Shown: one piece after another, positions 1-64,000 of the stretch
How positions within the stretch are numbered: position 1 is the stretch's first letter
Layout of the letters: each line of letters opens with the position of its first letter
Source: Nitrospirota bacterium
GTDB lineage: Bacteria; Nitrospirota; Thermodesulfovibrionia; Thermodesulfovibrionales; Magnetobacteriaceae
Reading direction: 5' to 3'
Length of the DNA stretch: 64,000 nt
Assembly: GCA_015233895.1 (NCBI GenBank)
Contig: JADFXG010000007.1
Coordinates: forward strand, 62,001 to 126,000
Translations under genes and position numbers: made by a program
Notes under the pieces: generated by a model
Told to the model about the DNA's origin: nothing
Database searches by the model: none
What the model saw: only the letters and a program-made list of their open reading frames with translations

Positions 1-31
1 CTACGGATTCTTTCAGTTTCTAAATCAACTC

Positions 32-61
32 TTGACACCTTAAAGCACAATGTGATAGTTT
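32..61 (+). promoter_or_regulatory. Candidate sigma-70 promoter of the tRNA-Leu gene
   Basis: A consensus -35 box TTGACA lies at 32-37. A weak -10 (TAGTTT, 18 bp spacing, or ATAGTT, 17 bp spacing) follows at about 55-61. This would start a short leader before the tRNA at 92. The -35 is perfect but the -10 is poor, so the call is moderate. Confidence 0.4.
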
Positions 62-91
62 ACTTAAGTGTAACGCTCTTTGTAAAGGCAC

Positions 92-175
92 GCCGGAGTG
101 GCGGAATTGGTAGACGCAAGGGACTTAAAATCCCTCGGGTTCACGCTCGTGCCGGTTCGAGTCCGGCCTCCGGCA
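92..175 (+). tRNA. tRNA-Leu (anticodon UAA)
   Basis: The acceptor arms GCCGGAG and CTCCGGC pair exactly, with A as discriminator base. The anticodon stem AGGGA/TCCCT encloses the loop CTTAAAA, giving anticodon TAA. The long variable arm and the GGTTCGAGTCC T-arm are those of a class II leucine tRNA. The 3' CCA is not encoded; the genomic bases after position 175 are TTT, so CCA must be added after transcription. A terminator follows within 20 bp. Confidence 0.97.
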
Positions 176-187
176 TTTAATAAAAAC

Positions 188-226
188 AAGGGGTTAGACG
201 CTTTTATTTAACCCTTTTCTTTTTTA
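188..226 (+). terminator. Rho-independent terminator after tRNA-Leu
   Basis: The arms GGGTTA (191-196) and TAACCC (209-214) can extend by A/T pairs and are followed by a T-rich run (215-225). The position directly behind the tRNA supports the call. Confidence 0.7.
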
Positions 227-282
227 TTCCAATTCCGGGTATGTTTTAACTTATTTGGCAGTTCAAAGTATTTCTGAAAATA

Positions 283-331
283 GGAATTACCCAAAAGAGA
301 GAAAGAATAATCCCTCTTTTGTGATAATTCC
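283..331 (-). terminator. Imperfect hairpin behind the cooS-like gene
   Basis: Two paired blocks, GGAATTA/TAATTCC and CAAAAGAG/CTCTTTTG, form an interrupted stem just beyond the stop of the minus-strand cooS-like gene. There is no clear T-tract, so it may be a weak terminator or only an RNA-stabilising stem. Confidence 0.35.
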
Positions 332-338
332 CAGTGCT

Positions 339-2213
339 TTATATATTCAGGGCTTTTCTCTTTTTCATAATATGGTCTTCAATTCCGTTTACAATCTGAA
401 CAGGGTCATCGCCGACGGCAATTTTTCCTCCGGTTAGATTCTCAACATCCTGAGTCAGAAGTTTAACCACATCCGGTGCTCCTGTCACTGCTGGTGTTGG
501 AGATACATGAGTGTAAAGACCAAATGCTACGGCAAACATGGCGTCAATAGTTGCTTTTTGTTCCATGTATTCAGGGGCAGTTACTGCTACAGGCAACTGT
601 GACACATCAACCCCAAGCGCTCCAGCAACGGCTGTAACCAGATTGGCAAGCCTTCCCGTGTCCGTACAAGTGCCAAAACTCAGCGCCGGGGGAACTCCCA
701 GTGCCTTGCATACACTTTGCAGCCCCGCACCAGCCAATGCAATGGCGTCAAGACTTTGCAGTCCCGCTACCTGCAAGGCTGCATTTCCACAACCGGCACT
801 AAGAACCAGAATATCTCTCTTTATCAGTTCTTTAGCTACAGCTACAGTCAGTGCATCCTGTGGTCCGTTTGCCAGAGTGGAACAGCTTACCAGAGCGGTT
901 ATACCTTTTATGGAGCCTTGCTTTATTGCGTCAAGCAGCGGATTTAATGAGCCACCCAGGGCTTTTAGTACGGATTCTGTTGAAAACCCCACGATTGCAT
1001 TTTGTTTTTTCTGAGGAATAAGTGTATCTTTCCCCTTTCTCTTTTGAAAGTTATCGATTGCTAAGGTAATTAGCTTACCAGCAAGCTCTTCAACGTCCTC
1101 GGGTGTGTAATCATAGTTAATGTTTACGCCCGGTAACCTGACCAGCTTCGATACGCTGGCTACGGTTGAGTTATATTTATCGGCATAGAGGCTAAGTGTC
1201 GGTACAGAACAGTTCATATCAACTGCGAAGAGATCTACGGCACCAGTTGCCATTACATATTCCTGGTTTATCCAGTTGCCGGTAAGCCCTACAAATACAT
1301 CGTCTGTGGGAAAGCGCTGAATCAACTCCTGCCCCGTCTCGATAGAGCCGATAACCCTGATACCCTTAGCGCCTTTGTCACGGGCCAGTTTTTGAATATC
1401 GTCCCGATGCGCAAGATTTATGATAGCTGCCCCGACAAAAGGCTCATGCCCGTTTGGTAGAATGTTCACATAGTCTTTGTCTATTATGCCGACATCTACG
1501 AAGGTCTCATGGGGCGTGGGAGAACCAAACAGTATGTCCTGGACAATTTCAAGAGGAATCTGTGCGCAATAAGCCATCGAGATAGACATTCTCATGGCCA
1601 TTTTTGCTAAAGATACATAATCCGAGTCAATATTGGTCATACATCTGGTTTCAGTATCCATGATTTCATGAAGTGTGCCACCCGGGAAGATTCCCATCTC
1701 TCTCCAGAGGCGCTTACGTGCCTCTGGTGCGTATATCTCAACAAGCTTTGATTCCTCATCAGAGTCCTTATGGAATTCACTGAGGAAGAAGTCGGCTACT
1801 TTCAGGGCAGTTTGTTTTATGTCGCCTTGCTTGCCTACTCCTATAGTATCGGCAACGCTGTTGAGCAACTCTTCATTTTTTATCGCAAAAGAAGTCTTTC
1901 CCTCAGCGACAGCCTTTAGCGTCTTAAAAGCAGATTTCGCGTGATATGAATACGCTGCTGCCCCAAAGATATTGGTATGCACCAAGTTCCTCATCACCAT
2001 AGCGTTAGCGTCTATGCCGCACACACCTCTGTCGGCATACTGAGTTATCCGGCATGGCCCCTGGCTGCATAGTTGGCAACTTACACCTTTCTTACAGTAC
2101 GTACAGCGAGTTTTTTCCTGAGCATCAAAGCGCTCAAGCATACTTGACATACCGTCTTTTTTAGCTTTTTCATGAAGCTCGTTAATGCTATCATGAAGAC
2201 TTATGTTGTCCAT
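339..2213 (-). CDS. cooS: Carbon monoxide dehydrogenase catalytic-subunit homologue, CooS-V-like (lacks one C-cluster cysteine)
   Basis: 624 aa, normal length for anaerobic CODH. The N-terminus carries the D- and B-cluster cysteines C37, C40, C46, C49, C54 and C65. Most active-site residues are present: H91, H256 (GHEP), C335, C444, C475, C516 and K553. The Gly-Ile-Cys-Cys-Thr-Gly motif that supplies the cysteine equivalent to C295 of Carboxydothermus CODH-II reads GSIETG here, with E292 (GAG, 1338-1340). As I recall the literature, such proteins (CooS-V of C. hydrogenoformans) carry a 4Fe-3S-oxo hybrid cluster instead of Ni-Fe, do not oxidise CO, and react slowly with hydroxylamine. CODH family membership is certain; loss of CO activity is inferred. 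The gene is alone, preceded by a GGAG ribosome site and a palindrome, and no acsB lies nearby. A cooC gene lies 36 kb away. Confidence 0.92.
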   Translation of the reverse strand: MDNISLHDSINELHEKAKKDGMSSMLERFDAQEKTRCTYCKKGVSCQLCSQGPCRITQYADRGVCGIDANAMVMRNLVHTNIFGAAAYSYHAKSAFKTLKAVAEGKTSFAIKNEELLNSVADTIGVGKQGDIKQTALKVADFFLSEFHKDSDEESKLVEIYAPEARKRLWREMGIFPGGTLHEIMDTETRCMTNIDSDYVSLAKMAMRMSISMAYCAQIPLEIVQDILFGSPTPHETFVDVGIIDKDYVNILPNGHEPFVGAAIINLAHRDDIQKLARDKGAKGIRVIGSIETGQELIQRFPTDDVFVGLTGNWINQEYVMATGAVDLFAVDMNCSVPTLSLYADKYNSTVASVSKLVRLPGVNINYDYTPEDVEELAGKLITLAIDNFQKRKGKDTLIPQKKQNAIVGFSTESVLKALGGSLNPLLDAIKQGSIKGITALVSCSTLANGPQDALTVAVAKELIKRDILVLSAGCGNAALQVAGLQSLDAIALAGAGLQSVCKALGVPPALSFGTCTDTGRLANLVTAVAGALGVDVSQLPVAVTAPEYMEQKATIDAMFAVAFGLYTHVSPTPAVTGAPDVVKLLTQDVENLTGGKIAVGDDPVQIVNGIEDHIMKKRKALNI

Positions 2214-2237
2214 CGTGACTCCTGATTTTCATATTTA

Positions 2238-2263
2238 TTAATTAGGATAAATATCCTAATTAA
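2238..2263 (-). promoter_or_regulatory. Perfect 12-bp palindrome upstream of the cooS-like gene
   Basis: The arm TTAATTAGGATA and its exact complement are separated by two A residues. The site sits 25-50 bp before the cooS-like ATG, where an operator over the promoter would lie. The AT-rich symmetric form resembles sites of Rrf2-type or other dimeric redox regulators, but I cannot name the regulator. Confidence 0.55.
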
Positions 2264-2481
2264 ATGTAGCATTAAGCGTCAGTAGGAATCTATGATATAT
2301 AACATATAGTAATATTATTGGAATATTATTTAGAAATGGAATAACTCTTCTATCGACTATACAGTATAGCGCTTGCCTTGGCTCCACTGGTATGCCCTGA
2401 GAACAACCAGTCTGCTTCTTATAGCGCACTGTAAGTTATGTCGTTACGGTTATGCTAACACTCTCAGAACGGAAAGCGGCA

Positions 2482-2862
2482 CTATAGCGTTATCTTGAGA
2501 ACCTCTATGGCCTTGGCCACAAGTTCGTCGGGACTAAAAGGCTTTGTCATGTACATGTCGGCTCCGAACTCAAGCCCTTTCTTTCTATCCACCTCCTGTC
2601 CTTTAGCTGTCAGAAGTATGATGTAGACATCCTTCATGCCATAATCGTTCTTCACGGCTTTGCAGACGTCAAATCCGTTCATCCTGGGCATCATGACATC
2701 GAGGAATACCAGGTTCGGCGGGGATTTCCTGATCATCTCAAGGGCGGTTGCACCGTTATCTGTTACCTCGATCTCCACCCCGTAGTCTTCCAGTTTTTCG
2801 AGCGTGCGCTCGATAAGAAGCCGTACGTACGGCTCGTCGTCAACTATCAATATTTTCGGCAT
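2482..2862 (-). CDS. Single-domain response regulator (receiver)
   Basis: 126 aa, a complete CheY-like receiver and nothing else. The acidic pair D8-D9, phospho-acceptor D55, T85 and K107 are all present, so it should be phosphorylatable. It starts inside the 3' end of the HD-GYP gene (23 bp overlap) behind a GGAGG ribosome site, and is last in a four-gene operon read from 7666 downwards. It is the likely phosphate sink or output partner of the upstream hybrid kinase, perhaps acting on the HD-GYP protein; that link is inferred from the operon only. Confidence 0.9.
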   Translation of the reverse strand: MPKILIVDDEPYVRLLIERTLEKLEDYGVEIEVTDNGATALEMIRKSPPNLVFLDVMMPRMNGFDVCKAVKNDYGMKDVYIILLTAKGQEVDRKKGLEFGADMYMTKPFSPDELVAKAIEVLKITL

Positions 2863-4192
2863 TTATTCCTCCCTCATTGCCTGATGTCAAACCGTTATAA
2901 GACGCGATGAAGGCATCGACCACCGCTGGGTCGAACTGGGTGCCGGAGTGTTTTTTCAACTCGTCAAACGCCGTCTCCAGGCTTAGTCCTTTCCTGTACG
3001 GTCTGTTTGTCGTCATCGCGTCGAAGGCGTCGGCGACACTTATTATCCTGGCCTGTATGTCTATGGTCTCGCCACCGATCCCATCCGGGTAGCCCTTACC
3101 GTCGAATCTTTCGTGGTGATGCCTTACGCCGGATAGAACATCCCGAAGATGTTCTACATGCTTTAATATCTCGGTACCGTATATGTTATGTTTTTGCATT
3201 AATTTGAACTCCTCGTCGGTAAGTCTGCCCTCCTTGAGAAGCACGTTATCCCTGACACCGATCTTGCCGATATCGTGTAGTACGGCGGAGAGCTTAAGCC
3301 ACTTCATCTGATTATTGTCTAGCCCCATATGATTGCCTATGGCGAGACTGTATTCCATGACCCGTTTGGTATGATTTCCAGTATAGGGGTCTCTTTTTTC
3401 AATCGTCTCGGCAAGCGCATGTACGGTGGTAAAAAACGTCTCATGTAGTTTCTCGAAGAGTCTGGCGCTTTCCGTTGCGACGGCAACCTGAGAGGCGATG
3501 GTGTTGAGGAGTTTTACGTCTCCGGAGGTAAACGTCCGAGGCTTTGTGCTGTAGATAAATATGACGCCGTTTATCTTGTTTTTTACCTTCAGCGGGGCAT
3601 AGACGAAGGAGTGTACTATATCGTGTCCTGCAACATCGTTTACCACCTCAGCCCGGCCTGCCGAAAGGGTGTTTTCGGATATCCATGGGGCGAATATGCC
3701 TGGCAGTTGGCGGGAGTCGACGGCTCCGGTTGCGGCTACGACCTTCATCTGCAAGGTCTTGTCGTCGGCCAGCATGACGAACATTTCGGGGGCACCGAAG
3801 ATATTTAACGTTTCATCTATACAGAGCTGTGCAACCTCCCTTACGTCAAAGCACAGGGCTACCTTCTCGCCTAAGGCAAACAGGAAAGACAATTCGCGGT
3901 ATCTTTCGAGGGTTTCGTCCGTCAGGGATTTCTTTTCGATTTCCCTCTCCAGTGCATACGATATGACCTGAGCGAGGGCACTGGCTCCTGCCTGTCCGAG
4001 GACCCAGCCCGATGTCTCGCCGGAGGCCTCCACGGGGTGTTCCATGTACGGCCCCTCCGGTATTGTCCCGAGGAGCACCGTCTTGTTGGTGTCGAGGATG
4101 CAAACCGGTGACTCGATCGTTTTGGATACCGCTTCGATTACGGCCGAAAGGTTTTTATTTTTGAGAAGCCTCGAAAGCTTAACTATTGACAC
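2840..4192 (-). CDS. HD-GYP domain c-di-GMP phosphodiesterase with GAF-like sensor
   Basis: About 450 aa. A GAF-like region in the middle is followed by a full HD-GYP domain with HDIGKIGV, an HHERFDGKGYPDG segment and the DAFDAMT helix, the metal-binding signature of the family. These enzymes usually hydrolyse cyclic di-GMP. I place the start at GTG 4192, which has a GGAGG site eight bases upstream and overlaps the kinase stop by 14 bp; an ATG at 4243 would overlap the kinase by 65 bp and has no better site. No transmembrane helix is evident, so it is probably cytosolic and driven by the kinase or receiver of the same operon. Confidence 0.88.
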   Translation of the reverse strand: MSIVKLSRLLKNKNLSAVIEAVSKTIESPVCILDTNKTVLLGTIPEGPYMEHPVEASGETSGWVLGQAGASALAQVISYALEREIEKKSLTDETLERYRELSFLFALGEKVALCFDVREVAQLCIDETLNIFGAPEMFVMLADDKTLQMKVVAATGAVDSRQLPGIFAPWISENTLSAGRAEVVNDVAGHDIVHSFVYAPLKVKNKINGVIFIYSTKPRTFTSGDVKLLNTIASQVAVATESARLFEKLHETFFTTVHALAETIEKRDPYTGNHTKRVMEYSLAIGNHMGLDNNQMKWLKLSAVLHDIGKIGVRDNVLLKEGRLTDEEFKLMQKHNIYGTEILKHVEHLRDVLSGVRHHHERFDGKGYPDGIGGETIDIQARIISVADAFDAMTTNRPYRKGLSLETAFDELKKHSGTQFDPAVVDAFIASYNGLTSGNEGGINAENIDS

Positions 4193-6431
4193 CAGTTTCC
4201 CCTCCGACCAATATGCAGGTGACCGTTTCGAGCGATTTTTCAAGTTTTATGGACTTTAGCAGATCGTTCTTGTTCGAGGTCGAAATATCGATGATGATCA
4301 GGTTGGGACGCACGGACAATGCCAAGCCCAGGCACTCGCTCATGTCATGCGCCCCGATGACAGTATAACCCCTTGCCTCGAGCATCCTGGAGAGGCTTTT
4401 TATAGCAGATTCGTTTTCGTCTATGATTAGCACCTTCTTGCTGGACTTATTACGGAGCAGGAGCGACTGCACCTCCGAAAGAAGCGCTGGAACGTTTATG
4501 GGTTTTTTGAGATATCTGTCGACCCCGACCCGATATCCCTTGTTTTCGTCTTCGAGAATGGAAAGCACGATAATCGGAATATCCCCGGTTGCGGGGTTGC
4601 TTTTCAGCACGGCGGCTGCGTCTATGCCGTTCATAACGGGCATCATTATATCCAGTATTATGAGGTCCGGTCTGTTTTCTCTTGCGTCGTTTACGGCCTC
4701 GATGCCATCGGCAGCCTCGCGGACGTTATATCCCGCAGCCTCGAGCTCATATTTCAGGAGACTTCGTATGTGAGCCTGGTCGTCCACAACGAGGATATTT
4801 TTGCACCTTGCGTCGGGGGCGGCCTCCCCACGCACTTCATATTCATCGAGGTGCCTGACGAGTAATTCCATGTCCATGGTTTTTGGCTTCGGTCCGTCTG
4901 TGGGCACCGTAAAGGAAAACCTGCTTCCCTTGCCGGGGACGCTGTCCACCGATATGTACCCCCCGTGATGCTCGACTATCTGCTTGCAGATGGACAAGCC
5001 AAGCCCTGTACCCGCGGGCCTGTCCGTAAGCGTATCGCCCACCTGCTTGAATTTATCGAACACCTTGCCGCAGTCCTCCCTGGCGATGCCCAGCCCCTCG
5101 TCTTGTACTCCGACCACGATATCGTCGCCCTGCCGCTGTGCCGAGCACGTCACCGTGCCTTTATCCGAGAACTTGGCGGCGTTTGAAAGCAGGTTTATCA
5201 ACACCTGGATAAACCTGTCCCTGTCGCCGACAGCCACCGGCAGGTCGGTTTGTACGTCGCAGACAACCTCTACCCCCTTGTTTTTAAAAAGCACGGAGGT
5301 TGCGCTGACCGCCCTCGTTATTATCTCCTGGAAGTTCAGCGGCTCGGTCCTCCACTCGACCTTACCGGCCTCCATTTTAGAGATGTCAAGGACGTCGTTT
5401 ATGAGGGTAGTTAGCCTCCGGCTTTCGGTCGTGATGATATCTATGTGCTCTCTGACGCGTTTTATGGATCTCTCCGTTTTTTTGTCCGTGACCGTGATAA
5501 GCGGCAGGAGGTCCTGGTCTAACTGTTTTCTGATGATGTCGGCAAAGCCGAGGACAGATGTAAGCGGGGTACGCAGTTCATGGGATACGGTGGAAAGGAA
5601 GGATGACTTCATCTCATCAAGCGCTTTAAGCTTGACCAGGGTGTCTTCAAGCTCCGAGGTTCGTTCCCACACCTTTTTGTCAAGATCCTTTATGTTCTCC
5701 GTGAGCCTCTGCGTCATGGAACTCAGGGCTTCAGCAAGTACGCGGATCTCCTCCCCAATATTTCCAGCCCCACTGGAGATATCCATGACCTCCTTGCGAA
5801 TGTCTTCAGGGACGTATATATTGTCGGCTGCTACCTCCCTTGCGTACCTAGTGAGGATTTTCAGAGGCCGTGATATTCTCTTTGCCATGATAAGTATCGC
5901 AGCGGTGCTAAAGACGAAGATCAGGGACATGAAGACAATGCTCTTGCGAATGGCCAAAAAAACGTGTCCTTTTATGACATCTCTGCTCATTCCGATGTGT
6001 GTGTATCCGGCAACGCCGAAAAGTATCGGTGCCGACACGTCTATGATGTCGCCGTATTTTTTCATCTTCTGGTACCTTATGGCGGTTGACTCGCGGTCGC
6101 CCTTCCTGTCGCCCAGGTCTGCCGGCACGCGGGGCACAAAGGTATGGGAGAGCATGGCGCCGTTTTCGTCGGTAACATATACGTAGGCCACACCCTCTGT
6201 CGCGCTGTACTGATCAATTAAGGCCTGAACTGTCGAGGCATCCCTGTTGAGGATTATTTCCGCGGTGGAGTTTGCGATGCCCTCCGCTATAGCCTTGCCC
6301 TTGCTCACGTACTCGTCGGTCAGGTAGTCGCTGATAGTCCGAATCGAAAACAGGGACGTGGTAACGGTTATGACCGCAAAGAGCGTTATGACGGAAACGA
6401 GTGTCTTTCTAACCAGACTCGACTGTTTCAT
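4179..6431 (-). CDS. Membrane hybrid histidine kinase with two receiver domains, the second truncated
   Basis: 750 aa from ATG 6431, whose ATGA overlap with the upstream stop favours it over GTG 6440. Order: TM1 (about 8-30), periplasmic loop, TM2 (about 164-183), HAMP, coiled coil, HisKA with H284 in VSHELRTPL, HATPase_c with N417 and the GTGLGLSI lid, receiver 1 (D594, K near 642) and receiver 2 (D715). Receiver 2 ends right after beta-4, so it lacks the conserved Lys and the last helix. The upstream gene encodes a periplasmic binding protein, which may present ligand to the periplasmic loop. Output probably runs to the HD-GYP protein and free receiver downstream. Confidence 0.9.
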   Translation of the reverse strand: MKQSSLVRKTLVSVITLFAVITVTTSLFSIRTISDYLTDEYVSKGKAIAEGIANSTAEIILNRDASTVQALIDQYSATEGVAYVYVTDENGAMLSHTFVPRVPADLGDRKGDRESTAIRYQKMKKYGDIIDVSAPILFGVAGYTHIGMSRDVIKGHVFLAIRKSIVFMSLIFVFSTAAILIMAKRISRPLKILTRYAREVAADNIYVPEDIRKEVMDISSGAGNIGEEIRVLAEALSSMTQRLTENIKDLDKKVWERTSELEDTLVKLKALDEMKSSFLSTVSHELRTPLTSVLGFADIIRKQLDQDLLPLITVTDKKTERSIKRVREHIDIITTESRRLTTLINDVLDISKMEAGKVEWRTEPLNFQEIITRAVSATSVLFKNKGVEVVCDVQTDLPVAVGDRDRFIQVLINLLSNAAKFSDKGTVTCSAQRQGDDIVVGVQDEGLGIAREDCGKVFDKFKQVGDTLTDRPAGTGLGLSICKQIVEHHGGYISVDSVPGKGSRFSFTVPTDGPKPKTMDMELLVRHLDEYEVRGEAAPDARCKNILVVDDQAHIRSLLKYELEAAGYNVREAADGIEAVNDARENRPDLIILDIMMPVMNGIDAAAVLKSNPATGDIPIIVLSILEDENKGYRVGVDRYLKKPINVPALLSEVQSLLLRNKSSKKVLIIDENESAIKSLSRMLEARGYTVIGAHDMSECLGLALSVRPNLIIIDISTSNKNDLLKSIKLEKSLETVTCILVGGETGVNS

Positions 6432-7666
6432 TTGCGCCACACCTGCCAGTCTTTGATTGTGACAAAACGGTTATCTCTGACGGTGGTGTAGTATATTTTA
6501 TTCAGGCCCTGATGAACGCCCAAACCAAAGGTAACGCTCTCATCAATACCGATGTCGAGATTCCTGATTGACTCCACGGCCTTCTTTACCTGCCCTCTGT
6601 CGCCGGGGTTGTCCATCCTTTTCAGTATCTCGACAAGGAGTCGGGCGTTTAAGAACCCCTCCAGGCTTGTGAAGCTGTACTTAAGCGGTACGTAAGAGGC
6701 GTCCTGGTCCGTAACACCGGGCGACACCCGACTGTTATCCATCAGCTGCCTGTATAGCAGGACGGCGGGCAGTGAGGAGTCGTTATAGTTAGGTACGACC
6801 TGCGAGTTTATCAGATTTACCGTATAATTGCGACCGCTTTTCTCTGATATCTGTGTCAGGAGTTTCAGGAGGTTTTCGCTGCCGACAAACGAGACGTTGG
6901 CGATTGGAACGTCAAAGCCGGCATCTCTTGCGTCCCGTATAAAGGCCGCACATGCGGCGTAAGAACCTATCGAAATTATTGCGTCCGGCGACGCAGCCCT
7001 TAATATGCCGACATGCTCGTTCATTCTCTGATCAAACATTGCACCGCGGCTATAGGTCGCCTCCTCGACGATATCCAGGCCGTATCGCTCAAGTGCCCTC
7101 TTTAAGCCATCCCAGCCGCTCCTGCCGTAGGCGTCGGCTTGGTAGAAAACGGCAATGCGTTTTCTGCCTATACGCACGAAGTTGTCCACCAAGCCTTTGA
7201 GTTCCTGCTGGTACGATGCCCGGAGGTTGAAAACAAACTCGTCATAAGGCGGCTCACGATGAGGTTGTGCGCCGGTAAACGGGAAGAAAAGGTACACGTG
7301 CTCCGAGCTGTATTTCTTCAGTAGCGGCAGCACCCTCGTCACTGTCGGAGTACCAACGTAGTCTATGAGCGCAAAAACCTTATCGCCCTCGATAAACTGG
7401 ATAGTGTTTTTAATGGCCGGGGCGGGATTATATCCATCGTCATAGGCAACGATTCTTATCTTGCGGCCGTTTACGCCGCCCTTATCGTTGACGTAGTCGA
7501 AGTACGCCCTGGATCCCTTGTACAGCTCAATCCCCAGACCGCTGGACGGCCCCTTAAAGGCCGCGGACATGCCTACGACTATTTCCTCCGCGCTAAACGC
7601 CTCCATGGGAAAGAACAGAAAAAGAGCTGTACACAGAATTAAACTAATGAGGCAAAGCCGGTTCAT
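6428..7666 (-). CDS. Periplasmic ligand-binding protein, branched-chain amino-acid (LivJ) type
   Basis: About 412 aa with a Sec signal peptide ending near AFSA. The body follows the type I periplasmic fold of the LivJ/Peripla_BP_6 family, with an N-terminal VVGMSAAFKG strand and a GGVNGRKIRIVAYDDGY segment. The start is ATG 7666 (TTG 7669 also possible). No permease or ATPase of a Liv transporter is nearby; the gene is translationally coupled to a hybrid histidine kinase, so it more likely acts as the detachable sensor of that kinase than in uptake. The ligand is unknown. Confidence 0.85.
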   Translation of the reverse strand: MNRLCLISLILCTALFLFFPMEAFSAEEIVVGMSAAFKGPSSGLGIELYKGSRAYFDYVNDKGGVNGRKIRIVAYDDGYNPAPAIKNTIQFIEGDKVFALIDYVGTPTVTRVLPLLKKYSSEHVYLFFPFTGAQPHREPPYDEFVFNLRASYQQELKGLVDNFVRIGRKRIAVFYQADAYGRSGWDGLKRALERYGLDIVEEATYSRGAMFDQRMNEHVGILRAASPDAIISIGSYAACAAFIRDARDAGFDVPIANVSFVGSENLLKLLTQISEKSGRNYTVNLINSQVVPNYNDSSLPAVLLYRQLMDNSRVSPGVTDQDASYVPLKYSFTSLEGFLNARLLVEILKRMDNPGDRGQVKKAVESIRNLDIGIDESVTFGLGVHQGLNKIYYTTVRDNRFVTIKDWQVWRK

Positions 7667-7832
7667 CAATTCTCTATCCCCTTATCCAAAGATAAGCGCG
7701 TTACTCACAATGTTACATATCATGTTTGCGCATATGTTTTACAGAATACCAGATTGGGCGGCGGGGTGTCAAACAATTTCCTTTTGTCAAAAAGGGTACG
7801 TTTAACCGGAAAAGATTGGGAACGAATGAGTA

Positions 7833-8423
7833 TTAGCGTTTTTGTCTGCTTAGAATTTCCGCTTGAACCTTAGGTACTATTTGTATTAGGGCTTCTTTCA
7901 TGGCAATGCTCAGACTTTCAGCAAGTTTAGTGAACGATTGATCGGAAAGCGGGCTTTTTTTGGTGAAGACTCCGTGTAATATGTTGCTGTCATCGGGAGT
8001 AAGAAGGTCATAGTCAAATTCGATAACTCCCAGTGAGGGAGTCGTGTCATCAAAGCGTTCAAATCTTCTCAGATTTATTTTCAGACAGTAATAGTCACGC
8101 CTCTGAATTGTCAAAATCCTGACATCTTTAAAAAATGTTAAATCATACAGTGCATTCCTGAAACTCTCGGAAATCATTTTTACCGGAGGAGCCTCCCACT
8201 TAGAGTATAATTCAGTTGTAAGCTCATACGGGGAACTTCTGTGGGATAAGTATGGCTGTGACAAGTACTTAGGGGCCGTAACCAAAATACCGAGGGATAC
8301 ATCCGTGACACCCGGACTTGTTGCGTTTTCATATGAGGAAATGTTCAAACTGTAAATCCTGTTTTCCTCTACAGAGCACGAAAACACCATCACAAGCAAT
8401 ACTGCAGCAAATAGTCTGTTCAT
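7833..8423 (-). CDS. ABC-type transport auxiliary lipoprotein (PqiC/DUF330-like)
   Basis: 196 aa lipoprotein. The signal peptide ends in the lipobox VFSC (Cys16). The rest fits the auxiliary lipoprotein that accompanies MCE-type lipid transport systems: an early YSL segment, a mid-protein pattern W...P...I...FRNAL, and an acidic C-terminal helix. It overlaps the upstream MlaD-like gene by an ATGA and has a strong GGGGGAG ribosome site, so the two are coupled. Likely anchored in the outer membrane, helping phospholipid transfer. The family call is by pattern and context rather than strong motifs. Confidence 0.65.
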   Translation of the reverse strand: MNRLFAAVLLVMVFSCSVEENRIYSLNISSYENATSPGVTDVSLGILVTAPKYLSQPYLSHRSSPYELTTELYSKWEAPPVKMISESFRNALYDLTFFKDVRILTIQRRDYYCLKINLRRFERFDDTTPSLGVIEFDYDLLTPDDSNILHGVFTKKSPLSDQSFTKLAESLSIAMKEALIQIVPKVQAEILSRQKR

Positions 8424-9334
8424 TTTTCTCTCCCCCTACCCTCCTGGCTATGTGTTAGAACCCACGGCTTTGTCTTTATCTCTTGTAATGTCCCCTGTAG
8501 GTCATCCATAGTGTTTTTTATAGAATCAAGGAGAGCTGTTAAGTTTTCAGATTGATCCGATATGGCAGAATTAAATGAATCTGATGTCTTCAATATGGAC
8601 TGAGCGGTTTTATCCATAGAGTTTACCATTACGCCTATCCCCTTAAGGTCTTCATTAAACACCTTAAGAGTCTCAGTAATCCCATCTTTATTAGTTACTA
8701 ATATTTCATTCATATTCTTCAGTACACTGTGCATTTCCTTTGTGGACTGAGTAAGACTTAACGAAAAGTCTGAAAATTTTGTATTTAGTTCAATGGCTAC
8801 ATTGCTTGAATTTACAAGTAAATCTTCTATATGCTGTCTGTTTTTTTCGCCAAAAAACAAATCCATGTCTTGTATAAGTGAATCGAGTGAAACTGCGGCA
8901 GTGTCCAGTTTGACTATTAAATCAGACAACGCTGCCACTTTGCCTGAGGGCAATACAGAGCCTGGCGGAATTTTCCCTTTTGTTGTATTATCAATTGAAA
9001 GATCAAGGTAAATCTCCCCTACAAATCCTATCTGCGATATTTTAGCTTTTGTACCGTTAAATATCGATGTACCCTTATTAATCCCAAGAACAACTGTTAC
9101 AGGCTCATTTGGTTTCACCGGGGCTGTCATTTCCTTGATACGTCCGACTTTCAACCCTCCAAGCCTCACAGCAGAGCCCTCGTTAATGCCGGCAGTATCC
9201 ATAAGCTTAACGTAATAGACGTCATACTTATCGTAGAACTTGCTGCCTCCTATTAAAATTACAAAAAGGGCTATCACTACAAGTCCCGTAACAATTATAA
9301 TACCGGCTTTTATTTCCTCATTGTACTTTGACAC
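8420..9334 (-). CDS. MlaD/MCE family lipid-transport protein
   Basis: 304 aa, GTG start. One N-terminal TM helix (about 10-29) anchors it in the inner membrane. The MCE domain follows (about 38-118) with the hallmark VRLGGLKVGRI and GFVGEIYLDL segments. The C-terminal half is a long helical region, usual in MlaD/PqiB relatives that form tubes across the periplasm. It binds and shuttles phospholipids. The matching MlaE permease and MlaF ATPase are not in this window, so they may lie elsewhere. It follows gspN by 65 bp on the same strand. Confidence 0.88.
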   Translation of the reverse strand: MSKYNEEIKAGIIIVTGLVVIALFVILIGGSKFYDKYDVYYVKLMDTAGINEGSAVRLGGLKVGRIKEMTAPVKPNEPVTVVLGINKGTSIFNGTKAKISQIGFVGEIYLDLSIDNTTKGKIPPGSVLPSGKVAALSDLIVKLDTAAVSLDSLIQDMDLFFGEKNRQHIEDLLVNSSNVAIELNTKFSDFSLSLTQSTKEMHSVLKNMNEILVTNKDGITETLKVFNEDLKGIGVMVNSMDKTAQSILKTSDSFNSAISDQSENLTALLDSIKNTMDDLQGTLQEIKTKPWVLTHSQEGRGREK

Positions 9335-9399
9335 TTATCCAATCCTGCTGTTGTCACAGCAAAAGTATTGTATGACAATTTCTCAGGCTTGTCAAGCAG

Positions 9400-10221
9400 T
9401 TAAAACGGTAATTTTAAAACGGAAAGTTTACGCACTACTCTTACCACATAAACTCCCTGTGAAACCTCGTACTGTTTGAGCAAAAACAGTATAGTTTTAT
9501 CTTTGAAGTCAGCATCAGGCATTATTTGGATTGCAACATCAAGAGAGCCGTTTGAAATTTTCCCTGAAATCCGGCAGCTTATGTTCTCTGCTGTCAGATA
9601 GATACTCTCTATGTTAACATTCTCAGCATCGGTACTTAACTTACCCGTTATACCGGTAATATATTTAGCAGGAATGTATAGTCCGCCTCCATGAAAGTCC
9701 TCAAAACGGCATTTTTTTACCTCGAAAACGCCCTCACCCTTATTGCTGGCATTGAGAGTGAAATTGCCTGAAACTAATCCGCTGCCTTTAATCCCAACTT
9801 TCTTTATTAAACCAAGGCCTGATAGTTGCACAGAGTCTAATGTTGCTGTAAGGGTTTTTTCTGAAAATTTTAGAATGGGTGCGGTATATGTTAAATTTAT
9901 GGTGCCGTTAGAGATTGTACCAGTAAAAGTACAAAACAGATTTCCACTTAAGACCTCCTCAGGTTTAACGCTAATAACAGCATTACTTATCACTGCCATA
10001 ACGGTAGTATTCTGAAAGAGTTTTACCTCCGCTATATTAACCTTAAAAGGAATAACTATACTTTTACTAAAACCCTTTAACTTCATACTGTACGGCGTGC
10101 GAACTGATTTTTCAATCGTCTCTTTAAGGAATTCCTCTGGAATGGCTACGTTCCAGAGGAGTATTAGCAATAAGAGCAGTGAGGCAATTATTAATGCGAT
10201 GTATTTAACTATTTTTTTCAT
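9400..10221 (-). CDS. gspN: Type II secretion system protein GspN
   Basis: 273 aa. An N-terminal TM helix (about 6-26) is followed by a periplasmic beta-rich domain with repeated S-G-x-I/L-S-N-G strands, as in GspN/AsmA-like proteins. It overlaps gspM by an ATGA and is last in the gsp run. GspN is an accessory part of the inner-membrane platform and is absent from many systems. Identification relies on fold pattern and operon position. Confidence 0.75.
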   Translation of the reverse strand: MKKIVKYIALIIASLLLLLILLWNVAIPEEFLKETIEKSVRTPYSMKLKGFSKSIVIPFKVNIAEVKLFQNTTVMAVISNAVISVKPEEVLSGNLFCTFTGTISNGTINLTYTAPILKFSEKTLTATLDSVQLSGLGLIKKVGIKGSGLVSGNFTLNASNKGEGVFEVKKCRFEDFHGGGLYIPAKYITGITGKLSTDAENVNIESIYLTAENISCRISGKISNGSLDVAIQIMPDADFKDKTILFLLKQYEVSQGVYVVRVVRKLSVLKLPF

Positions 10222-10784
10222 TTTTCTGTATTGATAAGAGGTTGAAATGTCCCTGAGGTATTCTTTACAGAAGCCAACTCCATGGATACTTCAAATTTAT
10301 CCTGATCGCTAAACCCCTTTTTTAACTTAAAAGACTTTATGAGTATTGCCATTTTGTATTCTCTTACAGCATACAAAATGTTTACAACTTCATTAAGCGA
10401 TAAATCTTTTAGTCTAAGTTGTGCTGTCTCTAATACATATTGCCGGTCTGACTTGTCACCTAAGGATTTAATTGACAAAAGCCTGTCCTTAAGGCTTAGT
10501 TCACTGAGCATACCTTCTATTTGTTTAAGTACGCTTGTTGTGCCGATGCCTTGTTTAAACTCGTCCTCATGGTTTTTTTCGCCGCTGTTGTACTCCCTTA
10601 CTAAAGCTGTGAAATCAGTGTAATTGGACATTGTCAGAGCAAGTTTTTTTATCTTTGCGTTCAATACAGAAAGAGTGATTACCATAGTAACTGCTAAAAT
10701 CAAAGCGGCTAAAAGCATCTGAAGAGTCCTTATCTTTAATAACTCACTTAGGGGCGCTATAGCAGGCAGTTGTGGGAGTCTCAT
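10218..10784 (-). CDS. gspM: Type II secretion system protein GspM
   Basis: 188 aa, bitopic: a cytosolic N-terminus, a TM helix at about 20-42, a coiled-coil linker, and a periplasmic domain ending in a ferredoxin-like fold (segment LNEVVNILYAVREYKMAILI). GspM pairs with GspL in the inner-membrane assembly platform. It lies directly after gspL and overlaps gspN. Sequence conservation in GspM is low, so position and topology carry the call. Confidence 0.8.
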   Translation of the reverse strand: MRLPQLPAIAPLSELLKIRTLQMLLAALILAVTMVITLSVLNAKIKKLALTMSNYTDFTALVREYNSGEKNHEDEFKQGIGTTSVLKQIEGMLSELSLKDRLLSIKSLGDKSDRQYVLETAQLRLKDLSLNEVVNILYAVREYKMAILIKSFKLKKGFSDQDKFEVSMELASVKNTSGTFQPLINTEK

Positions 10785-10791
10785 TTTTGGG

Positions 10792-11901
10792 TTACTCCTT
10801 CTGAGAGCTTATTTTTACTGAGACCATAAACTTTACCTTTGAATCAAGACCAGGCTTTGATTCAACAAGTTTAACGTCTGAAAACCCTTCTTTTAACGCC
10901 TCCGTAAAGGTGTTCAGAAAAGAAAGGCTCTCAGCCTCACCTCTTAAAGTAACCCCACTACCCTCCATCTCAGTCTCAGTAAGCGTGACTTTTCCAAAGG
11001 AGCTTTTCGACACCAATAAGAGCACATCAAGAGGCGAAAGGCTGTCGTATATTTTCCGGGTATCCCGCATCTGTTTAACCTTACCCTGCAACTGGGCATA
11101 CGGATCTACAATTTTTGTCTCACTTTTAAACATCTCCCTGTAAGTGCTTTCAAACTGAGATTGTACTGTTTTTATGCGTTTATTTATCAAGTGAATTTTG
11201 ATGCCTGAGTAAACTGTTATCAGAAGCGCTGACAACAAAAGAAATGTAATCCCTGCGCTGAACTGTTTTTTAGATAACTCTGATATGGTTGAAAGTTTAA
11301 ACTCTCCCCGGCAAAAGTTAATCTGAGAATATTTCTGATTAAACTGCTCTGACAGGAGCTTTCCCATAGTCTCTGTGTCAATTCCGGAGGGTTCTGTAAA
11401 TGAGCCCGGAGTTTGAAAATCGGTATTTTGTAGCACATGGCTGATACTCGCGCAGGTTATCACATGCGGAGAGATGTTAAAATTTCTGAGGGTTTTAATT
11501 AATTGCTTAAGCCGCTCTTTTTCCACATAAATACAAACAGCTTTAAATTTTTTACTCCCGTCTTCACTATTACTGGTAATTATGTAGTCATACGTGTATG
11601 AATCAGACCTACCCAAAACCATTGCATCCATGATGTAGGGCAGAGTAAGCAGCACCTTGTCTCTGTCTGAAAAAGGCAGCTCTATCAGCCGAAAATGGAA
11701 AAAATCCATTGGAAGAGAAACCAGAGTTTTAGCAGATGAAAAGGTGTCTGATATTTTTTTTGGTGCGGCATTTTTAAAATCAATCTTATCTGTACTGCTT
11801 AAGACATATCCTGAAGGTGCTTTTTTGTAAAAGTAGAGCTCAGCCTCATGGCCAATAACTCTCAAAGCAAGAGCTTTCTTTTGAAAATCGTAGAGTTCCA
11901 T
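10792..11901 (-). CDS. gspL: Type II secretion system protein GspL
   Basis: 369 aa. The N-terminal cytosolic actin-like domain (about 1-205) includes SLPMDFFHFRLIELPF, the region in which GspL family members contact the GspE ATPase. A TM helix lies at about 214-235, then a coiled coil, then a periplasmic ferredoxin-like domain with LRGEAESLSFLNTFTEAL. It couples ATP hydrolysis to pseudopilus assembly. It shares one base with the gspK stop (TAATG). Confidence 0.85.
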   Translation of the reverse strand: MELYDFQKKALALRVIGHEAELYFYKKAPSGYVLSSTDKIDFKNAAPKKISDTFSSAKTLVSLPMDFFHFRLIELPFSDRDKVLLTLPYIMDAMVLGRSDSYTYDYIITSNSEDGSKKFKAVCIYVEKERLKQLIKTLRNFNISPHVITCASISHVLQNTDFQTPGSFTEPSGIDTETMGKLLSEQFNQKYSQINFCRGEFKLSTISELSKKQFSAGITFLLLSALLITVYSGIKIHLINKRIKTVQSQFESTYREMFKSETKIVDPYAQLQGKVKQMRDTRKIYDSLSPLDVLLLVSKSSFGKVTLTETEMEGSGVTLRGEAESLSFLNTFTEALKEGFSDVKLVESKPGLDSKVKFMVSVKISSQKE

Positions 11902-12794
11902 TAAAACTCCTTCCAGTATTTTACTTGCTCCGGTGTCCCGCTATACTGTGTTACAGAGTGGATTTCCCTCTGGATACCCCTTAATGCGGCTACTGATGTG
12001 ACAGAAAACGTGGTGCTTTTTACCGTAATTTTCCCCATAATTCCTATGCTTTTATCAGCCATAGCGGAGACACTTTGAATGCTTGTGGTGGTTTTAAAAG
12101 GAGACGTTTTTTCTCTGTATTCTATTATTTTTTTAGCCGTGGTTTGACTGATATTTTCGCCCAGCGCCATAAGTACCTCCTCAGAGGCAGTGTTAATGTT
12201 AATTAATCCATCGCCGTTTACTGTTACGTACGGAGCGAGTTTTTTATAAATGTCAGGTGAAATCTGAGGAATACTTAAAAGCTCATCAACACAGTACAAA
12301 TAGTTGTGTGTCGTTGCGCTTGTTAACACTGCAGAGGAGCTGCCTGCTGTTGAGTTAATCCAATTGGTAACGTAAAGCGATATGTTTTCATCTAACTTAA
12401 GAGCGGTGAGAAGCCGCTTAAAGGTGCTCAATGCCTTGTCGTTTGTACTTCCGTTTTCGTTAATAATTGTGTTTAAGTTGAACTTTGAGTTTTCATCTGA
12501 GATAGAGACGACAAGAGACTCGTTAGAGTTATCAGTTATTTTTGCCACAGGAATAACGTATGAGGCATAAGCGGTATATTGGTTAGAGGCAAGGTAGTCT
12601 TTTATGTATCCGTTAGCAAGCTCAATTCCTGACTGTGCTATCAGAGAAAGATTTTGGCCGTCTCTGAAATTATACAACACGTTAGTTTTTACGAAAACTC
12701 CGTAAGCAAACTCCACAAGTATTGCAACAAGCAGTGCGGTAATCAAAAGAGTCATAATCAGCACTGACCCTTTCGGATTTTTATTTAATTTCAC
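11901..12794 (-). CDS. gspK: Type II secretion system minor pseudopilin GspK
   Basis: 297 aa, the usual size for GspK, the largest minor pseudopilin. A basic leader ends at Gly9, then a hydrophobic helix begins with SVLIMTLLITALL, and position +5 lacks the usual Glu, a known trait of GspK. The helix-hairpin-helix segment (ININTASEEVLMALGENIS) in the C-terminal half is typical. GspK caps the pseudopilus tip with GspI and GspJ, both encoded immediately upstream. Confidence 0.88.
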   Translation of the reverse strand: MKLNKNPKGSVLIMTLLITALLVAILVEFAYGVFVKTNVLYNFRDGQNLSLIAQSGIELANGYIKDYLASNQYTAYASYVIPVAKITDNSNESLVVSISDENSKFNLNTIINENGSTNDKALSTFKRLLTALKLDENISLYVTNWINSTAGSSSAVLTSATTHNYLYCVDELLSIPQISPDIYKKLAPYVTVNGDGLININTASEEVLMALGENISQTTAKKIIEYREKTSPFKTTTSIQSVSAMADKSIGIMGKITVKSTTFSVTSVAALRGIQREIHSVTQYSGTPEQVKYWKEF

Positions 12795-12802
12795 AGTATT
12801 AT

Positions 12803-13384
12803 CTATACCTTGGTTTTAATTTTAGGGTAAATAGTTTCTTTTAAAGTGAATGTTTTGTTTTTTATCATAAACCCGACCGTAACAACAACTGAGTCCGGCA
12901 TTTTGTCGTTAAGTTTAGAGTCCCAGGACTTTACCTCTGTATTTTGGTCTTTAAGTGAGATGGTAAAGGTATTTATATTTGCAATAGCCTCAAACTCAAT
13001 AGTTTTTCCAGTTGCTGTAGAAGGTAAAATAGTTTTCATTAAAGAAAATTTCTCTCCGTCTCTTTTTACAAAATAAGCAACATCTTTAACACCTGTGCCT
13101 ATGCCGCCAAACGTACTGAAATAAATGGCAGATGCCTGCCGCCCCATCTCATCCTTATCAAGCACCTTAAACCTGATGGATGTATCCTTAGAGCTGAGAA
13201 ATGATGATTCTATCTCTTTTCTCATTACCTCAAACACCTCTCTGGCCTCCTGAAGAACTGTCATATAGCGGTCAGACTCAGTAAGTGCCGTCTCAGAGAG
13301 AAAGAATGTTTTATAAAGAGCAGCCATTAAAACAGTTGAAAGCAACACAGCAACAACAATCTCAATAAGCGTAAATCCTCTCAT
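12803..13384 (-). CDS. gspJ: Type II secretion system minor pseudopilin GspJ
   Basis: 193 aa. A very short leader MRG precedes the prepilin motif FTLIEIVVAVLLS with Glu at +5. The remainder is a beta-rich globular domain. It overlaps gspI by an ATGA and precedes gspK by 8 bp. Processed by prepilin peptidase, which is not encoded here, and part of the pseudopilus tip. Confidence 0.87.
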   Translation of the reverse strand: MRGFTLIEIVVAVLLSTVLMAALYKTFFLSETALTESDRYMTVLQEAREVFEVMRKEIESSFLSSKDTSIRFKVLDKDEMGRQASAIYFSTFGGIGTGVKDVAYFVKRDGEKFSLMKTILPSTATGKTIEFEAIANINTFTISLKDQNTEVKSWDSKLNDKMPDSVVVTVGFMIKNKTFTLKETIYPKIKTKV

Positions 13385-13761
13385 GAGGTCTTATACAAAT
13401 ACCGCACAGTGACAGATTCTTTTTTATTATAGACAGTTAACTCCATAATGGCAACACCGGTAAGGGCTGTCATACGGCTAATGAGTCGGTAACTATATGA
13501 TTCGTAAGGGGGTTCAAACTGACCCTTTTCCTCAACCACATTTAACTGCCGAAGTTTAGTAATTTTCTCTCTTGCAAGCATTGCTGCTGTTGTAACTGTT
13601 TCATGTCTTTCCGATACAGAAAGGTTATAATTAACAGAGGAAATGGCAGTAAGCAAAAGCCCGCTTACTATACACAGCGCAATAAGCACTTCAAGTAAGG
13701 TAAAACCGTTACTGTCTCTGTCCAACGCTTTTGTTAAATAACACCCCGCATAAGTGCACAA
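13381..13761 (-). CDS. gspI: Type II secretion system minor pseudopilin GspI
   Basis: 126 aa. The prepilin site is SNG followed by FTLLEVLIAL, Glu at +5, then a helix and a short C-terminal domain. The start is unsettled: the TTG at 13761 gives a 19-residue leader and no clear ribosome site is visible. First of the six gsp genes. The major pseudopilin GspG, secretin GspD and GspE/F/C are not in this window, so the system is split or completed elsewhere. Confidence 0.83.
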   Translation of the reverse strand: MCTYAGCYLTKALDRDSNGFTLLEVLIALCIVSGLLLTAISSVNYNLSVSERHETVTTAAMLAREKITKLRQLNVVEEKGQFEPPYESYSYRLISRMTALTGVAIMELTVYNKKESVTVRYLYKTS

Positions 13762-13810
13762 AGTAAAATTACATATTGATTTTAATTAAGTATCTCCTGT
13801 TATTGTGCCG

Positions 13811-14125
13811 TCAACACTGGATTTCAAGTTTGCTTACATAGTCTGCGTATTGTTGAATCAATTCCTTTATTGTCCCTGAATCTTTAAGATTTGCCGCTGT
13901 CTCTAATGCCTGCCCCAAATTTTTAAGGTCCTCAAGTCCGAAGGTTTCTGATGATTTCTTAATCATGGCTCCTTGCATTTTTATTGATGGATAATCGCCC
14001 TGTTTTACGCACTCGTCCATCTCCTTAGCGTCTTTTTGTCTGCTTTGTAAAAACTTAGGCATTCTGTCTTTGAATTTGGGGTCAACCGTTACAACTATTT
14101 TCCCGCTATCCGTGCCACCATCCAT
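13811..14125 (-). CDS. HPt-like helical protein lacking the phospho-histidine
   Basis: 104 aa, all-helical pattern. Residues 52-63 (GAMIKKSSETFG) match the HPt consensus A-H-x-L/I-K-G-S-S-x-x-F-G, but Ala53 stands where the phosphorylated His should be and Lys replaces the Gly. The second helix (LKNLGQALETAA) also matches HPt domains. It would keep the four-helix fold and could bind a receiver or kinase without relaying phosphate. It lies 49 bp upstream of gspI on the same strand. HPt origin is by pattern; function unknown. Confidence 0.55.
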   Translation of the reverse strand: MDGGTDSGKIVVTVDPKFKDRMPKFLQSRQKDAKEMDECVKQGDYPSIKMQGAMIKKSSETFGLEDLKNLGQALETAANLKDSGTIKELIQQYADYVSKLEIQC

Positions 14126-14239
14126 TTTTATCTCCTTGTCTTGTTATTTTGCCCCTAATCAGAAAACTAAACTATGATACACAATCTGCTTTGATTAAGA
14201 CAATACCCAATCGAAAGTCTTTTTCATGTCCGTTCCTTT

Positions 14240-15505
14240 ATGTTATCATTTTCTTTACTTTTGAAGGCTATGAAAAAGAAAGAAATATTGCCATGGTGTC
14301 TTTTTGATTTTGCCGGTTCCGGTTACTCTGCCGTTATTCTGACTGTCGTGTTTCCGGTGTATTACACACAGGTGATAGTGGGTAATCAGGCTGGAGTTGG
14401 CGATCTGTGGTGGGGACGGGCAGTGGCTCTCAGCATGGCTTTTGTTGCCCTAACCTCCCCAGTGTTAGGTGGAATTGCAGACTATGGAGGGCTCAGGAAA
14501 CGCTTTTTATTCATATACACCATAAGCTGCGTCTGTGCTGTGGTTTTTTTTACTGTGTTGTCACCTGGGATGATAATTACCGGATTTATACTAATTGTAG
14601 TAGCAAATACCGGATTTGAGGGCGGGATGATGTTTTATAATTCCTACCTGCCTGAGATTGCACCAAAGGAGTTCCATGGCAGAGTATCGGCATGGGGATT
14701 TGCCATGGGTTATGCCGGCTCATTTAGCTCTCTCCTTATAGCGCTGCCTTTGGCTAAAAACAGCTCTTTCAATGCCCTCTGGGTCTCTGTTGCAACATTC
14801 TTTTTTTTATTTTCTCTTCCTCTGTTTATTTACCTTCCCAAAGATACTCAATTAAGCCCGCTCAGTGAAACTGTAAGTAAAAAACTCACAGGATTTCTAA
14901 AAACCATGAAAGAAATATGGAAAAACACTCAACTTCGGAAATTCCTTATCTCATATTTTATCTATCAAGACGGCACAAACACCGTCATAGTGTTTTCAAG
15001 CATTTTTGCCTCAACCACACTTGGATTTAAAAGCGAGGAATTAATCTATCTGTTCCTCACAGTACAAATAACAGCCTTTCTTGGCGCCATGATAATGGCC
15101 AAACCAATAGATGTAAAAGGACCTAAGACAATAGTGCTGCTCTCACTTGTCCTTTGGAGCGCTGTAACCATAGCGTCATACCTTGTGAAAACAAAGCTCT
15201 CGTTTTTTGTTGTGGCCGTAGCAGCAGGCTTCGGTTTGGGAACTGTTCAATCTGCCTCTCGGACATTTTTTACAAAATTTATACCTAACGGCAGAGAATC
15301 AGAGTATTTTGGATTCTATTCAACTATCGGTAAAACCTCTGCGGTGCTCGGCCCACTTGTCTTTGGCGGGATTTCACACCTTACCGGCAATCAGCGGCCT
15401 GCTATATTGTCTATCATCGCATTTTTCATCACAGGCCTTGTTGTGCTTCTGTTTGTTAATGATAAAAAAGGTAAGGACATAAGGGAGGGCGCTACCCTCC
15501 CTTAA
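14240..15505 (+). CDS. MFS transporter, UMF1/Atg22-like family
   Basis: 421 aa with about 12 hydrophobic helices. The early segment WCLFDFAGSGYSAVILTV and the loop GGIADYGGLRKRFL are typical of the UMF1 (Atg22-like) branch of the major facilitator superfamily. Substrates are often amino acids or unknown. The start could also be ATG 14270; neither has a strong ribosome site. The last residues REGATLP and the stop are encoded by the outer hairpin of a repeat element (15481-15503), so the native C-terminus was probably replaced or extended. Confidence 0.8.
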   Translation: MLSFSLLLKAMKKKEILPWCLFDFAGSGYSAVILTVVFPVYYTQVIVGNQAGVGDLWWGRAVALSMAFVALTSPVLGGIADYGGLRKRFLFIYTISCVCAVVFFTVLSPGMIITGFILIVVANTGFEGGMMFYNSYLPEIAPKEFHGRVSAWGFAMGYAGSFSSLLIALPLAKNSSFNALWVSVATFFFLFSLPLFIYLPKDTQLSPLSETVSKKLTGFLKTMKEIWKNTQLRKFLISYFIYQDGTNTVIVFSSIFASTTLGFKSEELIYLFLTVQITAFLGAMIMAKPIDVKGPKTIVLLSLVLWSAVTIASYLVKTKLSFFVVAVAAGFGLGTVQSASRTFFTKFIPNGRESEYFGFYSTIGKTSAVLGPLVFGGISHLTGNQRPAILSIIAFFITGLVVLLFVNDKKGKDIREGATLP

Positions 15506-15686
15506 ACCCACCCGTAAGGGGAATGATTCCCCTTAACCCCCGGTTTGTTTGCAGCGATTGGGTGGTTTGATTCAATGTTTTGTTGGTATGCGTGTTGGTA
15601 GAAATTTTTTTAACTGGCGTTCCGCCAATTAAAAAGTTTCAATGAGAGCTCTGCCCTCACAACAGACGAGAAGATTAAAAAGATTT
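15481..15686 (+). repeat. Left arm of a 206-207 bp structured inverted repeat
   Basis: This arm is related, in reverse orientation, to 16264-16470. Order from the outside: a hairpin with AAGGGAGGG/CCCTCCCTT arms (15481-15503), AAACCC, a hairpin with TAAGGGGAAT/ATTCCCCTTA arms (15515-15535), GCGATTGGGT, a GGCG-TTC-CGCC hairpin, GAGCTCTGCCC, and AGATTAAAA. The two arms differ in many bases, yet each keeps its own hairpins paired, so the structure appears selected. The outer hairpin runs into the MFS stop codon and could act as its terminator. Confidence 0.8.
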
Positions 15687-15756
15687 AAAGTTGCGTATAA
15701 AATTAGGATTTACAGTTGCAAGCTTACTTTGATACAATAACCGAAGAGGGAGATTT

Positions 15757-16068
15757 ATGAATGTACCAAAAATAATGATGCAAGAGAAGAGATTCACCAT
15801 ACTCATTGCCTTGGATGGGGAGAAGTATTGTGCATATTGTCCTGAATTAGATCTGGTTACAGAGATGGATACACCAGAAGAAGCTGCCGAGGATATTTTT
15901 GAGGCTATGAAGGATTATGCGAATGAGTATATAGAAGATTTAGAGTTATATTCAGTTAGTCCAAACAGAGCCCATCATTTACCTTATGTTAAAACAATCT
16001 ATTCCTGTAATACAGATTGGGAGTTAAAGATGATGACAGAGATAAATTATGGCGTCATATACGTATGA
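15757..16068 (+). CDS. hicB: HicB-like antitoxin
   Basis: 103 aa. The N-terminal half carries the HicB pattern FTILIALDGEKYCAYCPELD followed by TPEEAAEDIFEAMKDY, a partial RNase H-like fold. A GAGGGAG ribosome site precedes the ATG. No clear C-terminal DNA-binding domain is seen. It is the only intact gene inside a cassette bounded by inverted repeats and is followed by a decayed hicA-like frame. HicB normally neutralises the HicA mRNA interferase. Confidence 0.75.
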   Translation: MNVPKIMMQEKRFTILIALDGEKYCAYCPELDLVTEMDTPEEAAEDIFEAMKDYANEYIEDLELYSVSPNRAHHLPYVKTIYSCNTDWELKMMTEINYGVIYV

Positions 16069-16162
16069 TGATTTCAGAACCGTACTTAGGAGACTTGATA
16101 ATGTAAAACTATGTACTCGTGTTGGAATAACCTTTCAGTTTGCTCCACACCGTTTTGAATGA
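16049..16162 (+). pseudogene. Probable remnant of a HicA toxin gene
   Basis: A 37-codon frame begins MASYTYDDFRTVLRRLD and overlaps hicB by 20 bp. The opening resembles the first helix of HicA-type proteins. The expected catalytic Gly-Ser-His stretch (about residues 24-30) is missing and the frame ends early at TGA 16160. Best read as a truncated toxin gene whose antitoxin survives; the fragment is short, so this is tentative. Confidence 0.4.
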
Positions 16163-16263
16163 TTGAAAATGCAGAAAGTATTTAAGTTGACAATTAAACT
16201 CCACTCTTATAAAGTGTGTCACCATTGATTACCGAGAGGCGTCTCTTCTGTGTACAACCAAGT

Positions 16264-16470
16264 AAATCTTTTAATCTGCTCATATGTTGTGCGGGCAGAG
16301 CTCGCATTTAAACTTTTTAAGCGGCGTTCCGCCGGTTAAAAAATTCTATACCAACAAGAATAACGAAAAAACATTGAATTAAACTACCCAATCGCTATCA
16401 AAAACCCTCTCCGCAAGGAGGCTAGCCTCCTTGCGGAGAGGGTTTAAGGGAGAGGCAGCGCCTCTCCCTT
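16264..16470 (-). repeat. Right arm of the structured inverted repeat
   Basis: Read on the minus strand it follows the left arm at 15481-15686. It has an outer hairpin AAGGGAGAGGC/GCCTCTCCCTT (16446-16470), then a perfect palindrome with 22-bp arms (16402-16445), GCGATTGGGT, a GGCG-GAA-CGCC hairpin, GAGCTCTGCCC and AGATTAAAA. It fills most of the 323 bp between the hicA remnant and the trpE-like stop, 15 bp from that stop. Hairpin bases differ from the left arm but remain paired. Confidence 0.8.
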
Positions 16471-16485
16471 ACTATTCTAATCCTA

Positions 16486-17982
16486 CTATATTGACTTAAG
16501 TGTCAAAATTAGAGCTTCGGCTTTTTTCAGAGTCTCAAAATATTCTTTCTCCGGTGTGGAATCAGCCACGATGCCGGCTCCTACCTGAAGGTGGGCAAAG
16601 CCGTCTTTTATTACAAATGTCCTGATGATTATATTTAGATCCATGTTTTTGTTGTAACCAATATAGCCGCATGAACCGGTGTATGGGCCTCTTAGCACTG
16701 GTTCCAGTTCGTCAATTATTTCCATGCAGCGCACCTTTGGAACTCCGGTAATTGTGCCACCCGGGAAAACCGCCCGTATGACGTCAAAGCAGTCCTTATC
16801 CGGTTTAAGCTCTCCGGTTACATTTGATACAATGTGGATTACGTGAGAATATGCCTCGGTTATCATCATCTCATCAACGCGTACGGTTCCGTAGCTGCAA
16901 ACCCGTCCGATGTCGTTCCTTTCTAAATCTATCAGCATAATGTGTTCGGCACGTTCTTTTTCATTAAGCAGAAGTTCTGCCGTAAGTTTTTCGTCCTCCG
17001 AAAAATCACTGCCTCTTGGCCGAGTGCCTGCTATCGGCCTTGTGTCTGTCGTTACCGGACTTTTTCCATCTGAGAGATTTACTCGTATCAGCCTCTCAGG
17101 AGATGAACTAACGATCGAATAGTCATCAAAATCAAAGTAACAGGCAAACGGGGACGGATTTATAGCTGAGAGTTTCAGATAAATCTGCCACGGGTCGGCA
17201 TCGTTGATTTTAGCTGAAATTCGCTGCGAAAGATTAGCCTGAAAAATATCTCCGGCTTTTATGTACTCAAGAGCACGGCTTACCATCTCCATGTAACGGG
17301 ATTTGTCCCCTGCATTGTTTATGATTTCAGGTTTAATCCCGTTGTAAGGCAAAATTTCAGGCGCATCCGGGATGTCTATGAGAGTTGTCTTTACGAAAAG
17401 CTCAATCTCTGCCACGGCTTCATCATAGAGAGTGCCAAGGTCAATGTCTAACGCATTAAAGCCGAATTTGTATTCCCTTACCCCTGGGCACAGAATAAAC
17501 CAGCCCTTCTTTTGTTTATGGTCAAAGGATAAGAGCCTGTCAATCATAAAGAAGTGGGCATCGGGAATTTTTAAGTCATCGAGGGTGGTCTTTGGGATTT
17601 TTTCAAGGAATCGCACAAAATCATAACTAAGCATTCCGCAAGCCCCCCCCTGAAATGGTGGTAACTCTGGGTTATGGTGCTGCGGATAAGCCTCAATGAG
17701 TTCCCTCAGACGCTTTAACGGGTTTTTGTAAGATATTGCATCTCCCTCATCAGATTTAACATAGAGAGAGGAATCCTTGTATATTATAGTTAAGTACGGG
17801 GCAAATCCAGCATATGAGTACCGGGCAATATTAAAGTTTCCCTTTATACTTTCTAAGAGGAATGAGTTTTTGGCAGCAACTGCTGCATAATAACCAGCCG
17901 GCCTTTTGTAAGGAATTTCTGAGTAAAGCGGCGGGATTTTACCCCTTTTCGCAATATCTAAAAAATCCCTCCTGCCGGGCAT
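16486..17982 (-). CDS. trpE: Anthranilate synthase component I family (TrpE/PabB)
   Basis: About 498 aa from ATG 17982 (a TTG at 17994 is the alternative). The chorismate-binding domain is complete: RPIAGTRPRG, the ERAEHIMLIDLERND block, TITGVPKVRCMEIIDELEP and the QVGAGIVADS motif. The motif is PIAGT rather than PIKGT; the Lys form marks PabB, so chorismate to anthranilate is the more likely reaction. No trpG/pabA glutaminase or other trp gene lies nearby, so the partner must be elsewhere. The trpE symbol is tentative against pabB. Confidence 0.8.
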   Translation of the reverse strand: MPGRRDFLDIAKRGKIPPLYSEIPYKRPAGYYAAVAAKNSFLLESIKGNFNIARYSYAGFAPYLTIIYKDSSLYVKSDEGDAISYKNPLKRLRELIEAYPQHHNPELPPFQGGACGMLSYDFVRFLEKIPKTTLDDLKIPDAHFFMIDRLLSFDHKQKKGWFILCPGVREYKFGFNALDIDLGTLYDEAVAEIELFVKTTLIDIPDAPEILPYNGIKPEIINNAGDKSRYMEMVSRALEYIKAGDIFQANLSQRISAKINDADPWQIYLKLSAINPSPFACYFDFDDYSIVSSSPERLIRVNLSDGKSPVTTDTRPIAGTRPRGSDFSEDEKLTAELLLNEKERAEHIMLIDLERNDIGRVCSYGTVRVDEMMITEAYSHVIHIVSNVTGELKPDKDCFDVIRAVFPGGTITGVPKVRCMEIIDELEPVLRGPYTGSCGYIGYNKNMDLNIIIRTFVIKDGFAHLQVGAGIVADSTPEKEYFETLKKAEALILTLKSI

Positions 17983-18098
17983 TATTACCGCCAATGAGTG
18001 ACAATCTCCACAGGTACTAAGAGCGCCCGTTAAATTTAAAGGACAACTTCAACATTTCTAAACTATCATCCTGATATCATTAAAAATCATTGGCTTTT

Positions 18099-19031
18099 CT
18101 ACTTCTTGCATCGCTTGTTAAATTCTTCTTGTGTAAATCTATAATTCTGTGGTCCAAACACCTCAACGCAAAATGAGGCTGCAGTTGCTCCCATATCACA
18201 AGCCGCTCTGAGATTGTTGATGTCTAAAGACAGTCCTTTAAGCAATCCGCCCCTATAGGTATCTCCGGCACCGGTTGGGTCATTCACCTTAGCGGCTTGA
18301 ACTATAGGAATCTCCTCTGTGTGAACTTTGCCGTCCTTTAGAGTGTGAATTGAAGAGCCATCGTCACCCTTTGTGGTTATCACGGTTTTACATAGCGTTA
18401 GTAAGTCAGCGAGTGTTTTAGATGTTTTTTCCATAAACATGTTTAATTCGTAGTCGTTGCTTATAAAAATATAAGCGCCAGTTATCATTTCTATCAGTTT
18501 CTCGCCGCTCCATGCAGGAAGTGACTGACCGGGGTCAAATATATATCTGATACCCTTTTGTTTATAAACTTTGCAAAAGTTCATCATGTCATCAAGATTT
18601 CCCGGAGACACTATTGCTAAAGTATTGGCAGGGTCAAGAGAGTCAAAATTATAGGAGGATGGGAATTTCATGGCCCCTGGGTTAAAGCAAGTTACCTGGT
18701 TATCAGAGCAATCGGTAGTTATGTAAGCGCCTGCCGTCAACTCTTCTCTGTATATCTTTATGTAATCTGTGGGAATGTTATTAGATTTAAGCCAATAATG
18801 ATAAGTATCAAAATCCTTGCCTGCCTGAGAAATTACAATCGGGGTTTCACCCAAAAGTGACAGTGTGTAAGCAATGTTACCAGCAGTGCCGCCAAAGTTC
18901 TCTCTAATGTTGTTTATCATAAAACACACGTTTATATTGTGCAGTTTATCCGGCAGTAAGTGATCTGAAAACTTACCCGGAAAATCCATAATCCTGTCAA
19001 ATGCAACAGAGCCCGACACTACTAATTTCAC
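18099..19031 (-). CDS. PfkB family carbohydrate/nucleoside kinase
   Basis: 310 aa. Both PfkB signatures are seen: an early GGTAGNIAYTLSLLG and a late NDPTGAGDTYRGG with the catalytic Asp (GAGD). The N-terminal SGSVAFDRIMDFPG strand and overall length fit the adenosine kinase/ribokinase side of the family. The exact substrate cannot be set from motifs. It lies between trpE-like and uvrC on the same strand, without evident coupling. Confidence 0.85.
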   Translation of the reverse strand: MKLVVSGSVAFDRIMDFPGKFSDHLLPDKLHNINVCFMINNIRENFGGTAGNIAYTLSLLGETPIVISQAGKDFDTYHYWLKSNNIPTDYIKIYREELTAGAYITTDCSDNQVTCFNPGAMKFPSSYNFDSLDPANTLAIVSPGNLDDMMNFCKVYKQKGIRYIFDPGQSLPAWSGEKLIEMITGAYIFISNDYELNMFMEKTSKTLADLLTLCKTVITTKGDDGSSIHTLKDGKVHTEEIPIVQAAKVNDPTGAGDTYRGGLLKGLSLDINNLRAACDMGATAASFCVEVFGPQNYRFTQEEFNKRCKK

Positions 19032-19101
19032 CTAAGTTTCCTCCGATATAACATATTCAAAGATTTTTCTAAATCTATGGTTTAAAGCCACTTGAGGTAT
19101 T

Positions 19102-20916
19102 TTAAGCTATTTCGGTGACTTTTTGTAAGCCCTTCAAAACTATTTCGGCAAGTTTTTTATTAAATCCGTCTATTTGTGAGATTTCATCAACAGTTGCGTT
19201 TCTTATGGCGGTAATACCATCGAAGTGTTTAAGTAAAGCCATCCTGCGCTTCTTTGAAATACCGGTAATTTTCTCAAGCGGCGATGCCATAACCCGCTTT
19301 GCCCTGAGCTTTTTATGGTACGTTATGGCAAAACGGTGCACCTCATCTCTGACCCGTTTTAAAAATAATGATGACGGCAGTCCGTCCTCTAAATTTAATG
19401 GTTTTCGATTTTTATCCGGAAAAAACACACGGTCTGGCTTTTTTGCTATTGATACAACCGTAATTGCAGCTAAATCCGGCATATCTCCGGCACTTAGGTC
19501 TTTCAGGGCATTAATAGCAACCTCAAGCTGACCGCGTCCTCCGTCAATTATTATAAGCTCCGGCATATTTTGGCCAAGATTTTTAGCAGTACGATCGAAG
19601 GTTTCTCTCATCATCGAGTAATCATCAACGCCTGTTACAGTTTGTATTTTGAGATGCCTGTAAAATTCTTTTTTAAATCCTCCGTTTTGCCAATATATAA
19701 AAGCTCCAACCGATTCGCTGCCCGATATGGTGGAAATATCAAATGCGCCTATTGAGGCCGGAGTTTTGTTAAGTTTAAGCCGGTAGCTAAGTTCATCCAG
19801 AATAAACGAATCCGAGCTGCCTTGTCGCAGTTTAAAAGAAGTTGCAGCGTTTTCATTTGCCATTTTAAGCAGGTTCTCTTTTTTATCGTCTTTTGGAACG
19901 GTTATTTTGACAACTGTGCCGCGCTTTTTTTTAAGCCACTTCATAAGTGTCTCTCTGTGCTCAGGTTTTTCATTTACCACAATCTCTCCCGGTGGGTATA
20001 TGTCTTTGTTATAAAACTGCTCTATAAATGTGGAAATCAGCTCTTTTACCGAAACTCCGCCAATGTCTTTTATGTAGAAGTCTTTTACGCCGGTTAGACA
20101 ACCGTTTCTTACAAAAAACACATTTATGAGACCCTCAGAGCCTGTATGATAAAGACCGAGAACGTCCATATCGGCAAAGTTGACGTCAACCACCTTTTGC
20201 ATCTCCCATGCAGTTGCTATAGCCTTTATTTTATCTCTGTATTTAGCTGCAACCTCATATTGCAAAGAATCCGAGTATCTGTCCATTTTTTCGGTAAGTT
20301 TATCAAGTAATGACTGGCGCTTACCGTTAAGAAATTCAATAACTTCTTTAACATGCTCCATGTAATCGTCATAACTAATGAGTCCCACACAGGGAGCGCT
20401 GCAAAAACCCATCTGGTAGTCAATACATGCGCGGGTTATACTCTCAAGGCGATAGTTACATGTACGCAGCGGGAAATTTTTCCTGATAAAATCGAGGATT
20501 TCTCTCATGCTCTTTGAGGATACATAAGGCCCCGTGTAAACATTCCCGTCGTTATGAACTCGCCGTACCACGTCAATTTTAGGCCAATTCTCGGTCAGTG
20601 TGACTTTAAGGTACGGGTAGTTTTTATCGTCTTTCAGGATTATGTTATATTTAGGACGGTGTTGTTTAATTAGATTGGCTTCAAGGGCAAGCGCTTCCAC
20701 TTCGGATTCGGTGACGATAAAGGTAAAATCATGTGCCTCTCTGACAAGTGCAGACTTTCTCAGATCACTTTTGATACTTGCATTAAAATAGCTGCGCAGG
20801 CGATTTCTCAGAATCCGTGCCTTCCCGACATAGAGGATGCTTTCCTTTGCAGTCTTAAACATATAGACTCCGGGGGCAGCGGCAACGGTTTTCAGTTTTT
20901 CCGGTATCTTATTCAT
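19102..20916 (-). CDS. uvrC: Excinuclease ABC subunit C
   Basis: 604 aa, full length. N-terminal GIY-YIG nuclease domain (APGVYMFK...ILYVGKA) makes the 3' incision; a Cys cluster (CNYR...CIDYQMGFCSAPCVG), UVR motif, RNase H-like nuclease domain (FDISTISGSESVGAFI) and C-terminal helix-hairpin-helix pairs follow. It acts with UvrA and UvrB in nucleotide excision repair. No ribosome site is obvious before the ATG. Confidence 0.96.
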   Translation of the reverse strand: MNKIPEKLKTVAAAPGVYMFKTAKESILYVGKARILRNRLRSYFNASIKSDLRKSALVREAHDFTFIVTESEVEALALEANLIKQHRPKYNIILKDDKNYPYLKVTLTENWPKIDVVRRVHNDGNVYTGPYVSSKSMREILDFIRKNFPLRTCNYRLESITRACIDYQMGFCSAPCVGLISYDDYMEHVKEVIEFLNGKRQSLLDKLTEKMDRYSDSLQYEVAAKYRDKIKAIATAWEMQKVVDVNFADMDVLGLYHTGSEGLINVFFVRNGCLTGVKDFYIKDIGGVSVKELISTFIEQFYNKDIYPPGEIVVNEKPEHRETLMKWLKKKRGTVVKITVPKDDKKENLLKMANENAATSFKLRQGSSDSFILDELSYRLKLNKTPASIGAFDISTISGSESVGAFIYWQNGGFKKEFYRHLKIQTVTGVDDYSMMRETFDRTAKNLGQNMPELIIIDGGRGQLEVAINALKDLSAGDMPDLAAITVVSIAKKPDRVFFPDKNRKPLNLEDGLPSSLFLKRVRDEVHRFAITYHKKLRAKRVMASPLEKITGISKKRRMALLKHFDGITAIRNATVDEISQIDGFNKKLAEIVLKGLQKVTEIA

Positions 20917-21071
20917 AATGACAGTAAGGACATGTTATTGTGATTTTGCTACATGGATTTTCGCTAAAAATTAGTAGTTCGATCGCAGATTTATGCAGCA
21001 TGTTCCATTCAAGTATATACATTATAATTATTACCAAAGAAATATACAATTTACTATAATAATACGGAACA

Positions 21072-21569
21072 TCATTCTTTTTTGGCTCTACCAATTAGGG
21101 TTTGACAACAAAAACCAGTCTCTAAAGAAATAATGACGAGTGAGAAAGTTATATCTTTTGTGCCAATTCGTTCAAGCATTAAGAATATAGTCACAACAGA
21201 CGACAAAAAAGGATATGAAAACTCATAAAAATCAAATTCTATTTTTGGTTTAACGAATTCACTATCCTTATACTTGATCCTAAGTTTTGATATTTTTTTT
21301 GAACGATTTTCTATCTGCTGAGTTAAATATCTTGTAAATATCCCAAACAATAAAAATACCAATAGGATTATTTCTTTGTATGGGCTTGCGTTGTACCATT
21401 CATTGTTACCCAAAGTATTTGGTTGTGTATCAGCATTAATTTTGAATAAAATAACGATAGATATTATTACTAAAAAAATGAAGCCGATTCTTAAATATTT
21501 TTTTATGTTTTTTCTCTGAATTAGCCATATCAGTACAGAAAGCTGTAGGCCTATAATTAAATAAAACAC
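21072..21569 (-). CDS. Hypothetical membrane protein downstream of the caspase gene
   Basis: 165 aa, GTG start with AGGAG eight bases upstream. Hydrophobic segments at about 2-17, 28-44, 66-82, 119-135 and 140-157 suggest four to five TM helices, with a basic cytosolic loop (about 86-110). I do not recognise the family. It starts 29 bp after the caspase-like gene on the same strand and shares its AT-rich base use, so the two may form a unit: protease plus membrane component. Confidence 0.65.
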   Translation of the reverse strand: MFYLIIGLQLSVLIWLIQRKNIKKYLRIGFIFLVIISIVILFKINADTQPNTLGNNEWYNASPYKEIILLVFLLFGIFTRYLTQQIENRSKKISKLRIKYKDSEFVKPKIEFDFYEFSYPFLSSVVTIFLMLERIGTKDITFSLVIISLETGFCCQTLIGRAKKE

Positions 21570-21598
21570 GACTCATTCTCCTAAAGCAATGTCACTGA

Positions 21599-23533
21599 TC
21601 ATTTCCTACTTCCTCGCAAGAATAATACTTTACCACCACCATAATCATCAAGTGTAGCATAATTTACTTGTTGATTTATATTGTGTTTTGCTGCTTCTCC
21701 AGCAACTTCATTTCTTACATAAATGGATAGTTCATCAAACTGTATAATACCATCTTCATTCAAATCTGCTTTTCCTTCTAAGCCACTAATAAGAGCTTTT
21801 GTAAAAACTCCACCACTTAACTCTAAGGCAAGTTGATCTTTGGTACCCGCTACCAATACATTCCTTGACGGTGATATTGTATCATTACGAATAATTGCAA
21901 GCTCTTTAAATTTTTTAAACTCTTGTACTTCTTCTTCGCTTTTATTACCTTCTAATCTGTTGGGTAAAGCTAATCCAGCCATACACGAATCAATTGTTAA
22001 CAAAACATGTTTGGCTTTAATAGATTCAAAATGCTTATCTGTTAAATCTTTCATGCGAAGGCTGGTTAATGCTGGTTTAGACTTGTCGTAATCATAAGTT
22101 ACAAGATAGCCGCTTTTTTCCTTAGCAGTACCTATTTTCCCTAAATCAATTCCATGCCCACCAAAATAGATAAAAAGTCTATCTGTTTTTTCATAAACTC
22201 CACCCACGTAAAATTTCTTTAAAATATTCTCTATATTGGCAACGGTAGCATTATCTTCAAAAAGTGTTATAATATTTCCATCTGGAAAACCCAACTCTTT
22301 TAAGGTGTTTTTTAATTTCTTTCCGTTACTCACCATAAAACCTAATTGTTTAAAACCAGTTCCTTTTCTTTTGAGAGTGTCATTTCTTCTCTCATAGTCA
22401 TCAACTGCAATTATTAGTGCATAGCTATTCTTATAGGGATTCTCAAAAATTTCAAGTTTTTTATTTTTACCCTTGTACCATAAAGACATTGCATAACCGG
22501 GTATTTGGTTAAGGCCATTTTTGAATATTGTTTCCTTTGGTGTTTGTTTCTCTGAATTAACAGAATAAGAAATTGTTGCATTGTCAATAGATTTCTTTTT
22601 TAAAGTGTTTCCATTTACATTTATCTCATCATATCCACCAAGTGAAGATATTTCCTGAAAATTTTCACCAAAATCAATATCAATAGTAAATATATCTTGT
22701 GGAGCTTTTATTAGATGTGCACGATGAATATTTTTTCCTGCAACTGTTGGATGTTGCTTAAATTTTGTGTCTTTAAGTATTTTACGATAGACATAATTAT
22801 GCGCCTCTTCCATAGAAATAAAGCCATCCCCATCTAGATCGTTCTCTGGTAGTTGTAATGCCTGTATTAGGTAATGAGTAAAACTATCTTTTGGATCGTC
22901 AGGTGTTGCTTCGTCTTGTTTAGATGCTGATAGTACAGAAACATTAGGATATTTAAGCATTAACTTACTAATTAGAGAATCACCTATATTACATCCATCA
23001 CCAATAAACATTAAATGACCATCTTTATTTATAGACAGCTCTACCATATCCATAAGTGTAATAGAATTATGAGTATTATATCCTGTTTTGTTATCATTAC
23101 TTATATATGTATCGTATGTTATCAAAAATAGCTCAGGCTCTTTTTCGTCATAAAGTGCATGACCAGACCAATAGATAATTAAATCGTCATTATCAGACAT
23201 TTTAGATTTAAAATCAGTAAGTACTTTTTTTATATTATTATATGTTGCGTTATCATCTTTTAATATTACATAATTATCTGGCTCTACTAATCCATTTGAT
23301 TTATTGCTTAATATCTTCGACATTTCTGTAGCATCATGAACGGCTCCGAAAAGCTTTTGTATAGAACGATAATTATCAATACCTATAAAAAGCGCATAGG
23401 TCGTTTTCTTTACAACAATCCCACAATCCGCACCATTAATTACAATAAGCAAAAAGAGTGTTGTTAATAAATAAAATATATAAACGACTCTAATATGATT
23501 TCCATATTTAAAATTATACAGTAGTGATTTCAT
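21599..23533 (-). CDS. Exported tandem caspase-like protease with two EF-hand loops
   Basis: 644 aa. A TM or signal segment (about 16-35) is followed by two caspase (C14) domains. Domain 1 has H125 (YWSGHA) and C181 (GDGCNIG); domain 2 has H460 (FGGHG) and C517 (IDSCMAG). Each domain is followed by a canonical EF-hand loop, D232-E243 (DLDGDGFISMEE) and D590-E601 (DLNEDGIIQFDE), suggesting calcium control of each protease unit. A beta-rich linker (about 280-360) separates the halves. Both His-Cys pairs look intact. Base use is more AT-rich than that of neighbours. The role, perhaps programmed death or defence, is inferred from the family only. Confidence 0.88.
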   Translation of the reverse strand: MKSLLYNFKYGNHIRVVYIFYLLTTLFLLIVINGADCGIVVKKTTYALFIGIDNYRSIQKLFGAVHDATEMSKILSNKSNGLVEPDNYVILKDDNATYNNIKKVLTDFKSKMSDNDDLIIYWSGHALYDEKEPELFLITYDTYISNDNKTGYNTHNSITLMDMVELSINKDGHLMFIGDGCNIGDSLISKLMLKYPNVSVLSASKQDEATPDDPKDSFTHYLIQALQLPENDLDGDGFISMEEAHNYVYRKILKDTKFKQHPTVAGKNIHRAHLIKAPQDIFTIDIDFGENFQEISSLGGYDEINVNGNTLKKKSIDNATISYSVNSEKQTPKETIFKNGLNQIPGYAMSLWYKGKNKKLEIFENPYKNSYALIIAVDDYERRNDTLKRKGTGFKQLGFMVSNGKKLKNTLKELGFPDGNIITLFEDNATVANIENILKKFYVGGVYEKTDRLFIYFGGHGIDLGKIGTAKEKSGYLVTYDYDKSKPALTSLRMKDLTDKHFESIKAKHVLLTIDSCMAGLALPNRLEGNKSEEEVQEFKKFKELAIIRNDTISPSRNVLVAGTKDQLALELSGGVFTKALISGLEGKADLNEDGIIQFDELSIYVRNEVAGEAAKHNINQQVNYATLDDYGGGKVLFLRGSRK

Positions 23534-23655
23534 ATCTCTATATTTAAAGATATATTAAAAAATTCAATATATAAAAGTAAATTCACCTTATGTTAGCTAA
23601 AGGGAAGAAGGACAAGGTGGAGCACTCTCTGACCATTTTGTCAGCGTTAGGTAGT

Positions 23656-23949
23656 TTAAACGGAACATGGAATTATGGCCTCAACAGCCTTAGAGTATAT
23701 CTTTTTAGCCTCCTCCAGATCATACATGATTTGTAGGTTTAACCAAAACTCCGGTGGAACATTAAAATATTTACCAAGCTTCAGAGCTGTTTCGGTTGTT
23801 ATATTTCTTTTACCTTTTATGATTTGACTCAAACGTGTTTGAGTTAATCCGGTTTCTTTGCAAAGTTTATATGCTGACACACCCATAGGCTTAAGAAACT
23901 CCTCTTTAAGTATCTCTCCGGGATGAATATTTTTTAATACAGTCATCAT
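23656..23949 (-). CDS. higA: HigA family antitoxin
   Basis: 97 aa. The opening HPGEILKEEFLKPMGVSAYKL and the helix-turn-helix TGLTQTRLSQIIKGKRNIT are diagnostic of the HigA (VapI) group, and the C-terminal FWLNLQIMYDLEEA segment completes it. An AGGAGG site precedes the ATG. It follows higB by 14 bp, the toxin-first order usual for higBA. It binds the toxin and represses its own promoter. Confidence 0.92.
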   Translation of the reverse strand: MMTVLKNIHPGEILKEEFLKPMGVSAYKLCKETGLTQTRLSQIIKGKRNITTETALKLGKYFNVPPEFWLNLQIMYDLEEAKKIYSKAVEAIIPCSV

Positions 23950-23963
23950 AATTACCTCCTATC

Positions 23964-24251
23964 TTAATGATAATCCAATATTTCTACGTCATAAGCATTA
24001 TTGTCAAGCCATCTGAAGCAAATCCGCCATTTCTCATTAATTCTTATGCTCCACTGACCTTCTCTGTCTCCTCTAAGCGCCTCCAATTTGTTTCCAGGTG
24101 GTACCGCTAAGGTCTCAATATTTGTGGAGGCAGCAATCATTCTCAATTTTCTCCTTGCAATTACATATAAATCGGAAGGAAGTCTGATTTTTTTGGAAAA
24201 AACTCCCTCCCAAATAAACCTTGCATCCTCATTTTTAAAGGATACTATCAT
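23964..24251 (-). CDS. higB: HigB/RelE-type toxin
   Basis: 95 aa of the RelE/ParE fold. The pattern L..L..PPGNKLEALRGDREGQWSIRINEKWRICF is the plasmid-killer/HigB signature with the Arg residues used in mRNA cleavage at the ribosome. It is first in the higB-higA pair, directly below a candidate promoter/operator. It appears intact. Confidence 0.9.
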   Translation of the reverse strand: MIVSFKNEDARFIWEGVFSKKIRLPSDLYVIARRKLRMIAASTNIETLAVPPGNKLEALRGDREGQWSIRINEKWRICFRWLDNNAYDVEILDYH

Positions 24252-24279
24252 TGATTAATACTAACATTATACGATAGTA
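24240..24279 (-). promoter_or_regulatory. Promoter and inverted-repeat operator of higBA
   Basis: ATACTATC (24242-24249) and GATAGTAT (24272-24279) face each other across the start region of higB, and a minus-strand TATAAT -10 lies between them. Autoregulation by the HigA-HigB complex would place its operator here. The -35 is weak. Confidence 0.45.
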
Positions 24280-24307
24280 TTTGTAAACAAAAATTGATTT
24301 AGGCATC

Positions 24308-25144
24308 TTATTCCTGAATAATAACCATCCTGTCAAGGCCGGCATAATCTTTCTTAAACTGGATATTTTTGTATCCGGCATCTGCGGCAATTTTTTGGAT
24401 GTCTGCTGCCTCATCATAACCAATCTCTAAGACAATCAGAGATTTCTCCAAACGCATATGGTTTTTAGCCTGCTCAATGATTTTTCTGTAATACTTAAGC
24501 CCATCCGCACCTCCGTCAAGAGCCTCAACCGGCTCGTAGCAGCAGATCTCAGGGTCAAGACCGCTAATGTCACCGGTTTTTATATATGGAGGGTTTGAGA
24601 TAACAGCATTAAATTTTGTATTTACCGTTGGCTCAAAAAGATTACCATGAAGAAAAATCACATTGCTAATTGAATTAATCAACGCATTTTCACGTGCATA
24701 AGTAAGCGCTTTTTCTGATATATCAACGCCATAGACAAGTGAATTCGGAAACGCTTTGGCAAGGCTTATCGCAATCGGACCACTGCCTGTACATAAATCT
24801 AAAATCGTAAGCGGTTCGGTAAAATTCTCTTTCAGTAGCCTGATGGTCTCTGAGGTGACAAGTTCGGTCTCAGGTCTGGGAATCAGGACGCCGGGGCCAA
24901 CCTTTAAAGTTAAATCCAAAAACTCTACTTCTGATGTTATGTACTGAAGCGGCTCCCTCATTAAGCGGCGCGCTATTATGTCCTGGTACAAATCTTCTGT
25001 TATTTCCGGGTTATCCCTGTAGAGAGATGTCTTATTAGTTTTCAGGGTGAAACAGACAATGAGTTCCGCCTCTTTTTCAGAGGCGCTGATACCAACGCTT
25101 TTTAGGAGAGCTGATATCTTCCGTATTGCTTCATTTGCTCTCAT
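24308..25144 (-). CDS. prmC: Peptide chain release factor N5-glutamine methyltransferase
   Basis: 278 aa from ATG 25144 (TTG 25156 is also in frame). The N-terminal helical domain is followed by the Rossmann methyltransferase: VLIPRPETE, DLCTGSGPIAISLA for SAM binding and the NPPY motif that holds the substrate glutamine. It methylates the GGQ motif of release factors 1 and 2. prfA, its common partner, is not adjacent. Confidence 0.93.
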   Translation of the reverse strand: MRANEAIRKISALLKSVGISASEKEAELIVCFTLKTNKTSLYRDNPEITEDLYQDIIARRLMREPLQYITSEVEFLDLTLKVGPGVLIPRPETELVTSETIRLLKENFTEPLTILDLCTGSGPIAISLAKAFPNSLVYGVDISEKALTYARENALINSISNVIFLHGNLFEPTVNTKFNAVISNPPYIKTGDISGLDPEICCYEPVEALDGGADGLKYYRKIIEQAKNHMRLEKSLIVLEIGYDEAADIQKIAADAGYKNIQFKKDYAGLDRMVIIQE

Positions 25145-25172
25145 ACCAAGCAGCAACCTAAATTATAATATT

Positions 25173-25285
25173 AAAGAGGAGATTACCACGTCGCTTCGCT
25201 CCTCGTAATGACGGATAGGACGCCCATGCGCACCCCCAGCCGTCATTGCGAACCCCCGGAGGGGGTGTGGCAATCTCCTCTTTTT
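25173..25285. repeat. REP/BIME-like imperfect inverted repeat
   Basis: The arms AAAGAGGAGATTACCAC and its near complement GTGGCAATCTCCTCTTT flank inner CGTAATGAC/GTCATTGCG segments and GC-rich hairpins. The form resembles dispersed extragenic palindromic units found in many genomes. The right half encodes the last residues of the zinc-ribbon gene. Confidence 0.65.
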
Positions 25286-25476
25286 ACTATGGCATTTAGT
25301 TCTATCTTTGAATGCAACTTGCTCTCAATTTCATACTCAAAAATTTTGCTGCAATACGGACAGGTTATTGTAATTGTATTGCCAGATTTACCATCATTGG
25401 CATCATCACCAGATGGCAGATTTATACCGCTTATCCCCCGGCAGTTTGGACACTTTACTCTCTTAAAAATTCCCAT
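25243..25476 (-). CDS. Small zinc-ribbon protein
   Basis: 77 aa. Two CxxC knuckles (C9-C12 and C39-C42) spaced by about 26 residues make a zinc-ribbon. The ribosome site is not strong. The last 13 residues (from KRGDC on) and the stop come from the REP-like repeat, so the original end may have been changed. Function unknown; the pattern is close to MJ0042-like or YgiT-like ribbons. Confidence 0.55.
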   Translation of the reverse strand: MGIFKRVKCPNCRGISGINLPSGDDANDGKSGNTITITCPYCSKIFEYEIESKLHSKIELNAIVKRGDCHTPSGGSQ

Positions 25477-25646
25477 TGTTTTAGTATATATTAAAGATAG
25501 TGGTGATGTTCAAGTTGTGGAATAGAATGTTGGTTATTTCCTCTGTAATGCCAGAATCCTCTCAAAAAAAAATAATTGGCATAAAACACGCAAAGTTTAT
25601 ATAATAGTGATATTGAAAGCAGTAAGAAAAGGGAATCAGACGATTT

Positions 25647-26048
25647 ATGATAAAAGGCAAGGTACTTGTACTTGATGATGAGGCTATCGTGCGTATAAGT
25701 TGTAAGAGAGTGTTAGAGGCTGAAGGATATAACGTTAGCGTAGCATCATCAGTAAAAGAGGCGGTGACGCTTCTGGAGAAGGAGCATTACGCCCTTGTGA
25801 TAACTGATTTATTGATGCCGGATGTGGACGGATTAGAGTTCCTTGAAATAATAAAACACAGATGGCCGTCTCTAAGGGCAATAGTTATGACTGGTTACGG
25901 CACTCAGGAGGCAAGACAAAAATCACTGGCGCTTGGCGCCTTAGAGTTTTTAAAGAAGCCATTTTTACCGGAGGAACTGGTAAGTGTCGTCATGGCTGCC
26001 GGTAACGCAAGGATGGAGTCGTACGATGATGACTATACACGCATTTAA
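25647..26048 (+). CDS. Single-domain response regulator
   Basis: 133 aa, complete receiver: D10-D11, phospho-site D54, T82 and K104. It starts a five-gene operon in which the next two products begin with clearly related receivers; all three share a Cys-Lys pair in the first helix (ISCK, MACK, RSCK), suggesting duplication. No kinase lies next to the operon. Confidence 0.88.
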   Translation: MIKGKVLVLDDEAIVRISCKRVLEAEGYNVSVASSVKEAVTLLEKEHYALVITDLLMPDVDGLEFLEIIKHRWPSLRAIVMTGYGTQEARQKSLALGALEFLKKPFLPEELVSVVMAAGNARMESYDDDYTRI

Positions 26049-26098
26049 TAGTAATTTAAGATATTCATATTTTTTAGATAAAAGGGAGGTTTGAAGCC

Positions 26099-26860
26099 AT
26101 GGAAAGAGGCCGTGTTCTCGTTTTAGATGACGATTTAGTAATAACAATGGCGTGTAAGAGGATTCTCGGTGCAGAGGGCTACGACGTCGTGGTTTCAAAC
26201 ACCGGTAAAGAAGCACTCAATCAGCTTGGCAAGGACGAATTCGACCTGTTTGTCTCAGATGTTCGCCTGCCCGACATAAATGGGATTACCGTGCTTAAAG
26301 AGTCTAAGATAATTCAACCAAAAACCGATGTTGTTATGATTACCGGCTATCCCACCATGCAAGATGCCCGTGAATCCATCAAGCTTGGCGCTTTTGAGTA
26401 CATAGAGAAGCCATTTACGCCGGAATTCATGGTAAACATAGCTAAGAAAATATTTGATAAAAGAGGCTGGGTACTACGGCAGTCTTTCATAAATGAGTTT
26501 AAAGAGTACGTGGTGCCGCTTAGGGGTGAAAACCCACATGTCTATTATAAAGAGGGGCTGTGGGCACGGCCTGTGGGAGATGGGCTGTGGGAGATGGGCT
26601 GTGATCTCAGAGATCAAATGGTCACAGGCGAGATGATGTATGTGGATTTTATAAAGGATTTGGATGCCGTAAAAAGCGGTGAACCATTTATCAGGCTGCT
26701 CTCAAGTTCCGGTAACACTGTGGAACTGTTGTCGCCTATGAGCGGAGAGATAAGAGAGTTCAATCTGAAAGCTAACGACGTGCTAACCTCGCTTGCAAAA
26801 GACCACTTGTCTGAGGGCTGGCTCTTGTGGCTTGTCAGAGTTATCCCTATGGAGATATAA
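26099..26860 (+). CDS. Receiver domain fused to a GcvH-like domain without lipoyl lysine
   Basis: 253 aa. Residues 1-120 are a receiver with D54, T82 and K104. Residues about 148-250 follow the glycine-cleavage H protein: a G-L-W strand, GEMMYVDFIKDLDAVKSGEPF, LLSPMSGEIREFN and the closing SEGWLLWLVRV. Where GcvH has the ESVKA loop bearing lipoyl-lysine, this protein reads SSSGN, so it cannot be lipoylated there. It may be a structural or interaction module. The ribosome site GGGAGG is strong. It lies between a free receiver and a receiver-NuoE fusion. Confidence 0.82.
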   Translation: MERGRVLVLDDDLVITMACKRILGAEGYDVVVSNTGKEALNQLGKDEFDLFVSDVRLPDINGITVLKESKIIQPKTDVVMITGYPTMQDARESIKLGAFEYIEKPFTPEFMVNIAKKIFDKRGWVLRQSFINEFKEYVVPLRGENPHVYYKEGLWARPVGDGLWEMGCDLRDQMVTGEMMYVDFIKDLDAVKSGEPFIRLLSSSGNTVELLSPMSGEIREFNLKANDVLTSLAKDHLSEGWLLWLVRVIPMEI

Positions 26861-26913
26861 TCTGCGGTAATGACATTAGTGGAAGAAGATGAAAGCATCC
26901 CGGAGGCATAATA

Positions 26914-27783
26914 ATGAAAGGTAAAATTCTGGTAGTTGACGATGACAACATAATAATAAGAAGTTGTAAAGGTGTGCTGGAACCTATGGGTTATGATGTA
27001 AGTGGTACAATTAATCCAAGGGAAGCTCTGGACTTAATCAGGGACAACAACTACGACCTCCTGATTACCGATATGATAATGCCGGGAATTGATGGCTTTG
27101 AGCTTATAAAGCGCACAAAGGAATTAAAGCCTGATACCACCGTAATAGCCATGACCGGCTATTCCATAAAGGAAACGATAAAGGACACCCTCGAATACGG
27201 TATTATGGATTATCTGCAAAAACCTTTTTCGCCTAACATCCTTGCCGACACAGTTGACAGGGTAACCAATCTGGCAAGAAAGCTGAAATCGCAGCTTGCA
27301 ATCACTGAAGAGGATGACGCAGATGGAACTCATAAGATAGAAGCTGTCAATGCCCTTATTAAACAATACAAAACAGTGCCAGGCTCTCTGATAACTGTGC
27401 TTAGTAAAACTCAAGAGATTATAGGATACCTGCCTCCGGCTATTCAGAGGTTGATCGCTAAAGGGCTGCGCATTCCCGTAAGTGAGGTACACTCGGTCGT
27501 GTCATTTTACCCGTGTTACACGATGAAAGTACGCGGACGGCACAACATACGCGTATGTATTGGGGCTGCCTGTTACGCTAAAAAAGCTGATTCAATAGTT
27601 CAAAAACTCTGCAATCAACTTCACTTTGACGAGGACAATGTCACAGATGACAAAAAATTCTCATATGAATTGGTTCGATGCCTGGGAGCTTGCGCCTCAG
27701 CCCCTGTGATAGAAGTGGATCACGATACTCACGGCACCGTGGACCCTGATAAAATAACAGACATTCTGAAAGATTACAACTAA
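26914..27783 (+). CDS. Receiver domain fused to a NuoE-like 2Fe-2S subunit
   Basis: 289 aa. Receiver (D53, T81, K103) at 1-120, a short linker, then a NuoE/HndA-like thioredoxin-fold domain (about 145-287) with the 2Fe-2S ligands C215, C220, C256 and C260 (CIGAAC and CLGAC). In Nuo or Hnd complexes NuoE passes electrons beside the flavin subunit. Here the phospho-receiver is covalently joined to an electron-transfer subunit, and the NuoF-like gene follows by 15 bp behind AGGGGGG. Both domains look functional. How phosphorylation affects electron flow is unknown. Confidence 0.87.
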   Translation: MKGKILVVDDDNIIIRSCKGVLEPMGYDVSGTINPREALDLIRDNNYDLLITDMIMPGIDGFELIKRTKELKPDTTVIAMTGYSIKETIKDTLEYGIMDYLQKPFSPNILADTVDRVTNLARKLKSQLAITEEDDADGTHKIEAVNALIKQYKTVPGSLITVLSKTQEIIGYLPPAIQRLIAKGLRIPVSEVHSVVSFYPCYTMKVRGRHNIRVCIGAACYAKKADSIVQKLCNQLHFDEDNVTDDKKFSYELVRCLGACASAPVIEVDHDTHGTVDPDKITDILKDYN

Positions 27784-27798
27784 GGGGGGTTATGATTG

Positions 27799-29670
27799 AT
27801 GCCACAGATAACGGCTGATGACCTTAAAAACATAAAAGCTGCCTATAAAGACCCACGGGAGCGTGGTGCACGTGCCTCAATAATGCTCTGCGGGGGCTCT
27901 AGTTGCAGCACCAGAGGAAGCCTCAAATTAAAGGAAATTTTTCAACAGGAATTAAAACAAAGAAACCTCGATTCTGAGGTTTCAATCTACGTAACAGGTT
28001 GTAATGGGTTTTGCACCCAATCGCCTCTTTTGACCCTGTATCCGGGCGGTATTTTCTACGAATCACTTACTCCTGAGGATATTATTCAGATTATCGAACA
28101 ACACATACTCAAAGGTGAACAATACTCTAAACGTTTGTATTCAACTGGAAAGGACTCGATAGCTGCATTATCAGACATACCGTTTTTTAAGTTTCAAACT
28201 TCACGGGTATTAAAAAACCGAGGGTTAACAGACCCCGACAATATTGACGACTATATAGGCGGAAACGGATACTTTGCCCTGCTTAAAGCTGTGACTGAAA
28301 CTGAGCCTTCTGCAATAATATCTGAGTTAAAGGCATCAGGGTTAAGAGGACGCGGCGGCGGCGGGTTTCCAACCGGACTAAAATGGGAAATTTGTAAAAA
28401 AGCCGGCAGCAGCCCAAATAACCGGAATAAGTACGTAATCTGTAACGCTGGCCCCATATCAAGAAACATCTCCGACACAGACCCCCATTCCATAGTGGAG
28501 GGAATGGCCATAGCAGCCAGAGCCACTGGTGCTTCAAAGGGTTACATTTATATAAGAGAACCTGAGCACAGATTTATAATCTCAAGGATGAATCATGCCG
28601 TTGCAAAGGCAAAAGAGTATGGCTTGCTTGGCTCTAACATTTTTGGTACCGGCTTTGACTTTGACATAGAGGTGGCAACAGGAGCAGGGACATTTATCTG
28701 CGGCGAGGAAACCGCCCTGATAAGCTCTCTTGAGGGCACAAGGGGATTTCCAAAACCTAAACCGCCCTACCCTGCAGTCAGAGGGCTATGGGGTAAACCG
28801 ACGATTGTGGACAATGCCGAGACATTTGCTAATGTTCCTCTGATTATACTAAACGGAGCTAATTGGTTCAGGTCCGTGGGTACAGAGAAATCCCCCGGCA
28901 CTAAAATTTTTACCCTGACTGGTGAGGTTATCAATAACGGCCTTATAGAGGTGCCGATGGGAACCACGCTAAGAAGTATAGTTGATGATCTTGGCGGCGG
29001 AATGAAGAGAAAACGTAAGTTAAAGACCATTCACATAGGCGGCCCAACAGGCGGCTTTATTCCTGAGTCCCTCATAGACACTCCTGCAACCTTCGAGGAC
29101 ATTGTAAAGGCCGGGGCAATCGTTGGCTCCGGCAACATAATAGTGATGGATGACAACACGTGCATGGTAAATACCGCAATGTTCTCTATGGAATTTGCTA
29201 AAGGCGAATCCTGCGGCAAGTGCTCGCCGTGCCGGATAGGAACCACGGTTATGTATGATAAGCTTGTAGATATTACTGAGGGCCGGGGCAAACCCGGTGA
29301 TATAGAGATTTTACAAGACATCGCTTTTGAGGTAAAACGTACGTCTCTGTGCGGTTTGGGACAGACATCTCCTCTTGCCGTTTTGACTACGATAAAGTAT
29401 TTCAGGGATGAGTATGAAAAGCATATAAATGAAAAGTGGTGTCCGGCAGGCCGCTGCAAAGCCCTGACAACATTTACAATAGATGAAAAAGCGTGTAAGG
29501 GCTGCACATCCTGTGCCCGTAAGTGCCCGGTTGGTGCTATAACCGGGGAAAAGAAACAACCTCACAAGATAGACCAGACCATATGTATTAGGTGCAGAAC
29601 CTGCTTTGAAACTTGCACTTTCGGCTCCATACGCATTCTGGGGCAGCAAACCGTTACCAGGGAGGCATAA
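27799..29670 (+). CDS. NuoF/HndC-like flavin iron-sulphur subunit with altered FMN/NADH loop
   Basis: 623 aa; ATG 27799 lies nine bases after AGGGGGG (TTG 27796 also fits). N-terminal thioredoxin-like 2Fe-2S domain (C31, C36, C68, C72), NuoF core with GLRGRGGGGFPTGLKW and GAGTFICGEETALISSLEG, the SCGKCSPCRIGT 4Fe-4S site, and a C-terminal two-cluster ferredoxin (CKGCTSCARKCP and CIRCRTCFETC). The usual Asn-Ala-Asp-Glu-Gly-Glu-Pro-Gly-Thr loop is replaced by NAGPISRNISD, so FMN or NADH binding may differ. Domain order is that of HndC/HydB of bifurcating complexes. The NuoG-like gene follows after 2 bp. Confidence 0.88.
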   Translation: MPQITADDLKNIKAAYKDPRERGARASIMLCGGSSCSTRGSLKLKEIFQQELKQRNLDSEVSIYVTGCNGFCTQSPLLTLYPGGIFYESLTPEDIIQIIEQHILKGEQYSKRLYSTGKDSIAALSDIPFFKFQTSRVLKNRGLTDPDNIDDYIGGNGYFALLKAVTETEPSAIISELKASGLRGRGGGGFPTGLKWEICKKAGSSPNNRNKYVICNAGPISRNISDTDPHSIVEGMAIAARATGASKGYIYIREPEHRFIISRMNHAVAKAKEYGLLGSNIFGTGFDFDIEVATGAGTFICGEETALISSLEGTRGFPKPKPPYPAVRGLWGKPTIVDNAETFANVPLIILNGANWFRSVGTEKSPGTKIFTLTGEVINNGLIEVPMGTTLRSIVDDLGGGMKRKRKLKTIHIGGPTGGFIPESLIDTPATFEDIVKAGAIVGSGNIIVMDDNTCMVNTAMFSMEFAKGESCGKCSPCRIGTTVMYDKLVDITEGRGKPGDIEILQDIAFEVKRTSLCGLGQTSPLAVLTTIKYFRDEYEKHINEKWCPAGRCKALTTFTIDEKACKGCTSCARKCPVGAITGEKKQPHKIDQTICIRCRTCFETCTFGSIRILGQQTVTREA

Positions 29671-29672
29671 CA

Positions 29673-32156
29673 ATGATAGAGTTGATCATAAATGATAAGA
29701 AAATAACGGTTGCAAACGGGAAAACCATACTCGATGCTGCACGGGAAAACGATATATATATACCGCATTTATGTTGGGACAGGAGATTAACCCCATTTGG
29801 CGGCTGCAGGATATGTGTAGTTCAGATAGAGGGACACGAGAGACTATTTACCTCCTGCTCAACCCCTGCTGAAAACGGGATGGTAGTACATACGGAGAGC
29901 CCCGATGTGCTTAAAGCCCGGCAGATGGTTATGGATCTGTTGCTTGTGCATCATCCCCTTGACTGTCCGGTGTGTGATAAAGCCGGGGTATGTAAGCTTC
30001 AGGACTTAGCCTATCAGTATGGTCCTGCGGAGAGTAAATTTCAGGGAGAAAAAAAGCAGGTGGTTGGGGATCTTGTAAATCCATTAATAGATATAAACCC
30101 TAACAGGTGCATATTATGCGGGCGTTGTGTGAGAGTTTGTTGGGAACACCAGGGGGTGGGAGCAATTAACTTTATCGGACGGGGATTCACAACAACAGTA
30201 AGTCCACCATTTGAGGAGAGTTTGAACTGCGAGTTCTGCGGCCAGTGTGTTGATGCCTGCCCTGTGGGAGCACTTGGCAGTAAGAATTTTAAACACCGCT
30301 CCAGAGCGTGGTTTTTAGAGCGCAGGGAAAACATCTGCCCATACTGTAGTGTAGGGTGTACGCTTTCTCTTGAAATTTTAGAGGGTAAAATCCTCAATGT
30401 CAGGGGGCTTGACTTCAAGGGCGTCAACGAAGGTGATCTTTGCACAAAGGGGCGCTACGGCTATGATTATATATACGGTGACAGCAGGTTAAGAACCCCG
30501 TTAATTAAAAAAGACGGGCAGTTCAAAGAAGCAACATGGGAGGAGGCAGTGGCGCTGATAGCTAAAAACATCAGATTGGTGTTGGCTGAAAGCGGTCCTG
30601 AGGCAATAGGGGCAATTGGTTCACCCCGTTGCACAAATGAAGACAACTACATGCTTCAGAAATTTATGAGAACCGTGGTAGGTTCTGACAATATAGATTC
30701 CTCGTCACGTTTTGGATATACGAAAGTACAGATGGCATTTGAGCGGACTTTTGGAATAAGCTACAACCCGGTAGATATGAATGCTCCCCTTAAAAATGAT
30801 GTCACCCTTGTTCTTGAGTCCGACATAACGTCAACACATCCTATATGGGGACTGAAATTCATAGAGGCTGTAAGAAAGGGTAAAAAGCTGATAGTGGCAG
30901 ATCCGAGAGAGACAAAGCTCTCTAACAATGCATCGACCTGGGTAAGAATAAAACCCGGAACCTCACAAGCGCTCCTCTACGGTTTAATTAAAAGGGCTTA
31001 TGATGACGGCTTCCACTTAAAAAATGAAATGACACAGGGGATAGAGGGTTTTAGTGACCTGGTAGAAACCGTAAGTTCTTTTACTGTTGAGAAAGTGTGT
31101 GAAATAACTGGCATGGAAAGAGATGATTTTCTCAAAATTTCTGATGACTACCTTGGCGCTGAAAGTCGTCTTATAGCGATGACAATTGGTGCCGGAGAGA
31201 ACTCCAAAAGTGTAAATACGGCAATTTCTGCGGCCAATTTAGTAATGTTCCTTGGCGATGGCCCGGCCTCACTGCAAATCCCTCCGCTTTTAGCAAACAC
31301 GCTTGGCATGTTGAAAATGGGCGTCTCTCCGTACTACCTACCAGGGTTTAAAAAAATAACCGGTAAACCGGGCAAAGATTTATTTAAAATGCTCTATGAA
31401 AAGGGAGCTATAAAGTTTCTTTACGTGATGGGAGAAAATCTAATTGTCACATATCCGGACACAAATAAAATAAAAGAAGCGCTTTCAAGTCTTGATTTTA
31501 TGGTAGTACAGGACATCCAGTTTTCTGAGACGGCGCAACTGGCCGATGTGGTTCTGCCTGCCTCAAGTTGGTCTGAAAAAGATGGAACATACGTGAATTT
31601 CATGGGGCTTGACCAGAAGGTCAGAAAAGTGGTGGCACAGACAGGCGAGTCTATGCCTGACTGGCAGATTCTGAGAAACCTGGCCAGATATCTGCATAAA
31701 ACAGTAGGGGCAGACAGTTTGTACGCCTATCAGGATGAGATATCGGCAATCAAGGTTGAGACTGAGACTCAGAAATGGAGATTTGTCAGTGTACCGTTTA
31801 AATTTGTAGCGGAGACTGACAACGATTATCCTCTTTATATGGTAACGGGCAATCTTATGCAGCACTCCGGAGCGCTTTCCTCGATGTCAAAGAGCCTAAG
31901 CCATGTCGTCTCGGATGCGTTTATACAGGTAAACCAGATAGATGCAATCCGGTACCATCTCAAAGATGATGCACAGGCACATGTGGATTCCAGAAACGGA
32001 CAGACAGTGGTAAAGGTGCGTATAACTGATGAGATACCTCAGGGGATGGTCTTTGCTCCCATACACTTTTCAAAGGCAATGGTTAATGCGCTCACCTTTG
32101 AGACAAACGAAGACGCCCCTCCGCTTACACCGGTAAGAGTACGCCCTGTGGGATAA
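29673..32156 (+). CDS. NuoG/formate-dehydrogenase-like iron-sulphur molybdopterin-family subunit lacking the Mo-site Cys/Sec
   Basis: 827 aa; ATG 29673 follows GGAGG. N-terminal 2Fe-2S domain (C34, C45, C48, C62), His-Cys 4Fe-4S (H94, C98, C101, C107), two ferredoxin clusters (C146-C156 and C186-C196) and a fourth cluster (C222, C225, C229, C257) before the molybdopterin oxidoreductase domain. In formate dehydrogenases the R-x-Cys/Sec-His motif binds Mo; here it reads SRFGYT with Gly348 (GGA, 30714-30716) and Tyr. The subunit is therefore more NuoG-like than a formate dehydrogenase and probably acts as an electron-transfer or non-catalytic scaffold. Last gene of the receiver operon. Confidence 0.86.
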   Translation: MIELIINDKKITVANGKTILDAARENDIYIPHLCWDRRLTPFGGCRICVVQIEGHERLFTSCSTPAENGMVVHTESPDVLKARQMVMDLLLVHHPLDCPVCDKAGVCKLQDLAYQYGPAESKFQGEKKQVVGDLVNPLIDINPNRCILCGRCVRVCWEHQGVGAINFIGRGFTTTVSPPFEESLNCEFCGQCVDACPVGALGSKNFKHRSRAWFLERRENICPYCSVGCTLSLEILEGKILNVRGLDFKGVNEGDLCTKGRYGYDYIYGDSRLRTPLIKKDGQFKEATWEEAVALIAKNIRLVLAESGPEAIGAIGSPRCTNEDNYMLQKFMRTVVGSDNIDSSSRFGYTKVQMAFERTFGISYNPVDMNAPLKNDVTLVLESDITSTHPIWGLKFIEAVRKGKKLIVADPRETKLSNNASTWVRIKPGTSQALLYGLIKRAYDDGFHLKNEMTQGIEGFSDLVETVSSFTVEKVCEITGMERDDFLKISDDYLGAESRLIAMTIGAGENSKSVNTAISAANLVMFLGDGPASLQIPPLLANTLGMLKMGVSPYYLPGFKKITGKPGKDLFKMLYEKGAIKFLYVMGENLIVTYPDTNKIKEALSSLDFMVVQDIQFSETAQLADVVLPASSWSEKDGTYVNFMGLDQKVRKVVAQTGESMPDWQILRNLARYLHKTVGADSLYAYQDEISAIKVETETQKWRFVSVPFKFVAETDNDYPLYMVTGNLMQHSGALSSMSKSLSHVVSDAFIQVNQIDAIRYHLKDDAQAHVDSRNGQTVVKVRITDEIPQGMVFAPIHFSKAMVNALTFETNEDAPPLTPVRVRPVG

Positions 32157-32176
32157 AGAACGGCCTCAGTGAGGGT

Positions 32177-32296
32177 ATTCTGATTCTAATTCAGAAGTAT
32201 AACGAGGCGGCAAGGAGCAAGCGACGTAGGCGTTTAGTACGTTGAGGAGCTAGTAACGAAGCCAACAATGTTAGACGATTGAATTAGAATTAGAAT
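32177..32296. repeat. 120-bp element with 17-bp terminal inverted repeats
   Basis: The left end ATTCTGATTCTAATTCA and right end TGAATTAGAATTAGAAT are complementary with one mismatch. The interior is G-rich and noncoding. It sits between convergent genes. It may be a MITE-like unit or a bidirectional terminator-type structure; only this copy was seen. Confidence 0.5.
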
Positions 32297-32308
32297 AACA
32301 ATTGCCTG

Positions 32309-33484
32309 TTAACCCTCAATTTCTTTGATAAGTTTAGTGCAGGCAGAAAGTCTGTCCTGCCTGTAAGTATGGTCTATGACTACATGTTGCTGTGCTATTT
32401 GATGGCAATAGAGGCATTTATTACAATCTGTTTTTTTGCAGCTTTGCTCAAGGAACCTGTCAATAAAGCCTGTCAGATTTTCATTGTTTATGTACACAGG
32501 ATTAGATGATACAGTAGCTGGAGTACTAAGTAAACGTTTTATTCTAAAAAGCCTCAAGGGGTTAATAATAAAAGGATTAATGAAATACTTTATAGCATGA
32601 ATATACTTAACAAGGTCGTCTTTTCTTTGTGTTTTATTGATAATAAGATCAGCAAGGTTACCTTGATAGCGTTGTTGAGTGTATGCTTTAACCCGTGTCA
32701 AAAGAGTTTCGGTAGATGAACTGCGGTCAACTATTTTAAAGTTATTATACCCTATGTTTTGGTAGTGTATAATATCCTCCGGACGTATCCACGTCGCTCT
32801 GATGTAATTAACCGGATTTTTAAGTTTCTCCATCTCACAGCGTATGCCAAGGTAGTCAATATAAAAGTATCCGGAGGAGGCGCCGCCTTTTTGTGAGGCA
32901 TGGGCAGCCATGTTCATGTGTGTTATGGTGAAAGGACAGCTATACATGCAGCTGTTATTAACAAGTAGTTGAATTGAACACTTTACCGATTCCCGGATAT
33001 CTTTTAGCAATTGAAAGTCTCTGTTACATTGTGTATCGTCAAGACAGATGCAATCAGCACCCTCCCCCTCCCAGCGTTTGGCCTTATGAGGGGTGTTTAC
33101 ACCTGAGAATATTCCCACTCTTACCTTGAAAGCATATTTTTCTTTAATTATTTTTAGAAGCATCGGGTGGTTAAGTGTAACTGACTGAACTCCACAGTCA
33201 GAGAGAAAATCAAGCAACTTATATATACTTTTGCGGCCACTCTTTGTGTACTCGGTGTTTCCCATGCACGAGGTATTTAACAGATAATTAAACTGTAAGT
33301 TGTTTTTTATGCATAGCGCCACATAGTCTTTCAACTTTTGTTTTCCTACTGCCGGAAGAACAAAAGACGGTCTGCCCCCGCCTACAATGTCAGAGGACAT
33401 CTTGCCATACAATTCATAGACAGGATAACCCTTAATGCCGTCAACCAGGGCAGGATCAAAATTACATGCAAGGCTTAAGTTCAT
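32309..33484 (-). CDS. U32-peptidase-like TIM-barrel protein with C-terminal cysteine cluster
   Basis: 391 aa. The barrel pattern (LLNTSCMGN, VTLNHPMLL, VRVGIFSGVN, ICLDD, LLVNNSCMYSCPFTITHMN) resembles the U32/UbiU-UbiV group, whose members usually bind an iron-sulphur cluster and act in hydroxylation or RNA modification rather than proteolysis. Candidate ligands are C73, C179 and C183; a further cluster C349, C354, C357, C360 sits at the C-terminus. The family assignment is moderate. It is divergent from the GT39-WD40 gene. Confidence 0.6.
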   Translation of the reverse strand: MNLSLACNFDPALVDGIKGYPVYELYGKMSSDIVGGGRPSFVLPAVGKQKLKDYVALCIKNNLQFNYLLNTSCMGNTEYTKSGRKSIYKLLDFLSDCGVQSVTLNHPMLLKIIKEKYAFKVRVGIFSGVNTPHKAKRWEGEGADCICLDDTQCNRDFQLLKDIRESVKCSIQLLVNNSCMYSCPFTITHMNMAAHASQKGGASSGYFYIDYLGIRCEMEKLKNPVNYIRATWIRPEDIIHYQNIGYNNFKIVDRSSSTETLLTRVKAYTQQRYQGNLADLIINKTQRKDDLVKYIHAIKYFINPFIINPLRLFRIKRLLSTPATVSSNPVYINNENLTGFIDRFLEQSCKKTDCNKCLYCHQIAQQHVVIDHTYRQDRLSACTKLIKEIEG

Positions 33485-33585
33485 TTAATAGTATAGCAGA
33501 TATAATCTCAGCTAATCGTGTCTTTTTATTGCTGTCTGACCTTTGTTATCATACACTGATTGGAGCACAATGAAGGAGGGCTGTT

Positions 33586-36045
33586 TTGGTTAAAAGAATA
33601 ACATCATTGTCAGATACTGTAGGTTTATTAAATGTTTTACTATACTTTATTTTAGGTATCTATACAGTGTTTATGTTGTTTTACAATCTTAATGCCCGTT
33701 ATTACTGGCTGGATGAGTCAGAAACGGCGGCGCTGGCGGTAAATATATTGAAGCATGGCCTGCCTCGAGTTTATGACGGTAAGAACTATATTTCTCTTTA
33801 TGGTCCTGGCGTTTCTGAAAATAAGTCTAATATTGCGACATGGAGGCCGTGGTTGGATGAATACATTGTGGCTGCCTCTTTTAAGATTATAGGACAAAGC
33901 AACAGAGCCGGACGAATTCCGTTTGCATTGTTTGCAGCGATTAGCGTAGTTTTAACAGCGCTTTTTTCATACCGTGTATTTAAATCGCACGAGGCAGCAT
34001 TGATAGCAATATCACTTATAGTAACATCGGAGCTTTTCATTGTTCATGCCAGACAGTGCAGGTACTATTCACTGATTATTTTTGCTGAGGTATGTTTGAT
34101 CTTTGCTGCGTATCTGCTTTTAACAGGTAAAAAATCAAAAGGTATTGTTGTTTTAACCATCAGCCTTATTATTCAGTTTTATACCAATTACATAGTTTTG
34201 GCAGGCAACATAGTTGCGTTAGGGATATTTGCTGTCTTTACCGGCAAGAGAAATAAAGGATTGTTTACTTCTGTTTTAATTAGTTTTACTGTACTTCTGA
34301 TTACAGCTATGCCATGGCTAATATATGCAAAACCATGGCATCAAGCCGGTTTTGTAGGCGGATGGAACCCTGTTTCTAAATTGAAGTACTATTTTATTGA
34401 GATTCATTTTCACATTATTCCTCTGGTATTATTTCTGATTCCGCTTGTATATTACTTTCTTAAGAGGTTTTATACAAATGGTGTGTTTACACAAGCACAA
34501 CGTGTATCCACTGTTGTAAAAGATGTTGTGTTGTTGTCATTACTTATAATATCCGCAAGTCTGCTTTTTGTGCCCTTTGCACCGTGGGTTTATATCAGAT
34601 ATGTTGTACACTTTCTGCCGGTTACAGTGTTTTTAACAGTTTTTATACTGACTACTTATGTACGCTCTGTTTGGCTTAGGATGCTCTTGGTATGTCTTAT
34701 GTGTTTTACAAATTATATCTCATATTTTAGTGCTTATCCGGTAAGAGCACTAAAAGGGCAGACGGTTGCCGTACATGAACCTAAAGCCACGATTATTAAT
34801 TTAATACACTATGTTACAGCTAATTCCACAGACAGGCTTGAGGATATTGCCAAATACCTCAATAAGGAGGGCACACCCAATGACACTGTACTGGTGTCCT
34901 GTCCGGAGTTTCAACTTGCATATTACACCGGCATGAGGGTTGTTAATGCAAGATTTCTTGAGATGTTTGATTTCACTGCTCTCCCTCAGTGGATACTGCC
35001 TGAGTGCATATCGGAGGATACTCCTGTGCCGCTTTATCCACCAGCAAAGTATGCAAGGTATTATCGCCCTGTGAGTGTTGGCTCTCACGACAGTCCGGTA
35101 GTAGGCAACATGCCAAACCCTGACATATATGATCAATTCAGTGCTGAGGGTAAAAGTTATATAACGGTTTATAAGCTACAGTTGTCAAAAGCTGCTAGTA
35201 TAAAGCCTGAGATGAGCGTTTTTAAACCATCAGGGTTTGACGGAGGTGTTAACTCTGTAGCCGTAACACCGGATGGCAAGTACGTGGTTGCTGCTGGTGG
35301 TTGTGATAACATCATAGAGAGCAAGTTCAGCATTAAACTAATAGATATAGAAAGTGGTGTTTTGGTTAGAGAATTCGCTTATAACCCCCAGCAAGTTAAA
35401 TCTTTAAATGTGATGACAGACGGCAGCTCTGTGACAGGAGTACTCGGTAACACAATTATACAGTGGGACATTACAACCGGTAACAGGATAAAATCCTTTA
35501 TAGGACATAAGGAGAGAATAAACACAATAGCTTTGACTCCGGATGGCAAACACTTATTAAGCTCAGCAAGAAACGATTCACTGAAAGTGTGGGACGTCCA
35601 CACTTCAAAAGAGATAAGATCATTTAACGCTCTTAAAAATAAAGCTTTAACTATAGCCATAACACCGGATGGCCGTTATGCAGTTTCAGCCGGTACAGAT
35701 AATTTACTACGTCTGTGGGATATCAAAACCGGAGTAGAAATTAAGACTTTTTCCGGTAATACCAAAGATATAAAAAACATAACGATAAGCAAAACCGGTG
35801 AATTTATGATAACAAGCGGCGGATATGACGGAACGATAAAGATGTGGAATATTGTTAATGGAGATGAAATCAAAACAAATTTAGGACAGGCCAACGCAGT
35901 GTCCTCTTTTGCGATGACACCGGATGGTAAAATGGTTGTAGTTGGCTCATGGGATGGCACAGTATCAGTCTGGGATTTGGCCTCAGAGGTGAAAGTGAAA
36001 ACATTTTCAACGACATTCAAAGCAGGGGTAAGAAATAAAGAATAA
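33586..36045 (+). CDS. GT39-like membrane glycosyltransferase fused to a WD40 beta-propeller
   Basis: 819 aa from TTG 33586, which has AGGAGGG five bases upstream. Residues about 10-420 form ten or more TM helices of the ArnT/PMT (GT39, PF13231) type, with WLDES early in the first external loop, which supplies the acidic catalytic residue. A soluble linker follows, then about five to six WD40 blades (545-810), each with TPDGK and WD motifs. The propeller would lie in the periplasm if topology follows GT39. I know of no common family with this fusion; it probably docks the enzyme to an acceptor or partner. Confidence 0.8.
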   Translation: MVKRITSLSDTVGLLNVLLYFILGIYTVFMLFYNLNARYYWLDESETAALAVNILKHGLPRVYDGKNYISLYGPGVSENKSNIATWRPWLDEYIVAASFKIIGQSNRAGRIPFALFAAISVVLTALFSYRVFKSHEAALIAISLIVTSELFIVHARQCRYYSLIIFAEVCLIFAAYLLLTGKKSKGIVVLTISLIIQFYTNYIVLAGNIVALGIFAVFTGKRNKGLFTSVLISFTVLLITAMPWLIYAKPWHQAGFVGGWNPVSKLKYYFIEIHFHIIPLVLFLIPLVYYFLKRFYTNGVFTQAQRVSTVVKDVVLLSLLIISASLLFVPFAPWVYIRYVVHFLPVTVFLTVFILTTYVRSVWLRMLLVCLMCFTNYISYFSAYPVRALKGQTVAVHEPKATIINLIHYVTANSTDRLEDIAKYLNKEGTPNDTVLVSCPEFQLAYYTGMRVVNARFLEMFDFTALPQWILPECISEDTPVPLYPPAKYARYYRPVSVGSHDSPVVGNMPNPDIYDQFSAEGKSYITVYKLQLSKAASIKPEMSVFKPSGFDGGVNSVAVTPDGKYVVAAGGCDNIIESKFSIKLIDIESGVLVREFAYNPQQVKSLNVMTDGSSVTGVLGNTIIQWDITTGNRIKSFIGHKERINTIALTPDGKHLLSSARNDSLKVWDVHTSKEIRSFNALKNKALTIAITPDGRYAVSAGTDNLLRLWDIKTGVEIKTFSGNTKDIKNITISKTGEFMITSGGYDGTIKMWNIVNGDEIKTNLGQANAVSSFAMTPDGKMVVVGSWDGTVSVWDLASEVKVKTFSTTFKAGVRNKE

Positions 36046-36152
36046 TACAAAATAATCATCTATGGTAACCTGTATTTTTCTGCATAAATCTGATACAATA
36101 AACGTGTTTAAGTAATCAGCCAGTATGATTATATGTCTAATTGAGGTGACAG

Positions 36153-37916
36153 ATGCCAGGTAAGAGAAAACCGTATGTCATAACACGGGGAAAGATAATT
36201 TTTGATATTTCCGGTAATTATTGCGACTCTCCGGCTTCACTTTTGAGAAGTGATATTTTTATGGAAATTCTAACTCACTTTATTGAGCGGTTATCCATAA
36301 AAGAGACCACTATCTATGGCCGTATAAAGTCAAATGTGCCGCCCAAAAAACAAGCCAATATGGCCGGCTTTATAGCTGGTCTTTTCAGACTCCTTGTCTC
36401 CCACACCGCCGCCGAAATTGCTGCACTTAGTAATATTTACAACAAGGTGCTGTCAGAGAAAAACAGCATTCTTGAATTTATAGAAGAACTCTATAACTAC
36501 TGGAGACACTTTGAGAGATTCCTGTATATGGAGGCTCCTAAACGCTCCAGATATGCTACCTCAAGCATTCACCACTCACAGTTTATAAAGACCAACACGG
36601 AGCTTAAAAATCTCGTACTTGACACGTACAGACAAGTAAGGGAAAACCTGATAGGCAAAAACCCACGTTCATACAGACAGCTTCCGGCAGGGGCCAACAT
36701 GGGGATGCTCCTTGAGAAAATCCAGTGGGACTGCCCTGAGCTATATTTAAGCGTGAAAGATATACCTTTTATCCGCCTCACTATTATGGAGTCCCCGCTT
36801 ATTCTCTATCCTAAAGCTAACACAAGAAAGGGAAGTTTTGAGGAGATCAAAAAGCTGACCGAGGATATGATGCTGCTTGTCAATGAGCAGTGGTTTTGCT
36901 ATCCGGCAAAAGTTGGTCCCCTTACGGCTTTCATATACTTTCATCAGGATTTTATATCTCAGGCGCTGTCGCTTTGTAACCTGTTTGAAATATCCGACTA
37001 CGAGGATATAGAAAATAAGCGCCCTGATATGATACTGTTTTATGGCTTAAAAAGCGTTGACATCGCCGCAAGTACCGCCTTCTACGAGGACACACAAAAC
37101 AAGATGTTTGTAGGATTGGTACAACACTCAGAGGATATAGATTACTTTGGGTATTTTAAAAAGCTGCCGCTGACTCTCCACAACATGACAATGCTTAAGC
37201 GTAACCGGTTGCCGGTTCACGGTGCTATGGTGTACTTGACTCTCAAGGACGGCTCAAGCGCAGGCATTGTAATAGTTGGCGATAGCGGAGCAGGAAAGTC
37301 AGAAACCCTTGAGGCCCTGCGCACACTTGCCGAGGATTACATCAGGGATATCACCATTGTTTTTGATGATATGGGATCCCTTGCCCTTAACGAAAGTGGT
37401 GCTCTGATTGGTTACGGCACAGAAATTGGTGCTTTTGTCCGTCTTGATGACCTGCACCCGGGATACGCCTATGAGGAGATAGACAGAAGCATTTTTATGA
37501 ATCCTGACAAAATAAATGCCCGCCTCATTATTCCTGTCACCACTTATAATTACATCACAAAGGGTTTTGGCATAGACATAGTGCTATATGCCAATAACTA
37601 TGAACAGGTTGACGATAAGATTATAGAGTTATTCTCTGATGCTAACGCTGCATTGAATGTATTTAGAAGCGGTGCACGATTTGCTAAGGGTACGACGGAT
37701 GAAAAAGGAGTCGTAAACACTTACTTTGCTAACCCCTTTGGAGCTCCGCAAAGACGGGATACACACGAGGAGTTGGCGGCATTTTATTTTAATAAGATGT
37801 TTGCAACTGGGGTTACGGTTGGACAGATAAGAACCAGGCTTGCCATTAAAGGATACGCTCAGGAGGGGCCAAAAAAAGCAGCACTGGAGCTCCTTAAGTT
37901 TATCAAAAAAACGTAA
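36153..37916 (+). CDS. HPr-kinase/PEPCK-like P-loop protein of unknown role
   Basis: 587 aa. The C-terminal half carries the P-loop GDSGAGKSETLEAL (376-389), which is the HPr-kinase form, followed by a FDDMGSL strand with adjacent Asp residues and an NPDKINARLIIPV segment reminiscent of ATP-dependent PEP carboxykinase. The N-terminal 200 residues are helical and unrecognised. It could be a kinase/phosphatase or a PEPCK relative; no sugar phosphotransferase genes are near. A DUF2155 lipoprotein follows by 36 bp. Confidence 0.65.
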   Translation: MPGKRKPYVITRGKIIFDISGNYCDSPASLLRSDIFMEILTHFIERLSIKETTIYGRIKSNVPPKKQANMAGFIAGLFRLLVSHTAAEIAALSNIYNKVLSEKNSILEFIEELYNYWRHFERFLYMEAPKRSRYATSSIHHSQFIKTNTELKNLVLDTYRQVRENLIGKNPRSYRQLPAGANMGMLLEKIQWDCPELYLSVKDIPFIRLTIMESPLILYPKANTRKGSFEEIKKLTEDMMLLVNEQWFCYPAKVGPLTAFIYFHQDFISQALSLCNLFEISDYEDIENKRPDMILFYGLKSVDIAASTAFYEDTQNKMFVGLVQHSEDIDYFGYFKKLPLTLHNMTMLKRNRLPVHGAMVYLTLKDGSSAGIVIVGDSGAGKSETLEALRTLAEDYIRDITIVFDDMGSLALNESGALIGYGTEIGAFVRLDDLHPGYAYEEIDRSIFMNPDKINARLIIPVTTYNYITKGFGIDIVLYANNYEQVDDKIIELFSDANAALNVFRSGARFAKGTTDEKGVVNTYFANPFGAPQRRDTHEELAAFYFNKMFATGVTVGQIRTRLAIKGYAQEGPKKAALELLKFIKKT

Positions 37917-37952
37917 AAAATAATGGAAATTTCGTATTAAAAGGAGACTATA

Positions 37953-38543
37953 ATGTTAAAAGGGTTGGGAATATTTGTTTATGCTTTTTTTATAATGGGT
38001 TTGTTTGTTACATCATGTACAAAAAACAAGGAGATAGCATCTGAGGTACCCAAAAATCCTGAGAATTACCTTGTAACCCAAAGTGCACACCAGTCCACAG
38101 AACAGGCTGGAGTGTCGAACCCTCATGGCAAAAATGATTTGAAATCTCAGGGAGAAGGCGGCACTAAGGACAAGGAAAAACACAAAATGGAAATTGTTGT
38201 GCCAGATGATGTTAAAAATACATGGGAGTCGGTAAAAATAATGATAGCCGATAAGAAAACCAATAAGAGTGAAACGGCAGATATTAAACTTAACACTGAA
38301 TATAAGGTCAACGGCAGTGATATCGTAATAAAGGTCGGACAGTTTATTCCTGATTTCAGAATGGATTCAATCACGATAACCTCGGTTTCGAATGAACCAA
38401 ACAATCCGGCAGTGAACGTGACAATTTCAGAGGGAGGTAAGGAGATCTTCACAGGATGGCTGTACAGCAAATATCCTGACATTCACCCCTTTGAACATAC
38501 TAAGTATGCTGTCAGACTGGTAGAGGGAGTAAGAAAAAAATAG
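37953..38543 (+). CDS. DUF2155 domain lipoprotein
   Basis: 196 aa. Lipobox VTSC (Cys22) and a low-complexity charged linker precede the DUF2155 domain, recognised from VVPDDVKNTWESVKIM, VKVNGSDIVIKVGQFIPDF-like strand order, SNEPNNPAVNV, and the closing GWLYSKYPDIHPFEH. An AAGGAGA site precedes the ATG. Function of the domain is not known; it is a surface or periplasmic anchored protein. Confidence 0.8.
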   Translation: MLKGLGIFVYAFFIMGLFVTSCTKNKEIASEVPKNPENYLVTQSAHQSTEQAGVSNPHGKNDLKSQGEGGTKDKEKHKMEIVVPDDVKNTWESVKIMIADKKTNKSETADIKLNTEYKVNGSDIVIKVGQFIPDFRMDSITITSVSNEPNNPAVNVTISEGGKEIFTGWLYSKYPDIHPFEHTKYAVRLVEGVRKK

Positions 38544-38597
38544 GGGTGGGGTTGGCAACCCCATGCAGTTACAGACTTATTAAAAGAGGTTATTCAC

Positions 38598-39365
38598 ATG
38601 GCATATACGATAGCGTTTTCAGGCAAAGGTGGCACTGGAAAAACAACACTTGCGGGGCTTACTGTGCGGTACTTGATGGAAAAAACAGGCAGACCGATTC
38701 TTGCCGTTGATGCCGACAGTAACTATTGTTTAAATCTGGCACTTGGAGTTCAGTGCCATGCAACTATAGGCGGAATAAGGGAGTCCTCGCTTCAGAGCGT
38801 TCGTTCAGGCGCGCAAAGGCCTGGCGGCCTGAGCACAGGAGAGCTGTTTGATTATGAGGTACAACGCTCTATAGTTGAAGCAAAGGGGTTTGATCTTCTT
38901 GTTATGGGACGGCCAGAGGGGCCCGGATGCTACTGCGCTGCCAACAATGTTATAAGAAAATATACCGATAAATTATCCCAGGACTACGCTTTCGTTGTTA
39001 TTGATGCCGAGGCCGGTATGGAACACCTCAGCCGCAGAACCGAAAATAACGTTGATATAATGTTTACTATAACCGACGCCACTGTAAAGGCACTTGAGAC
39101 GGCAAAGAGAATCAGTGCGCTTATGGATGAGCTTGGTCTAAAAATATCGGAAAGACACGTGATAATCAACAGGGTCAGGGGAACTGATGGCAACGAGCTG
39201 AGAAAAGAGGCTGAGTTAAGAGGTCTCTCTGTGTGTGGATTCTTACCGGAGGATGACAGTATTTCCGCTATTGATCTATCAGGCCGGCCTGTCTTTGATA
39301 TAGCCTCTGATGCAGGAGTTCTAACCTCATTTTACTCAATTTTAGACAATAAGCTAAAGTATTAG
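38598..39365 (+). CDS. cooC: CooC-family nickel-insertion ATPase
   Basis: 255 aa SIMIBI NTPase with deviant Walker A GKGGTGKTT, followed by VDADSN and the CooC metal motif CYC (C111, C113) in GPGCYCAANN. CooC dimers use ATP to load nickel into CODH C-clusters. The only CooS in this window is 36 kb away and lacks one cluster cysteine, so the cognate CODH is probably elsewhere, or CooC serves another nickel enzyme. It sits between a lipoprotein gene and a glycosyltransferase. Confidence 0.9.
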   Translation: MAYTIAFSGKGGTGKTTLAGLTVRYLMEKTGRPILAVDADSNYCLNLALGVQCHATIGGIRESSLQSVRSGAQRPGGLSTGELFDYEVQRSIVEAKGFDLLVMGRPEGPGCYCAANNVIRKYTDKLSQDYAFVVIDAEAGMEHLSRRTENNVDIMFTITDATVKALETAKRISALMDELGLKISERHVIINRVRGTDGNELRKEAELRGLSVCGFLPEDDSISAIDLSGRPVFDIASDAGVLTSFYSILDNKLKY

Positions 39366-39383
39366 TTTAAGTTCTCCCACAAC

Positions 39384-40541
39384 ATGTCAAACGATAGTAT
39401 AAGGGTTTTGATTTCATGGCATGCAGCCACAGAAAACCACAATAGAAGGCTTATAACGGAACTTGTCTCGAAAGGTATTGTGGTAAAGGCAATTGTCCCA
39501 ACATGGTGGGATGAGGGAAGTAAAAAAACTGTCTTTGAAAAACAACAGTATGATAATTATAAAATAGTATCAACTCCAACAGTTTTTACAAACCATATAA
39601 GGGCTTTTTTTTATCCTGATTTCCTGAAAATCTACAGAGAAATTGCAGAGTTCAAACCTCACATCATCCACATCATGGAGGAACCATTCTCGTTAGCTTC
39701 ATATGAGTTTATAACAGTGTCAAAACTATTAACACCGAAGCCGAAAATCATTTTGTATTCCTATGAAAACATTGATTTCAGACAGAAATTCCCCTATTCA
39801 TATTTTCAGTCATATAACTTAAAAAATGCTGATGCAATAACGGTTGTCCCGGCTGAAAGCGTGTCAATATGGAAAAACAGGGGTTTTAGAAAGGCAATTT
39901 ATACGATTCCCCCAGGGGTTGATACAACACTGTACGAGGAAAGTACGGGAATAAAGAGGCCGGATATGATCCATAAAGCTAAAAACGCTTTTAAAATAGG
40001 ATACGCAGGACGCATTATTCCGGAAAAGGGGATTGAAACCGTTGTCATGGCAGTTGCAATTTTGAAAGACAGGGGCAGAGATTGTGTGTTTTTTATAGCT
40101 GGTGGCGGAACTCATAAGGGTGAGCTGCAAAAATTAATATCAGAGGCAGGCATTAATGATTTAGTTTATTTCCTTGATGCCATAAGCCAAAATGAAATGC
40201 CGGCATTTTACAATTCCCTTGACGTCCTTGTTTTGCCATCTTTGACAACTGACAGGTGGAAAGAGCAGTTTGGACGCGTACTTATAGAGGCTATGGCCTC
40301 AAAGACACCGGTTATAGGCTCATCTTCGGGGGAGATTCCCACAGTGATAGGAAACTCCGGACTTGTCTTTAGAGAAAATGATGCTCTTCATCTGGCTGAT
40401 TCAATACAAAAACTCATGGATAACACAGAGCTCAGAGCGGAACTATCTAAATCAGGCCATGAGAGAGTACATGATAACTACACATGGTCTAAGGTTGCCG
40501 ATAATTACATCAAAGTATATAAAGAACTCTTGTCCATCTAA
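39384..40541 (+). CDS. Glycosyltransferase family 4 (GT-B fold)
   Basis: 385 aa. The C-terminal half shows the GT4 pattern: GYAGRIIPEKGIETVVMA, a FIAGGG strand, and the E-x7-E nucleotide-sugar motif within EQFGRVLIEAMASKTPVIGS. The N-terminal half opens with SWHAATENHNRRLI. It likely transfers a sugar to a glycan or lipid at the cytosolic membrane face. It follows cooC by 18 bp, probably without functional link. Confidence 0.9.
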   Translation: MSNDSIRVLISWHAATENHNRRLITELVSKGIVVKAIVPTWWDEGSKKTVFEKQQYDNYKIVSTPTVFTNHIRAFFYPDFLKIYREIAEFKPHIIHIMEEPFSLASYEFITVSKLLTPKPKIILYSYENIDFRQKFPYSYFQSYNLKNADAITVVPAESVSIWKNRGFRKAIYTIPPGVDTTLYEESTGIKRPDMIHKAKNAFKIGYAGRIIPEKGIETVVMAVAILKDRGRDCVFFIAGGGTHKGELQKLISEAGINDLVYFLDAISQNEMPAFYNSLDVLVLPSLTTDRWKEQFGRVLIEAMASKTPVIGSSSGEIPTVIGNSGLVFRENDALHLADSIQKLMDNTELRAELSKSGHERVHDNYTWSKVADNYIKVYKELLSI

Positions 40542-40566
40542 CGTGTTATGGCTCAACTCAGTGCCA

Positions 40567-41733
40567 CTATTTGCAAAGTCCTTTGGATTCACTCAATAGA
40601 CTATCCACAGCACAAAGGATTCCGGTTACAGACTCCGACACTGCTGAAGCTTCTGATGCACTTTCCTTAGACAAATCACTGATTTCACTGACAAATTTTG
40701 AAACACTCTTTACCGAGTCATTTTGTTTCTCGATTAGTTCGTTTATAATGGATATTCCTCTGTGAAAATGCTCTACAGTTGTGTTTATATCTTTCATACG
40801 GATTAAAACGTTTTTAACAAGGTCAGTGCCTTCGATTATTTTTTTAATGTTTTTCCCAAACTGTTCCTGAGCACTTTGCATATCCATAACGACGGTTGCA
40901 ACGGTTTTACTAATATCTTTTCCGGACTGGGCTGATTCCTCGGCAAGAATTCTTACTCTGTCGGCAACCACGGCAAATCCTCCGCCGGCAGCTCCGGCCT
41001 TAGCAGCCTCTATCGTGGCATTCAAAGAAAGCAGATTTGTGTCATTGGCTATTTTATCTATTTTGCTTGTAAAATTATTTATAGATGACACCTTGTCATG
41101 CAAAGACTCTATGATAGACCTTGAATCCTCTATTAATTTAATCATTGCGGAAAGCTCTGACTCGGCTAAAGAGGATGATTCCATTGCCGACTGAGCCAGT
41201 TTTCCACCATGTGTGGCTTCAGTGGAAAGCTCTGCTGTTTGATTGTGGAGTTTATCTGAGCCGTCAACAAGGGTTTCAACCTGAGAGTTCAGGCCATTAA
41301 GGTGGCTTGACACCTCCTCACTCTTTAGTGCTATATCTTCTGCAGATACTGTTATAGTTCTGACTTTTTCCAGAAGTGAGGTTGCTACGGAATCTATGGT
41401 TTTCATGTTATTAACCACGGTTGTGAGCATTTTGTCAAAATTTAGAATCACGCTTTCAAGCAGATCTTTACTGCTACCGGAGGCGTTTAGATCCTCACCA
41501 AGGTTTTCTTTTGTCTTTTTAGAGAAAGTCGCAATAAAATCTTTCTGAAGTTTTTTAAATATAAAGTAGTTACCAAATCCTACGGAGGCGCCGGCGCCAA
41601 AGCATCCAAATATAAAATACTTGAGCATACCATCTTTCCATATTACAAAGAAATTGGCATAAAATGGAAAAACCAGCGCCGCAGCAAAACCCACCATAAG
41701 ATAAATCATTAGTATTTTTCTCATTGTTTTCAT
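40567..41733 (-). CDS. Methyl-accepting chemotaxis protein with minimal sensor region
   Basis: 388 aa. Two TM helices near the N-terminus (about 7-26 and 34-50) have almost no periplasmic loop between them. The cytosolic signalling domain includes the hairpin tip IEAAKAGAAGGGFAVVADRVRILAEES. No HAMP or external ligand domain is obvious, so it may sense membrane or internal state. Convergent with the GT4 gene. Confidence 0.9.
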   Translation of the reverse strand: MKTMRKILMIYLMVGFAAALVFPFYANFFVIWKDGMLKYFIFGCFGAGASVGFGNYFIFKKLQKDFIATFSKKTKENLGEDLNASGSSKDLLESVILNFDKMLTTVVNNMKTIDSVATSLLEKVRTITVSAEDIALKSEEVSSHLNGLNSQVETLVDGSDKLHNQTAELSTEATHGGKLAQSAMESSSLAESELSAMIKLIEDSRSIIESLHDKVSSINNFTSKIDKIANDTNLLSLNATIEAAKAGAAGGGFAVVADRVRILAEESAQSGKDISKTVATVVMDMQSAQEQFGKNIKKIIEGTDLVKNVLIRMKDINTTVEHFHRGISIINELIEKQNDSVKSVSKFVSEISDLSKESASEASAVSESVTGILCAVDSLLSESKGLCK

Positions 41734-41844
41734 ATCAGTCTCCCAAGTTTTCTAAAAACAATATAAACCTACCGCAAAAGCGTTGTAACCAATATTATAT
41801 ATAAAACAACAGAGTTTAATAAATCGAATTAATCTATTTTCAAA

Positions 41845-41950
41845 CAAATAAAAGAGCTCCTGCGAACAGGAGCTCATCATACCCAGTAACAAGCTGGGCT
41901 GTCCTACGTTTCCTTATTATGGGAAACTCCAGGCACTAATATGTTATACT
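41845..41950 (-). ncRNA. tracrRNA of the type II-C CRISPR system
   Basis: On the minus strand the RNA starts with an anti-repeat at 41950-41931 that pairs with the CRISPR repeat 3' end over 20 positions with one G-U. After a bulge, CCCATAAT pairs with the repeat 5' end, giving a full-length duplex. A CCCAG/CTGGG stem (41882-41897) and a terminator stem GAGCTCCTG/CAGGAGCTC (41854-41875) with a T-rich tail follow. A consensus promoter lies just upstream. Pairing of the anti-repeat fixes crRNA transcription to the minus strand. Confidence 0.88.
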
Positions 41951-41955
41951 TTCCT

Positions 41956-41984
41956 ATACTAATATATTTCTATAGTTATGTCAA
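41956..41984 (-). promoter_or_regulatory. Promoter of tracrRNA
   Basis: Perfect -35 TTGACA (41984-41979), 17-bp spacer and -10 TAGTAT (41961-41956). Initiation about six bases downstream would fall at 41950, the first base of the anti-repeat. It is divergent from cas9. Confidence 0.75.
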
Positions 41985-42015
41985 GTAAATAATAAAAATT
42001 ATTAGGAGGAATGAT

Positions 42016-44976
42016 ATGGCTTACACTCTTGGGTTGGACTTAGGAACAAATTCGATTGGTTGGGCTTGCGTCAACACTGATTCCAAAAAAATTATTGATG
42101 CAGGCGTTCTCATCTTTCAGGAGGGTGTAAACAGAAAAAACGGTGTTGAAATATCAAAAAACACAAAACGCAGGTTAAAAAGACAGCTTAGGCGACAGTA
42201 TGGAAGAAAATGCCAGAGAAGAGACAGACTTACAGAGAAATTAAAAGAGTACCAAATGTTTCAGGATGAGAGCGCTCTTATGTTCTATGCTATGAATCCG
42301 TATGAACTTAGGGCAAAAGGGCTTGACTCTCAACTTTCTAAGTTAGAGTTTGGCAGAGTGCTGCTCCATCTAAGCAAAAGACGAGGTTTTAAAAGCAGCA
42401 GAAAGTCACAAAGTGAGGATGTTAAAAAAGACACTGCGTTTAAAGAAGATTTAAAGAGACTCCCTGAAGAAATTAAAGCAAACAACTGTAGAACCCTTGG
42501 TGAGTATCTTTATTTACTACAGGGAAAAAGTGAAAAAATTAGGTGTAAACCGACACAACGGAAATTGTACGAGGATGAGTTTGAACTCCTATGGGATAAG
42601 CAAAGCTCATACTACCCTGAGCTTACGACAGAGTTGAAAAAGGACCTTAGCCATGACATATTCTTCCAGCGTCCGTTGAAATCCGTTGCAAGCTTAATTG
42701 GTAAATGTACCCTTGAGCCAGAAAAGAAACGATGCCCGAAAAGCGCTTTTGAGTTTCAATTGTTTCGCATTTTAGAACAGGTTAACCGCCTTAGCTATAA
42801 AAACGAAAACCATGACGAAATAAAATTTTACAGGACTCCTGATGAAGAGTTTAGCCCGGAGACCAAAGACCTAAGAGATAAACTTATCGCTCTGCTTAAA
42901 TCCAAAGAGAAATGTTCTTTTAAAGACATCAAAAAGCACTTAAAATTAGATGTTGATGCTGGTTTTAATCTTGAAAAGGACGATGACGGCGCTCTTATTG
43001 GAGATAAGACCAGCCACTGTTTTAGAAAAATATTTAAAAAGAAGTGGGACACATATTCAGATGTAGAAAAAGAAAAAATTCTTCAGGTTATAAATTTTGC
43101 AGACGATAACAAGTGGCTTAGGGCTTATGCAAGCGAAAAGTGGGGTTTGGATGAGAAGGAGGTTAAAGCCGTTGCTAAAATCGCTCTTGAAGCCGGTTAC
43201 GCCAACTACTCCCTAAAAGCTATCAATAAAATTCTGCCGTTTATGCTTGATGGGTTAAATCTTCATGATGCAAAGATTAAAGCAGGTTATGAAAACTCTC
43301 GTGGAGAAAGAAGCGAAACCGAGATTATTAAAAACATACGAAACCCTATTGTCTCAAAAACTCTGTACGAATTACTTGCTCTCGTAAACCGGTTAGAAAA
43401 AGCATACGGCGTTCCAGAGCTTATAAAAATAGAAATGGCAAGAGAACTGAAAAACTCAAAAGAACAAAGAGATAAAATCAGAAAGAAAAATTTTGAAAAT
43501 AAAAGAAAAAATGATGAGGCTGCAAAAGAGCTTATTACATTAGGCATAACGCCTAACAGTGAGGCTACTGTAAAGTACAAACTATGGAAAGAATGCAAGG
43601 ATCAGTGCTGTCCTTACACTGGTAAGAAAATTCCAATAAATGCTCTGTTTTCTTCAGATTCTCTTTTTGAAATCGAACATATAATACCCTACTCACGCTC
43701 TCTGGACGACTCTTTTATGAACCTAACCCTCTGCTATGTTGATGAAAACAGGCGCAAAGGAGATAAAACGCCATATGAATGCTATAACGGATCGCCTCAG
43801 TACGACGAAATTCTACAAAGAATAAAAGTTCTGCCTAAAGCTAAACAGCGAAAATTCATATTAAAAGAAATACCTGAAGACTTTGCTTCAAGGCAACTAA
43901 ATGATACCGCCTATATGAGCAGAGAGGCGGTGTCGCTTTTAAGCAAATACAAGGTTCAACCTTCAAAAGGACAGGTTACATCGGTAATACGTCATCTTTG
44001 GGGCCTTAACACTATCTTAGGCCCATCTTCTGAGAAAAACCGTAATGACCACCGCCAACATGCCATTGATGCCATCGTAATAGCTTTGACAGAGGAAAAG
44101 ACAATTAATAAACTCTCACAGTACAGTAAATACAAAAGGCAGGCAATAAGCGAAAGATTTCCCGCACCTTGGGAATTTTTCCGTAACGATGTTGCTGAGA
44201 CAATCAACAGACTGGCCGTCTCAATCAGAGTCAATAAACGCCTGAGAGGCCAACTCCACGAAGAGACGTTTTACGGCAAGGTCACAGACAAAAAAAATGA
44301 CAAAAATATGCAGATGTTCCGTGTCAGAAAAGACGTTGTTGAGGACATGAAAATGAGCACAGTCGAGCAAATAGCTGACCCCAAAATCAGAGAAATTATC
44401 CGAAATGCTGTAATTAACGGTACAATCAAATCTGATCCTCCGACTTTACCCACAAAAGACGGCAAAAATCCAATTCCTATTAAAAAGGTAATAACCTACA
44501 TACCATCCAGCAATATGATACTGCTGCCAGGCCGTCCCGACAAAAAAACGTATGTTGCGCCAGGAGCCAACCACCACATCGTCATCTATCGCTATAAAGA
44601 CAACAAAGGCAACGTCAAACAAGGCGGTGAGGTTTGTAGCTTTTTTGAAGCCGTCAAACGCTTCAGGCGCGGTGAAAAAGTCATAAATAAAAATATTGGC
44701 GACGATAAGGAATTTTTATATTCGTTGTCTAAAAATGAAATGTTTATTCTTGACGTTGATGAAAACGAAATATCTCTTGATCCACAAAATTACAACGAAA
44801 TCTCTAAAAAACTTTACAGAGTCAAGGAAATTGATGCTGGAAGCGTACGGGTTATACTAAAACGGCACTTTGAGGCTACACGTGACGAAGACCCTGTTAG
44901 AAGAGTAGCTAATACCCTAAAAGGTATAAAAGTCATAGTTGACAGACTTGGGAGGATAACAAAAGCCTATGATTAA
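42016..44976 (+). CDS. cas9: CRISPR-associated endonuclease Cas9, type II-C
   Basis: 986 aa, compact like the C. jejuni enzyme. RuvC-I LGLDLGTNSIGW with D8, an Arg-rich bridge helix (51-72), a recognition lobe, RuvC-II with E473 (IKIEMAREL), HNH with H555 in EIEHIIPYS preceded by a CCPYTGK knuckle, RuvC-III with H682 and D685 (DHRQHAID), then the PAM-interacting region. All catalytic residues are present, so it should cut both strands. AGGAGG precedes the ATG by six bases. cas1 overlaps by 8 bp; no csn2 or cas4 is present, which defines II-C. The PAM cannot be read from sequence. Confidence 0.97.
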   Translation: MAYTLGLDLGTNSIGWACVNTDSKKIIDAGVLIFQEGVNRKNGVEISKNTKRRLKRQLRRQYGRKCQRRDRLTEKLKEYQMFQDESALMFYAMNPYELRAKGLDSQLSKLEFGRVLLHLSKRRGFKSSRKSQSEDVKKDTAFKEDLKRLPEEIKANNCRTLGEYLYLLQGKSEKIRCKPTQRKLYEDEFELLWDKQSSYYPELTTELKKDLSHDIFFQRPLKSVASLIGKCTLEPEKKRCPKSAFEFQLFRILEQVNRLSYKNENHDEIKFYRTPDEEFSPETKDLRDKLIALLKSKEKCSFKDIKKHLKLDVDAGFNLEKDDDGALIGDKTSHCFRKIFKKKWDTYSDVEKEKILQVINFADDNKWLRAYASEKWGLDEKEVKAVAKIALEAGYANYSLKAINKILPFMLDGLNLHDAKIKAGYENSRGERSETEIIKNIRNPIVSKTLYELLALVNRLEKAYGVPELIKIEMARELKNSKEQRDKIRKKNFENKRKNDEAAKELITLGITPNSEATVKYKLWKECKDQCCPYTGKKIPINALFSSDSLFEIEHIIPYSRSLDDSFMNLTLCYVDENRRKGDKTPYECYNGSPQYDEILQRIKVLPKAKQRKFILKEIPEDFASRQLNDTAYMSREAVSLLSKYKVQPSKGQVTSVIRHLWGLNTILGPSSEKNRNDHRQHAIDAIVIALTEEKTINKLSQYSKYKRQAISERFPAPWEFFRNDVAETINRLAVSIRVNKRLRGQLHEETFYGKVTDKKNDKNMQMFRVRKDVVEDMKMSTVEQIADPKIREIIRNAVINGTIKSDPPTLPTKDGKNPIPIKKVITYIPSSNMILLPGRPDKKTYVAPGANHHIVIYRYKDNKGNVKQGGEVCSFFEAVKRFRRGEKVINKNIGDDKEFLYSLSKNEMFILDVDENEISLDPQNYNEISKKLYRVKEIDAGSVRVILKRHFEATRDEDPVRRVANTLKGIKVIVDRLGRITKAYD

Positions 44977-45895
44977 ACGAACAGTCAGCATAGATAATCC
45001 GTCAAGGCTCAACATTGAGCACAAACAGCTTGTTATCACTCAAAATGACGAGGCTGTAGGCAGAGTTCCCATCGAAGACATTGGTCTTTTGATTGTGGAA
45101 AACCCAAACGTCAGCTATACGCATTCGTGTTTTGTGTCTTTGCTTGAAAACAACGCCGCTATTGTCCTCATTGGAAAAAGCCACTACCCTGCCGGACTTT
45201 TCTTGCCTCTTGAAACAAATTCCGTGCAGACTGAGCGTTTCAAATCGCAAATTGAGGCGGCAGTGTCTCTTAAAAAACAACTTTGGCAGCAAATAGTCCG
45301 AAAGAAGATAATTAATCAGGCAAAGTTACTGGAAAGTTCGGGGGCGGCTATTGCGCCTCTAACAGAGATGGCAAGAAACGTAAAATCCGGAGATTCTAAT
45401 AATCTTGAAGCACACGCCGCCCGCTATTACTGGAAAAATCTCTTTGGTAAAAAATTCAAGCGAGACCGGTTTGGTTTTTATCCAAATAATCTTCTGAATT
45501 ACGGCTATATAATTCTTAGGGCGGCAACAGCCCGCTCTTTGGTTAGTTCCGGGCTGCTTCCCACCCTGGGCATTCATCACCGCAATAAGTATAACGCATT
45601 TTGCTTAGCGGATGACGTTATGGAACCTTACCGTGTTTTTATTGACAGGAAAGTGCATGAGCTATACGCTGCCTCCGATATAAGCGAACTTGAAACTCAA
45701 GAGTTGGATGAGCTGCCGTTAGATAAAATGACTCTGACCAAAGAGATAAAAAAAGAACTGCTTGGTATATTGGCTGCTGATGTCGTGTTGGATGACAACA
45801 CTTTTCCGCTTATGACAGCCCTAAACAGAACTACGGCATCGCTTCAGCGGTGCTTTGCAAAAGAACAGAAAGATATTGAGTATCCGAGTCTGTGA
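44969..45895 (+). CDS. cas1: CRISPR integrase Cas1
   Basis: 308 aa, normal for type II Cas1. The N-terminal beta domain is followed by the helical catalytic domain with Glu in EAHAARYYWKNLFG, His in GIHHRNKYNAF and an acidic residue in ADDVMEPYRVF, the metal-binding set. With Cas2 it inserts new spacers. It overlaps cas9 by 8 bp and precedes cas2 by 12 bp. Confidence 0.96.
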   Translation: MIKRTVSIDNPSRLNIEHKQLVITQNDEAVGRVPIEDIGLLIVENPNVSYTHSCFVSLLENNAAIVLIGKSHYPAGLFLPLETNSVQTERFKSQIEAAVSLKKQLWQQIVRKKIINQAKLLESSGAAIAPLTEMARNVKSGDSNNLEAHAARYYWKNLFGKKFKRDRFGFYPNNLLNYGYIILRAATARSLVSSGLLPTLGIHHRNKYNAFCLADDVMEPYRVFIDRKVHELYAASDISELETQELDELPLDKMTLTKEIKKELLGILAADVVLDDNTFPLMTALNRTTASLQRCFAKEQKDIEYPSL

Positions 45896-45901
45896 TTTTG
45901 A

Positions 45902-46240
<339 letters not shown>

Positions 46241-46377
46241 AGCTATCGAATTTTATAGTCGAGCACAATATTGTTCAAAAACCTCGATTTTTACCGCTTA
46301 TCAACACCTCCACACTCATTTTTTCTCACCATTTTTTACTCGTTTACCCTTTCTTTTCAACTACTTGTGTAGTTGGT
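46241..46377. other. CRISPR leader-like flank between cas2 and the array
   Basis: 137 bp, strongly pyrimidine-biased on the plus strand (long T/C runs), noncoding, and next to the intact end of the array while the opposite end has a decayed repeat. It is thus the likely integration leader. crRNA transcription on the minus strand runs towards it. Confidence 0.5.
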
Positions 46378-47664
46378 AGTATAACATATCAGTGCCTGAA
46401 AGCAACCCACAACACAAACCTGCACGAAAGACAGAGGGAGGCCAGTATAACATATCAGTGCCTGAAAGCAACCCACAACGTAGGTGAGCTAAGTTACCAG
46501 AGCAGTTATAGTATAACATATCAGTGCCTGAAAGCAACCCACAACCCGACATATTGATACCCATTGCCATCGTTTAGTATAACATATCAGTGCCTGAAAG
46601 CAACCCACAACTACAGTAACCTCGACAGAACTAACATATGCAGTATAACATATCAGTGCCTGAAAGCAACCCACAACCAATTACAATAATGACGCTTACA
46701 GCAAGGCAGTATAACATATCAGTGCCTGAAAGCAACCCACAACAAAAGACGAGCTGCGTCTTTTACTTTTAAAGTATAACATATCAGTGCCTGAAAGCAA
46801 CCCACAACCTAATTATAATTGTGTTTGTGCGCAAATCTAGTATAACATATCAGTGCCTGAAAGCAACCCACAACACTCCGATACTTCTGTCAATTTTCCC
46901 TCCAGTATAACATATCAGTGCCTGAAAGCAACCCACAACTACCAATAAGTAATGCCGCCACAGTCATTAAGTATAACATATCAGTGCCTGAAAGCAACCC
47001 ACAACTACCAATAAGTAATGCCGCCACAGTCATTAAGTATAACATATCAGTGCCTGAAAGCAACCCACAACTCGGAGGGCAGTTTTGGTATGGCATACAT
47101 AAGTATAACATATCAGTGCCTGAAAGCAACCCACAACCTTGCAGTTGCGAAGTCGCACATCCTCAGTAGTATAACATATCAGTGCCTGAAAGCAACCCAC
47201 AACATGTCTTTAGGTGCGGCGAGCAACTGTTTTAGTATAACATATCAGTGCCTGAAAGCAACCCACAACCCCGGACATCTACACCCGCAAAGAACGGTTA
47301 GTATAACATATCAGTGCCTGAAAGCAACCCACAACCATACACAATGTTATCATATTTTGTAACCGAGTATAACATATCAGTGCCTGAAAGCAACCCACAA
47401 CGTTATATGCAATTTATGAATCAAGGGATGGAGTATAACATATCAGTGCCTGAAAGCAACCCACAACGTCAAGGATTATCAGGGTAAAACGATAGTAAGT
47501 ATAACATATCAGTGCCTGAAAGCAACCCACAACATCAGATCGTTTTTACGTGACAGGAAATCAAGTATAACATATCAGTGCCTGAAAGCAACCCACAACT
47601 AAATCGTTGAGGATAGAAACTATTGCAGAGTATAACATATCAGTGCCTGAAAGCAACACGACTT
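46378..47664 (-). CRISPR. CRISPR array, 20 repeats of 36 bp and 19 spacers
   Basis: Repeats recur every 65-66 bp with 29-30 bp spacers. In transcript (minus) orientation the repeat begins GTTGTGGGTTGC and ends GATATGTTATACT. Nineteen repeats are essentially identical; the last (47629-47664) is decayed at its outer seven bases. Spacers at 46940-46969 and 47006-47035 are identical. The repeat end TGTTATACT is an extended -10, so each repeat can start its own crRNA, as described for Neisseria II-C systems; starts would fall about seven bases into the spacer, leaving about 24 nt of guide. Orientation is set by the tracrRNA. Confidence 0.98.
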
Positions 47665-47723
47665 TAAAAAGTTCTGAAGTGTTATACTAATTAAAAGGTA
47701 ATGGCAATAGGTTTTTTTTAATT

Positions 47724-49547
47724 ATGTTTCAAAACAACTTAGACATCATATATTTCATCTATGGGGCATCCTATGTAACCATGGGAATTGTTGTTCTGAG
47801 GCAACCAAAGGAAGGTAGCACATTTAAACTGGCAGGTGTTCTTTGGCTTTTAGCAGGATTCGGATTATTGCACGGGATGAACGAATGGCTAAATATGTGG
47901 GCAATGTTAAAAGGCAGGAACGTGGGCATTGACCTATTGCAATGGTTTTGCCTTACTACATCCTACGCATTTTTATTTGAATTTAGCAAAAGAACCATAA
48001 AAGCTACCGGACAGGGATATCTATCCTATCGGAAAAAATTTATGAAATATCCTGAATGGTGGATAATTTTGGGCGTTGGAACCATTATTTTTTTGTTTGG
48101 CACATCATCTCACGATTTATTAGAAGCTGGCAATATAGCCACAAGATATACGTTGGGGTTTACAGGTTCTATTTTAGCTGCATATGGTTTCATTTCATAT
48201 TACATTTACGAAAAGGATATGTTGACCAAAAGCAATGTTCAAATGTCCTTTCTATTGTTAGGTGCAGCCTTTTTCCTATATTCTATCCTGGGTGGTTTGG
48301 TTGTTCCGAAAGGAGATTTTTTTCCTGCAAACTGGTTAAACGAATCATCTTTCTTAAATGTGGCAGGCATTCCTATATCCTTTTTTAGAGCAGGGGTTGC
48401 TGTAGTCATAACCATCGCCGTAACAGATATTTTGAATATTTTTAATTGGGAAGCAAAAAATAGTCTCACAACAGTGCATACTGCTCTTTTGAAAGCAATA
48501 CCCGATAAAATAATACTTCTGTCTTCTGACCTTAAAATTGTTTGGGCTAATATAACAGCTATAGAATCTGTAAGTGACAGACTCTGCAATACCGATATGA
48601 CCAAACAATATTGTTATCAGGCATTTTTCGATCGTACATCGCCGTGCCCTGACTGCCAAACATTAACGTGTTTTAATACCGGTGAGATTCAGCACAGTCA
48701 GTGTACGGATCAGCACGGGAAAATCTGGGATATGCGGGCAGTCCCTATAAAAAACCACGAAGGGAACACTGTTAATGTAATCGAACTGTCCTGTGACGTT
48801 ACGGATAAAGTAATAATGCAAAGAAACGCTATATCATCCAGACATCTTGCATCTCTGGGTGAAATAACAGCAGGCATCGCCCATGAAATAAACAATCCAA
48901 TAAACAGTATTATTAACTGTGCCCAGCTCATTGCCGACAACACTACTGGCATCACAAAAATTAACGAATACTCTACGGGAATAATGTCTGAGGCAGAGCG
49001 GATCGCTAACATTGTAAGGAGTCTTCTTTCTTTTGCCAGGGAGAGTAAATCAGAAAAAGTCATAACTGACATTTATACCCCTCTTAAGGATACACTATCA
49101 ATGGCTGAAGCGCAAATGAAAAAAGACGGCATAGCTCTTATTGTTGACCTGCCAGATAATTTGCCCGATATAAGCGTTAACAAACAGCAACTCCAACAAG
49201 TTTTCCTCAACTTAATAAGTAACAGCCGTTATGCACTAAACGAAAAGTATAGTAGCAGCCATGAAAACAAAATCCTCAAAATAACCTGTGAAAAGTTGAC
49301 AACTGATGAAGTTTCATTTCTGAGGCTGAAGTTCACTGACGATGGAACTGGCATATCCCCTAATATTTTAGAAAAGGTAAAAGATCCGTTTTTTTCCACC
49401 AAACCTGCCGGTAAAGGAACAGGGTTGGGATTAAGCATTAGCCACGGAATTATCGCCGACCATAATGGTAAACTGTATGTTGAAAGTGTGGAGGGGCACC
49501 ATACCTCTGTGACAATAGAACTACCTGTAGCGACAAAAGAGGGATAA
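47724..49547 (+). CDS. Membrane sensor histidine kinase with 7TM-like sensor and Cys-rich PAS
   Basis: 607 aa. Seven or so TM helices (about 10-240) are followed by a PAS domain (about 250-365) with a cysteine group (C288, C297, C308, C311, C316) in a YCYQAFF...CPDC arrangement, suggesting metal or redox sensing. HisKA has H387 in GIAHEINNP, and HATPase_c ends in the GKGTGLGLSISHG lid. The stop overlaps the start of the sigma-54 regulator (TAATG), so the pair forms a two-component system. Confidence 0.9.
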   Translation: MFQNNLDIIYFIYGASYVTMGIVVLRQPKEGSTFKLAGVLWLLAGFGLLHGMNEWLNMWAMLKGRNVGIDLLQWFCLTTSYAFLFEFSKRTIKATGQGYLSYRKKFMKYPEWWIILGVGTIIFLFGTSSHDLLEAGNIATRYTLGFTGSILAAYGFISYYIYEKDMLTKSNVQMSFLLLGAAFFLYSILGGLVVPKGDFFPANWLNESSFLNVAGIPISFFRAGVAVVITIAVTDILNIFNWEAKNSLTTVHTALLKAIPDKIILLSSDLKIVWANITAIESVSDRLCNTDMTKQYCYQAFFDRTSPCPDCQTLTCFNTGEIQHSQCTDQHGKIWDMRAVPIKNHEGNTVNVIELSCDVTDKVIMQRNAISSRHLASLGEITAGIAHEINNPINSIINCAQLIADNTTGITKINEYSTGIMSEAERIANIVRSLLSFARESKSEKVITDIYTPLKDTLSMAEAQMKKDGIALIVDLPDNLPDISVNKQQLQQVFLNLISNSRYALNEKYSSSHENKILKITCEKLTTDEVSFLRLKFTDDGTGISPNILEKVKDPFFSTKPAGKGTGLGLSISHGIIADHNGKLYVESVEGHHTSVTIELPVATKEG

Positions 49548-51223
49548 TGGCAAAAATTATAGTAGTTGACGACGAGTATTGGATAAGAAACACATTTAAG
49601 GATTTTCTCACGGAGGCCGGATATGATGTGTTTATTGCCAAAGATTATAGTGAAGCCATAAGTATGATTGCTGAAAATGACTTCGATTTGGTAATTGCTG
49701 ATATAATACTTAGTGACCATTCCGGAATAGATATCCTAAGAGAAATCAAAACGAAAAATCCAACCACTCTGGTAGTTATGATAACAGGCTATCCGGAAAT
49801 AGAGACCGCCACTGAGGCCGTGCGACTTGGCGCTTTTGACTACATCACTAAACCGGTTAGAAAAGACGCCCTTCTTCGTGTTGTCAATGCCGCACTCTCC
49901 TTTAAATCTCTTATTGACGAGAAAGAAAAATACCGTATGCATATTGAGGCCATATTTAGAAGCGTAAAAGTCGGGATTGTAACAGTTGATGCACAGATGC
50001 ACATTGTTCAGTTTAACGGTGCTGCAACTAAGATATGTGGATTTACTGATACCAACGATGAATTGTACTCAGATAAGAGCCAATGTAGTAAGAGATGCTT
50101 TTTCACTCTCAGAGAGACAATCGAGACAAAAAAGTCATACGACATTTTTCGCCTTGAGTGTAAACATAAACTTAAATCAGGGCAAGTGGTAAATATTACC
50201 ACTTATCCTTTGTTGGACGAACAGAAGAGTTTCAGCGGCGGAGTTATGATTGTTCAGGACGAGACCAACCTTGCAGAACTGGAAATGAAAATCGGCCATC
50301 CCAGGAAGTACCATAACATAATAGGACAAAGCGAAAGGATGCAAAATATCTTTTCATTGATAGAAACCCTCTCTAACCTTAAAACAACAGTACTTATCAC
50401 AGGAGACAGTGGCACCGGTAAGGAATTAATTGCTGAGGCAATACATTTCAGAGGGCAGCGCAGTAATAAGCCACTTGTGAAGGTCAACTGTTCTGCCATA
50501 TCAGAACATCTTCTGGAGAGCGAACTATTTGGCCACGTCAAAGGCGCTTTTACTGATGCAATCAGTGACAGAACCGGCAGGTTTCAGAGGGCTGATGGTG
50601 GAACAATATTTCTCGATGAAATCGGTGACATCACAGCTGCTACTCAGCTAAAACTCTTGAGAGTTCTACAGGAGATGGAATTTGAAAAGGTTGGAGACTC
50701 CGCTCCTATAAAGGTTGACGTAAGGGTAATAGCGGCAACCAACCAGTGCCTTAATGAAAAAATCAAACGTGGACACTTTAGAAAAGACCTCTACTACCGA
50801 TTGCGGGTTATCGAAATAAATCTCCCACCGCTTAGGGACCGGAAAGAAGACATACCCCTTCTGGTTGAACATTTTATGGCAAAATTCAACAGGGATTTCA
50901 AAAAAGACATACATTCTATATCCACAGACGTAATGAAAGCCTTCATGCATTACCAGTGGCCGGGAAATATCAGGGAAATGGAACATGCCATCGAACACGC
51001 CTTTGTTTTGTGTACTCAAAGAGTTATAACTTTAGACGATCTCCCCGATGAATTCAGAGATGTAGTATCCACTAACATCACTCAGGAACACGAGCCTCAA
51101 ATAATCAGACTCACCCTGAAAAACACAAAATGGAATAAATCCAAAACTGCCCGGATTTTGGGTATTGACCGTAAAACGCTGTACAACAAAATGAGGTTAT
51201 ACGGCATTAAAAAAGACGATTAG
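49547..51223 (+). CDS. Sigma-54-dependent response regulator with PAS insert (NtrC family)
   Basis: 558 aa. Receiver with D52, a PAS-like domain (about 130-240) that also carries a cysteine group (QCSKRCF), the AAA+ sigma-54 activator domain with GDSGTGKE Walker A, GAFTDA loop and GTIFLDEIGDI Walker B, and a C-terminal Fis-type helix-turn-helix (KTARILGIDRKTLYNKM). It should activate sigma-54 promoters after phosphorylation by the kinase encoded just upstream. A good sigma-54 site lies 143 bp after its stop, before the barrel protein gene. Confidence 0.93.
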   Translation: MAKIIVVDDEYWIRNTFKDFLTEAGYDVFIAKDYSEAISMIAENDFDLVIADIILSDHSGIDILREIKTKNPTTLVVMITGYPEIETATEAVRLGAFDYITKPVRKDALLRVVNAALSFKSLIDEKEKYRMHIEAIFRSVKVGIVTVDAQMHIVQFNGAATKICGFTDTNDELYSDKSQCSKRCFFTLRETIETKKSYDIFRLECKHKLKSGQVVNITTYPLLDEQKSFSGGVMIVQDETNLAELEMKIGHPRKYHNIIGQSERMQNIFSLIETLSNLKTTVLITGDSGTGKELIAEAIHFRGQRSNKPLVKVNCSAISEHLLESELFGHVKGAFTDAISDRTGRFQRADGGTIFLDEIGDITAATQLKLLRVLQEMEFEKVGDSAPIKVDVRVIAATNQCLNEKIKRGHFRKDLYYRLRVIEINLPPLRDRKEDIPLLVEHFMAKFNRDFKKDIHSISTDVMKAFMHYQWPGNIREMEHAIEHAFVLCTQRVITLDDLPDEFRDVVSTNITQEHEPQIIRLTLKNTKWNKSKTARILGIDRKTLYNKMRLYGIKKDD

Positions 51224-51365
51224 ACAACTGTAGAACTGTAGAACTTACCAATTATAAGGATTCCACACTTTAATTCCCCACTTTTAACAGCTGTTTAGTA
51301 TTCATGGTAGACAATATAGAATGTAATTATCTGTTTTTCCACGAAAATTATTTTTTCAGCATTCC

Positions 51366-51381
51366 TGGCACGATACTTGAT
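51366..51381 (+). promoter_or_regulatory. Sigma-54 promoter of the outer-membrane haem protein gene
   Basis: TGGCAC-N5-TTGAT matches the TGGCAC-N5-TTGCA consensus with the GG (51367-51368) exactly ten bases from the -12 G (51379). Transcription would begin near 51392. The adjacent NtrC-family regulator is the natural activator. This lies in the 255-bp gap after the regulator. Confidence 0.75.
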
Positions 51382-51478
51382 TACCTTGTTCGATATATGT
51401 ATTTCACAATCGCTGTTGAATATTCGTGAATAAAACCAGACTGCTATGCAGTTAAAGCTATTTTATAAAGGAGGATTT

Positions 51479-52981
51479 ATGTCAAAGAAGTTAGTACGTA
51501 GTACAGTGGTTGCGGCTTTATTAGCTTCGACGTTGTTAATTCTGTTTTCACCGAAGGCCTCATGGGCAGTGCCGTCGTACTCACGGCGGTATGGTCTTGA
51601 TTGTACCGTGTGTCACAACATGTGGGGGGCATTAAACGGTGTAGGTGCAACATTTAAACTGAGCGGTTATCGTGCCCTTATAGGAAACGATCTCGAACCG
51701 TTATCGAAAGATATTGAGACTGGGGGCATCTTTGCGATACCGACAACATTGCCGCTTTCAATTGTTACCGGAGTTGGCTACGATTACCGTACCGAGAAAC
51801 GCACTGGCGCTGACGGCTCATCAAACACTCAGACAGGGTCAAGCCTTGCACTGGAGGATGCCAGCATATTCCTTACCTCGCCTATTGGCCCTCATCTATC
51901 TGTTTTTGCAGAGTTCCCAATGTATGAAACCAGAGCATGGGAATTCACTCCTACAGGGCCTGCCGAGGCCAATGATACCGCAAGAGGAGGTAACATACGC
52001 TTTAGCACAGAGAAACCAACATTTGAGGTAGCAAAGTTTTTCTGGAATAACCTGTTTGGAGAAGCTGCACCGCGCGACAGCGTAAATCTGCTCTTTGGTA
52101 TAACCCATCCCCCGCTGCCCTACTCTCCCGGTAAGGTAAGATTATCAGTAAACCAGTACCCTATCTATGAAAGACGTGCACTTGACCTTCTAAGCCATCA
52201 GAAATTAGACAGCTTATTAACCAGCGAGCAAAACGACTCACTGTTCAGGGTGAGTGAACCACAAGTGCTTGCCGAGATTTATGGTATGGTTGTGCCTGGC
52301 AAGGCAGTTACAGACGTTGGGAAGAAAGAGACGTTTTGGCTTGAATACCACCTTGGCGTAACAAACGCCAGCAACTCCAGCGCCGACAACAACGCTAACA
52401 AAGGATTCTATGGACGCTATGTTATGCGCTGGTATGGTCAATCACTGGGAGTATTCGCTCTCTATGCAAATGACACCTATGATGATGATATCCGTAATGG
52501 AGCTTCAGTTACAAACGGAGGAATCATGTCGGGGAAATCGTCCAGTAACAGCCATTTCAGGATTGGTCCTGACTTAACAATAAGCGGAGTTCCGTATAAA
52601 GTCCCATTATGGCTTGAAAATCAGTATATGTATGTCAATGAAAATAATCCTACAGGATTTGATAAGAGTTTTGCATGGCAAGGTGGATTTCATCAGTTGA
52701 ATTGTCAGATTACAAGTAAAGCCGTAGCTTATGGCCGCTATGACTGGGTTAGCGGCAAACTCTACGACGATACGTCAACCAGAATAAACGGTGTTATGGG
52801 TCAAACGAAGACAAAACCCAGCGAGTACGACATTGTCGCAGGGCTTCAGTATGCCATTACCTCTAATGTCAAACTTATCGGTGAGTACCGATATCATGAG
52901 TTTAAGGATACTGTGAGTACACCTAACACATCGACGCTCAACGATACCGGGTTTACAACCCGCATCATGTTTGGATTTTAA
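51479..52981 (+). CDS. Outer-membrane beta-barrel protein with one N-terminal c-haem site
   Basis: 500 aa from ATG 51479, five bases downstream of GGAGG. Signal peptide ends near SWA (residue 30). One c-type haem motif CTVCH (C42, C45, H46) follows at once. The rest alternates amphipathic strands and ends in FGF, the aromatic C-terminus of outer-membrane barrels. It may be a porin-cytochrome for electron exchange. Preceded by a sigma-54 promoter and followed by a stable hairpin. Confidence 0.75.
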   Translation: MSKKLVRSTVVAALLASTLLILFSPKASWAVPSYSRRYGLDCTVCHNMWGALNGVGATFKLSGYRALIGNDLEPLSKDIETGGIFAIPTTLPLSIVTGVGYDYRTEKRTGADGSSNTQTGSSLALEDASIFLTSPIGPHLSVFAEFPMYETRAWEFTPTGPAEANDTARGGNIRFSTEKPTFEVAKFFWNNLFGEAAPRDSVNLLFGITHPPLPYSPGKVRLSVNQYPIYERRALDLLSHQKLDSLLTSEQNDSLFRVSEPQVLAEIYGMVVPGKAVTDVGKKETFWLEYHLGVTNASNSSADNNANKGFYGRYVMRWYGQSLGVFALYANDTYDDDIRNGASVTNGGIMSGKSSSNSHFRIGPDLTISGVPYKVPLWLENQYMYVNENNPTGFDKSFAWQGGFHQLNCQITSKAVAYGRYDWVSGKLYDDTSTRINGVMGQTKTKPSEYDIVAGLQYAITSNVKLIGEYRYHEFKDTVSTPNTSTLNDTGFTTRIMFGF

Positions 52982-53010
52982 TAAGACCACATTCTCAAAT
53001 AATTTGCAAA

Positions 53011-53050
53011 GCTGACACAGGGTAAAAAAGGCATTTTACTCTGTGTCAGC
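53011..53050. terminator. Long stable hairpin after the barrel gene
   Basis: The outer arms GCTGACACAG/CTGTGTCAGC and inner arms GTAAAA/TTTTAC form a near-perfect stem about 17 bp long. There is no T-tract on either side, so it may be a Rho-type or RNA-stabilising structure rather than a classic terminator. Confidence 0.5.
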
Positions 53051-53167
53051 CCTCCTGGTTCAACGTAAATCGGCTAAATCCACTTACCTTTAACAACTAC
53101 AATAGCTTAAATATTTCGTAACAGTTATTATCTGGAAATCTCGAAATTTAGGACTAACTGGCTGCAG

Positions 53168-53833
53168 TTATAAAGGTTTCAAAACACCGTGGGTCATTCT
53201 GTATATTTTTTTACACTGCTTTGCTATTTCTGAACTATGGGTTACAAGCAGAAAAGTAACCCCCTTATCTTCGTTCATTTTCTTAAATAAAGACATAATC
53301 TCAGCCTCGGTCTCTTCATCAAGGTCTCCTGTAGGCTCATCTGCCAGCACAATTGCCGGTTCATTTATAAAGGCACGTGCAATGGCAACTCTTCTTTGCT
53401 GACCGCCACTCAGTTGTGATGGATACATGTTGGCTTTATCCTGAATTCTTACCATATCAAGCAATGCCATAGCATAATCGTTCCTGTTGATTCTTTCCTT
53501 GGAAAAAGCCGTTGGCAGAAGTACATTTTCAAGTACGGTAAGTGTGGGGATAAGACTGCTAAACTGAAATATAAAATTCATAAGTTTATTTCTAAGCTCT
53601 GAGAGCTCATTATCAGATATTGACCACAGGTTTGTACCGTTTATTTTAACCGTGCCAATATCAGGCTTTGTTAGTGCGCCAACAATACTAAGGAGCGTTG
53701 TCTTACCAGATCCGGAGTGTCCGACTATGGATAAGAAATCCCCTTTTTCAACCAGCAGGTTAACGTTATCCGCGGCTTTTAGCTTCTCTTTTCCGATTAT
53801 ATAATGTTTCGATATCTCTGTCAGTTCAATCAT
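53168..53833 (-). CDS. ABC transporter ATP-binding protein (LolD/MacB type)
   Basis: 221 aa. Walker A GHSGSGKTT, Q-loop, signature LSGGQQRR and Walker B VLADEPTGDLDEET are all in place, with the LolD/MacB/FtsE-like opening IELTEISKHY. It energises the FtsX-like permease encoded 20 bp upstream. Such systems extrude lipoproteins, peptides or small molecules by mechanotransmission. Confidence 0.93.
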   Translation of the reverse strand: MIELTEISKHYIIGKEKLKAADNVNLLVEKGDFLSIVGHSGSGKTTLLSIVGALTKPDIGTVKINGTNLWSISDNELSELRNKLMNFIFQFSSLIPTLTVLENVLLPTAFSKERINRNDYAMALLDMVRIQDKANMYPSQLSGGQQRRVAIARAFINEPAIVLADEPTGDLDEETEAEIMSLFKKMNEDKGVTFLLVTHSSEIAKQCKKIYRMTHGVLKPL

Positions 53834-53853
53834 CTGTAAAAATCCCCCGCTCT

Positions 53854-55059
53854 CTACTCACCTTTTCTTATTGCTGCGTAAGGCTCCATTTTCATAGACC
53901 GTACCGCCGGATAAAAAGCCGCTATGGCGCCAGTTAACAACGAAAGCAACAGAGTAAGGTAAATAAGCAGTGCAAACTGTAACATTTCAGGCCATAGGTA
54001 TGGAATGTTCAGAGAAGACTTGATAAAGTCCTTAAAGAAAAATAAAAAAGAGCCCCCTAAAACTATCCCTGCCAAACCCCCTATCACAGACAGAATTGAG
54101 GCCTCAGTCATGATAAGCTGGAATATGTCCTTTTTCTTAGCCCCCATTGCCCTGAGAAGGCCTATTTCCCGCCGTCTTTCGTTGACAATCATGGAAAACA
54201 CAAGACCTATTAAAAAAATCGCCATGACCCACAGCAGTACGCTTATAGAAAGTACACTCTTAAGAAGTATAAACAACTGCTTTCTGACTGTGGAGATAAC
54301 CTCCTCTGAGACTATTGCCGTAACGCCAGGTATGTCGTACTCTATGAATATGGCGACCCTCGAGGGTGGCATATCAGGTGTCACCTGAACCAGCACAGTG
54401 GATATCTTATTTTCAGGTATATTCACGGCTTTATTACCTTTATTCTTTGACTCCTCAATAGCCTTTCTTACTCCATCCATAGGGAGAAACATAGAGGTAT
54501 CAATAAACTTCATACCGGTTTGCTCTATCATACCGACTATTTTAAAAACCCGGCCATAAGCCGTCACACTTGATCCTACCTGAAAGGCAGTAATTGCTCT
54601 GCCCATTATTGCCTCATTGTCTTTAATATCACGCTTCAGGCTTTCCGTAAGCCACGGCATTATAGTGAAATCGTTTTTGGGATCAAACCCTATCATCAGC
54701 ATCTCGCCGACATCACAACACCTGTACTTTGAGGTTAACAAATACAGTTGAGCGGCTGTTTGTTTAACTCCTTTTATTTTTTTTATCTTGTCCTCAATCG
54801 TGTTATCCATGTAAAACTCAGTCGGCTCACCTGACAGAAGCGAGGCCTTTGCTTTGACCTCCGACCCCTTGGGCACTACCATTATGTCAGCCCCAAGGCG
54901 CTGAATGCTTCTTTTTAGGCTTAACTCCACGGAGTCCATCACAGTGGTAATGGAAAACAGCGTAGCTGACACCACCATAACAGCTCCGGCTATGGCAATG
55001 CTTCTAAATATCTTCCGCCTCAGATTGTTCTGAGCTATCGTGTTTATTGATATATTCAT
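53854..55059 (-). CDS. FtsX/MacB-like ABC transporter permease
   Basis: 401 aa. One N-terminal TM helix, a periplasmic MacB_PCD-like domain (about 45-240), and three C-terminal TM helices of the FtsX fold (with NERRREIGLLRAMGAKK in the cytosolic coupling loop). Pairs with the ATPase gene downstream. The periplasmic part has a vicinal Cys pair (YRCCDVGEML) that could bind metal or form a disulphide. Substrate unknown; no membrane-fusion protein is adjacent. Confidence 0.9.
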   Translation of the reverse strand: MNISINTIAQNNLRRKIFRSIAIAGAVMVVSATLFSITTVMDSVELSLKRSIQRLGADIMVVPKGSEVKAKASLLSGEPTEFYMDNTIEDKIKKIKGVKQTAAQLYLLTSKYRCCDVGEMLMIGFDPKNDFTIMPWLTESLKRDIKDNEAIMGRAITAFQVGSSVTAYGRVFKIVGMIEQTGMKFIDTSMFLPMDGVRKAIEESKNKGNKAVNIPENKISTVLVQVTPDMPPSRVAIFIEYDIPGVTAIVSEEVISTVRKQLFILLKSVLSISVLLWVMAIFLIGLVFSMIVNERRREIGLLRAMGAKKKDIFQLIMTEASILSVIGGLAGIVLGGSFLFFFKDFIKSSLNIPYLWPEMLQFALLIYLTLLLSLLTGAIAAFYPAVRSMKMEPYAAIRKGE

Positions 55060-55287
55060 CTTAACAATTTAACCTTAACGACTGATTAATTATACAATAT
55101 TATAACTAAAAAAAAGCATGTCACCAAATTGTTTTGGTATGTTTTTATAATAAACAGCCATGCACTGACCTAAGATTTTATGATTTCAGCCGATAAGACA
55201 TTGTATGGCGTTTATAAAAATGAATAAAAATAGGTATTTTACTTATTTATAATGATTATTTATGTAGAAAATTAGCATAGGTGCCGG

Positions 55288-56826
55288 ATGAATTTATTTG
55301 TTTTTGGCAGAGTTTTTTTTATTATTTTAGCGATTTATAAAAATCCACTCCTCAATCCGGCCGTTTCAGGTAAATCTAAAAATATATTCTTTATTCTATT
55401 TATATTTCAATTTTTATTCATTTCTCCACATGCTGCCATAGCCTCCGATAATCAAACCGCTGCAAAGATAAATAGCCCGAAACAATTGGACGTGTTATTT
55501 TTATTTAATTGCTCTGGCGCTGCCGGAAATAGTAAGCAGATAAGTGTGCTTTCATCATCGCTTAAGCAATTCGTTCATCTTCTTGATGAAAATGACAGAT
55601 TTGGTATCATTGCCATGGGAGATACAGTTTATACTCAAAAAGATTTGACCGAAGCTACAAACAGCGAAATAGTAGATGGTGTTATCTGTACAAGTAATAC
55701 CGGTGACAGCTACAAGGGTATAAAGTTAGCTTTCGACACAATATCAAAGAATCATGGCCATAAAAAAACCATAATTTTTACTTCATTTCTGAATTCAAAT
55801 TCAACAAACGCAGAAAAAGATGCCGGTAATACTCAAGGTCGCCTTCAGATGTTGTCCAAAGAGTTAAAGGCGTCCGATATATCCCTTTATGTCGTATGGT
55901 TAAACGATTTAACAGGTAAAACCTTATACGAGGACACATCTCTTAATACAGGCGGAGTCTTGTTTCAAACAAATATAGAAACATTTAATCATGTTTTTTC
56001 AACATTATATGAAGTTATAAAATCACCTGAAATCCTTCCCATTAAATTAAACAAGTTAACTATTGACGAATCTATAAATAGCTTTACACTTTTGGCTAAA
56101 AAAGACACTCCATCAACAAAAATATTACTTCAACAGCCTACAGGCAGAAAACTAGCTGTCCAAAGTACGCACTCAGGGATGGTATGGTTAACAGGAAACG
56201 ATTTCGATATAGTAAAAATAGATAATGCCACTACAGGCACCTGGGATATTTTTTTTAGCTACAGTAAAGAAAACAAAGCTTATATTAAATCAACATTTAA
56301 TCTGAATACGAATATAATAGGTAATTTAATCCCGCTGGCAAAACCCTTTAAGATGAGAGCATGGTTTGATATAAACGATTTCCCCGTCAGTCAGGAGGAA
56401 ATTGGCAAGGAGGCAAAGGTAAATGCCCAAATATCTTATCCTGATAATAAAACAATGAATGTTAACTTTGGCTGGGTAAAAAATGAACATGTTTTTGTAT
56501 CTCAATTCGTACCAACACAAGGAGGACTGCATATAATAAAAATAACGGTTGAAAGTAAGGATTATTTACGGCAACGAGTGTATGCGGTTTTTGCTAAGGA
56601 ATACACAACTACTAACAATGACGACAATATGACTACTATTAAGCCAAAAGTTACCGTAACAAATATAAAAAAAAGAACATTTCTTGTAAAAGTAAGGAGT
56701 AAGCTGAGAGCATTTATTGAGTTCTTAGCTATTAATTTTGTTTTGTTTGTCCTGTATTACATAAACAAGAAAACGAACGGCGCTATAAAAAACTTTTTTT
56801 GGAGGAAAAGAAATGATACAAATTGA
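55288..56826 (+). CDS. Exported VWA-domain protein with degenerate MIDAS
   Basis: 512 aa. Signal or TM region near residues 26-50, then a von Willebrand factor A domain starting at LDVLFLFNCSGAAG. The MIDAS Asp is Asn and the second Ser is Ala (N-C-S-G-A in place of D-x-S-x-S), so classical metal-dependent ligand binding may be lost. Beta-rich domains follow, then a TM helix near the C-terminus (about 472-490) and a basic tail. The next gene overlaps by 14 bp, so the products probably work together. Confidence 0.75.
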   Translation: MNLFVFGRVFFIILAIYKNPLLNPAVSGKSKNIFFILFIFQFLFISPHAAIASDNQTAAKINSPKQLDVLFLFNCSGAAGNSKQISVLSSSLKQFVHLLDENDRFGIIAMGDTVYTQKDLTEATNSEIVDGVICTSNTGDSYKGIKLAFDTISKNHGHKKTIIFTSFLNSNSTNAEKDAGNTQGRLQMLSKELKASDISLYVVWLNDLTGKTLYEDTSLNTGGVLFQTNIETFNHVFSTLYEVIKSPEILPIKLNKLTIDESINSFTLLAKKDTPSTKILLQQPTGRKLAVQSTHSGMVWLTGNDFDIVKIDNATTGTWDIFFSYSKENKAYIKSTFNLNTNIIGNLIPLAKPFKMRAWFDINDFPVSQEEIGKEAKVNAQISYPDNKTMNVNFGWVKNEHVFVSQFVPTQGGLHIIKITVESKDYLRQRVYAVFAKEYTTTNNDDNMTTIKPKVTVTNIKKRTFLVKVRSKLRAFIEFLAINFVLFVLYYINKKTNGAIKNFFWRKRNDTN

Positions 56827-57775
56827 TGCTTTAGCGTTTTATTTCATTCTTGAGCTTATTGGAATACTGCTGATTATAATAGGAGTAATGTATGTCGCAG
56901 TAAAAAGATACAGAAAAAAATCTAATGATAAAAATTTCGAGAATCTGCTAATGAAAGACATAGAAAGTCTTGAAAACCAAATTAAAGTTTTTGACGATAA
57001 AACAGCTGTACATTTTGACAAAGAGGCTATAATATCAAATGAAATAGACTCAACCAAACTAAACTTAGCAAATACCGCCCTTGAGGCATTGCATAGTAAA
57101 AAAGATACGATGGAATCTTTCTGGTATCATTTATTTGACGGCAATGTGGATAAAATCATGAAAGGACGGTTTAATCATTTTTTAACTGCTGCTTCAAGCT
57201 TTATGAGCAAAGGTTTGACCCTTGAGGAACAGCAGAAATTAAAAGACGCTTTAAGCTCACAAAAGAGGGAGACTATAAAACTTCTGGGCTATAAAGATAT
57301 GTTTGTCCACGTAGTTAAGGAGTTCAGAAAGATTAGAAATACAAGTGAAACTATAGCTAAATCTCTTGAAAAGACAGACACTAAGTCCAATGAAATAAAC
57401 AAAGCGATCTCTGACTGTAAGTTATTGAATTCAGAACTCGACAGATGCGTAGAAGTACTGATAACACAACAAGAAGAAACATCCAATGACGGTGCAGAAA
57501 GCAATCTTTCATTCGGTGATGAATCTAATGAGCAATCAACGGCTATGGATATTTCGTCTCAACATATCAATCCGGAAATAGCAAGAAAAATCGAAGGGCT
57601 ACAGAAGAGTAAAAAACTTTCGGAAGATAAAATAAAAGAATTAGAGGAGATTATAAAGAAAAAAGAAGACGACTACAATAATATAGAAAATGATTATAAC
57701 CAGCTTCAGGTGGAATATATGAATGTGTTCAAACAGCATAAGGGCGAGACCGGTTGGGCCAGTAAAGCATCTTAA
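56813..57775 (+). CDS. Membrane-anchored coiled-coil protein
   Basis: 320 aa. One N-terminal TM helix (about 9-30) followed by a highly charged, mostly helical cytosolic part with coiled-coil heptads (especially 35-60 and 255-310). No enzymatic motif is visible. It overlaps the VWA gene by 14 bp and has a GGAGG ribosome site inside that gene. A bidirectional terminator follows. Family unknown. Confidence 0.7.
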   Translation: MIQIDALAFYFILELIGILLIIIGVMYVAVKRYRKKSNDKNFENLLMKDIESLENQIKVFDDKTAVHFDKEAIISNEIDSTKLNLANTALEALHSKKDTMESFWYHLFDGNVDKIMKGRFNHFLTAASSFMSKGLTLEEQQKLKDALSSQKRETIKLLGYKDMFVHVVKEFRKIRNTSETIAKSLEKTDTKSNEINKAISDCKLLNSELDRCVEVLITQQEETSNDGAESNLSFGDESNEQSTAMDISSQHINPEIARKIEGLQKSKKLSEDKIKELEEIIKKKEDDYNNIENDYNQLQVEYMNVFKQHKGETGWASKAS

Positions 57776-57815
57776 ACCCAATCCTTTAAAAGATGTTAAA
57801 TGTCTCCTGATAAAA

Positions 57816-57840
57816 AAAGGCCGGAGTTAATCCGGCCTTT
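57816..57840. terminator. Bidirectional rho-independent terminator
   Basis: GGCCGGA/TCCGGCC arms around GTTAA, with A-run before and T-run after, lie between the convergent coiled-coil and haem-propeller genes. It can serve both strands. Confidence 0.88.
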
Positions 57841-57874
57841 CAGTTGCGATATCTAACTTATTTGTTAAGGAGTT

Positions 57875-58879
57875 TTAATTAGCTGGAGCTGGTTCTGCTG
57901 AAGCAGGGAGTTTCTTCTCTTTCCAGTTTACCTCGATGCCACACAGGAACGGTTTTCCGCCATCCTCATGTTTTTTATCAATAACCAGGCCAAGCGCGCC
58001 ATGGCATTTCTTACAAGCTGAGTATTCTTTTACTACTCTCTTTGTCTTGGTGTCAACTACAACTATAGCGCTGTCATCAGCCTCTGGAAGCTGTCTTGTC
58101 ACAACAAGAGCATATTTGCCGTCAGGTGAAAAATCAACATCGTGAGGGTTTCCGCCGATTAAAAGACTATCTATAACCTTATTGGTCTTTACATCAATAA
58201 TCTTAACTGAACCAGGGATTCCGCCGGCATCAGTGTAGCCAATACCTGCAGGCTTACCGTCTTTTAGTTCCGCACCATCTGACTGCCATATCTCTGTCAT
58301 GGCAGGGTTCATCCTCGAACGGTGAATATATGCACCTGCGCCGGTGATTTTACCTGTTACTTTTTTAGTGGCAACGTCAACTATGCTGATAAAGCCGCCA
58401 GGCATGTCGGATACATACGCAAGTTTGCCATCCTTTGAAAAAGATATTCCGCATATTGACTTACTTACATTAAAACTGTCTTTTAACTTCTTTGATTTCA
58501 TGTCATAGACGTAAACATTACCATCATCCATATCGGATACCCATACTGTACCGTCAGGAGCAAGTGCCGACCCGCAGTGCTTTTTGCCTAATTTCTGCCA
58601 TTCGGTCTGTTTTCCGGTTGCTATGTCTATTTCCTTTGAGAAACCGTCAAGAGAGAACACATAAATTGTCTTACCGTCTTTTGACAGAGTAAGAGCATCG
58701 CTGGCTTTACCGTGAGCATATCTGGCTACATTGCCTGTTGCCAAATCCACTAATGCTATATGGCCGCCGTGTCCTTGAATATACGCTATTCCCTCAAGCT
58801 TAGGCTCATCAGCAGAGACTACCACAGCCATCGCCGCTACAAACACGATTACTAACGTTAAAAATAAAAACTTCTTCAT
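57875..58879 (-). CDS. Secreted YVTN-type beta-propeller with a C-terminal c-haem motif
   Basis: 334 aa from ATG 58879, four bases after GGGAGG (an upstream ATG at 58900 lacks a site). A Sec signal peptide is followed by about six propeller blades with SPDGK, APDG and SKDGK turns, similar to cytochrome d1/YncE families. A haem-binding CKKCH (C289-H293) lies near the C-terminus in an inter-blade loop. Two further Cys (HCGS and SICG) could form a disulphide. Probably periplasmic electron transfer or a nitrite-reductase-like relative, but no d1 haem ligands can be assigned. Confidence 0.8.
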   Translation of the reverse strand: MKKFLFLTLVIVFVAAMAVVVSADEPKLEGIAYIQGHGGHIALVDLATGNVARYAHGKASDALTLSKDGKTIYVFSLDGFSKEIDIATGKQTEWQKLGKKHCGSALAPDGTVWVSDMDDGNVYVYDMKSKKLKDSFNVSKSICGISFSKDGKLAYVSDMPGGFISIVDVATKKVTGKITGAGAYIHRSRMNPAMTEIWQSDGAELKDGKPAGIGYTDAGGIPGSVKIIDVKTNKVIDSLLIGGNPHDVDFSPDGKYALVVTRQLPEADDSAIVVVDTKTKRVVKEYSACKKCHGALGLVIDKKHEDGGKPFLCGIEVNWKEKKLPASAEPAPAN

Positions 58880-59157
58880 TTTACCTCCCAGTACATTCAA
58901 TTTTTATTATACTTAACTACTTAAACCTTCTCCTGCCCTGATCTACCATTTTTAACTATCACAATCCGTTACCGTTATCACCCCCTCTTTTTAGCCCATG
59001 TATTTGTTGTTTCATACACAGATAATACTTTTGTTTAGTATCCCTAAACCTGATTTGTTAATCAAAGCAATTGATTGATTATAAGAACAAGAGTTTTTAT
59101 TGTCAACTTGAAAAACAAAATATAGTTTTGCTAATAACTGTAATTAATATAGTCAGG

Positions 59158-59688
59158 TTAACGCAGAAGTTTTTTTATGTCGTTAACGACAGCAGGTTCA
59201 GTCCAATTTTGAGCACCTATGTATTTTTTAACAATCACTCCTTCTTTACTTATTAAAAAAGTAACCGGCAGCATATAGACTTTGAAAGATTTTGCTATCT
59301 TGTTTTTGGGGTCTAAAAGGAACTGGAAAGTAACATGATTTTTCTGCGCAAACTTTTTTATATCATTTGGGGAACTTGCAGAGGCGGCAAGTACAGTAAA
59401 ATTATCATTTTTAAACATTTTAGACAGAGCCTCCATTGAAGGCATTTCCTCCTTGCACGGTGGACACCACGTTGCCCAGAAGTTAAGAAGCACCACTTTT
59501 CCTTTTAAAGAAGCCAGAGATACAATGTTGCCATCTACTGAGTGCAGTTCAAAATCAGGAGCGGCTTTGCCATCTATCTCATCTAACTCCCACGGCGCCG
59601 GTGGTACTGAAAAAGCTGTCTTTGAATTAAATACAAAAAATAAAACCGATACACTTATAACAAAATAATAGAAAATTCTTTTGTTCAT
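59158..59688 (-). CDS. TlpA/ResA-type thiol-disulphide oxidoreductase
   Basis: About 176 aa from ATG 59688, preceded by GGGGG (the longer frame from 59727 lacks a site). Signal anchor (7-27), then a thioredoxin domain with WCPPC (C75, C78) and the cis-Pro segment LPVTFLI. Such proteins keep haem-binding cysteines reduced for cytochrome c maturation, which fits the nearby haem-propeller gene. Confidence 0.9.
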   Translation of the reverse strand: MNKRIFYYFVISVSVLFFVFNSKTAFSVPPAPWELDEIDGKAAPDFELHSVDGNIVSLASLKGKVVLLNFWATWCPPCKEEMPSMEALSKMFKNDNFTVLAASASSPNDIKKFAQKNHVTFQFLLDPKNKIAKSFKVYMLPVTFLISKEGVIVKKYIGAQNWTEPAVVNDIKKLLR

Positions 59689-59754
59689 ACTACCCCCATT
59701 TTCTTTATTGTAGATGAAATGTATCATTTTTAAGGATATTTTTTCAAGTACCTT

Positions 59755-61140
59755 TTATTTTTGATATCCAACTACCACAGTGCTTTTAACGGCTGACACA
59801 TTTGTACGTGCCGGCAGAACAGTTGTGGTTATCTGTTTTAACGATACATCCTTTCCGGTTACATCTGTATCAGCGGCGGTTGCATTTGTCTTAGTTGTAA
59901 AAGTACCCGATGTACCGTCTGAGGCTATGGTAACAACCCAAAAGTCAGCGCCTCCAGCTCCATAAGACTTAGTGTTACCGGAAACTATATATCTCCCGCT
60001 TGCGGTCTCATAAGCAGAGTAAGAATTGGCAGAATCATCATTTTTGCCGCCATAAGCGTTTTGCCACGCTATTGAACCGTCACTTTTTAGCTTAAGAACC
60101 CACATATCGTACCCGCCAGAGCCAAATGAGTTGGTGTTTCCTGTTACAAGATAGCCGCCATCGGAGGTTTGAATCACTGAGTAAGCGTAATCATTTCCTG
60201 TTCCTCCATATGACTTTTGCCACTCTGTGTCTCCGCTTTTGTTTAATTTAAACACCCACACATCCATCCCTCCGGCTCCAAAAGCATTTGAGTAACCGGA
60301 GACAATATATCCGCCATCGGTAGTCTCCTGTGTTGAAAATGAAAAGGACTGCCCTCCTTTACCATAAGTTTTTGACCATTTTACTAACCCATCGGAATCC
60401 AGTTTAATAAATAAAATCTCTACAACGTCATCACTGACCCTGACTTTGTTTCCGCTGATAATGTACCCTCCATCTGAGGTTTGTCGTATTGCGTAGGAGT
60501 TTTCGACATCCGTGGTACCGTATGTTTTTTGCCATTTTACAGTGCCATCAGGATTAAGTTTAAGTACCCAAATATCATGTAACCCTGCACCGAAGGAGCC
60601 GGTATAACCAAGCACAATATATCCGCCGTCTGAGGTCTGCTCTACCGATTTTGCATAATCCGTATCTGAGCCGCCATAGGTATATTGCCACGTAATTTGG
60701 CCATTTGATTTCAACTTCAATACCCACATATCAAAGCCACCGGCACCAAAGGATTTAGTATATCCTGCGGCAATGTAACCGCCGTCTGTTGTTTGCTTTA
60801 TTGACTGTACGTTATCTATGTCAGCTCCGCCATAGGTATATTGCCAATCTATCTCGTTTAATTTATTCATCTTAACTAACAGGATATCTCTTTTGCCCTG
60901 GCCAAAGGACTCTGTGTATCCTCCGACTATAAAACCGCCATCTGATGTTTTTGCTATAGTGAAGGCTACATCATCAGCGCTGCCGCCAAGCGTTATTGCT
61001 CTACTCAATGTGGTGCTTGTATTATCTGTGCTGACAGTTGCGCCATATATGCTATCGCTAAGACTAATGAGCGCTAACAACGCAAATAAAAAAGTCATAG
61101 CATTACGTGAAAAATCTTTATTGCTTTTTGAAATGTCCAT
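59755..61140 (-). CDS. Secreted repeat protein, about eight SBBP-like propeller repeats
   Basis: 461 aa with a signal peptide. About eight repeats of some 47-50 residues share TYGG...S-x-x-QTSDGGYIV-G-T-SFGAG-DxWVLKL, a beta-propeller repeat often found in extracellular proteins. The repeats are similar but not identical at DNA level. A C-terminal tail rich in Thr and Ala follows. Role unknown; probably cell-surface or secreted. Confidence 0.78.
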   Translation of the reverse strand: MDISKSNKDFSRNAMTFLFALLALISLSDSIYGATVSTDNTSTTLSRAITLGGSADDVAFTIAKTSDGGFIVGGYTESFGQGKRDILLVKMNKLNEIDWQYTYGGADIDNVQSIKQTTDGGYIAAGYTKSFGAGGFDMWVLKLKSNGQITWQYTYGGSDTDYAKSVEQTSDGGYIVLGYTGSFGAGLHDIWVLKLNPDGTVKWQKTYGTTDVENSYAIRQTSDGGYIISGNKVRVSDDVVEILFIKLDSDGLVKWSKTYGKGGQSFSFSTQETTDGGYIVSGYSNAFGAGGMDVWVFKLNKSGDTEWQKSYGGTGNDYAYSVIQTSDGGYLVTGNTNSFGSGGYDMWVLKLKSDGSIAWQNAYGGKNDDSANSYSAYETASGRYIVSGNTKSYGAGGADFWVVTIASDGTSGTFTTKTNATAADTDVTGKDVSLKQITTTVLPARTNVSAVKSTVVVGYQK

Positions 61141-61284
61141 AATATGCCTCCTTATTGTTCCGTAGTGTTTTTTAAATCCACACCCCTCATTGGATTATAT
61201 GACAAGAAGGATTTTTTTTCAACCTTGACCTACATATGGAAATTTATTTATTGTAGTAGTAAAAGAAATGTGCGGAGGGTTTTT

Positions 61285-61800
61285 GTGAAGGCAATTAAAA
61301 TCGTTGTGTTACTTGTTGTTTTTCTATCAGTAGTGTGTATGTATGCTAATTTTACAATCGGCGCTGAAAAGCAGGAAATCCCTTTGGATGCAGCTATGCG
61401 GGTTGGCATGGGAAAGAATGTTGTCATCGAATTTGATGATCCTGATTGCCCGTTTTGCAGAAAACTAAACACCTATTTGAATACTAGGAAAGATATAACA
61501 AGATATATATTCTTTGTACCTCTTAAAGAATTACATCCTTTTGCTGAATCCAAAGTACGTTTAATTTTATGTTCAAAAAACTCATGGAAAACACTTGAAG
61601 AAACCTTTGCCGGAAAATATGACAGTGAAAGGCCACAATCTTGCAACAGTAAAAGCGTTACAGAAACTATCAATATCCATAAATCCACGGCTGAACGGCT
61701 TGGCGTCAACAGTACCCCATTTTTAATCGTCAACGGACAGCAAGTTCATGGTGCTGATATTAACCTGATTGAAAGCATAATCGGGCCTGCCGTTAGGTAG
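61285..61800 (+). CDS. Periplasmic DsbC/DsbG-like thioredoxin-fold protein
   Basis: 171 aa from GTG 61285, five bases after GGAGGG; the longer open frame from 61144 overlaps an upstream promoter region. Signal anchor (5-25), then thioredoxin fold with CPFC (C55, C58) in FDDPDCPFC and a cis-Pro loop STPFLIVNG. The usual N-terminal dimerisation domain of DsbC is missing. It probably acts on disulphides of exported cytochromes or other proteins. hypC follows by 22 bp. Confidence 0.82.
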   Translation: MKAIKIVVLLVVFLSVVCMYANFTIGAEKQEIPLDAAMRVGMGKNVVIEFDDPDCPFCRKLNTYLNTRKDITRYIFFVPLKELHPFAESKVRLILCSKNSWKTLEETFAGKYDSERPQSCNSKSVTETINIHKSTAERLGVNSTPFLIVNGQQVHGADINLIESIIGPAVR

Positions 61801-61822
61801 AAAGGAAATGTGAATATATAAC

Positions 61823-62059
61823 ATGTGTTTAGCAGTGCCGTCAAAAATAGTAAGCATAAATAACCACCTGTCGGTAGTGGACGTTATGGGAGTGCGGCGG
61901 GAGATAAGTCTGCTTCTGATGCCTGAGGAGGTCTCCGTAGGGGATTATGTGTTAATTCATGCGGGGTTTGCTATACAAAGAGTTGATGAAACAGCCGCTA
62001 TGGAAACTCTCAGGTTTTTTAAAGAAGCCGGAGCACTTTCAGCCCTTACGCAGGGATAA
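61823..62059 (+). CDS. hypC: Hydrogenase maturation protein HypC
   Basis: 78 aa. The essential N-terminal Met-Cys (MCLAVPSKI) and the GDYVLIHAGFAIQ segment define HypC, which with HypD carries the Fe(CN)2CO unit to [NiFe] hydrogenase. TAA overlaps the hypA ATG (TAATG). Confidence 0.96.
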   Translation: MCLAVPSKIVSINNHLSVVDVMGVRREISLLLMPEEVSVGDYVLIHAGFAIQRVDETAAMETLRFFKEAGALSALTQG

Positions 62060-62403
62060 TGCACGAGCTGTATATTGCTCAAAGCATACTTGATAGCGCT
62101 GTCAGCCATTGCTTAGAGAGTGGATGCAACCGCATTGAATCGGTGACTATACAGGTGGGGCTTGCCTCAGGCGTAATGAGTGAAGCACTTAACTTTGCCT
62201 TTGATGCTATAAAAGCTGGAACAATAGCTGAAACAGCGTCACTCATCACTGAGAAAGTCGCACCCGAGTGTGTTTGTAAAAACTGTGCACAAATATTTGA
62301 GCCCACTGATAGTTTTATACTAATATGCCCTGAATGTCAGTCAACTGATGTATCTATTACTAAGGGTTTTGAACTACAAATGCTCTGTCTGGAGGCAATA
62401 TGA
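62059..62403 (+). CDS. hypA: Hydrogenase/urease nickel metallochaperone HypA
   Basis: 114 aa. His2 in MHEL supplies the nickel site, and C73, C76, C90 and C93 form the zinc site. It delivers nickel with HypB. Overlaps hypB by an ATGA. Confidence 0.96.
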   Translation: MHELYIAQSILDSAVSHCLESGCNRIESVTIQVGLASGVMSEALNFAFDAIKAGTIAETASLITEKVAPECVCKNCAQIFEPTDSFILICPECQSTDVSITKGFELQMLCLEAI

Positions 62404-63044
62404 ACATACAAGTTGTATCAAAAATACTTGAGGCAAATGACCGCCTTGCTGACGCTAACGCTCGTAAACTAAAGGCTGCCGGTGTTTACACCATAAATCT
62501 TATGGGAGCTCCCGGAGCCGGTAAAACAAGCGTTCTTGAAGCTGTTATTACAAAACTAAAGAGCGAAAGGCTCAGAGTCGGGGTCATCGAGGGCGATATC
62601 ACAGGCTCAGAGGATGCCCGAAGAATCGACGCTCTTAATGTACCGGTTGTTCAAATTAACACAGGAGGCGCCTGCCATCTCGATGCCAACATGATAAGCG
62701 AGGTACTGGATTCCATGCCGCTTGACTCTCTCGATATGCTTATAATAGAAAACGTTGGCAATCTTGTCTGTCCTGCCGAGTTTAAAGTCGGAGAGGACAT
62801 TAAGCTGATGGTACTAAGTGTAACCGAAGGAGACGACAAGCCACTTAAGTACCCGCTGATGTTTCGTGAATCGGCTGCTTTGATATTTAACAAAATAGAT
62901 CTTTTGCCCTATACCAACTTTAATATGGACAGAGCCCAAAAAGATGCCATGACAATACACCCTGAGATTAAGATATTTAAAACATCGTGTAAAACCAAAG
63001 ACGGGGTAGAGGAGCTTTGTGCGTGGTTAAAAGGACTCAGATAA
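62400..63044 (+). CDS. hypB: Hydrogenase nickel-incorporation GTPase HypB
   Basis: 214 aa SIMIBI GTPase with P-loop GAPGAGKTS, the EGDITGSEDARR switch, and metal ligands C92, H93 and C124. It lacks the N-terminal His-rich stretch found in some HypB proteins. It loads nickel into hydrogenase large subunit precursors with HypA. The next gene starts within it. Confidence 0.96.
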   Translation: MNIQVVSKILEANDRLADANARKLKAAGVYTINLMGAPGAGKTSVLEAVITKLKSERLRVGVIEGDITGSEDARRIDALNVPVVQINTGGACHLDANMISEVLDSMPLDSLDMLIIENVGNLVCPAEFKVGEDIKLMVLSVTEGDDKPLKYPLMFRESAALIFNKIDLLPYTNFNMDRAQKDAMTIHPEIKIFKTSCKTKDGVEELCAWLKGLR

Positions 63045-64000
63045 CAGTTGAGGGTACTGTACAGGGAGTCGGTTTCAGGCCATATGTGTATAATTTAGCA
63101 AAATCCTGCGGTTTTACCGGCTTTGTGACTAACACCACATCGGGCGTTACAATTGAAATTGAGGGCGAGGAAACCGAAAGCTTTATTCAAAAACTTTTAA
63201 AAACCCCCCCTCCCCTTTCTCATATTGATAACGTTAGCTCATCATCGCTTACTGTAGAAGGCGACAACGATTTTAAAATCTTAACAAGTGTTACTGAAGC
63301 ATCTGCTTTTACTATGCTCTCCCCTGACATGTCAATTTGCGGGGACTGCCTCAAAGAACTCTTGACGCCCTCCGACAGAAGGTATCTTTACCCTTTTATT
63401 AATTGCACCAACTGCGGCCCCAGATACACAATAACTAAAACCATCCCCTACGACAGAGTAAACACAACGATGTCTGACTTTACGATGTGCAATGACTGCC
63501 TCTCTGAATACGAGGACCCCGGAAACAGGCGGTTTCATGCAGAGCCTAATGCCTGCCCACGTTGCGGCCCAAAGGTTGAGTTTCTCGCTATAACCAACCC
63601 AACCCCCTCAACAAATCCCATTATAAACGCAATTGAATACTTAAAAGCCGGAGCAATCCTTGCCGTTAAAGGTCTTGGCGGCTTTCACCTCTGCTGTGAT
63701 GCTCTCAATGGGGATGCGGTTAAAAGATTAAGAGACAAAAAAAGAAAAGGCAACAAACCATTTGCTATCATGACCCCCAGTGTTAAAATTATTGAGGAGT
63801 TTGCCCATGTTTCAGCCAAAGAGCGTGAAATATTAGAAAGTCCACAAAAACCTGTTGTGCTGCTAAAGAAAAAAAACGCTACCCTACCCTTTGGCATAAG
63901 TGGTCAGAGCCCGGCTTATGGCTTTATGCTGCCCTACACTCCGCTTCATTATCTTTTGTTTTATCATCCGGTTCAAGCAAAACATCCTAATTTTAAGGCG
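63023..64000 (+). CDS. hypF: Carbamoyltransferase HypF (5' part; continues past the window)
   Basis: 326 codons to the window edge. GTG 63023 overlaps hypB by 22 bp. An acylphosphatase domain (TVQGVGFRPYVYNLA) is followed by two zinc-finger pairs (CGDC...CTNCGP and CNDC...CPRCGP) and the start of the YrdC-like domain (LKAGAILAVKGLGGFHL). It makes the cyanide ligand precursor from carbamoyl phosphate with HypE. The C-terminal part lies beyond 64000. Confidence 0.95.
   Translation, partial: MVKRTQITVEGTVQGVGFRPYVYNLAKSCGFTGFVTNTTSGVTIEIEGEETESFIQKLLKTPPPLSHIDNVSSSSLTVEGDNDFKILTSVTEASAFTMLSPDMSICGDCLKELLTPSDRRYLYPFINCTNCGPRYTITKTIPYDRVNTTMSDFTMCNDCLSEYEDPGNRRFHAEPNACPRCGPKVEFLAITNPTPSTNPIINAIEYLKAGAILAVKGLGGFHLCCDALNGDAVKRLRDKKRKGNKPFAIMTPSVKIIEEFAHVSAKEREILESPQKPVVLLKKKNATLPFGISGQSPAYGFMLPYTPLHYLLFYHPVQAKHPNFKA

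Follow-up and report, generated by a model that had tools for sequence, protein, structure and literature searches.

A predicted exported double caspase from a Magnetobacteriaceae bacterium (Nitrospirota) with an EF-hand-type loop inside each caspase domain

Introduction

The window analysed here is a 64,000-nucleotide stretch of DNA from a Nitrospirota bacterium of the family Magnetobacteriaceae (GenBank assembly GCA_015233895.1, contig JADFXG010000007.1, positions 62,001 to 126,000). It contains a gene encoding two caspase domains in one chain, together with two EF-hand-type loops, which the initial annotation read as a built-in calcium sensor following each protease. Are these loops calcium sensors added to two proteases, or do they belong to the caspase fold itself? 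Prokaryotic orthocaspases were treated in a review as p10-less and calcium-independent (PMC5756287), and the calcium site of metacaspases is located in the p20 part (PMC5756287, PMC9622860). EF-hand motifs have been reported as an additional motif in seven archaeal prokaryotic-caspase proteins (PMC6426788); this is the sole relevant mention in the openly available literature that was searched.

Two caspase domains in one chain

The double caspase gene (21599..23533, reverse strand) begins with ATG and forms an open reading frame of 644 amino acids, in which searches with Pfam, NCBIfam and PADLOC gave caspase matches in two stretches. Both stretches matched PF00656 (Peptidase_C14; E 2.4e-28, 99.8 bits against a gathering threshold of 21.4), so that the domain search of both halves proposed earlier yielded a C14 match in each. 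The best NCBIfam match, again in two stretches, was NF047832 (EACC1-associated caspases; E 1.9e-31), although its 109.2 bits lie below the cut-off of 140 and the EACC1 domain was not found in the double caspase. Domain 1 spans aa 41-280 (22694..23413, reverse strand), and domain 2 with its flanks spans aa 363-644 (21602..22447, reverse strand). Among 59 aligned caspase domains, His125 and Cys181 of domain 1 and His460 and Cys517 of domain 2 fall in columns with invariant His and Cys, while the Asp of the D-x-C motif (D179, D515) and one Gln (Q260, Q621) also occupy invariant columns. Thus, the two domains with intact His-Cys pairs described in the initial annotation were recovered, and both possess the catalytic His and Cys of peptidase family C14, the caspase fold being seen in a structure model for domain 2 and judged by sequence only for domain 1. 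The two domains share 26% identity in an alignment over most of their length and are joined by about 80 residues.

The N-terminus carries a hydrophobic segment (aa 14-32; 23438..23494, reverse strand; Kyte-Doolittle 2.46 over 19 residues) with basic residues before it, so that the rest of the double caspase is predicted to lie outside the cytosol. The protein is likely exported through this segment, either anchored or secreted, in agreement with the membrane segment noted initially. Of 186 caspase ORFs, 118 have such a segment, among them seven of the eight from the same genome that were tested, suggesting that export itself is not unusual among these caspases. What is unusual is the presence of two complete caspase domains in one chain that is apparently exported.

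The genome encodes at least 11 caspase genes; the PF00656 profile search of this genome omitted the double caspase gene, which was found by hmmscan and a protein search. Among about 229 unique domains, no second ORF with two complete caspase domains was detected, one locus (L031) showing two partial matches, and a full-length relative was absent from 60 relatives. With the N-terminal half as query, no full-length relative or orthologue was found in 396 Nitrospirota genomes. Plasmids gave caspase matches at 24-32% identity, none of which spanned 80% of the double caspase; the protein was unmatched in phage records, and an IMG/VR scan with it returned no relative. A clade uniting domain 1 and domain 2 is compatible with the data (AU test, p 0.38), as are both an internal duplication and a fusion of two caspases.

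Both domains differ from the family at near-invariant neighbours of the active site (A126, N403 and A376), and one or both of them may hence be weak or inactive proteases. One alternative therefore holds that a single domain is an active protease, the other being a degenerating or regulatory partner whose loop is a relic of the fold. It is consistent with N403 in domain 2, where 98% of domains have Asp, and with three features of domain 1: A126 immediately following the catalytic His, a position at which 98% have Gly, the sequence DGCNIG in place of the usual DSCFSG, and a long branch on the tree. However, both domains retain the dyad together with the invariant Asp and Gln, and canonical ligands persist in both loops, which differs from the decay that would be expected; we regard this alternative as doubtful.

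In the reading that we prefer, with two complete caspase-fold domains, the substrates would be cut after Arg or Lys, because the Asp of D-x-C is a pocket acid in metacaspases. The N403 column aligns with a second pocket acid of metacaspases, and domain 1 would be the likelier protease for basic P1 residues, since domain 2 has Asn at this position. The two domains may pair with each other as an intramolecular pseudo-dimer.

Position and conservation of the EF-type loops

EF-type loop 1 (DLDGDGFISMEE; aa 232-243; 22805..22840, reverse strand) and EF-type loop 2 (DLNEDGIIQFDE; aa 590-601; 21731..21766, reverse strand) are canonical 12-residue EF-hand loops, with ligands at positions 1, 3, 5 and 12 and Gly at position 6. 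The Pfam EF-hand models match them weakly (best E 4e-4, 20.0 bits, below the gathering threshold of 25.4). In an alignment of both domains with the caspase-containing ORFs of the genome and its relatives, the two loops share the same columns, after an F-T-x-x-L-x-x-G-L helix and ahead of a Y-helix and then a Q-x-P strand. The initial positions of the loops proved exact, and the pattern is not due to chance: 14 of 79 non-redundant domains carry the loop at one column, against 0.4 matches anywhere per 79 shuffled domains.

The same column recurred as the sampling widened. It held 24 of the 26 EF-pattern matches among 131 caspase domains, and 65 of 68 among 259 bacterial caspase domains, a set that extends the earlier one by 80 loci of named genomes and six of plasmids. 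The loop is present in 35 of the 97 domains of the named-genome loci (Nitrospirota, Deltaproteobacteria, Nitrospinota, Elusimicrobia and others), a share that may be inflated because the query used to fetch this set carries the loop, and in 11 of 64 domains at 60% redundancy. A DxDxDG-type loop also occupies the slot in seven of eight caspase domains on the loci of the best phylum-wide matches of domain 1. Where the slot is free of gaps (124 domains), the conserved positions are 1 (D), 3 (N/D), 5 (D), 6 (G), 8 (I/V/L) and 12 (E/D), while positions 2, 4, 7, 9 and 11 are variable. Conservation of the EF ligand and turn positions, with the others free to vary, points to metal binding rather than chance, and the conservation in homologues on which the initial annotation had staked its claim is thus present in many of them.

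An AlphaFold2 model of domain 2, built with 58 homologues, reached a mean pLDDT of 86 and a pTM of 0.88, whereas a single-sequence model of the whole protein was unusable (pLDDT 34). In the domain 2 model, a helix (aa 576-588) leads into the loop and a second helix (aa 599-616) follows, forming a helix-loop-helix in which loop positions 7-9 make up a short beta piece; strands at aa 556-561 and 624-627 stand on either side. By its modelled secondary structure, the loop region has an EF-hand pattern inside the caspase fold, and the loop is placed within the p10-equivalent part, between two helices and ahead of the last core strand. The loops therefore do not follow the protease domains, as had been described, but lie inside them, as both the shared column and the model of domain 2 indicate. 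Nor is the loop a sensor added to each protease; in many bacterial caspases it belongs to the fold itself, as an optional element.

In two metacaspase-type C14 proteins (loci L044 and L056), an EF-like motif (DTDWDGGLIVDD / DMDWDGNFITDD) occurs not at this slot but at a clearly separate position within p20; it is probably the metacaspase-type acidic stretch.

Gain or loss of the loop among caspases

On a tree built without the loop columns, the presence of the loop requires 11 changes, of which at least five are forced by well-supported branches, and caspases with and without the loop stand side by side in the same clades. Such frequent gain or loss implies that the fold does not need the loop, which on this phylogeny appears to be an option of the fold and no marker of a single clade. 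Export was not significantly more frequent among domains that bear the loop (p 0.20). A region of a related genome (G051:C8:41153-58653) contains a cluster of at least six caspase matches in about 18 kb, the EF-type loop being present in some of them and absent from others.

Comparison with orthocaspases, metacaspases and EF-hand proteins

In a profile alignment to metacaspase-1 the acidic p20 stretch was absent, which agrees with the double caspase being an orthocaspase, a prokaryotic p20-type caspase in which neither the p10 of metacaspases nor their p20 calcium site is apparent. The double caspase resembles orthocaspases such as MaOC1 in its caspase fold, His-Cys dyad and D-x-C Asp and in lacking a canonical metacaspase p10, and many orthocaspases of the phylum are likewise exported and have the same loop. 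Unlike them, it has two complete domains per chain with an EF-type loop in each, and the described orthocaspases were reported to be calcium-independent (PMC5756287).

Compared with solved structures, the domain 2 model matched caspase-8, metacaspases 4 and 9, and MALT1 (Z 20-22, rmsd 2.5-3.0, about 200-220 residues), so that it shares its fold with type I and II metacaspases across the whole domain (Z about 21). However, the p20 calcium site belongs to the metacaspases, and the EF-type loop of the double caspase sits at another place, where yeast metacaspase has a shorter connection in the profile alignment. Neither the family profile nor either of the two domains contains the acidic stretch of the metacaspase p20 site, an absence that sets the protein apart from metacaspases and implies that any calcium site here differs from theirs. 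The analogy with calcium-dependent metacaspases, drawn in the initial annotation, is weakened accordingly.

With calmodulin-type EF-hand proteins the double caspase shares the canonical 12-residue loop and, in the model, the helix-loop-helix with its short beta piece. It differs from them in that the loops are single, unpaired and inside a caspase domain, with Pfam scores below gathering.

Possible role of calcium

Judging from their ligand pattern, both loops likely bind calcium, the role of which is probably structural: bound calcium would keep the p10 helices and the last strand in a competent state. Because the protein is predicted to reside outside the cytosol, and calcium tends to be abundant there, the sites are most probably occupied and structural, not a switch. 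We therefore consider it fairly probable that the gene encodes an exported orthocaspase-type protein of two complete caspase-fold domains, each with an internal EF-hand loop that forms a structural calcium site. The protein combines familiar parts in an unusual way: an exported chain, two caspase domains and a calcium-binding-type loop in each.

Alternatively, the loops could be true regulatory sensors, keeping the domains inactive until calcium rises, for example upon envelope damage or phage attack, and then allowing them to cleave a target. The canonical ligands at positions 1, 3, 5 and 12 in both loops and their conservation in homologues would fit such a switch, as would the proximity of the loop to the last core strand seen in the domain 2 model; metacaspases are calcium-dependent as well, though via another site (PMC5756287, PMC9622860). 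However, an exported protein would meet steady calcium, and loop-bearing and loop-free caspases are mixed in the same clades. Calcium sensors usually have paired EF-hands, whereas the loops here are single. A regulatory role of this kind is thus unlikely.

Genomic context of the double caspase gene

The double caspase gene lies in a low-GC segment between prmC and uvrC (20917..24307). A higB-like toxin gene (23964..24251, reverse strand; PF05015, 3.2e-18) and a higA-like antitoxin gene (23656..23949, reverse strand; HTH_3, 3.9e-11) are located upstream, higA 122 bp from the caspase gene. Downstream by 29 bp, as originally noted, is a gene for a hydrophobic membrane protein of 165 aa with about 3-4 hydrophobic segments (21072..21569, reverse strand). 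An AGGAG-like site lies ahead of this gene, and searches of plasmids and of 176 genomes from the order found no homologue of its product. The GC content is 31% for the caspase gene, 28.5% for the membrane-protein gene and 35-37% for higA and higB, against 41-44% for the flanking genes. In most other genomes of the family, G002 and eight more among them, prmC and uvrC abut or overlap within about 35 bp; they are arranged differently in G001 and G003, the two nearest genomes, which belong to the same genus. The best reading is that the four genes form a small insert of acquired DNA, at a place where the gene order changes within the genus. The promoter scan of the locus did not rise above shuffles, and the terminator and promoter scans gave no clear operon boundary.

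A second caspase gene of this genome (in the region L159:4376-8108, on contig C4), encoding a 976-aa exported protein, starts 132 bp after a Phd-VapC-like pair. About 18 toxin genes of three families are present in the 3.7 Mb genome, and the position of two of about 11 caspase genes directly after a toxin-antitoxin pair looks like more than chance, a count made after the first case had been seen. Elsewhere in the genome (L155:4031-7017, contig C1), a 225-aa caspase gene lies between two near-identical 170-aa genes whose products start with MQT[FI]ETDLDLTEIING; the caspase and 170-aa gene pair is possibly a mobile or duplicated unit, and a gene resembling the 170-aa genes occurs at L162:10204-10722.

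In Microcystis, the orthocaspase MaOC1 adjoins a toxin-antitoxin pair and cleaves its antitoxin (PMC7935541), but that the double caspase is likewise a module of higBA, in spite of this precedent, the same-strand pair upstream, the second case on contig C4 and the many toxin genes, is very improbable, as both neighbouring caspases begin with export segments that would keep them apart from an antitoxin in the cytosol, the count was post hoc, and acquired DNA commonly carries such pairs. Under the structural-calcium reading favoured above, the caspase gene would have arrived with higBA and the orphan membrane-protein gene in one low-GC insert, and this arrival makes a defence or conflict role of the locus plausible.

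Implications for bacterial caspases

The optional EF-type loop that many bacterial caspases carry at a fixed position of the fold is a more interesting lead than the partly supported sensor-per-protease reading of the double protein. We tentatively suggest that an EF-hand calcium site, built into the p10-equivalent part and different from the p20 site of metacaspases, is present in a large but phylogenetically scattered subset of bacterial caspases, and that many orthocaspases thought to be calcium-independent may thus be calcium-bound or calcium-controlled. The EF-type loop would offer a second, independent way for calcium to bind the caspase fold, and its fixed place in many orthocaspases makes a plain, assayable prediction against the calcium-independent view (PMC5756287). 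If this is true, the double caspase would be the case with two such calcium sites in one exported chain and, with two loops and two active sites per chain, a natural object on which to test it.

Follow-up and report, generated by a model that had tools for sequence, protein, structure and literature searches.

The window analyzed here (the whole stretch of 64,000 nucleotides from a Nitrospirota bacterium) contains an operon with genes for the subunits of a Bfu (HydABC-type) redox complex and for three receiver domains, one of which is fused to BfuC and another to a GcvH-like protein. On the sequence data, the chances are about even that BfuA, BfuB and BfuC form a complex under kinase control whose mobile BfuC domain is gated by phosphorylation, with the window's copy representing a derived form. 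The new elements are the BfuC with an N-terminal receiver and its receiver-GcvH-like companion, while the redox core is of an already known kind.

Operon structure and distribution

Five closely spaced genes on the plus strand at 25647–32156 were confirmed as a real operon (Table 1). This had been claimed in an earlier note made from the sequence alone and was borne out by the gene calls, by the Pfam domains and by the gene order in relatives: the genome search proposed there found BfuB and then BfuA downstream of the receiver-BfuC fusion (RNuoE) in 61 of the 64 fused RNuoE loci examined, and such recurrence means that the arrangement is not due to chance. For BfuB and BfuA, the listed TTG start was replaced by the ATG behind it, and the GCV_H domain of the receiver-GcvH-like protein (RGcvH) was scored against a Pfam cut-off of 22.2 bits. 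Comparison of the five genes with the loci L055 and L056 gave dN/dS values of 0.025–0.152 (at dS of 0.60 to 1.32, hence partly saturated), indicating purifying selection; being far below 1, they ruled out a pseudogene or decay.

Table 1. Features of the receiver-Bfu operon and its upstream region
Feature	Position	Strand	Description
Sigma-54-like -24/-12 element TGGCATAAAACACGC	25577..25591	+	70 bases before RR1; chance level
Free receiver (RR1)	25647..26048	+	133 aa; Pfam Response_reg 98.5 bits
Receiver-GcvH-like protein (RGcvH)	26099..26860	+	253 aa; Pfam Response_reg 85.9 bits, GCV_H 26.0 bits
Receiver-BfuC/HydC/NuoE fusion (RNuoE)	26914..27783	+	289 aa; 2Fe-2S thioredoxin-like, cluster C1; Pfam Response_reg 95.8 bits, 2Fe-2S_thioredx 142.6 bits
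BfuB/HydB/HndC-like flavo-iron-sulfur subunit	27799..29670	+	623 aa; Pfam Complex1_51K, NADH_4Fe-4S, Fer4
BfuA (NuoG/Fdh-like)	29673..32156	+	Pfam Fer2_4, NADH-G, Molybdopterin, Molydop_binding

Full-length RNuoE (counted as genomes with a match row spanning 1–4 to 286–287) was present in 75 of the 295 sampled genomes of the window's phylum, all 75 within one class, which rules out a chance fusion or an assembly error. Among the matches listed for two other phyla, with 297 and 249 genomes, it was absent. In the surveys of all three phyla, the best 8 or 9 candidates per genome were scored and weak matches excluded. Two matches from the Desulfatitalea phylum lie in open reading frames of 982 and 998 aa. 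A scan of genome contigs with the receiver-NuoE gave 14 loci, nearly all with a plain receiver or a plain NuoE. The neighborhood stretches comprised 53 chosen for RGcvH, 18 for RNuoE, three from the window's own genome and two for context; the counts of kinases, regulators and accessory genes cover what lay within 20 kb at most, contig ends having shortened several stretches.

Receiver domains and the GcvH-like partner

The features of a receiver (acidic pair, phospho-Asp, Thr/Ser and Lys) were found in all three window receivers, with Thr at the third position, and relatives contributed 16 matching free receivers with the same residues intact. The phospho-acceptor residues were likewise intact in 59 of the 64 RNuoE and in all 54 RGcvH rows (53 of 53 distinct ones, one gene of genome G019 having been entered twice, as L082 and L193). 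The receivers thus keep their phosphorylation residues, as the earlier note had claimed; the loss in homologues which it named as possible counter-evidence was true of only five of the 64 RNuoE (L181, L182, L183, L185 and L192), and in those lineages the switch is therefore dispensable. None of the five broken RNuoE had a linked RGcvH compared to 46 of the 59 intact ones (Fisher p 0.001, the rows not being independent); two of the five genomes concerned, G008 and G252, possess an RGcvH elsewhere. The claimed resemblance of the receivers to each other was substantiated by a common alpha-1 pattern: SC was found in 50 of 64 RNuoE and 50 of 54 RGcvH, and in none of five other readable receivers of the window's genome.

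The GcvH match of the partner protein was weak per sequence and held as a profile, with H proteins making up 14 of the 15 PDB matches (best E 2.3e-7), so similarity to GcvH was found by sequence; a fold search with the RGcvH model gave 50 best matches dominated by receivers. The lipoyl-Lys column was occupied by Gly in 52 and by Arg in two of the 54 rows, and a Lys one column further on, possibly a shifted lipoyl-Lys, was seen in 14 rows; the window has a Lys in neither column. A linked RGcvH was found in 46 of the 64 RNuoE loci and none in 18, a fraction biased upward because 53 stretches had been selected for holding RGcvH. RGcvH also occurred without RNuoE next to complex-I nuoG in four loci (L080, L081, L085 and L090) and is therefore not specific to the Bfu-type complex.

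The redox core

The earlier note described the redox subunits as Nuo/Hnd-like and knew of no well-described complex with such a composition. The first part stood, its HndC-like subunit being BfuB, its receiver-NuoE BfuC and its NuoG/Fdh-like subunit BfuA, while the second did not, since the core is a recognizable Bfu/HydABC-type complex. The best matches of BfuC were HydC proteins of bifurcating hydrogenases, and the Cys residues of cluster C1 were kept in 30 of 30 BfuC. Similarly, the best PDB matches of BfuB were HydB proteins of bifurcating hydrogenases (7q4v_B, 687 bits; 7t2r_B, 670 bits), and it has the 51K FMN domain, SLBB (26.7 bits at a cut-off of 27), the 4Fe-4S region and the C-terminal ferredoxin domain, whose Pfam names presumably correspond to the InterPro numbers of the Bfu family definition. 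The window BfuB keeps the ligands of clusters B1–B5. In the 64 BfuB that reach 560 aa or more, the ligands were invariant for B1, for B2 (His and Cys) and for B3/B4 (eight Cys); two of the B5 Cys were found in all 64 and two in 54–55. Assignment of the subunits to the Bfu (HydABC-type) lineage is well supported by these signatures.

The FMN/NAD loop NGDEGDPGAFMDRS (loop 195–204, with Glu197 and the AFM motif of bifurcating enzymes) is missing from the window BfuB; an FMN/NAD-binding role is ascribed to this loop in an excerpt of PMC8880783. It was absent from 8 of 66 BfuB (the window and seven relatives, forming one clade) and kept in the other 58, the rest of the class, as well as in 10 of 10 NuoF; in G004, G005 and G011 a loop-less paralogue occurred together with a loop-bearing copy. 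Because of this absence, the NADH-linked activity which the earlier note proposed to assay cannot be assumed for the window complex and no bifurcation can be claimed for its BfuB. The window's copy appears to be a derived form, in which bifurcation to NAD in the known way is unlikely.

BfuA combines a NuoG-type N-terminus with an Fdh-type pterin domain, in which Gly-Tyr replaces Sec/Cys-His in the window. In the 57 BfuA compared, Sec/Cys was replaced by Gly in all, His by Tyr (52) or Phe (5), and the equivalent of Arg333 (the formate Arg) was Arg in none, while the four Cys of the adjoining cluster were kept in all 57. The positive control, the Sec formate dehydrogenase of the window's genome (L119), reads Cys-Ala-Arg-Phe-Sec(TGA)-His at this place. 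With Sec/Cys, His and Arg all absent, identity as a formate dehydrogenase (FdhA/FdhF) was ruled out, and the Fdh-like label of the earlier note needs the correction that none of these relatives has a formate site. Complex-I NuoG of the same genomes has a comparable degenerate motif. Complex-I NuoG identity was ruled out by a quick tree, in which the 57 receiver-complex BfuA formed one clade (support 100) and 10 NuoG another (support 99). The BfuA clade adjoined the BfuA of L119 (support 92, under the 95 mark), and L120 and L018 were long branches.

Linked kinases

A kinase gene in syntenic loci, which the earlier note proposed to look for, was found in 22 of the 64 RNuoE loci, lying upstream and with the same orientation; within the fetched stretch there was none upstream in 42, and none adjoins the window's operon. 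The kinase counted for L184 is five genes off, 36% identical and devoid of CxxCH. Directly behind the kinase, 15 of the 64 loci had a free receiver or NtrC. A CxxCH motif, possibly for c-haem, was present within the first 260 residues in 20 of 22 kinases of 440–560 aa from the fetched loci, a slightly different set from the 22 linked-kinase loci. The window's genome contains an unlinked full-length relative of the linked kinase (37% identical) with CNECH. Phospho-control is the natural reading, since the receivers are conserved, have a common alpha-1 pattern and, in some of the relatives, are preceded by a histidine kinase together with a free or NtrC-type receiver.

Proposed mechanism and alternatives

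We infer phosphorylation of the receivers by the kinase, physical assembly, the gating step and the substrates of the complex. A membrane sensor kinase would phosphorylate the free receiver and, where present, the NtrC-type regulator, as well as the receivers of RGcvH and of the BfuC N-terminus. Phosphorylation of BfuC would most likely either alter the swing of its iron-sulfur domain from the flavin to the ferredoxin branch and back or let the receiver-GcvH-like subunit dock and lock this domain; by either step, electron flow would be set by phosphorylation. According to an excerpt of PMC8880783, the C-terminal domain of HydC is mobile in the NiFe-HydABCSL structure and may serve as a gate. 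The loop-less version in the window's family has probably given up the known mode of bifurcation to NAD, with electrons still passing through the iron-sulfur clusters; it is predicted to show poor NAD binding or none, and its BfuA is probably devoid of metal. AF2 models had pTM of 0.46 and 0.51, too low for domain placement, and the receivers could also act apart from the complex, on a sigma-54 regulator alone.

Possible, albeit doubtful, is a redox-reporting complex, also raised in the earlier note, whose Bfu-derived core would read the ferredoxin pool and alter the phosphorylation state of the receivers, catalysis being secondary or lost. The receivers would become exposed or hidden, or the kinase would be acted on, and the free receiver and an NtrC-type regulator would pass the signal to sigma-54 promoters. 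The missing formate site in all 57 BfuA, the loss of the FMN/NAD loop in the window's clade under purifying selection and the NtrC-type regulators seen in several loci are consistent with this, as are the sigma-54-like sites, which in 23 of the 54 RGcvH rows (one gene being entered twice) lay no more than 300 bases upstream, compared with 1.1% for pair-shuffled sequence and with none upstream of the 66 BfuB-type and 76 NuoG-type genes, controls of mostly coding DNA. However, such sites may only drive the operon's own expression; the one in the window is at chance level, as many matches being found in 24 of 100 shuffles, and L055 and L056 had no such site upstream of RR1 or RGcvH. Moreover, most BfuB retain the loop along with the clusters, as expected of an enzyme, and receivers are seldom senders.

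It is unlikely that the complex is a phosphorylation-gated input module docking on complex I instead of NuoEFG (Nuo-Bfu). The genes nuoABCD lie within the stretch in 13 of the 64 loci (divergent in 11, in the same direction in two), in L195, from another class of the phylum, nuoA-D precede genes of the same orientation for an unfused BfuC, HydD, BfuB and BfuA, and Nitrospirae are among the groups with Nuo-Bfu (Schut et al., 2022; PMC9304861), but the receiver-complex BfuA clade falls outside the complex-I NuoG clade in the quick tree, where the L195 BfuA groups with a NuoG, and nuoE and nuoF adjoin several copies and are also present in the window's genome (L121).

A receiver-regulated pterin enzyme with a new substrate, binding bis-MGD without a protein metal ligand, seems improbable. 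It would agree with the uniform Gly and aromatic residue at the Sec-His positions, the conserved cluster Cys, the Molydop_binding domain kept in the window and the FdhD-type gene of seven fetched loci (L069, L072, L075, L076, L087, L182 and L183); Mo without a protein ligand is known from arsenite oxidase. Yet the formate Arg is missing throughout, complex-I NuoG of the same genomes is similarly degenerate, and FdhD may serve another enzyme. Finally, silent receivers, which help only assembly or dimerization and take no phosphate now, can hardly be the case: five RNuoE are broken, but the other RNuoE and all RGcvH rows are intact across the class, and the broken ones belong to loci without a linked RGcvH.

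Relation to known systems and significance

The complex has in common with the Bfu family (BfuABC/HydABC; Schut et al., 2022; PMC9304861) the subunits A, B and C, the cluster ligands of BfuB and BfuC, the gene order C-B-A and, in 40 of 64 loci, a HydD-like small ferredoxin, and differs by the receiver on BfuC, the receiver-GcvH-like companion and, in the window's clade, the lost loop. The terms "response regulator", "receiver", "kinase" and "glycine cleavage" are absent from the main text of that paper. The Fdh-type Bfu of the window's genome (L119), the nearest branch in the BfuA tree, resembles the window complex in a BfuA that joins NuoG-like clusters to an Fdh-type domain but differs in its Sec formate site, its intact FMN/NAD loop and its NuoE, which is unfused and 151 aa long. 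The accessory set of [FeFe]-hydrogenase operons (PHP, kinase and anti-sigma-type protein), for example Halsa_1862-1871 of Halanaerobium hydrogeniformans, described without mention of receivers in an excerpt of PMC4237134, has similar genes in 20 of the 64 loci, where the stretch contains PHP, HATPase, RsbW-like and DRTGG genes together, whereas it is absent from the window's operon. NuoEFG of complex I are homologous and adjoin in some relatives, but NuoF of these genomes (412–442 aa) has no added ferredoxin-type domains and NuoE is unfused. The receiver-BfuC arrangement is not the concern of an excerpt of PMC4374699, which deals with HydABC and response regulators, and two-component phosphorylation as a post-translational control of bifurcating enzymes was not found in our literature search.

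For the window's family, we put forward rather speculatively that a Bfu-type electron-bifurcating complex, after loss of the formate site and the loop, might have become a signaling device: a hub of iron-sulfur clusters maintained by selection, with phosphate passing between its receivers and a sensor kinase, joining ferredoxin state and two-component signaling in one particle. The loop-less paralogue beside a loop-bearing copy represents a natural experiment on the role of FMN/NAD binding. The gating hypothesis is directly testable with phospho-mimics, because the receivers are located on the subunit whose movement may gate the low-potential branch. Since a core subunit and its partner have gained receiver domains, electron flow may be directly subject to a sensor kinase.

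Composition of the operon and identity of its subunits

All five genes described earlier as one operon were present on a single strand, separated by gaps of 50, 53, 15 and 2 bases, and the domain search returned the make-up claimed for their products. In a single-sequence search the second protein (RGcvH) gave a weak GcvH score, 26.0 bits against a cut-off of 22.2, and 14 of the 15 PDB matches to a profile of 14 relatives were H proteins. The NuoE half of the third protein had HydC as top match, while the closest PDB matches of the fourth were HydB chains of bifurcating hydrogenases. Aligned residue by residue, the latter (BfuB) had 2Fe-2S ligands near its N-terminus, a 4Fe-4S region, a pair of clusters at the C-terminus and the His/Cys ligands belonging to B2, an unusual cluster; these features serve as criteria for the HydABC-type electron-bifurcating (Bfu) family in Schut et al. 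2022 (PMC9304861). In all 64 BfuB with a length of 560 aa or more, the B1, B2 and B3/B4 ligands checked were kept, as were two of the B5 cysteines, the other two being present in 54–55. The fifth protein is BfuA, combining NuoG-type clusters with an Fdh-type domain.

Coordinates of the operon genes and of other features (those marked with a dagger were recognized by eye)
Locus	Position	Strand	Feature
Window	25647-26048	+	RR1, free receiver
Window	26099-26860	+	RGcvH, receiver-GcvH-like
Window	26914-27783	+	Receiver-NuoE (receiver-BfuC)
Window	27799-29670	+	BfuB, HydB/HndC-like
Window	29673-32156	+	BfuA, NuoG/Fdh-like
Window	339-7669	-	ORF resembling carbon monoxide dehydrogenase, rich in Cys near the N-terminus†; adjoins receiver, two sensor-type ORFs and periplasmic binding-protein-like ORF
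Window	42016-46240 onward		Cas9-like ORF (986 aa, RuvC-type start), then Cas1- and Cas2-sized ORFs†; ORFs beyond repeat SITYQCLKATHN, resembling a translated CRISPR array†
Window	61823-64000		hypC-, hypA-, hypB-, hypF-like ORFs, hydrogenase maturation†
Own genome (L119)	G000:C1:379000-398000		Bfu-type formate dehydrogenase, active-site Sec; preceded by receiver- and kinase-like ORFs
L017 (UBA9089)	1-2748		Single fused ORF: iron hydrogenase-like part, PAS, histidine kinase, two receivers†
L184	9633-11188		Receiver-NuoE without BfuB/BfuA, then UbiE-type methyltransferase-like ORF†
L187	9523-11176		As L184†

The identity of BfuA with complex-I NuoG was rejected, the two being separate in a quick tree; NuoG of the same genomes had a comparable degenerate active-site motif. 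A formate dehydrogenase was rejected as well, with residue roles and numbering that we take to follow E. coli FdhH: in the 57 receiver-complex BfuA the Sec/Cys position was always Gly, the His position Tyr (52) or Phe (5) and the formate-Arg position never Arg. The four Cys of the adjacent cluster were retained in all 57. The L119 Sec enzyme of the window's own genome served as control, with an in-frame TGA between CARF and HSPT and an intact FMN/NAD loop. The receiver-complex BfuA formed one clade in the quick tree (57 rows, support 100), adjoining the L119 enzyme with support of 92, below the 95 mark.

Loss of the FMN/NAD loop in BfuB

In the alignment, the window BfuB had NAGP, a six-residue gap and ISRN versus NGDEGDPGAFMDRS in relatives. 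The NiFe-HydABCSL structure paper (PMC8880783) gives the corresponding loop as 195-204, with FMN bound by Glu197, discusses its movement for flavin-C1 electron transfer and names the AFM motif as one of three marking bifurcating enzymes; in A. aeolicus NuoF, according to PMC6560083, E95 and E97 touch the nucleotide via water. The loop was present in 58 of 66 BfuB and in 10/10 NuoF. The eight loop-less proteins formed a single clade (support 100), all from the window's family, three genomes of which (G004, G005, G011) additionally carried a loop-bearing copy that fell into a different clade. In within-genus comparisons, all five genes had low dN/dS (0.025–0.152, dS partly saturated); the loop-less form is therefore maintained.

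Conservation of the receivers

The phosphorylation sites (acidic pair, Asp, Thr/Ser, Lys), said earlier to be kept, proved intact in homologues as well: in 59/64 receiver-NuoE, 54/54 RGcvH rows (53 distinct) and 17/17 matching free receivers, the last count omitting an eighteenth row, an unrelated window receiver at 2482. The five broken receiver-NuoE (L181, L182, L183, L185, L192) all lay in loci without linked RGcvH, compared to linkage in 46 of the 59 others (Fisher p 0.001, rows non-independent); two of the genomes concerned, G008 and G252, had RGcvH elsewhere. The L192 protein carries Glu for the phospho-Asp, a natural phospho-mimic. In alpha-1, the receiver helix usually touching the kinase, SC was found in 50/64 receiver-NuoE and 50/54 RGcvH, and alpha-1 was similar in free receivers and NtrC proteins; it lacked SC in all five other readable receivers of the window's genome (a small sample, seven tried).

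Gene order, linked signaling genes and promoters

The order recurred across genomes, BfuB following the fused receiver-NuoE in 62/64 loci and BfuA coming next in 61/64, the exceptions being L126 (contig end) and the stand-alone receiver-NuoE of L184 and L187. A HydD-like 127-aa protein, absent from the window, was encoded in between in 40 of the 64. RGcvH was upstream in 46/64, a fraction biased by partial selection of the loci for RGcvH. Four loci (L080, L081, L085, L090) had an RGcvH gene directly after complex-I nuoG, not Bfu genes.

A histidine kinase gene, as the earlier note proposed to seek in syntenic loci, lay at any distance upstream on the same strand in 22/64, and none was found beside the window's operon. 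Its genome encoded one full-length kinase relative (37%) on a different contig, with CNECH; CxxCH occurred within the first 260 residues of 20/22 kinases of 440–560 aa from the fetched loci. The receiver-NuoE loci also contained a free receiver or NtrC-type regulator (31/64), PHP, DRTGG, RsbW-like and HATPase genes all together (20/64) and nuoABCD (13/64). Elsewhere, the L017 ORF product appeared by eye to be a sensory hydrogenase-like protein, and the carbon monoxide dehydrogenase-like cluster of the window is perhaps a substrate-sensing set.

A sigma-54-like element was located at most 300 bases upstream of RGcvH in 23/54 rows, against 1.1% in pair-shuffled sequence; upstream controls, mostly coding DNA, gave 0/66 for BfuB-type, 0/76 for NuoG-type and 5/64 for receiver-NuoE genes. 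The window's own match was no better than chance, and none was found in its close relatives L055 and L056.

Distribution

Among 295 sampled genomes of the window's phylum, the RGcvH tail (E <= 1e-12) was detected in 62, all in the window's class, and the receiver-NuoE profile (E <= 1e-60) in 86. By our own count the latter match was full-length in 75 genomes, all of the same class; the NuoE part alone was matched in G045 (at a contig end) and G258 of this class and in nine genomes of another. With the best nine or fewer candidates per genome scored, none of the matches listed for the phyla of Desulfatitalea (71/297 genomes matched, E <= 1e-55) and Acetatifactor (77/249) extended over the receiver.

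Possible mode of control

A receiver on HydC/NuoE was undescribed among the open-licence PMC matches listed (titles and abstract openings). According to PMC8880783, enzymes of the HydABC type have a swinging iron-sulfur domain in HydC that may act as a gate for the low-potential branch; the equivalent subunit here has a receiver fused onto it. In the simplest model, phosphorylation by a sensor kinase would alter movement of the BfuC iron-sulfur domain, directly or via RGcvH. In the loop-less family, the same phospho-control would act on a putative complex probably operating without normal NAD reduction.
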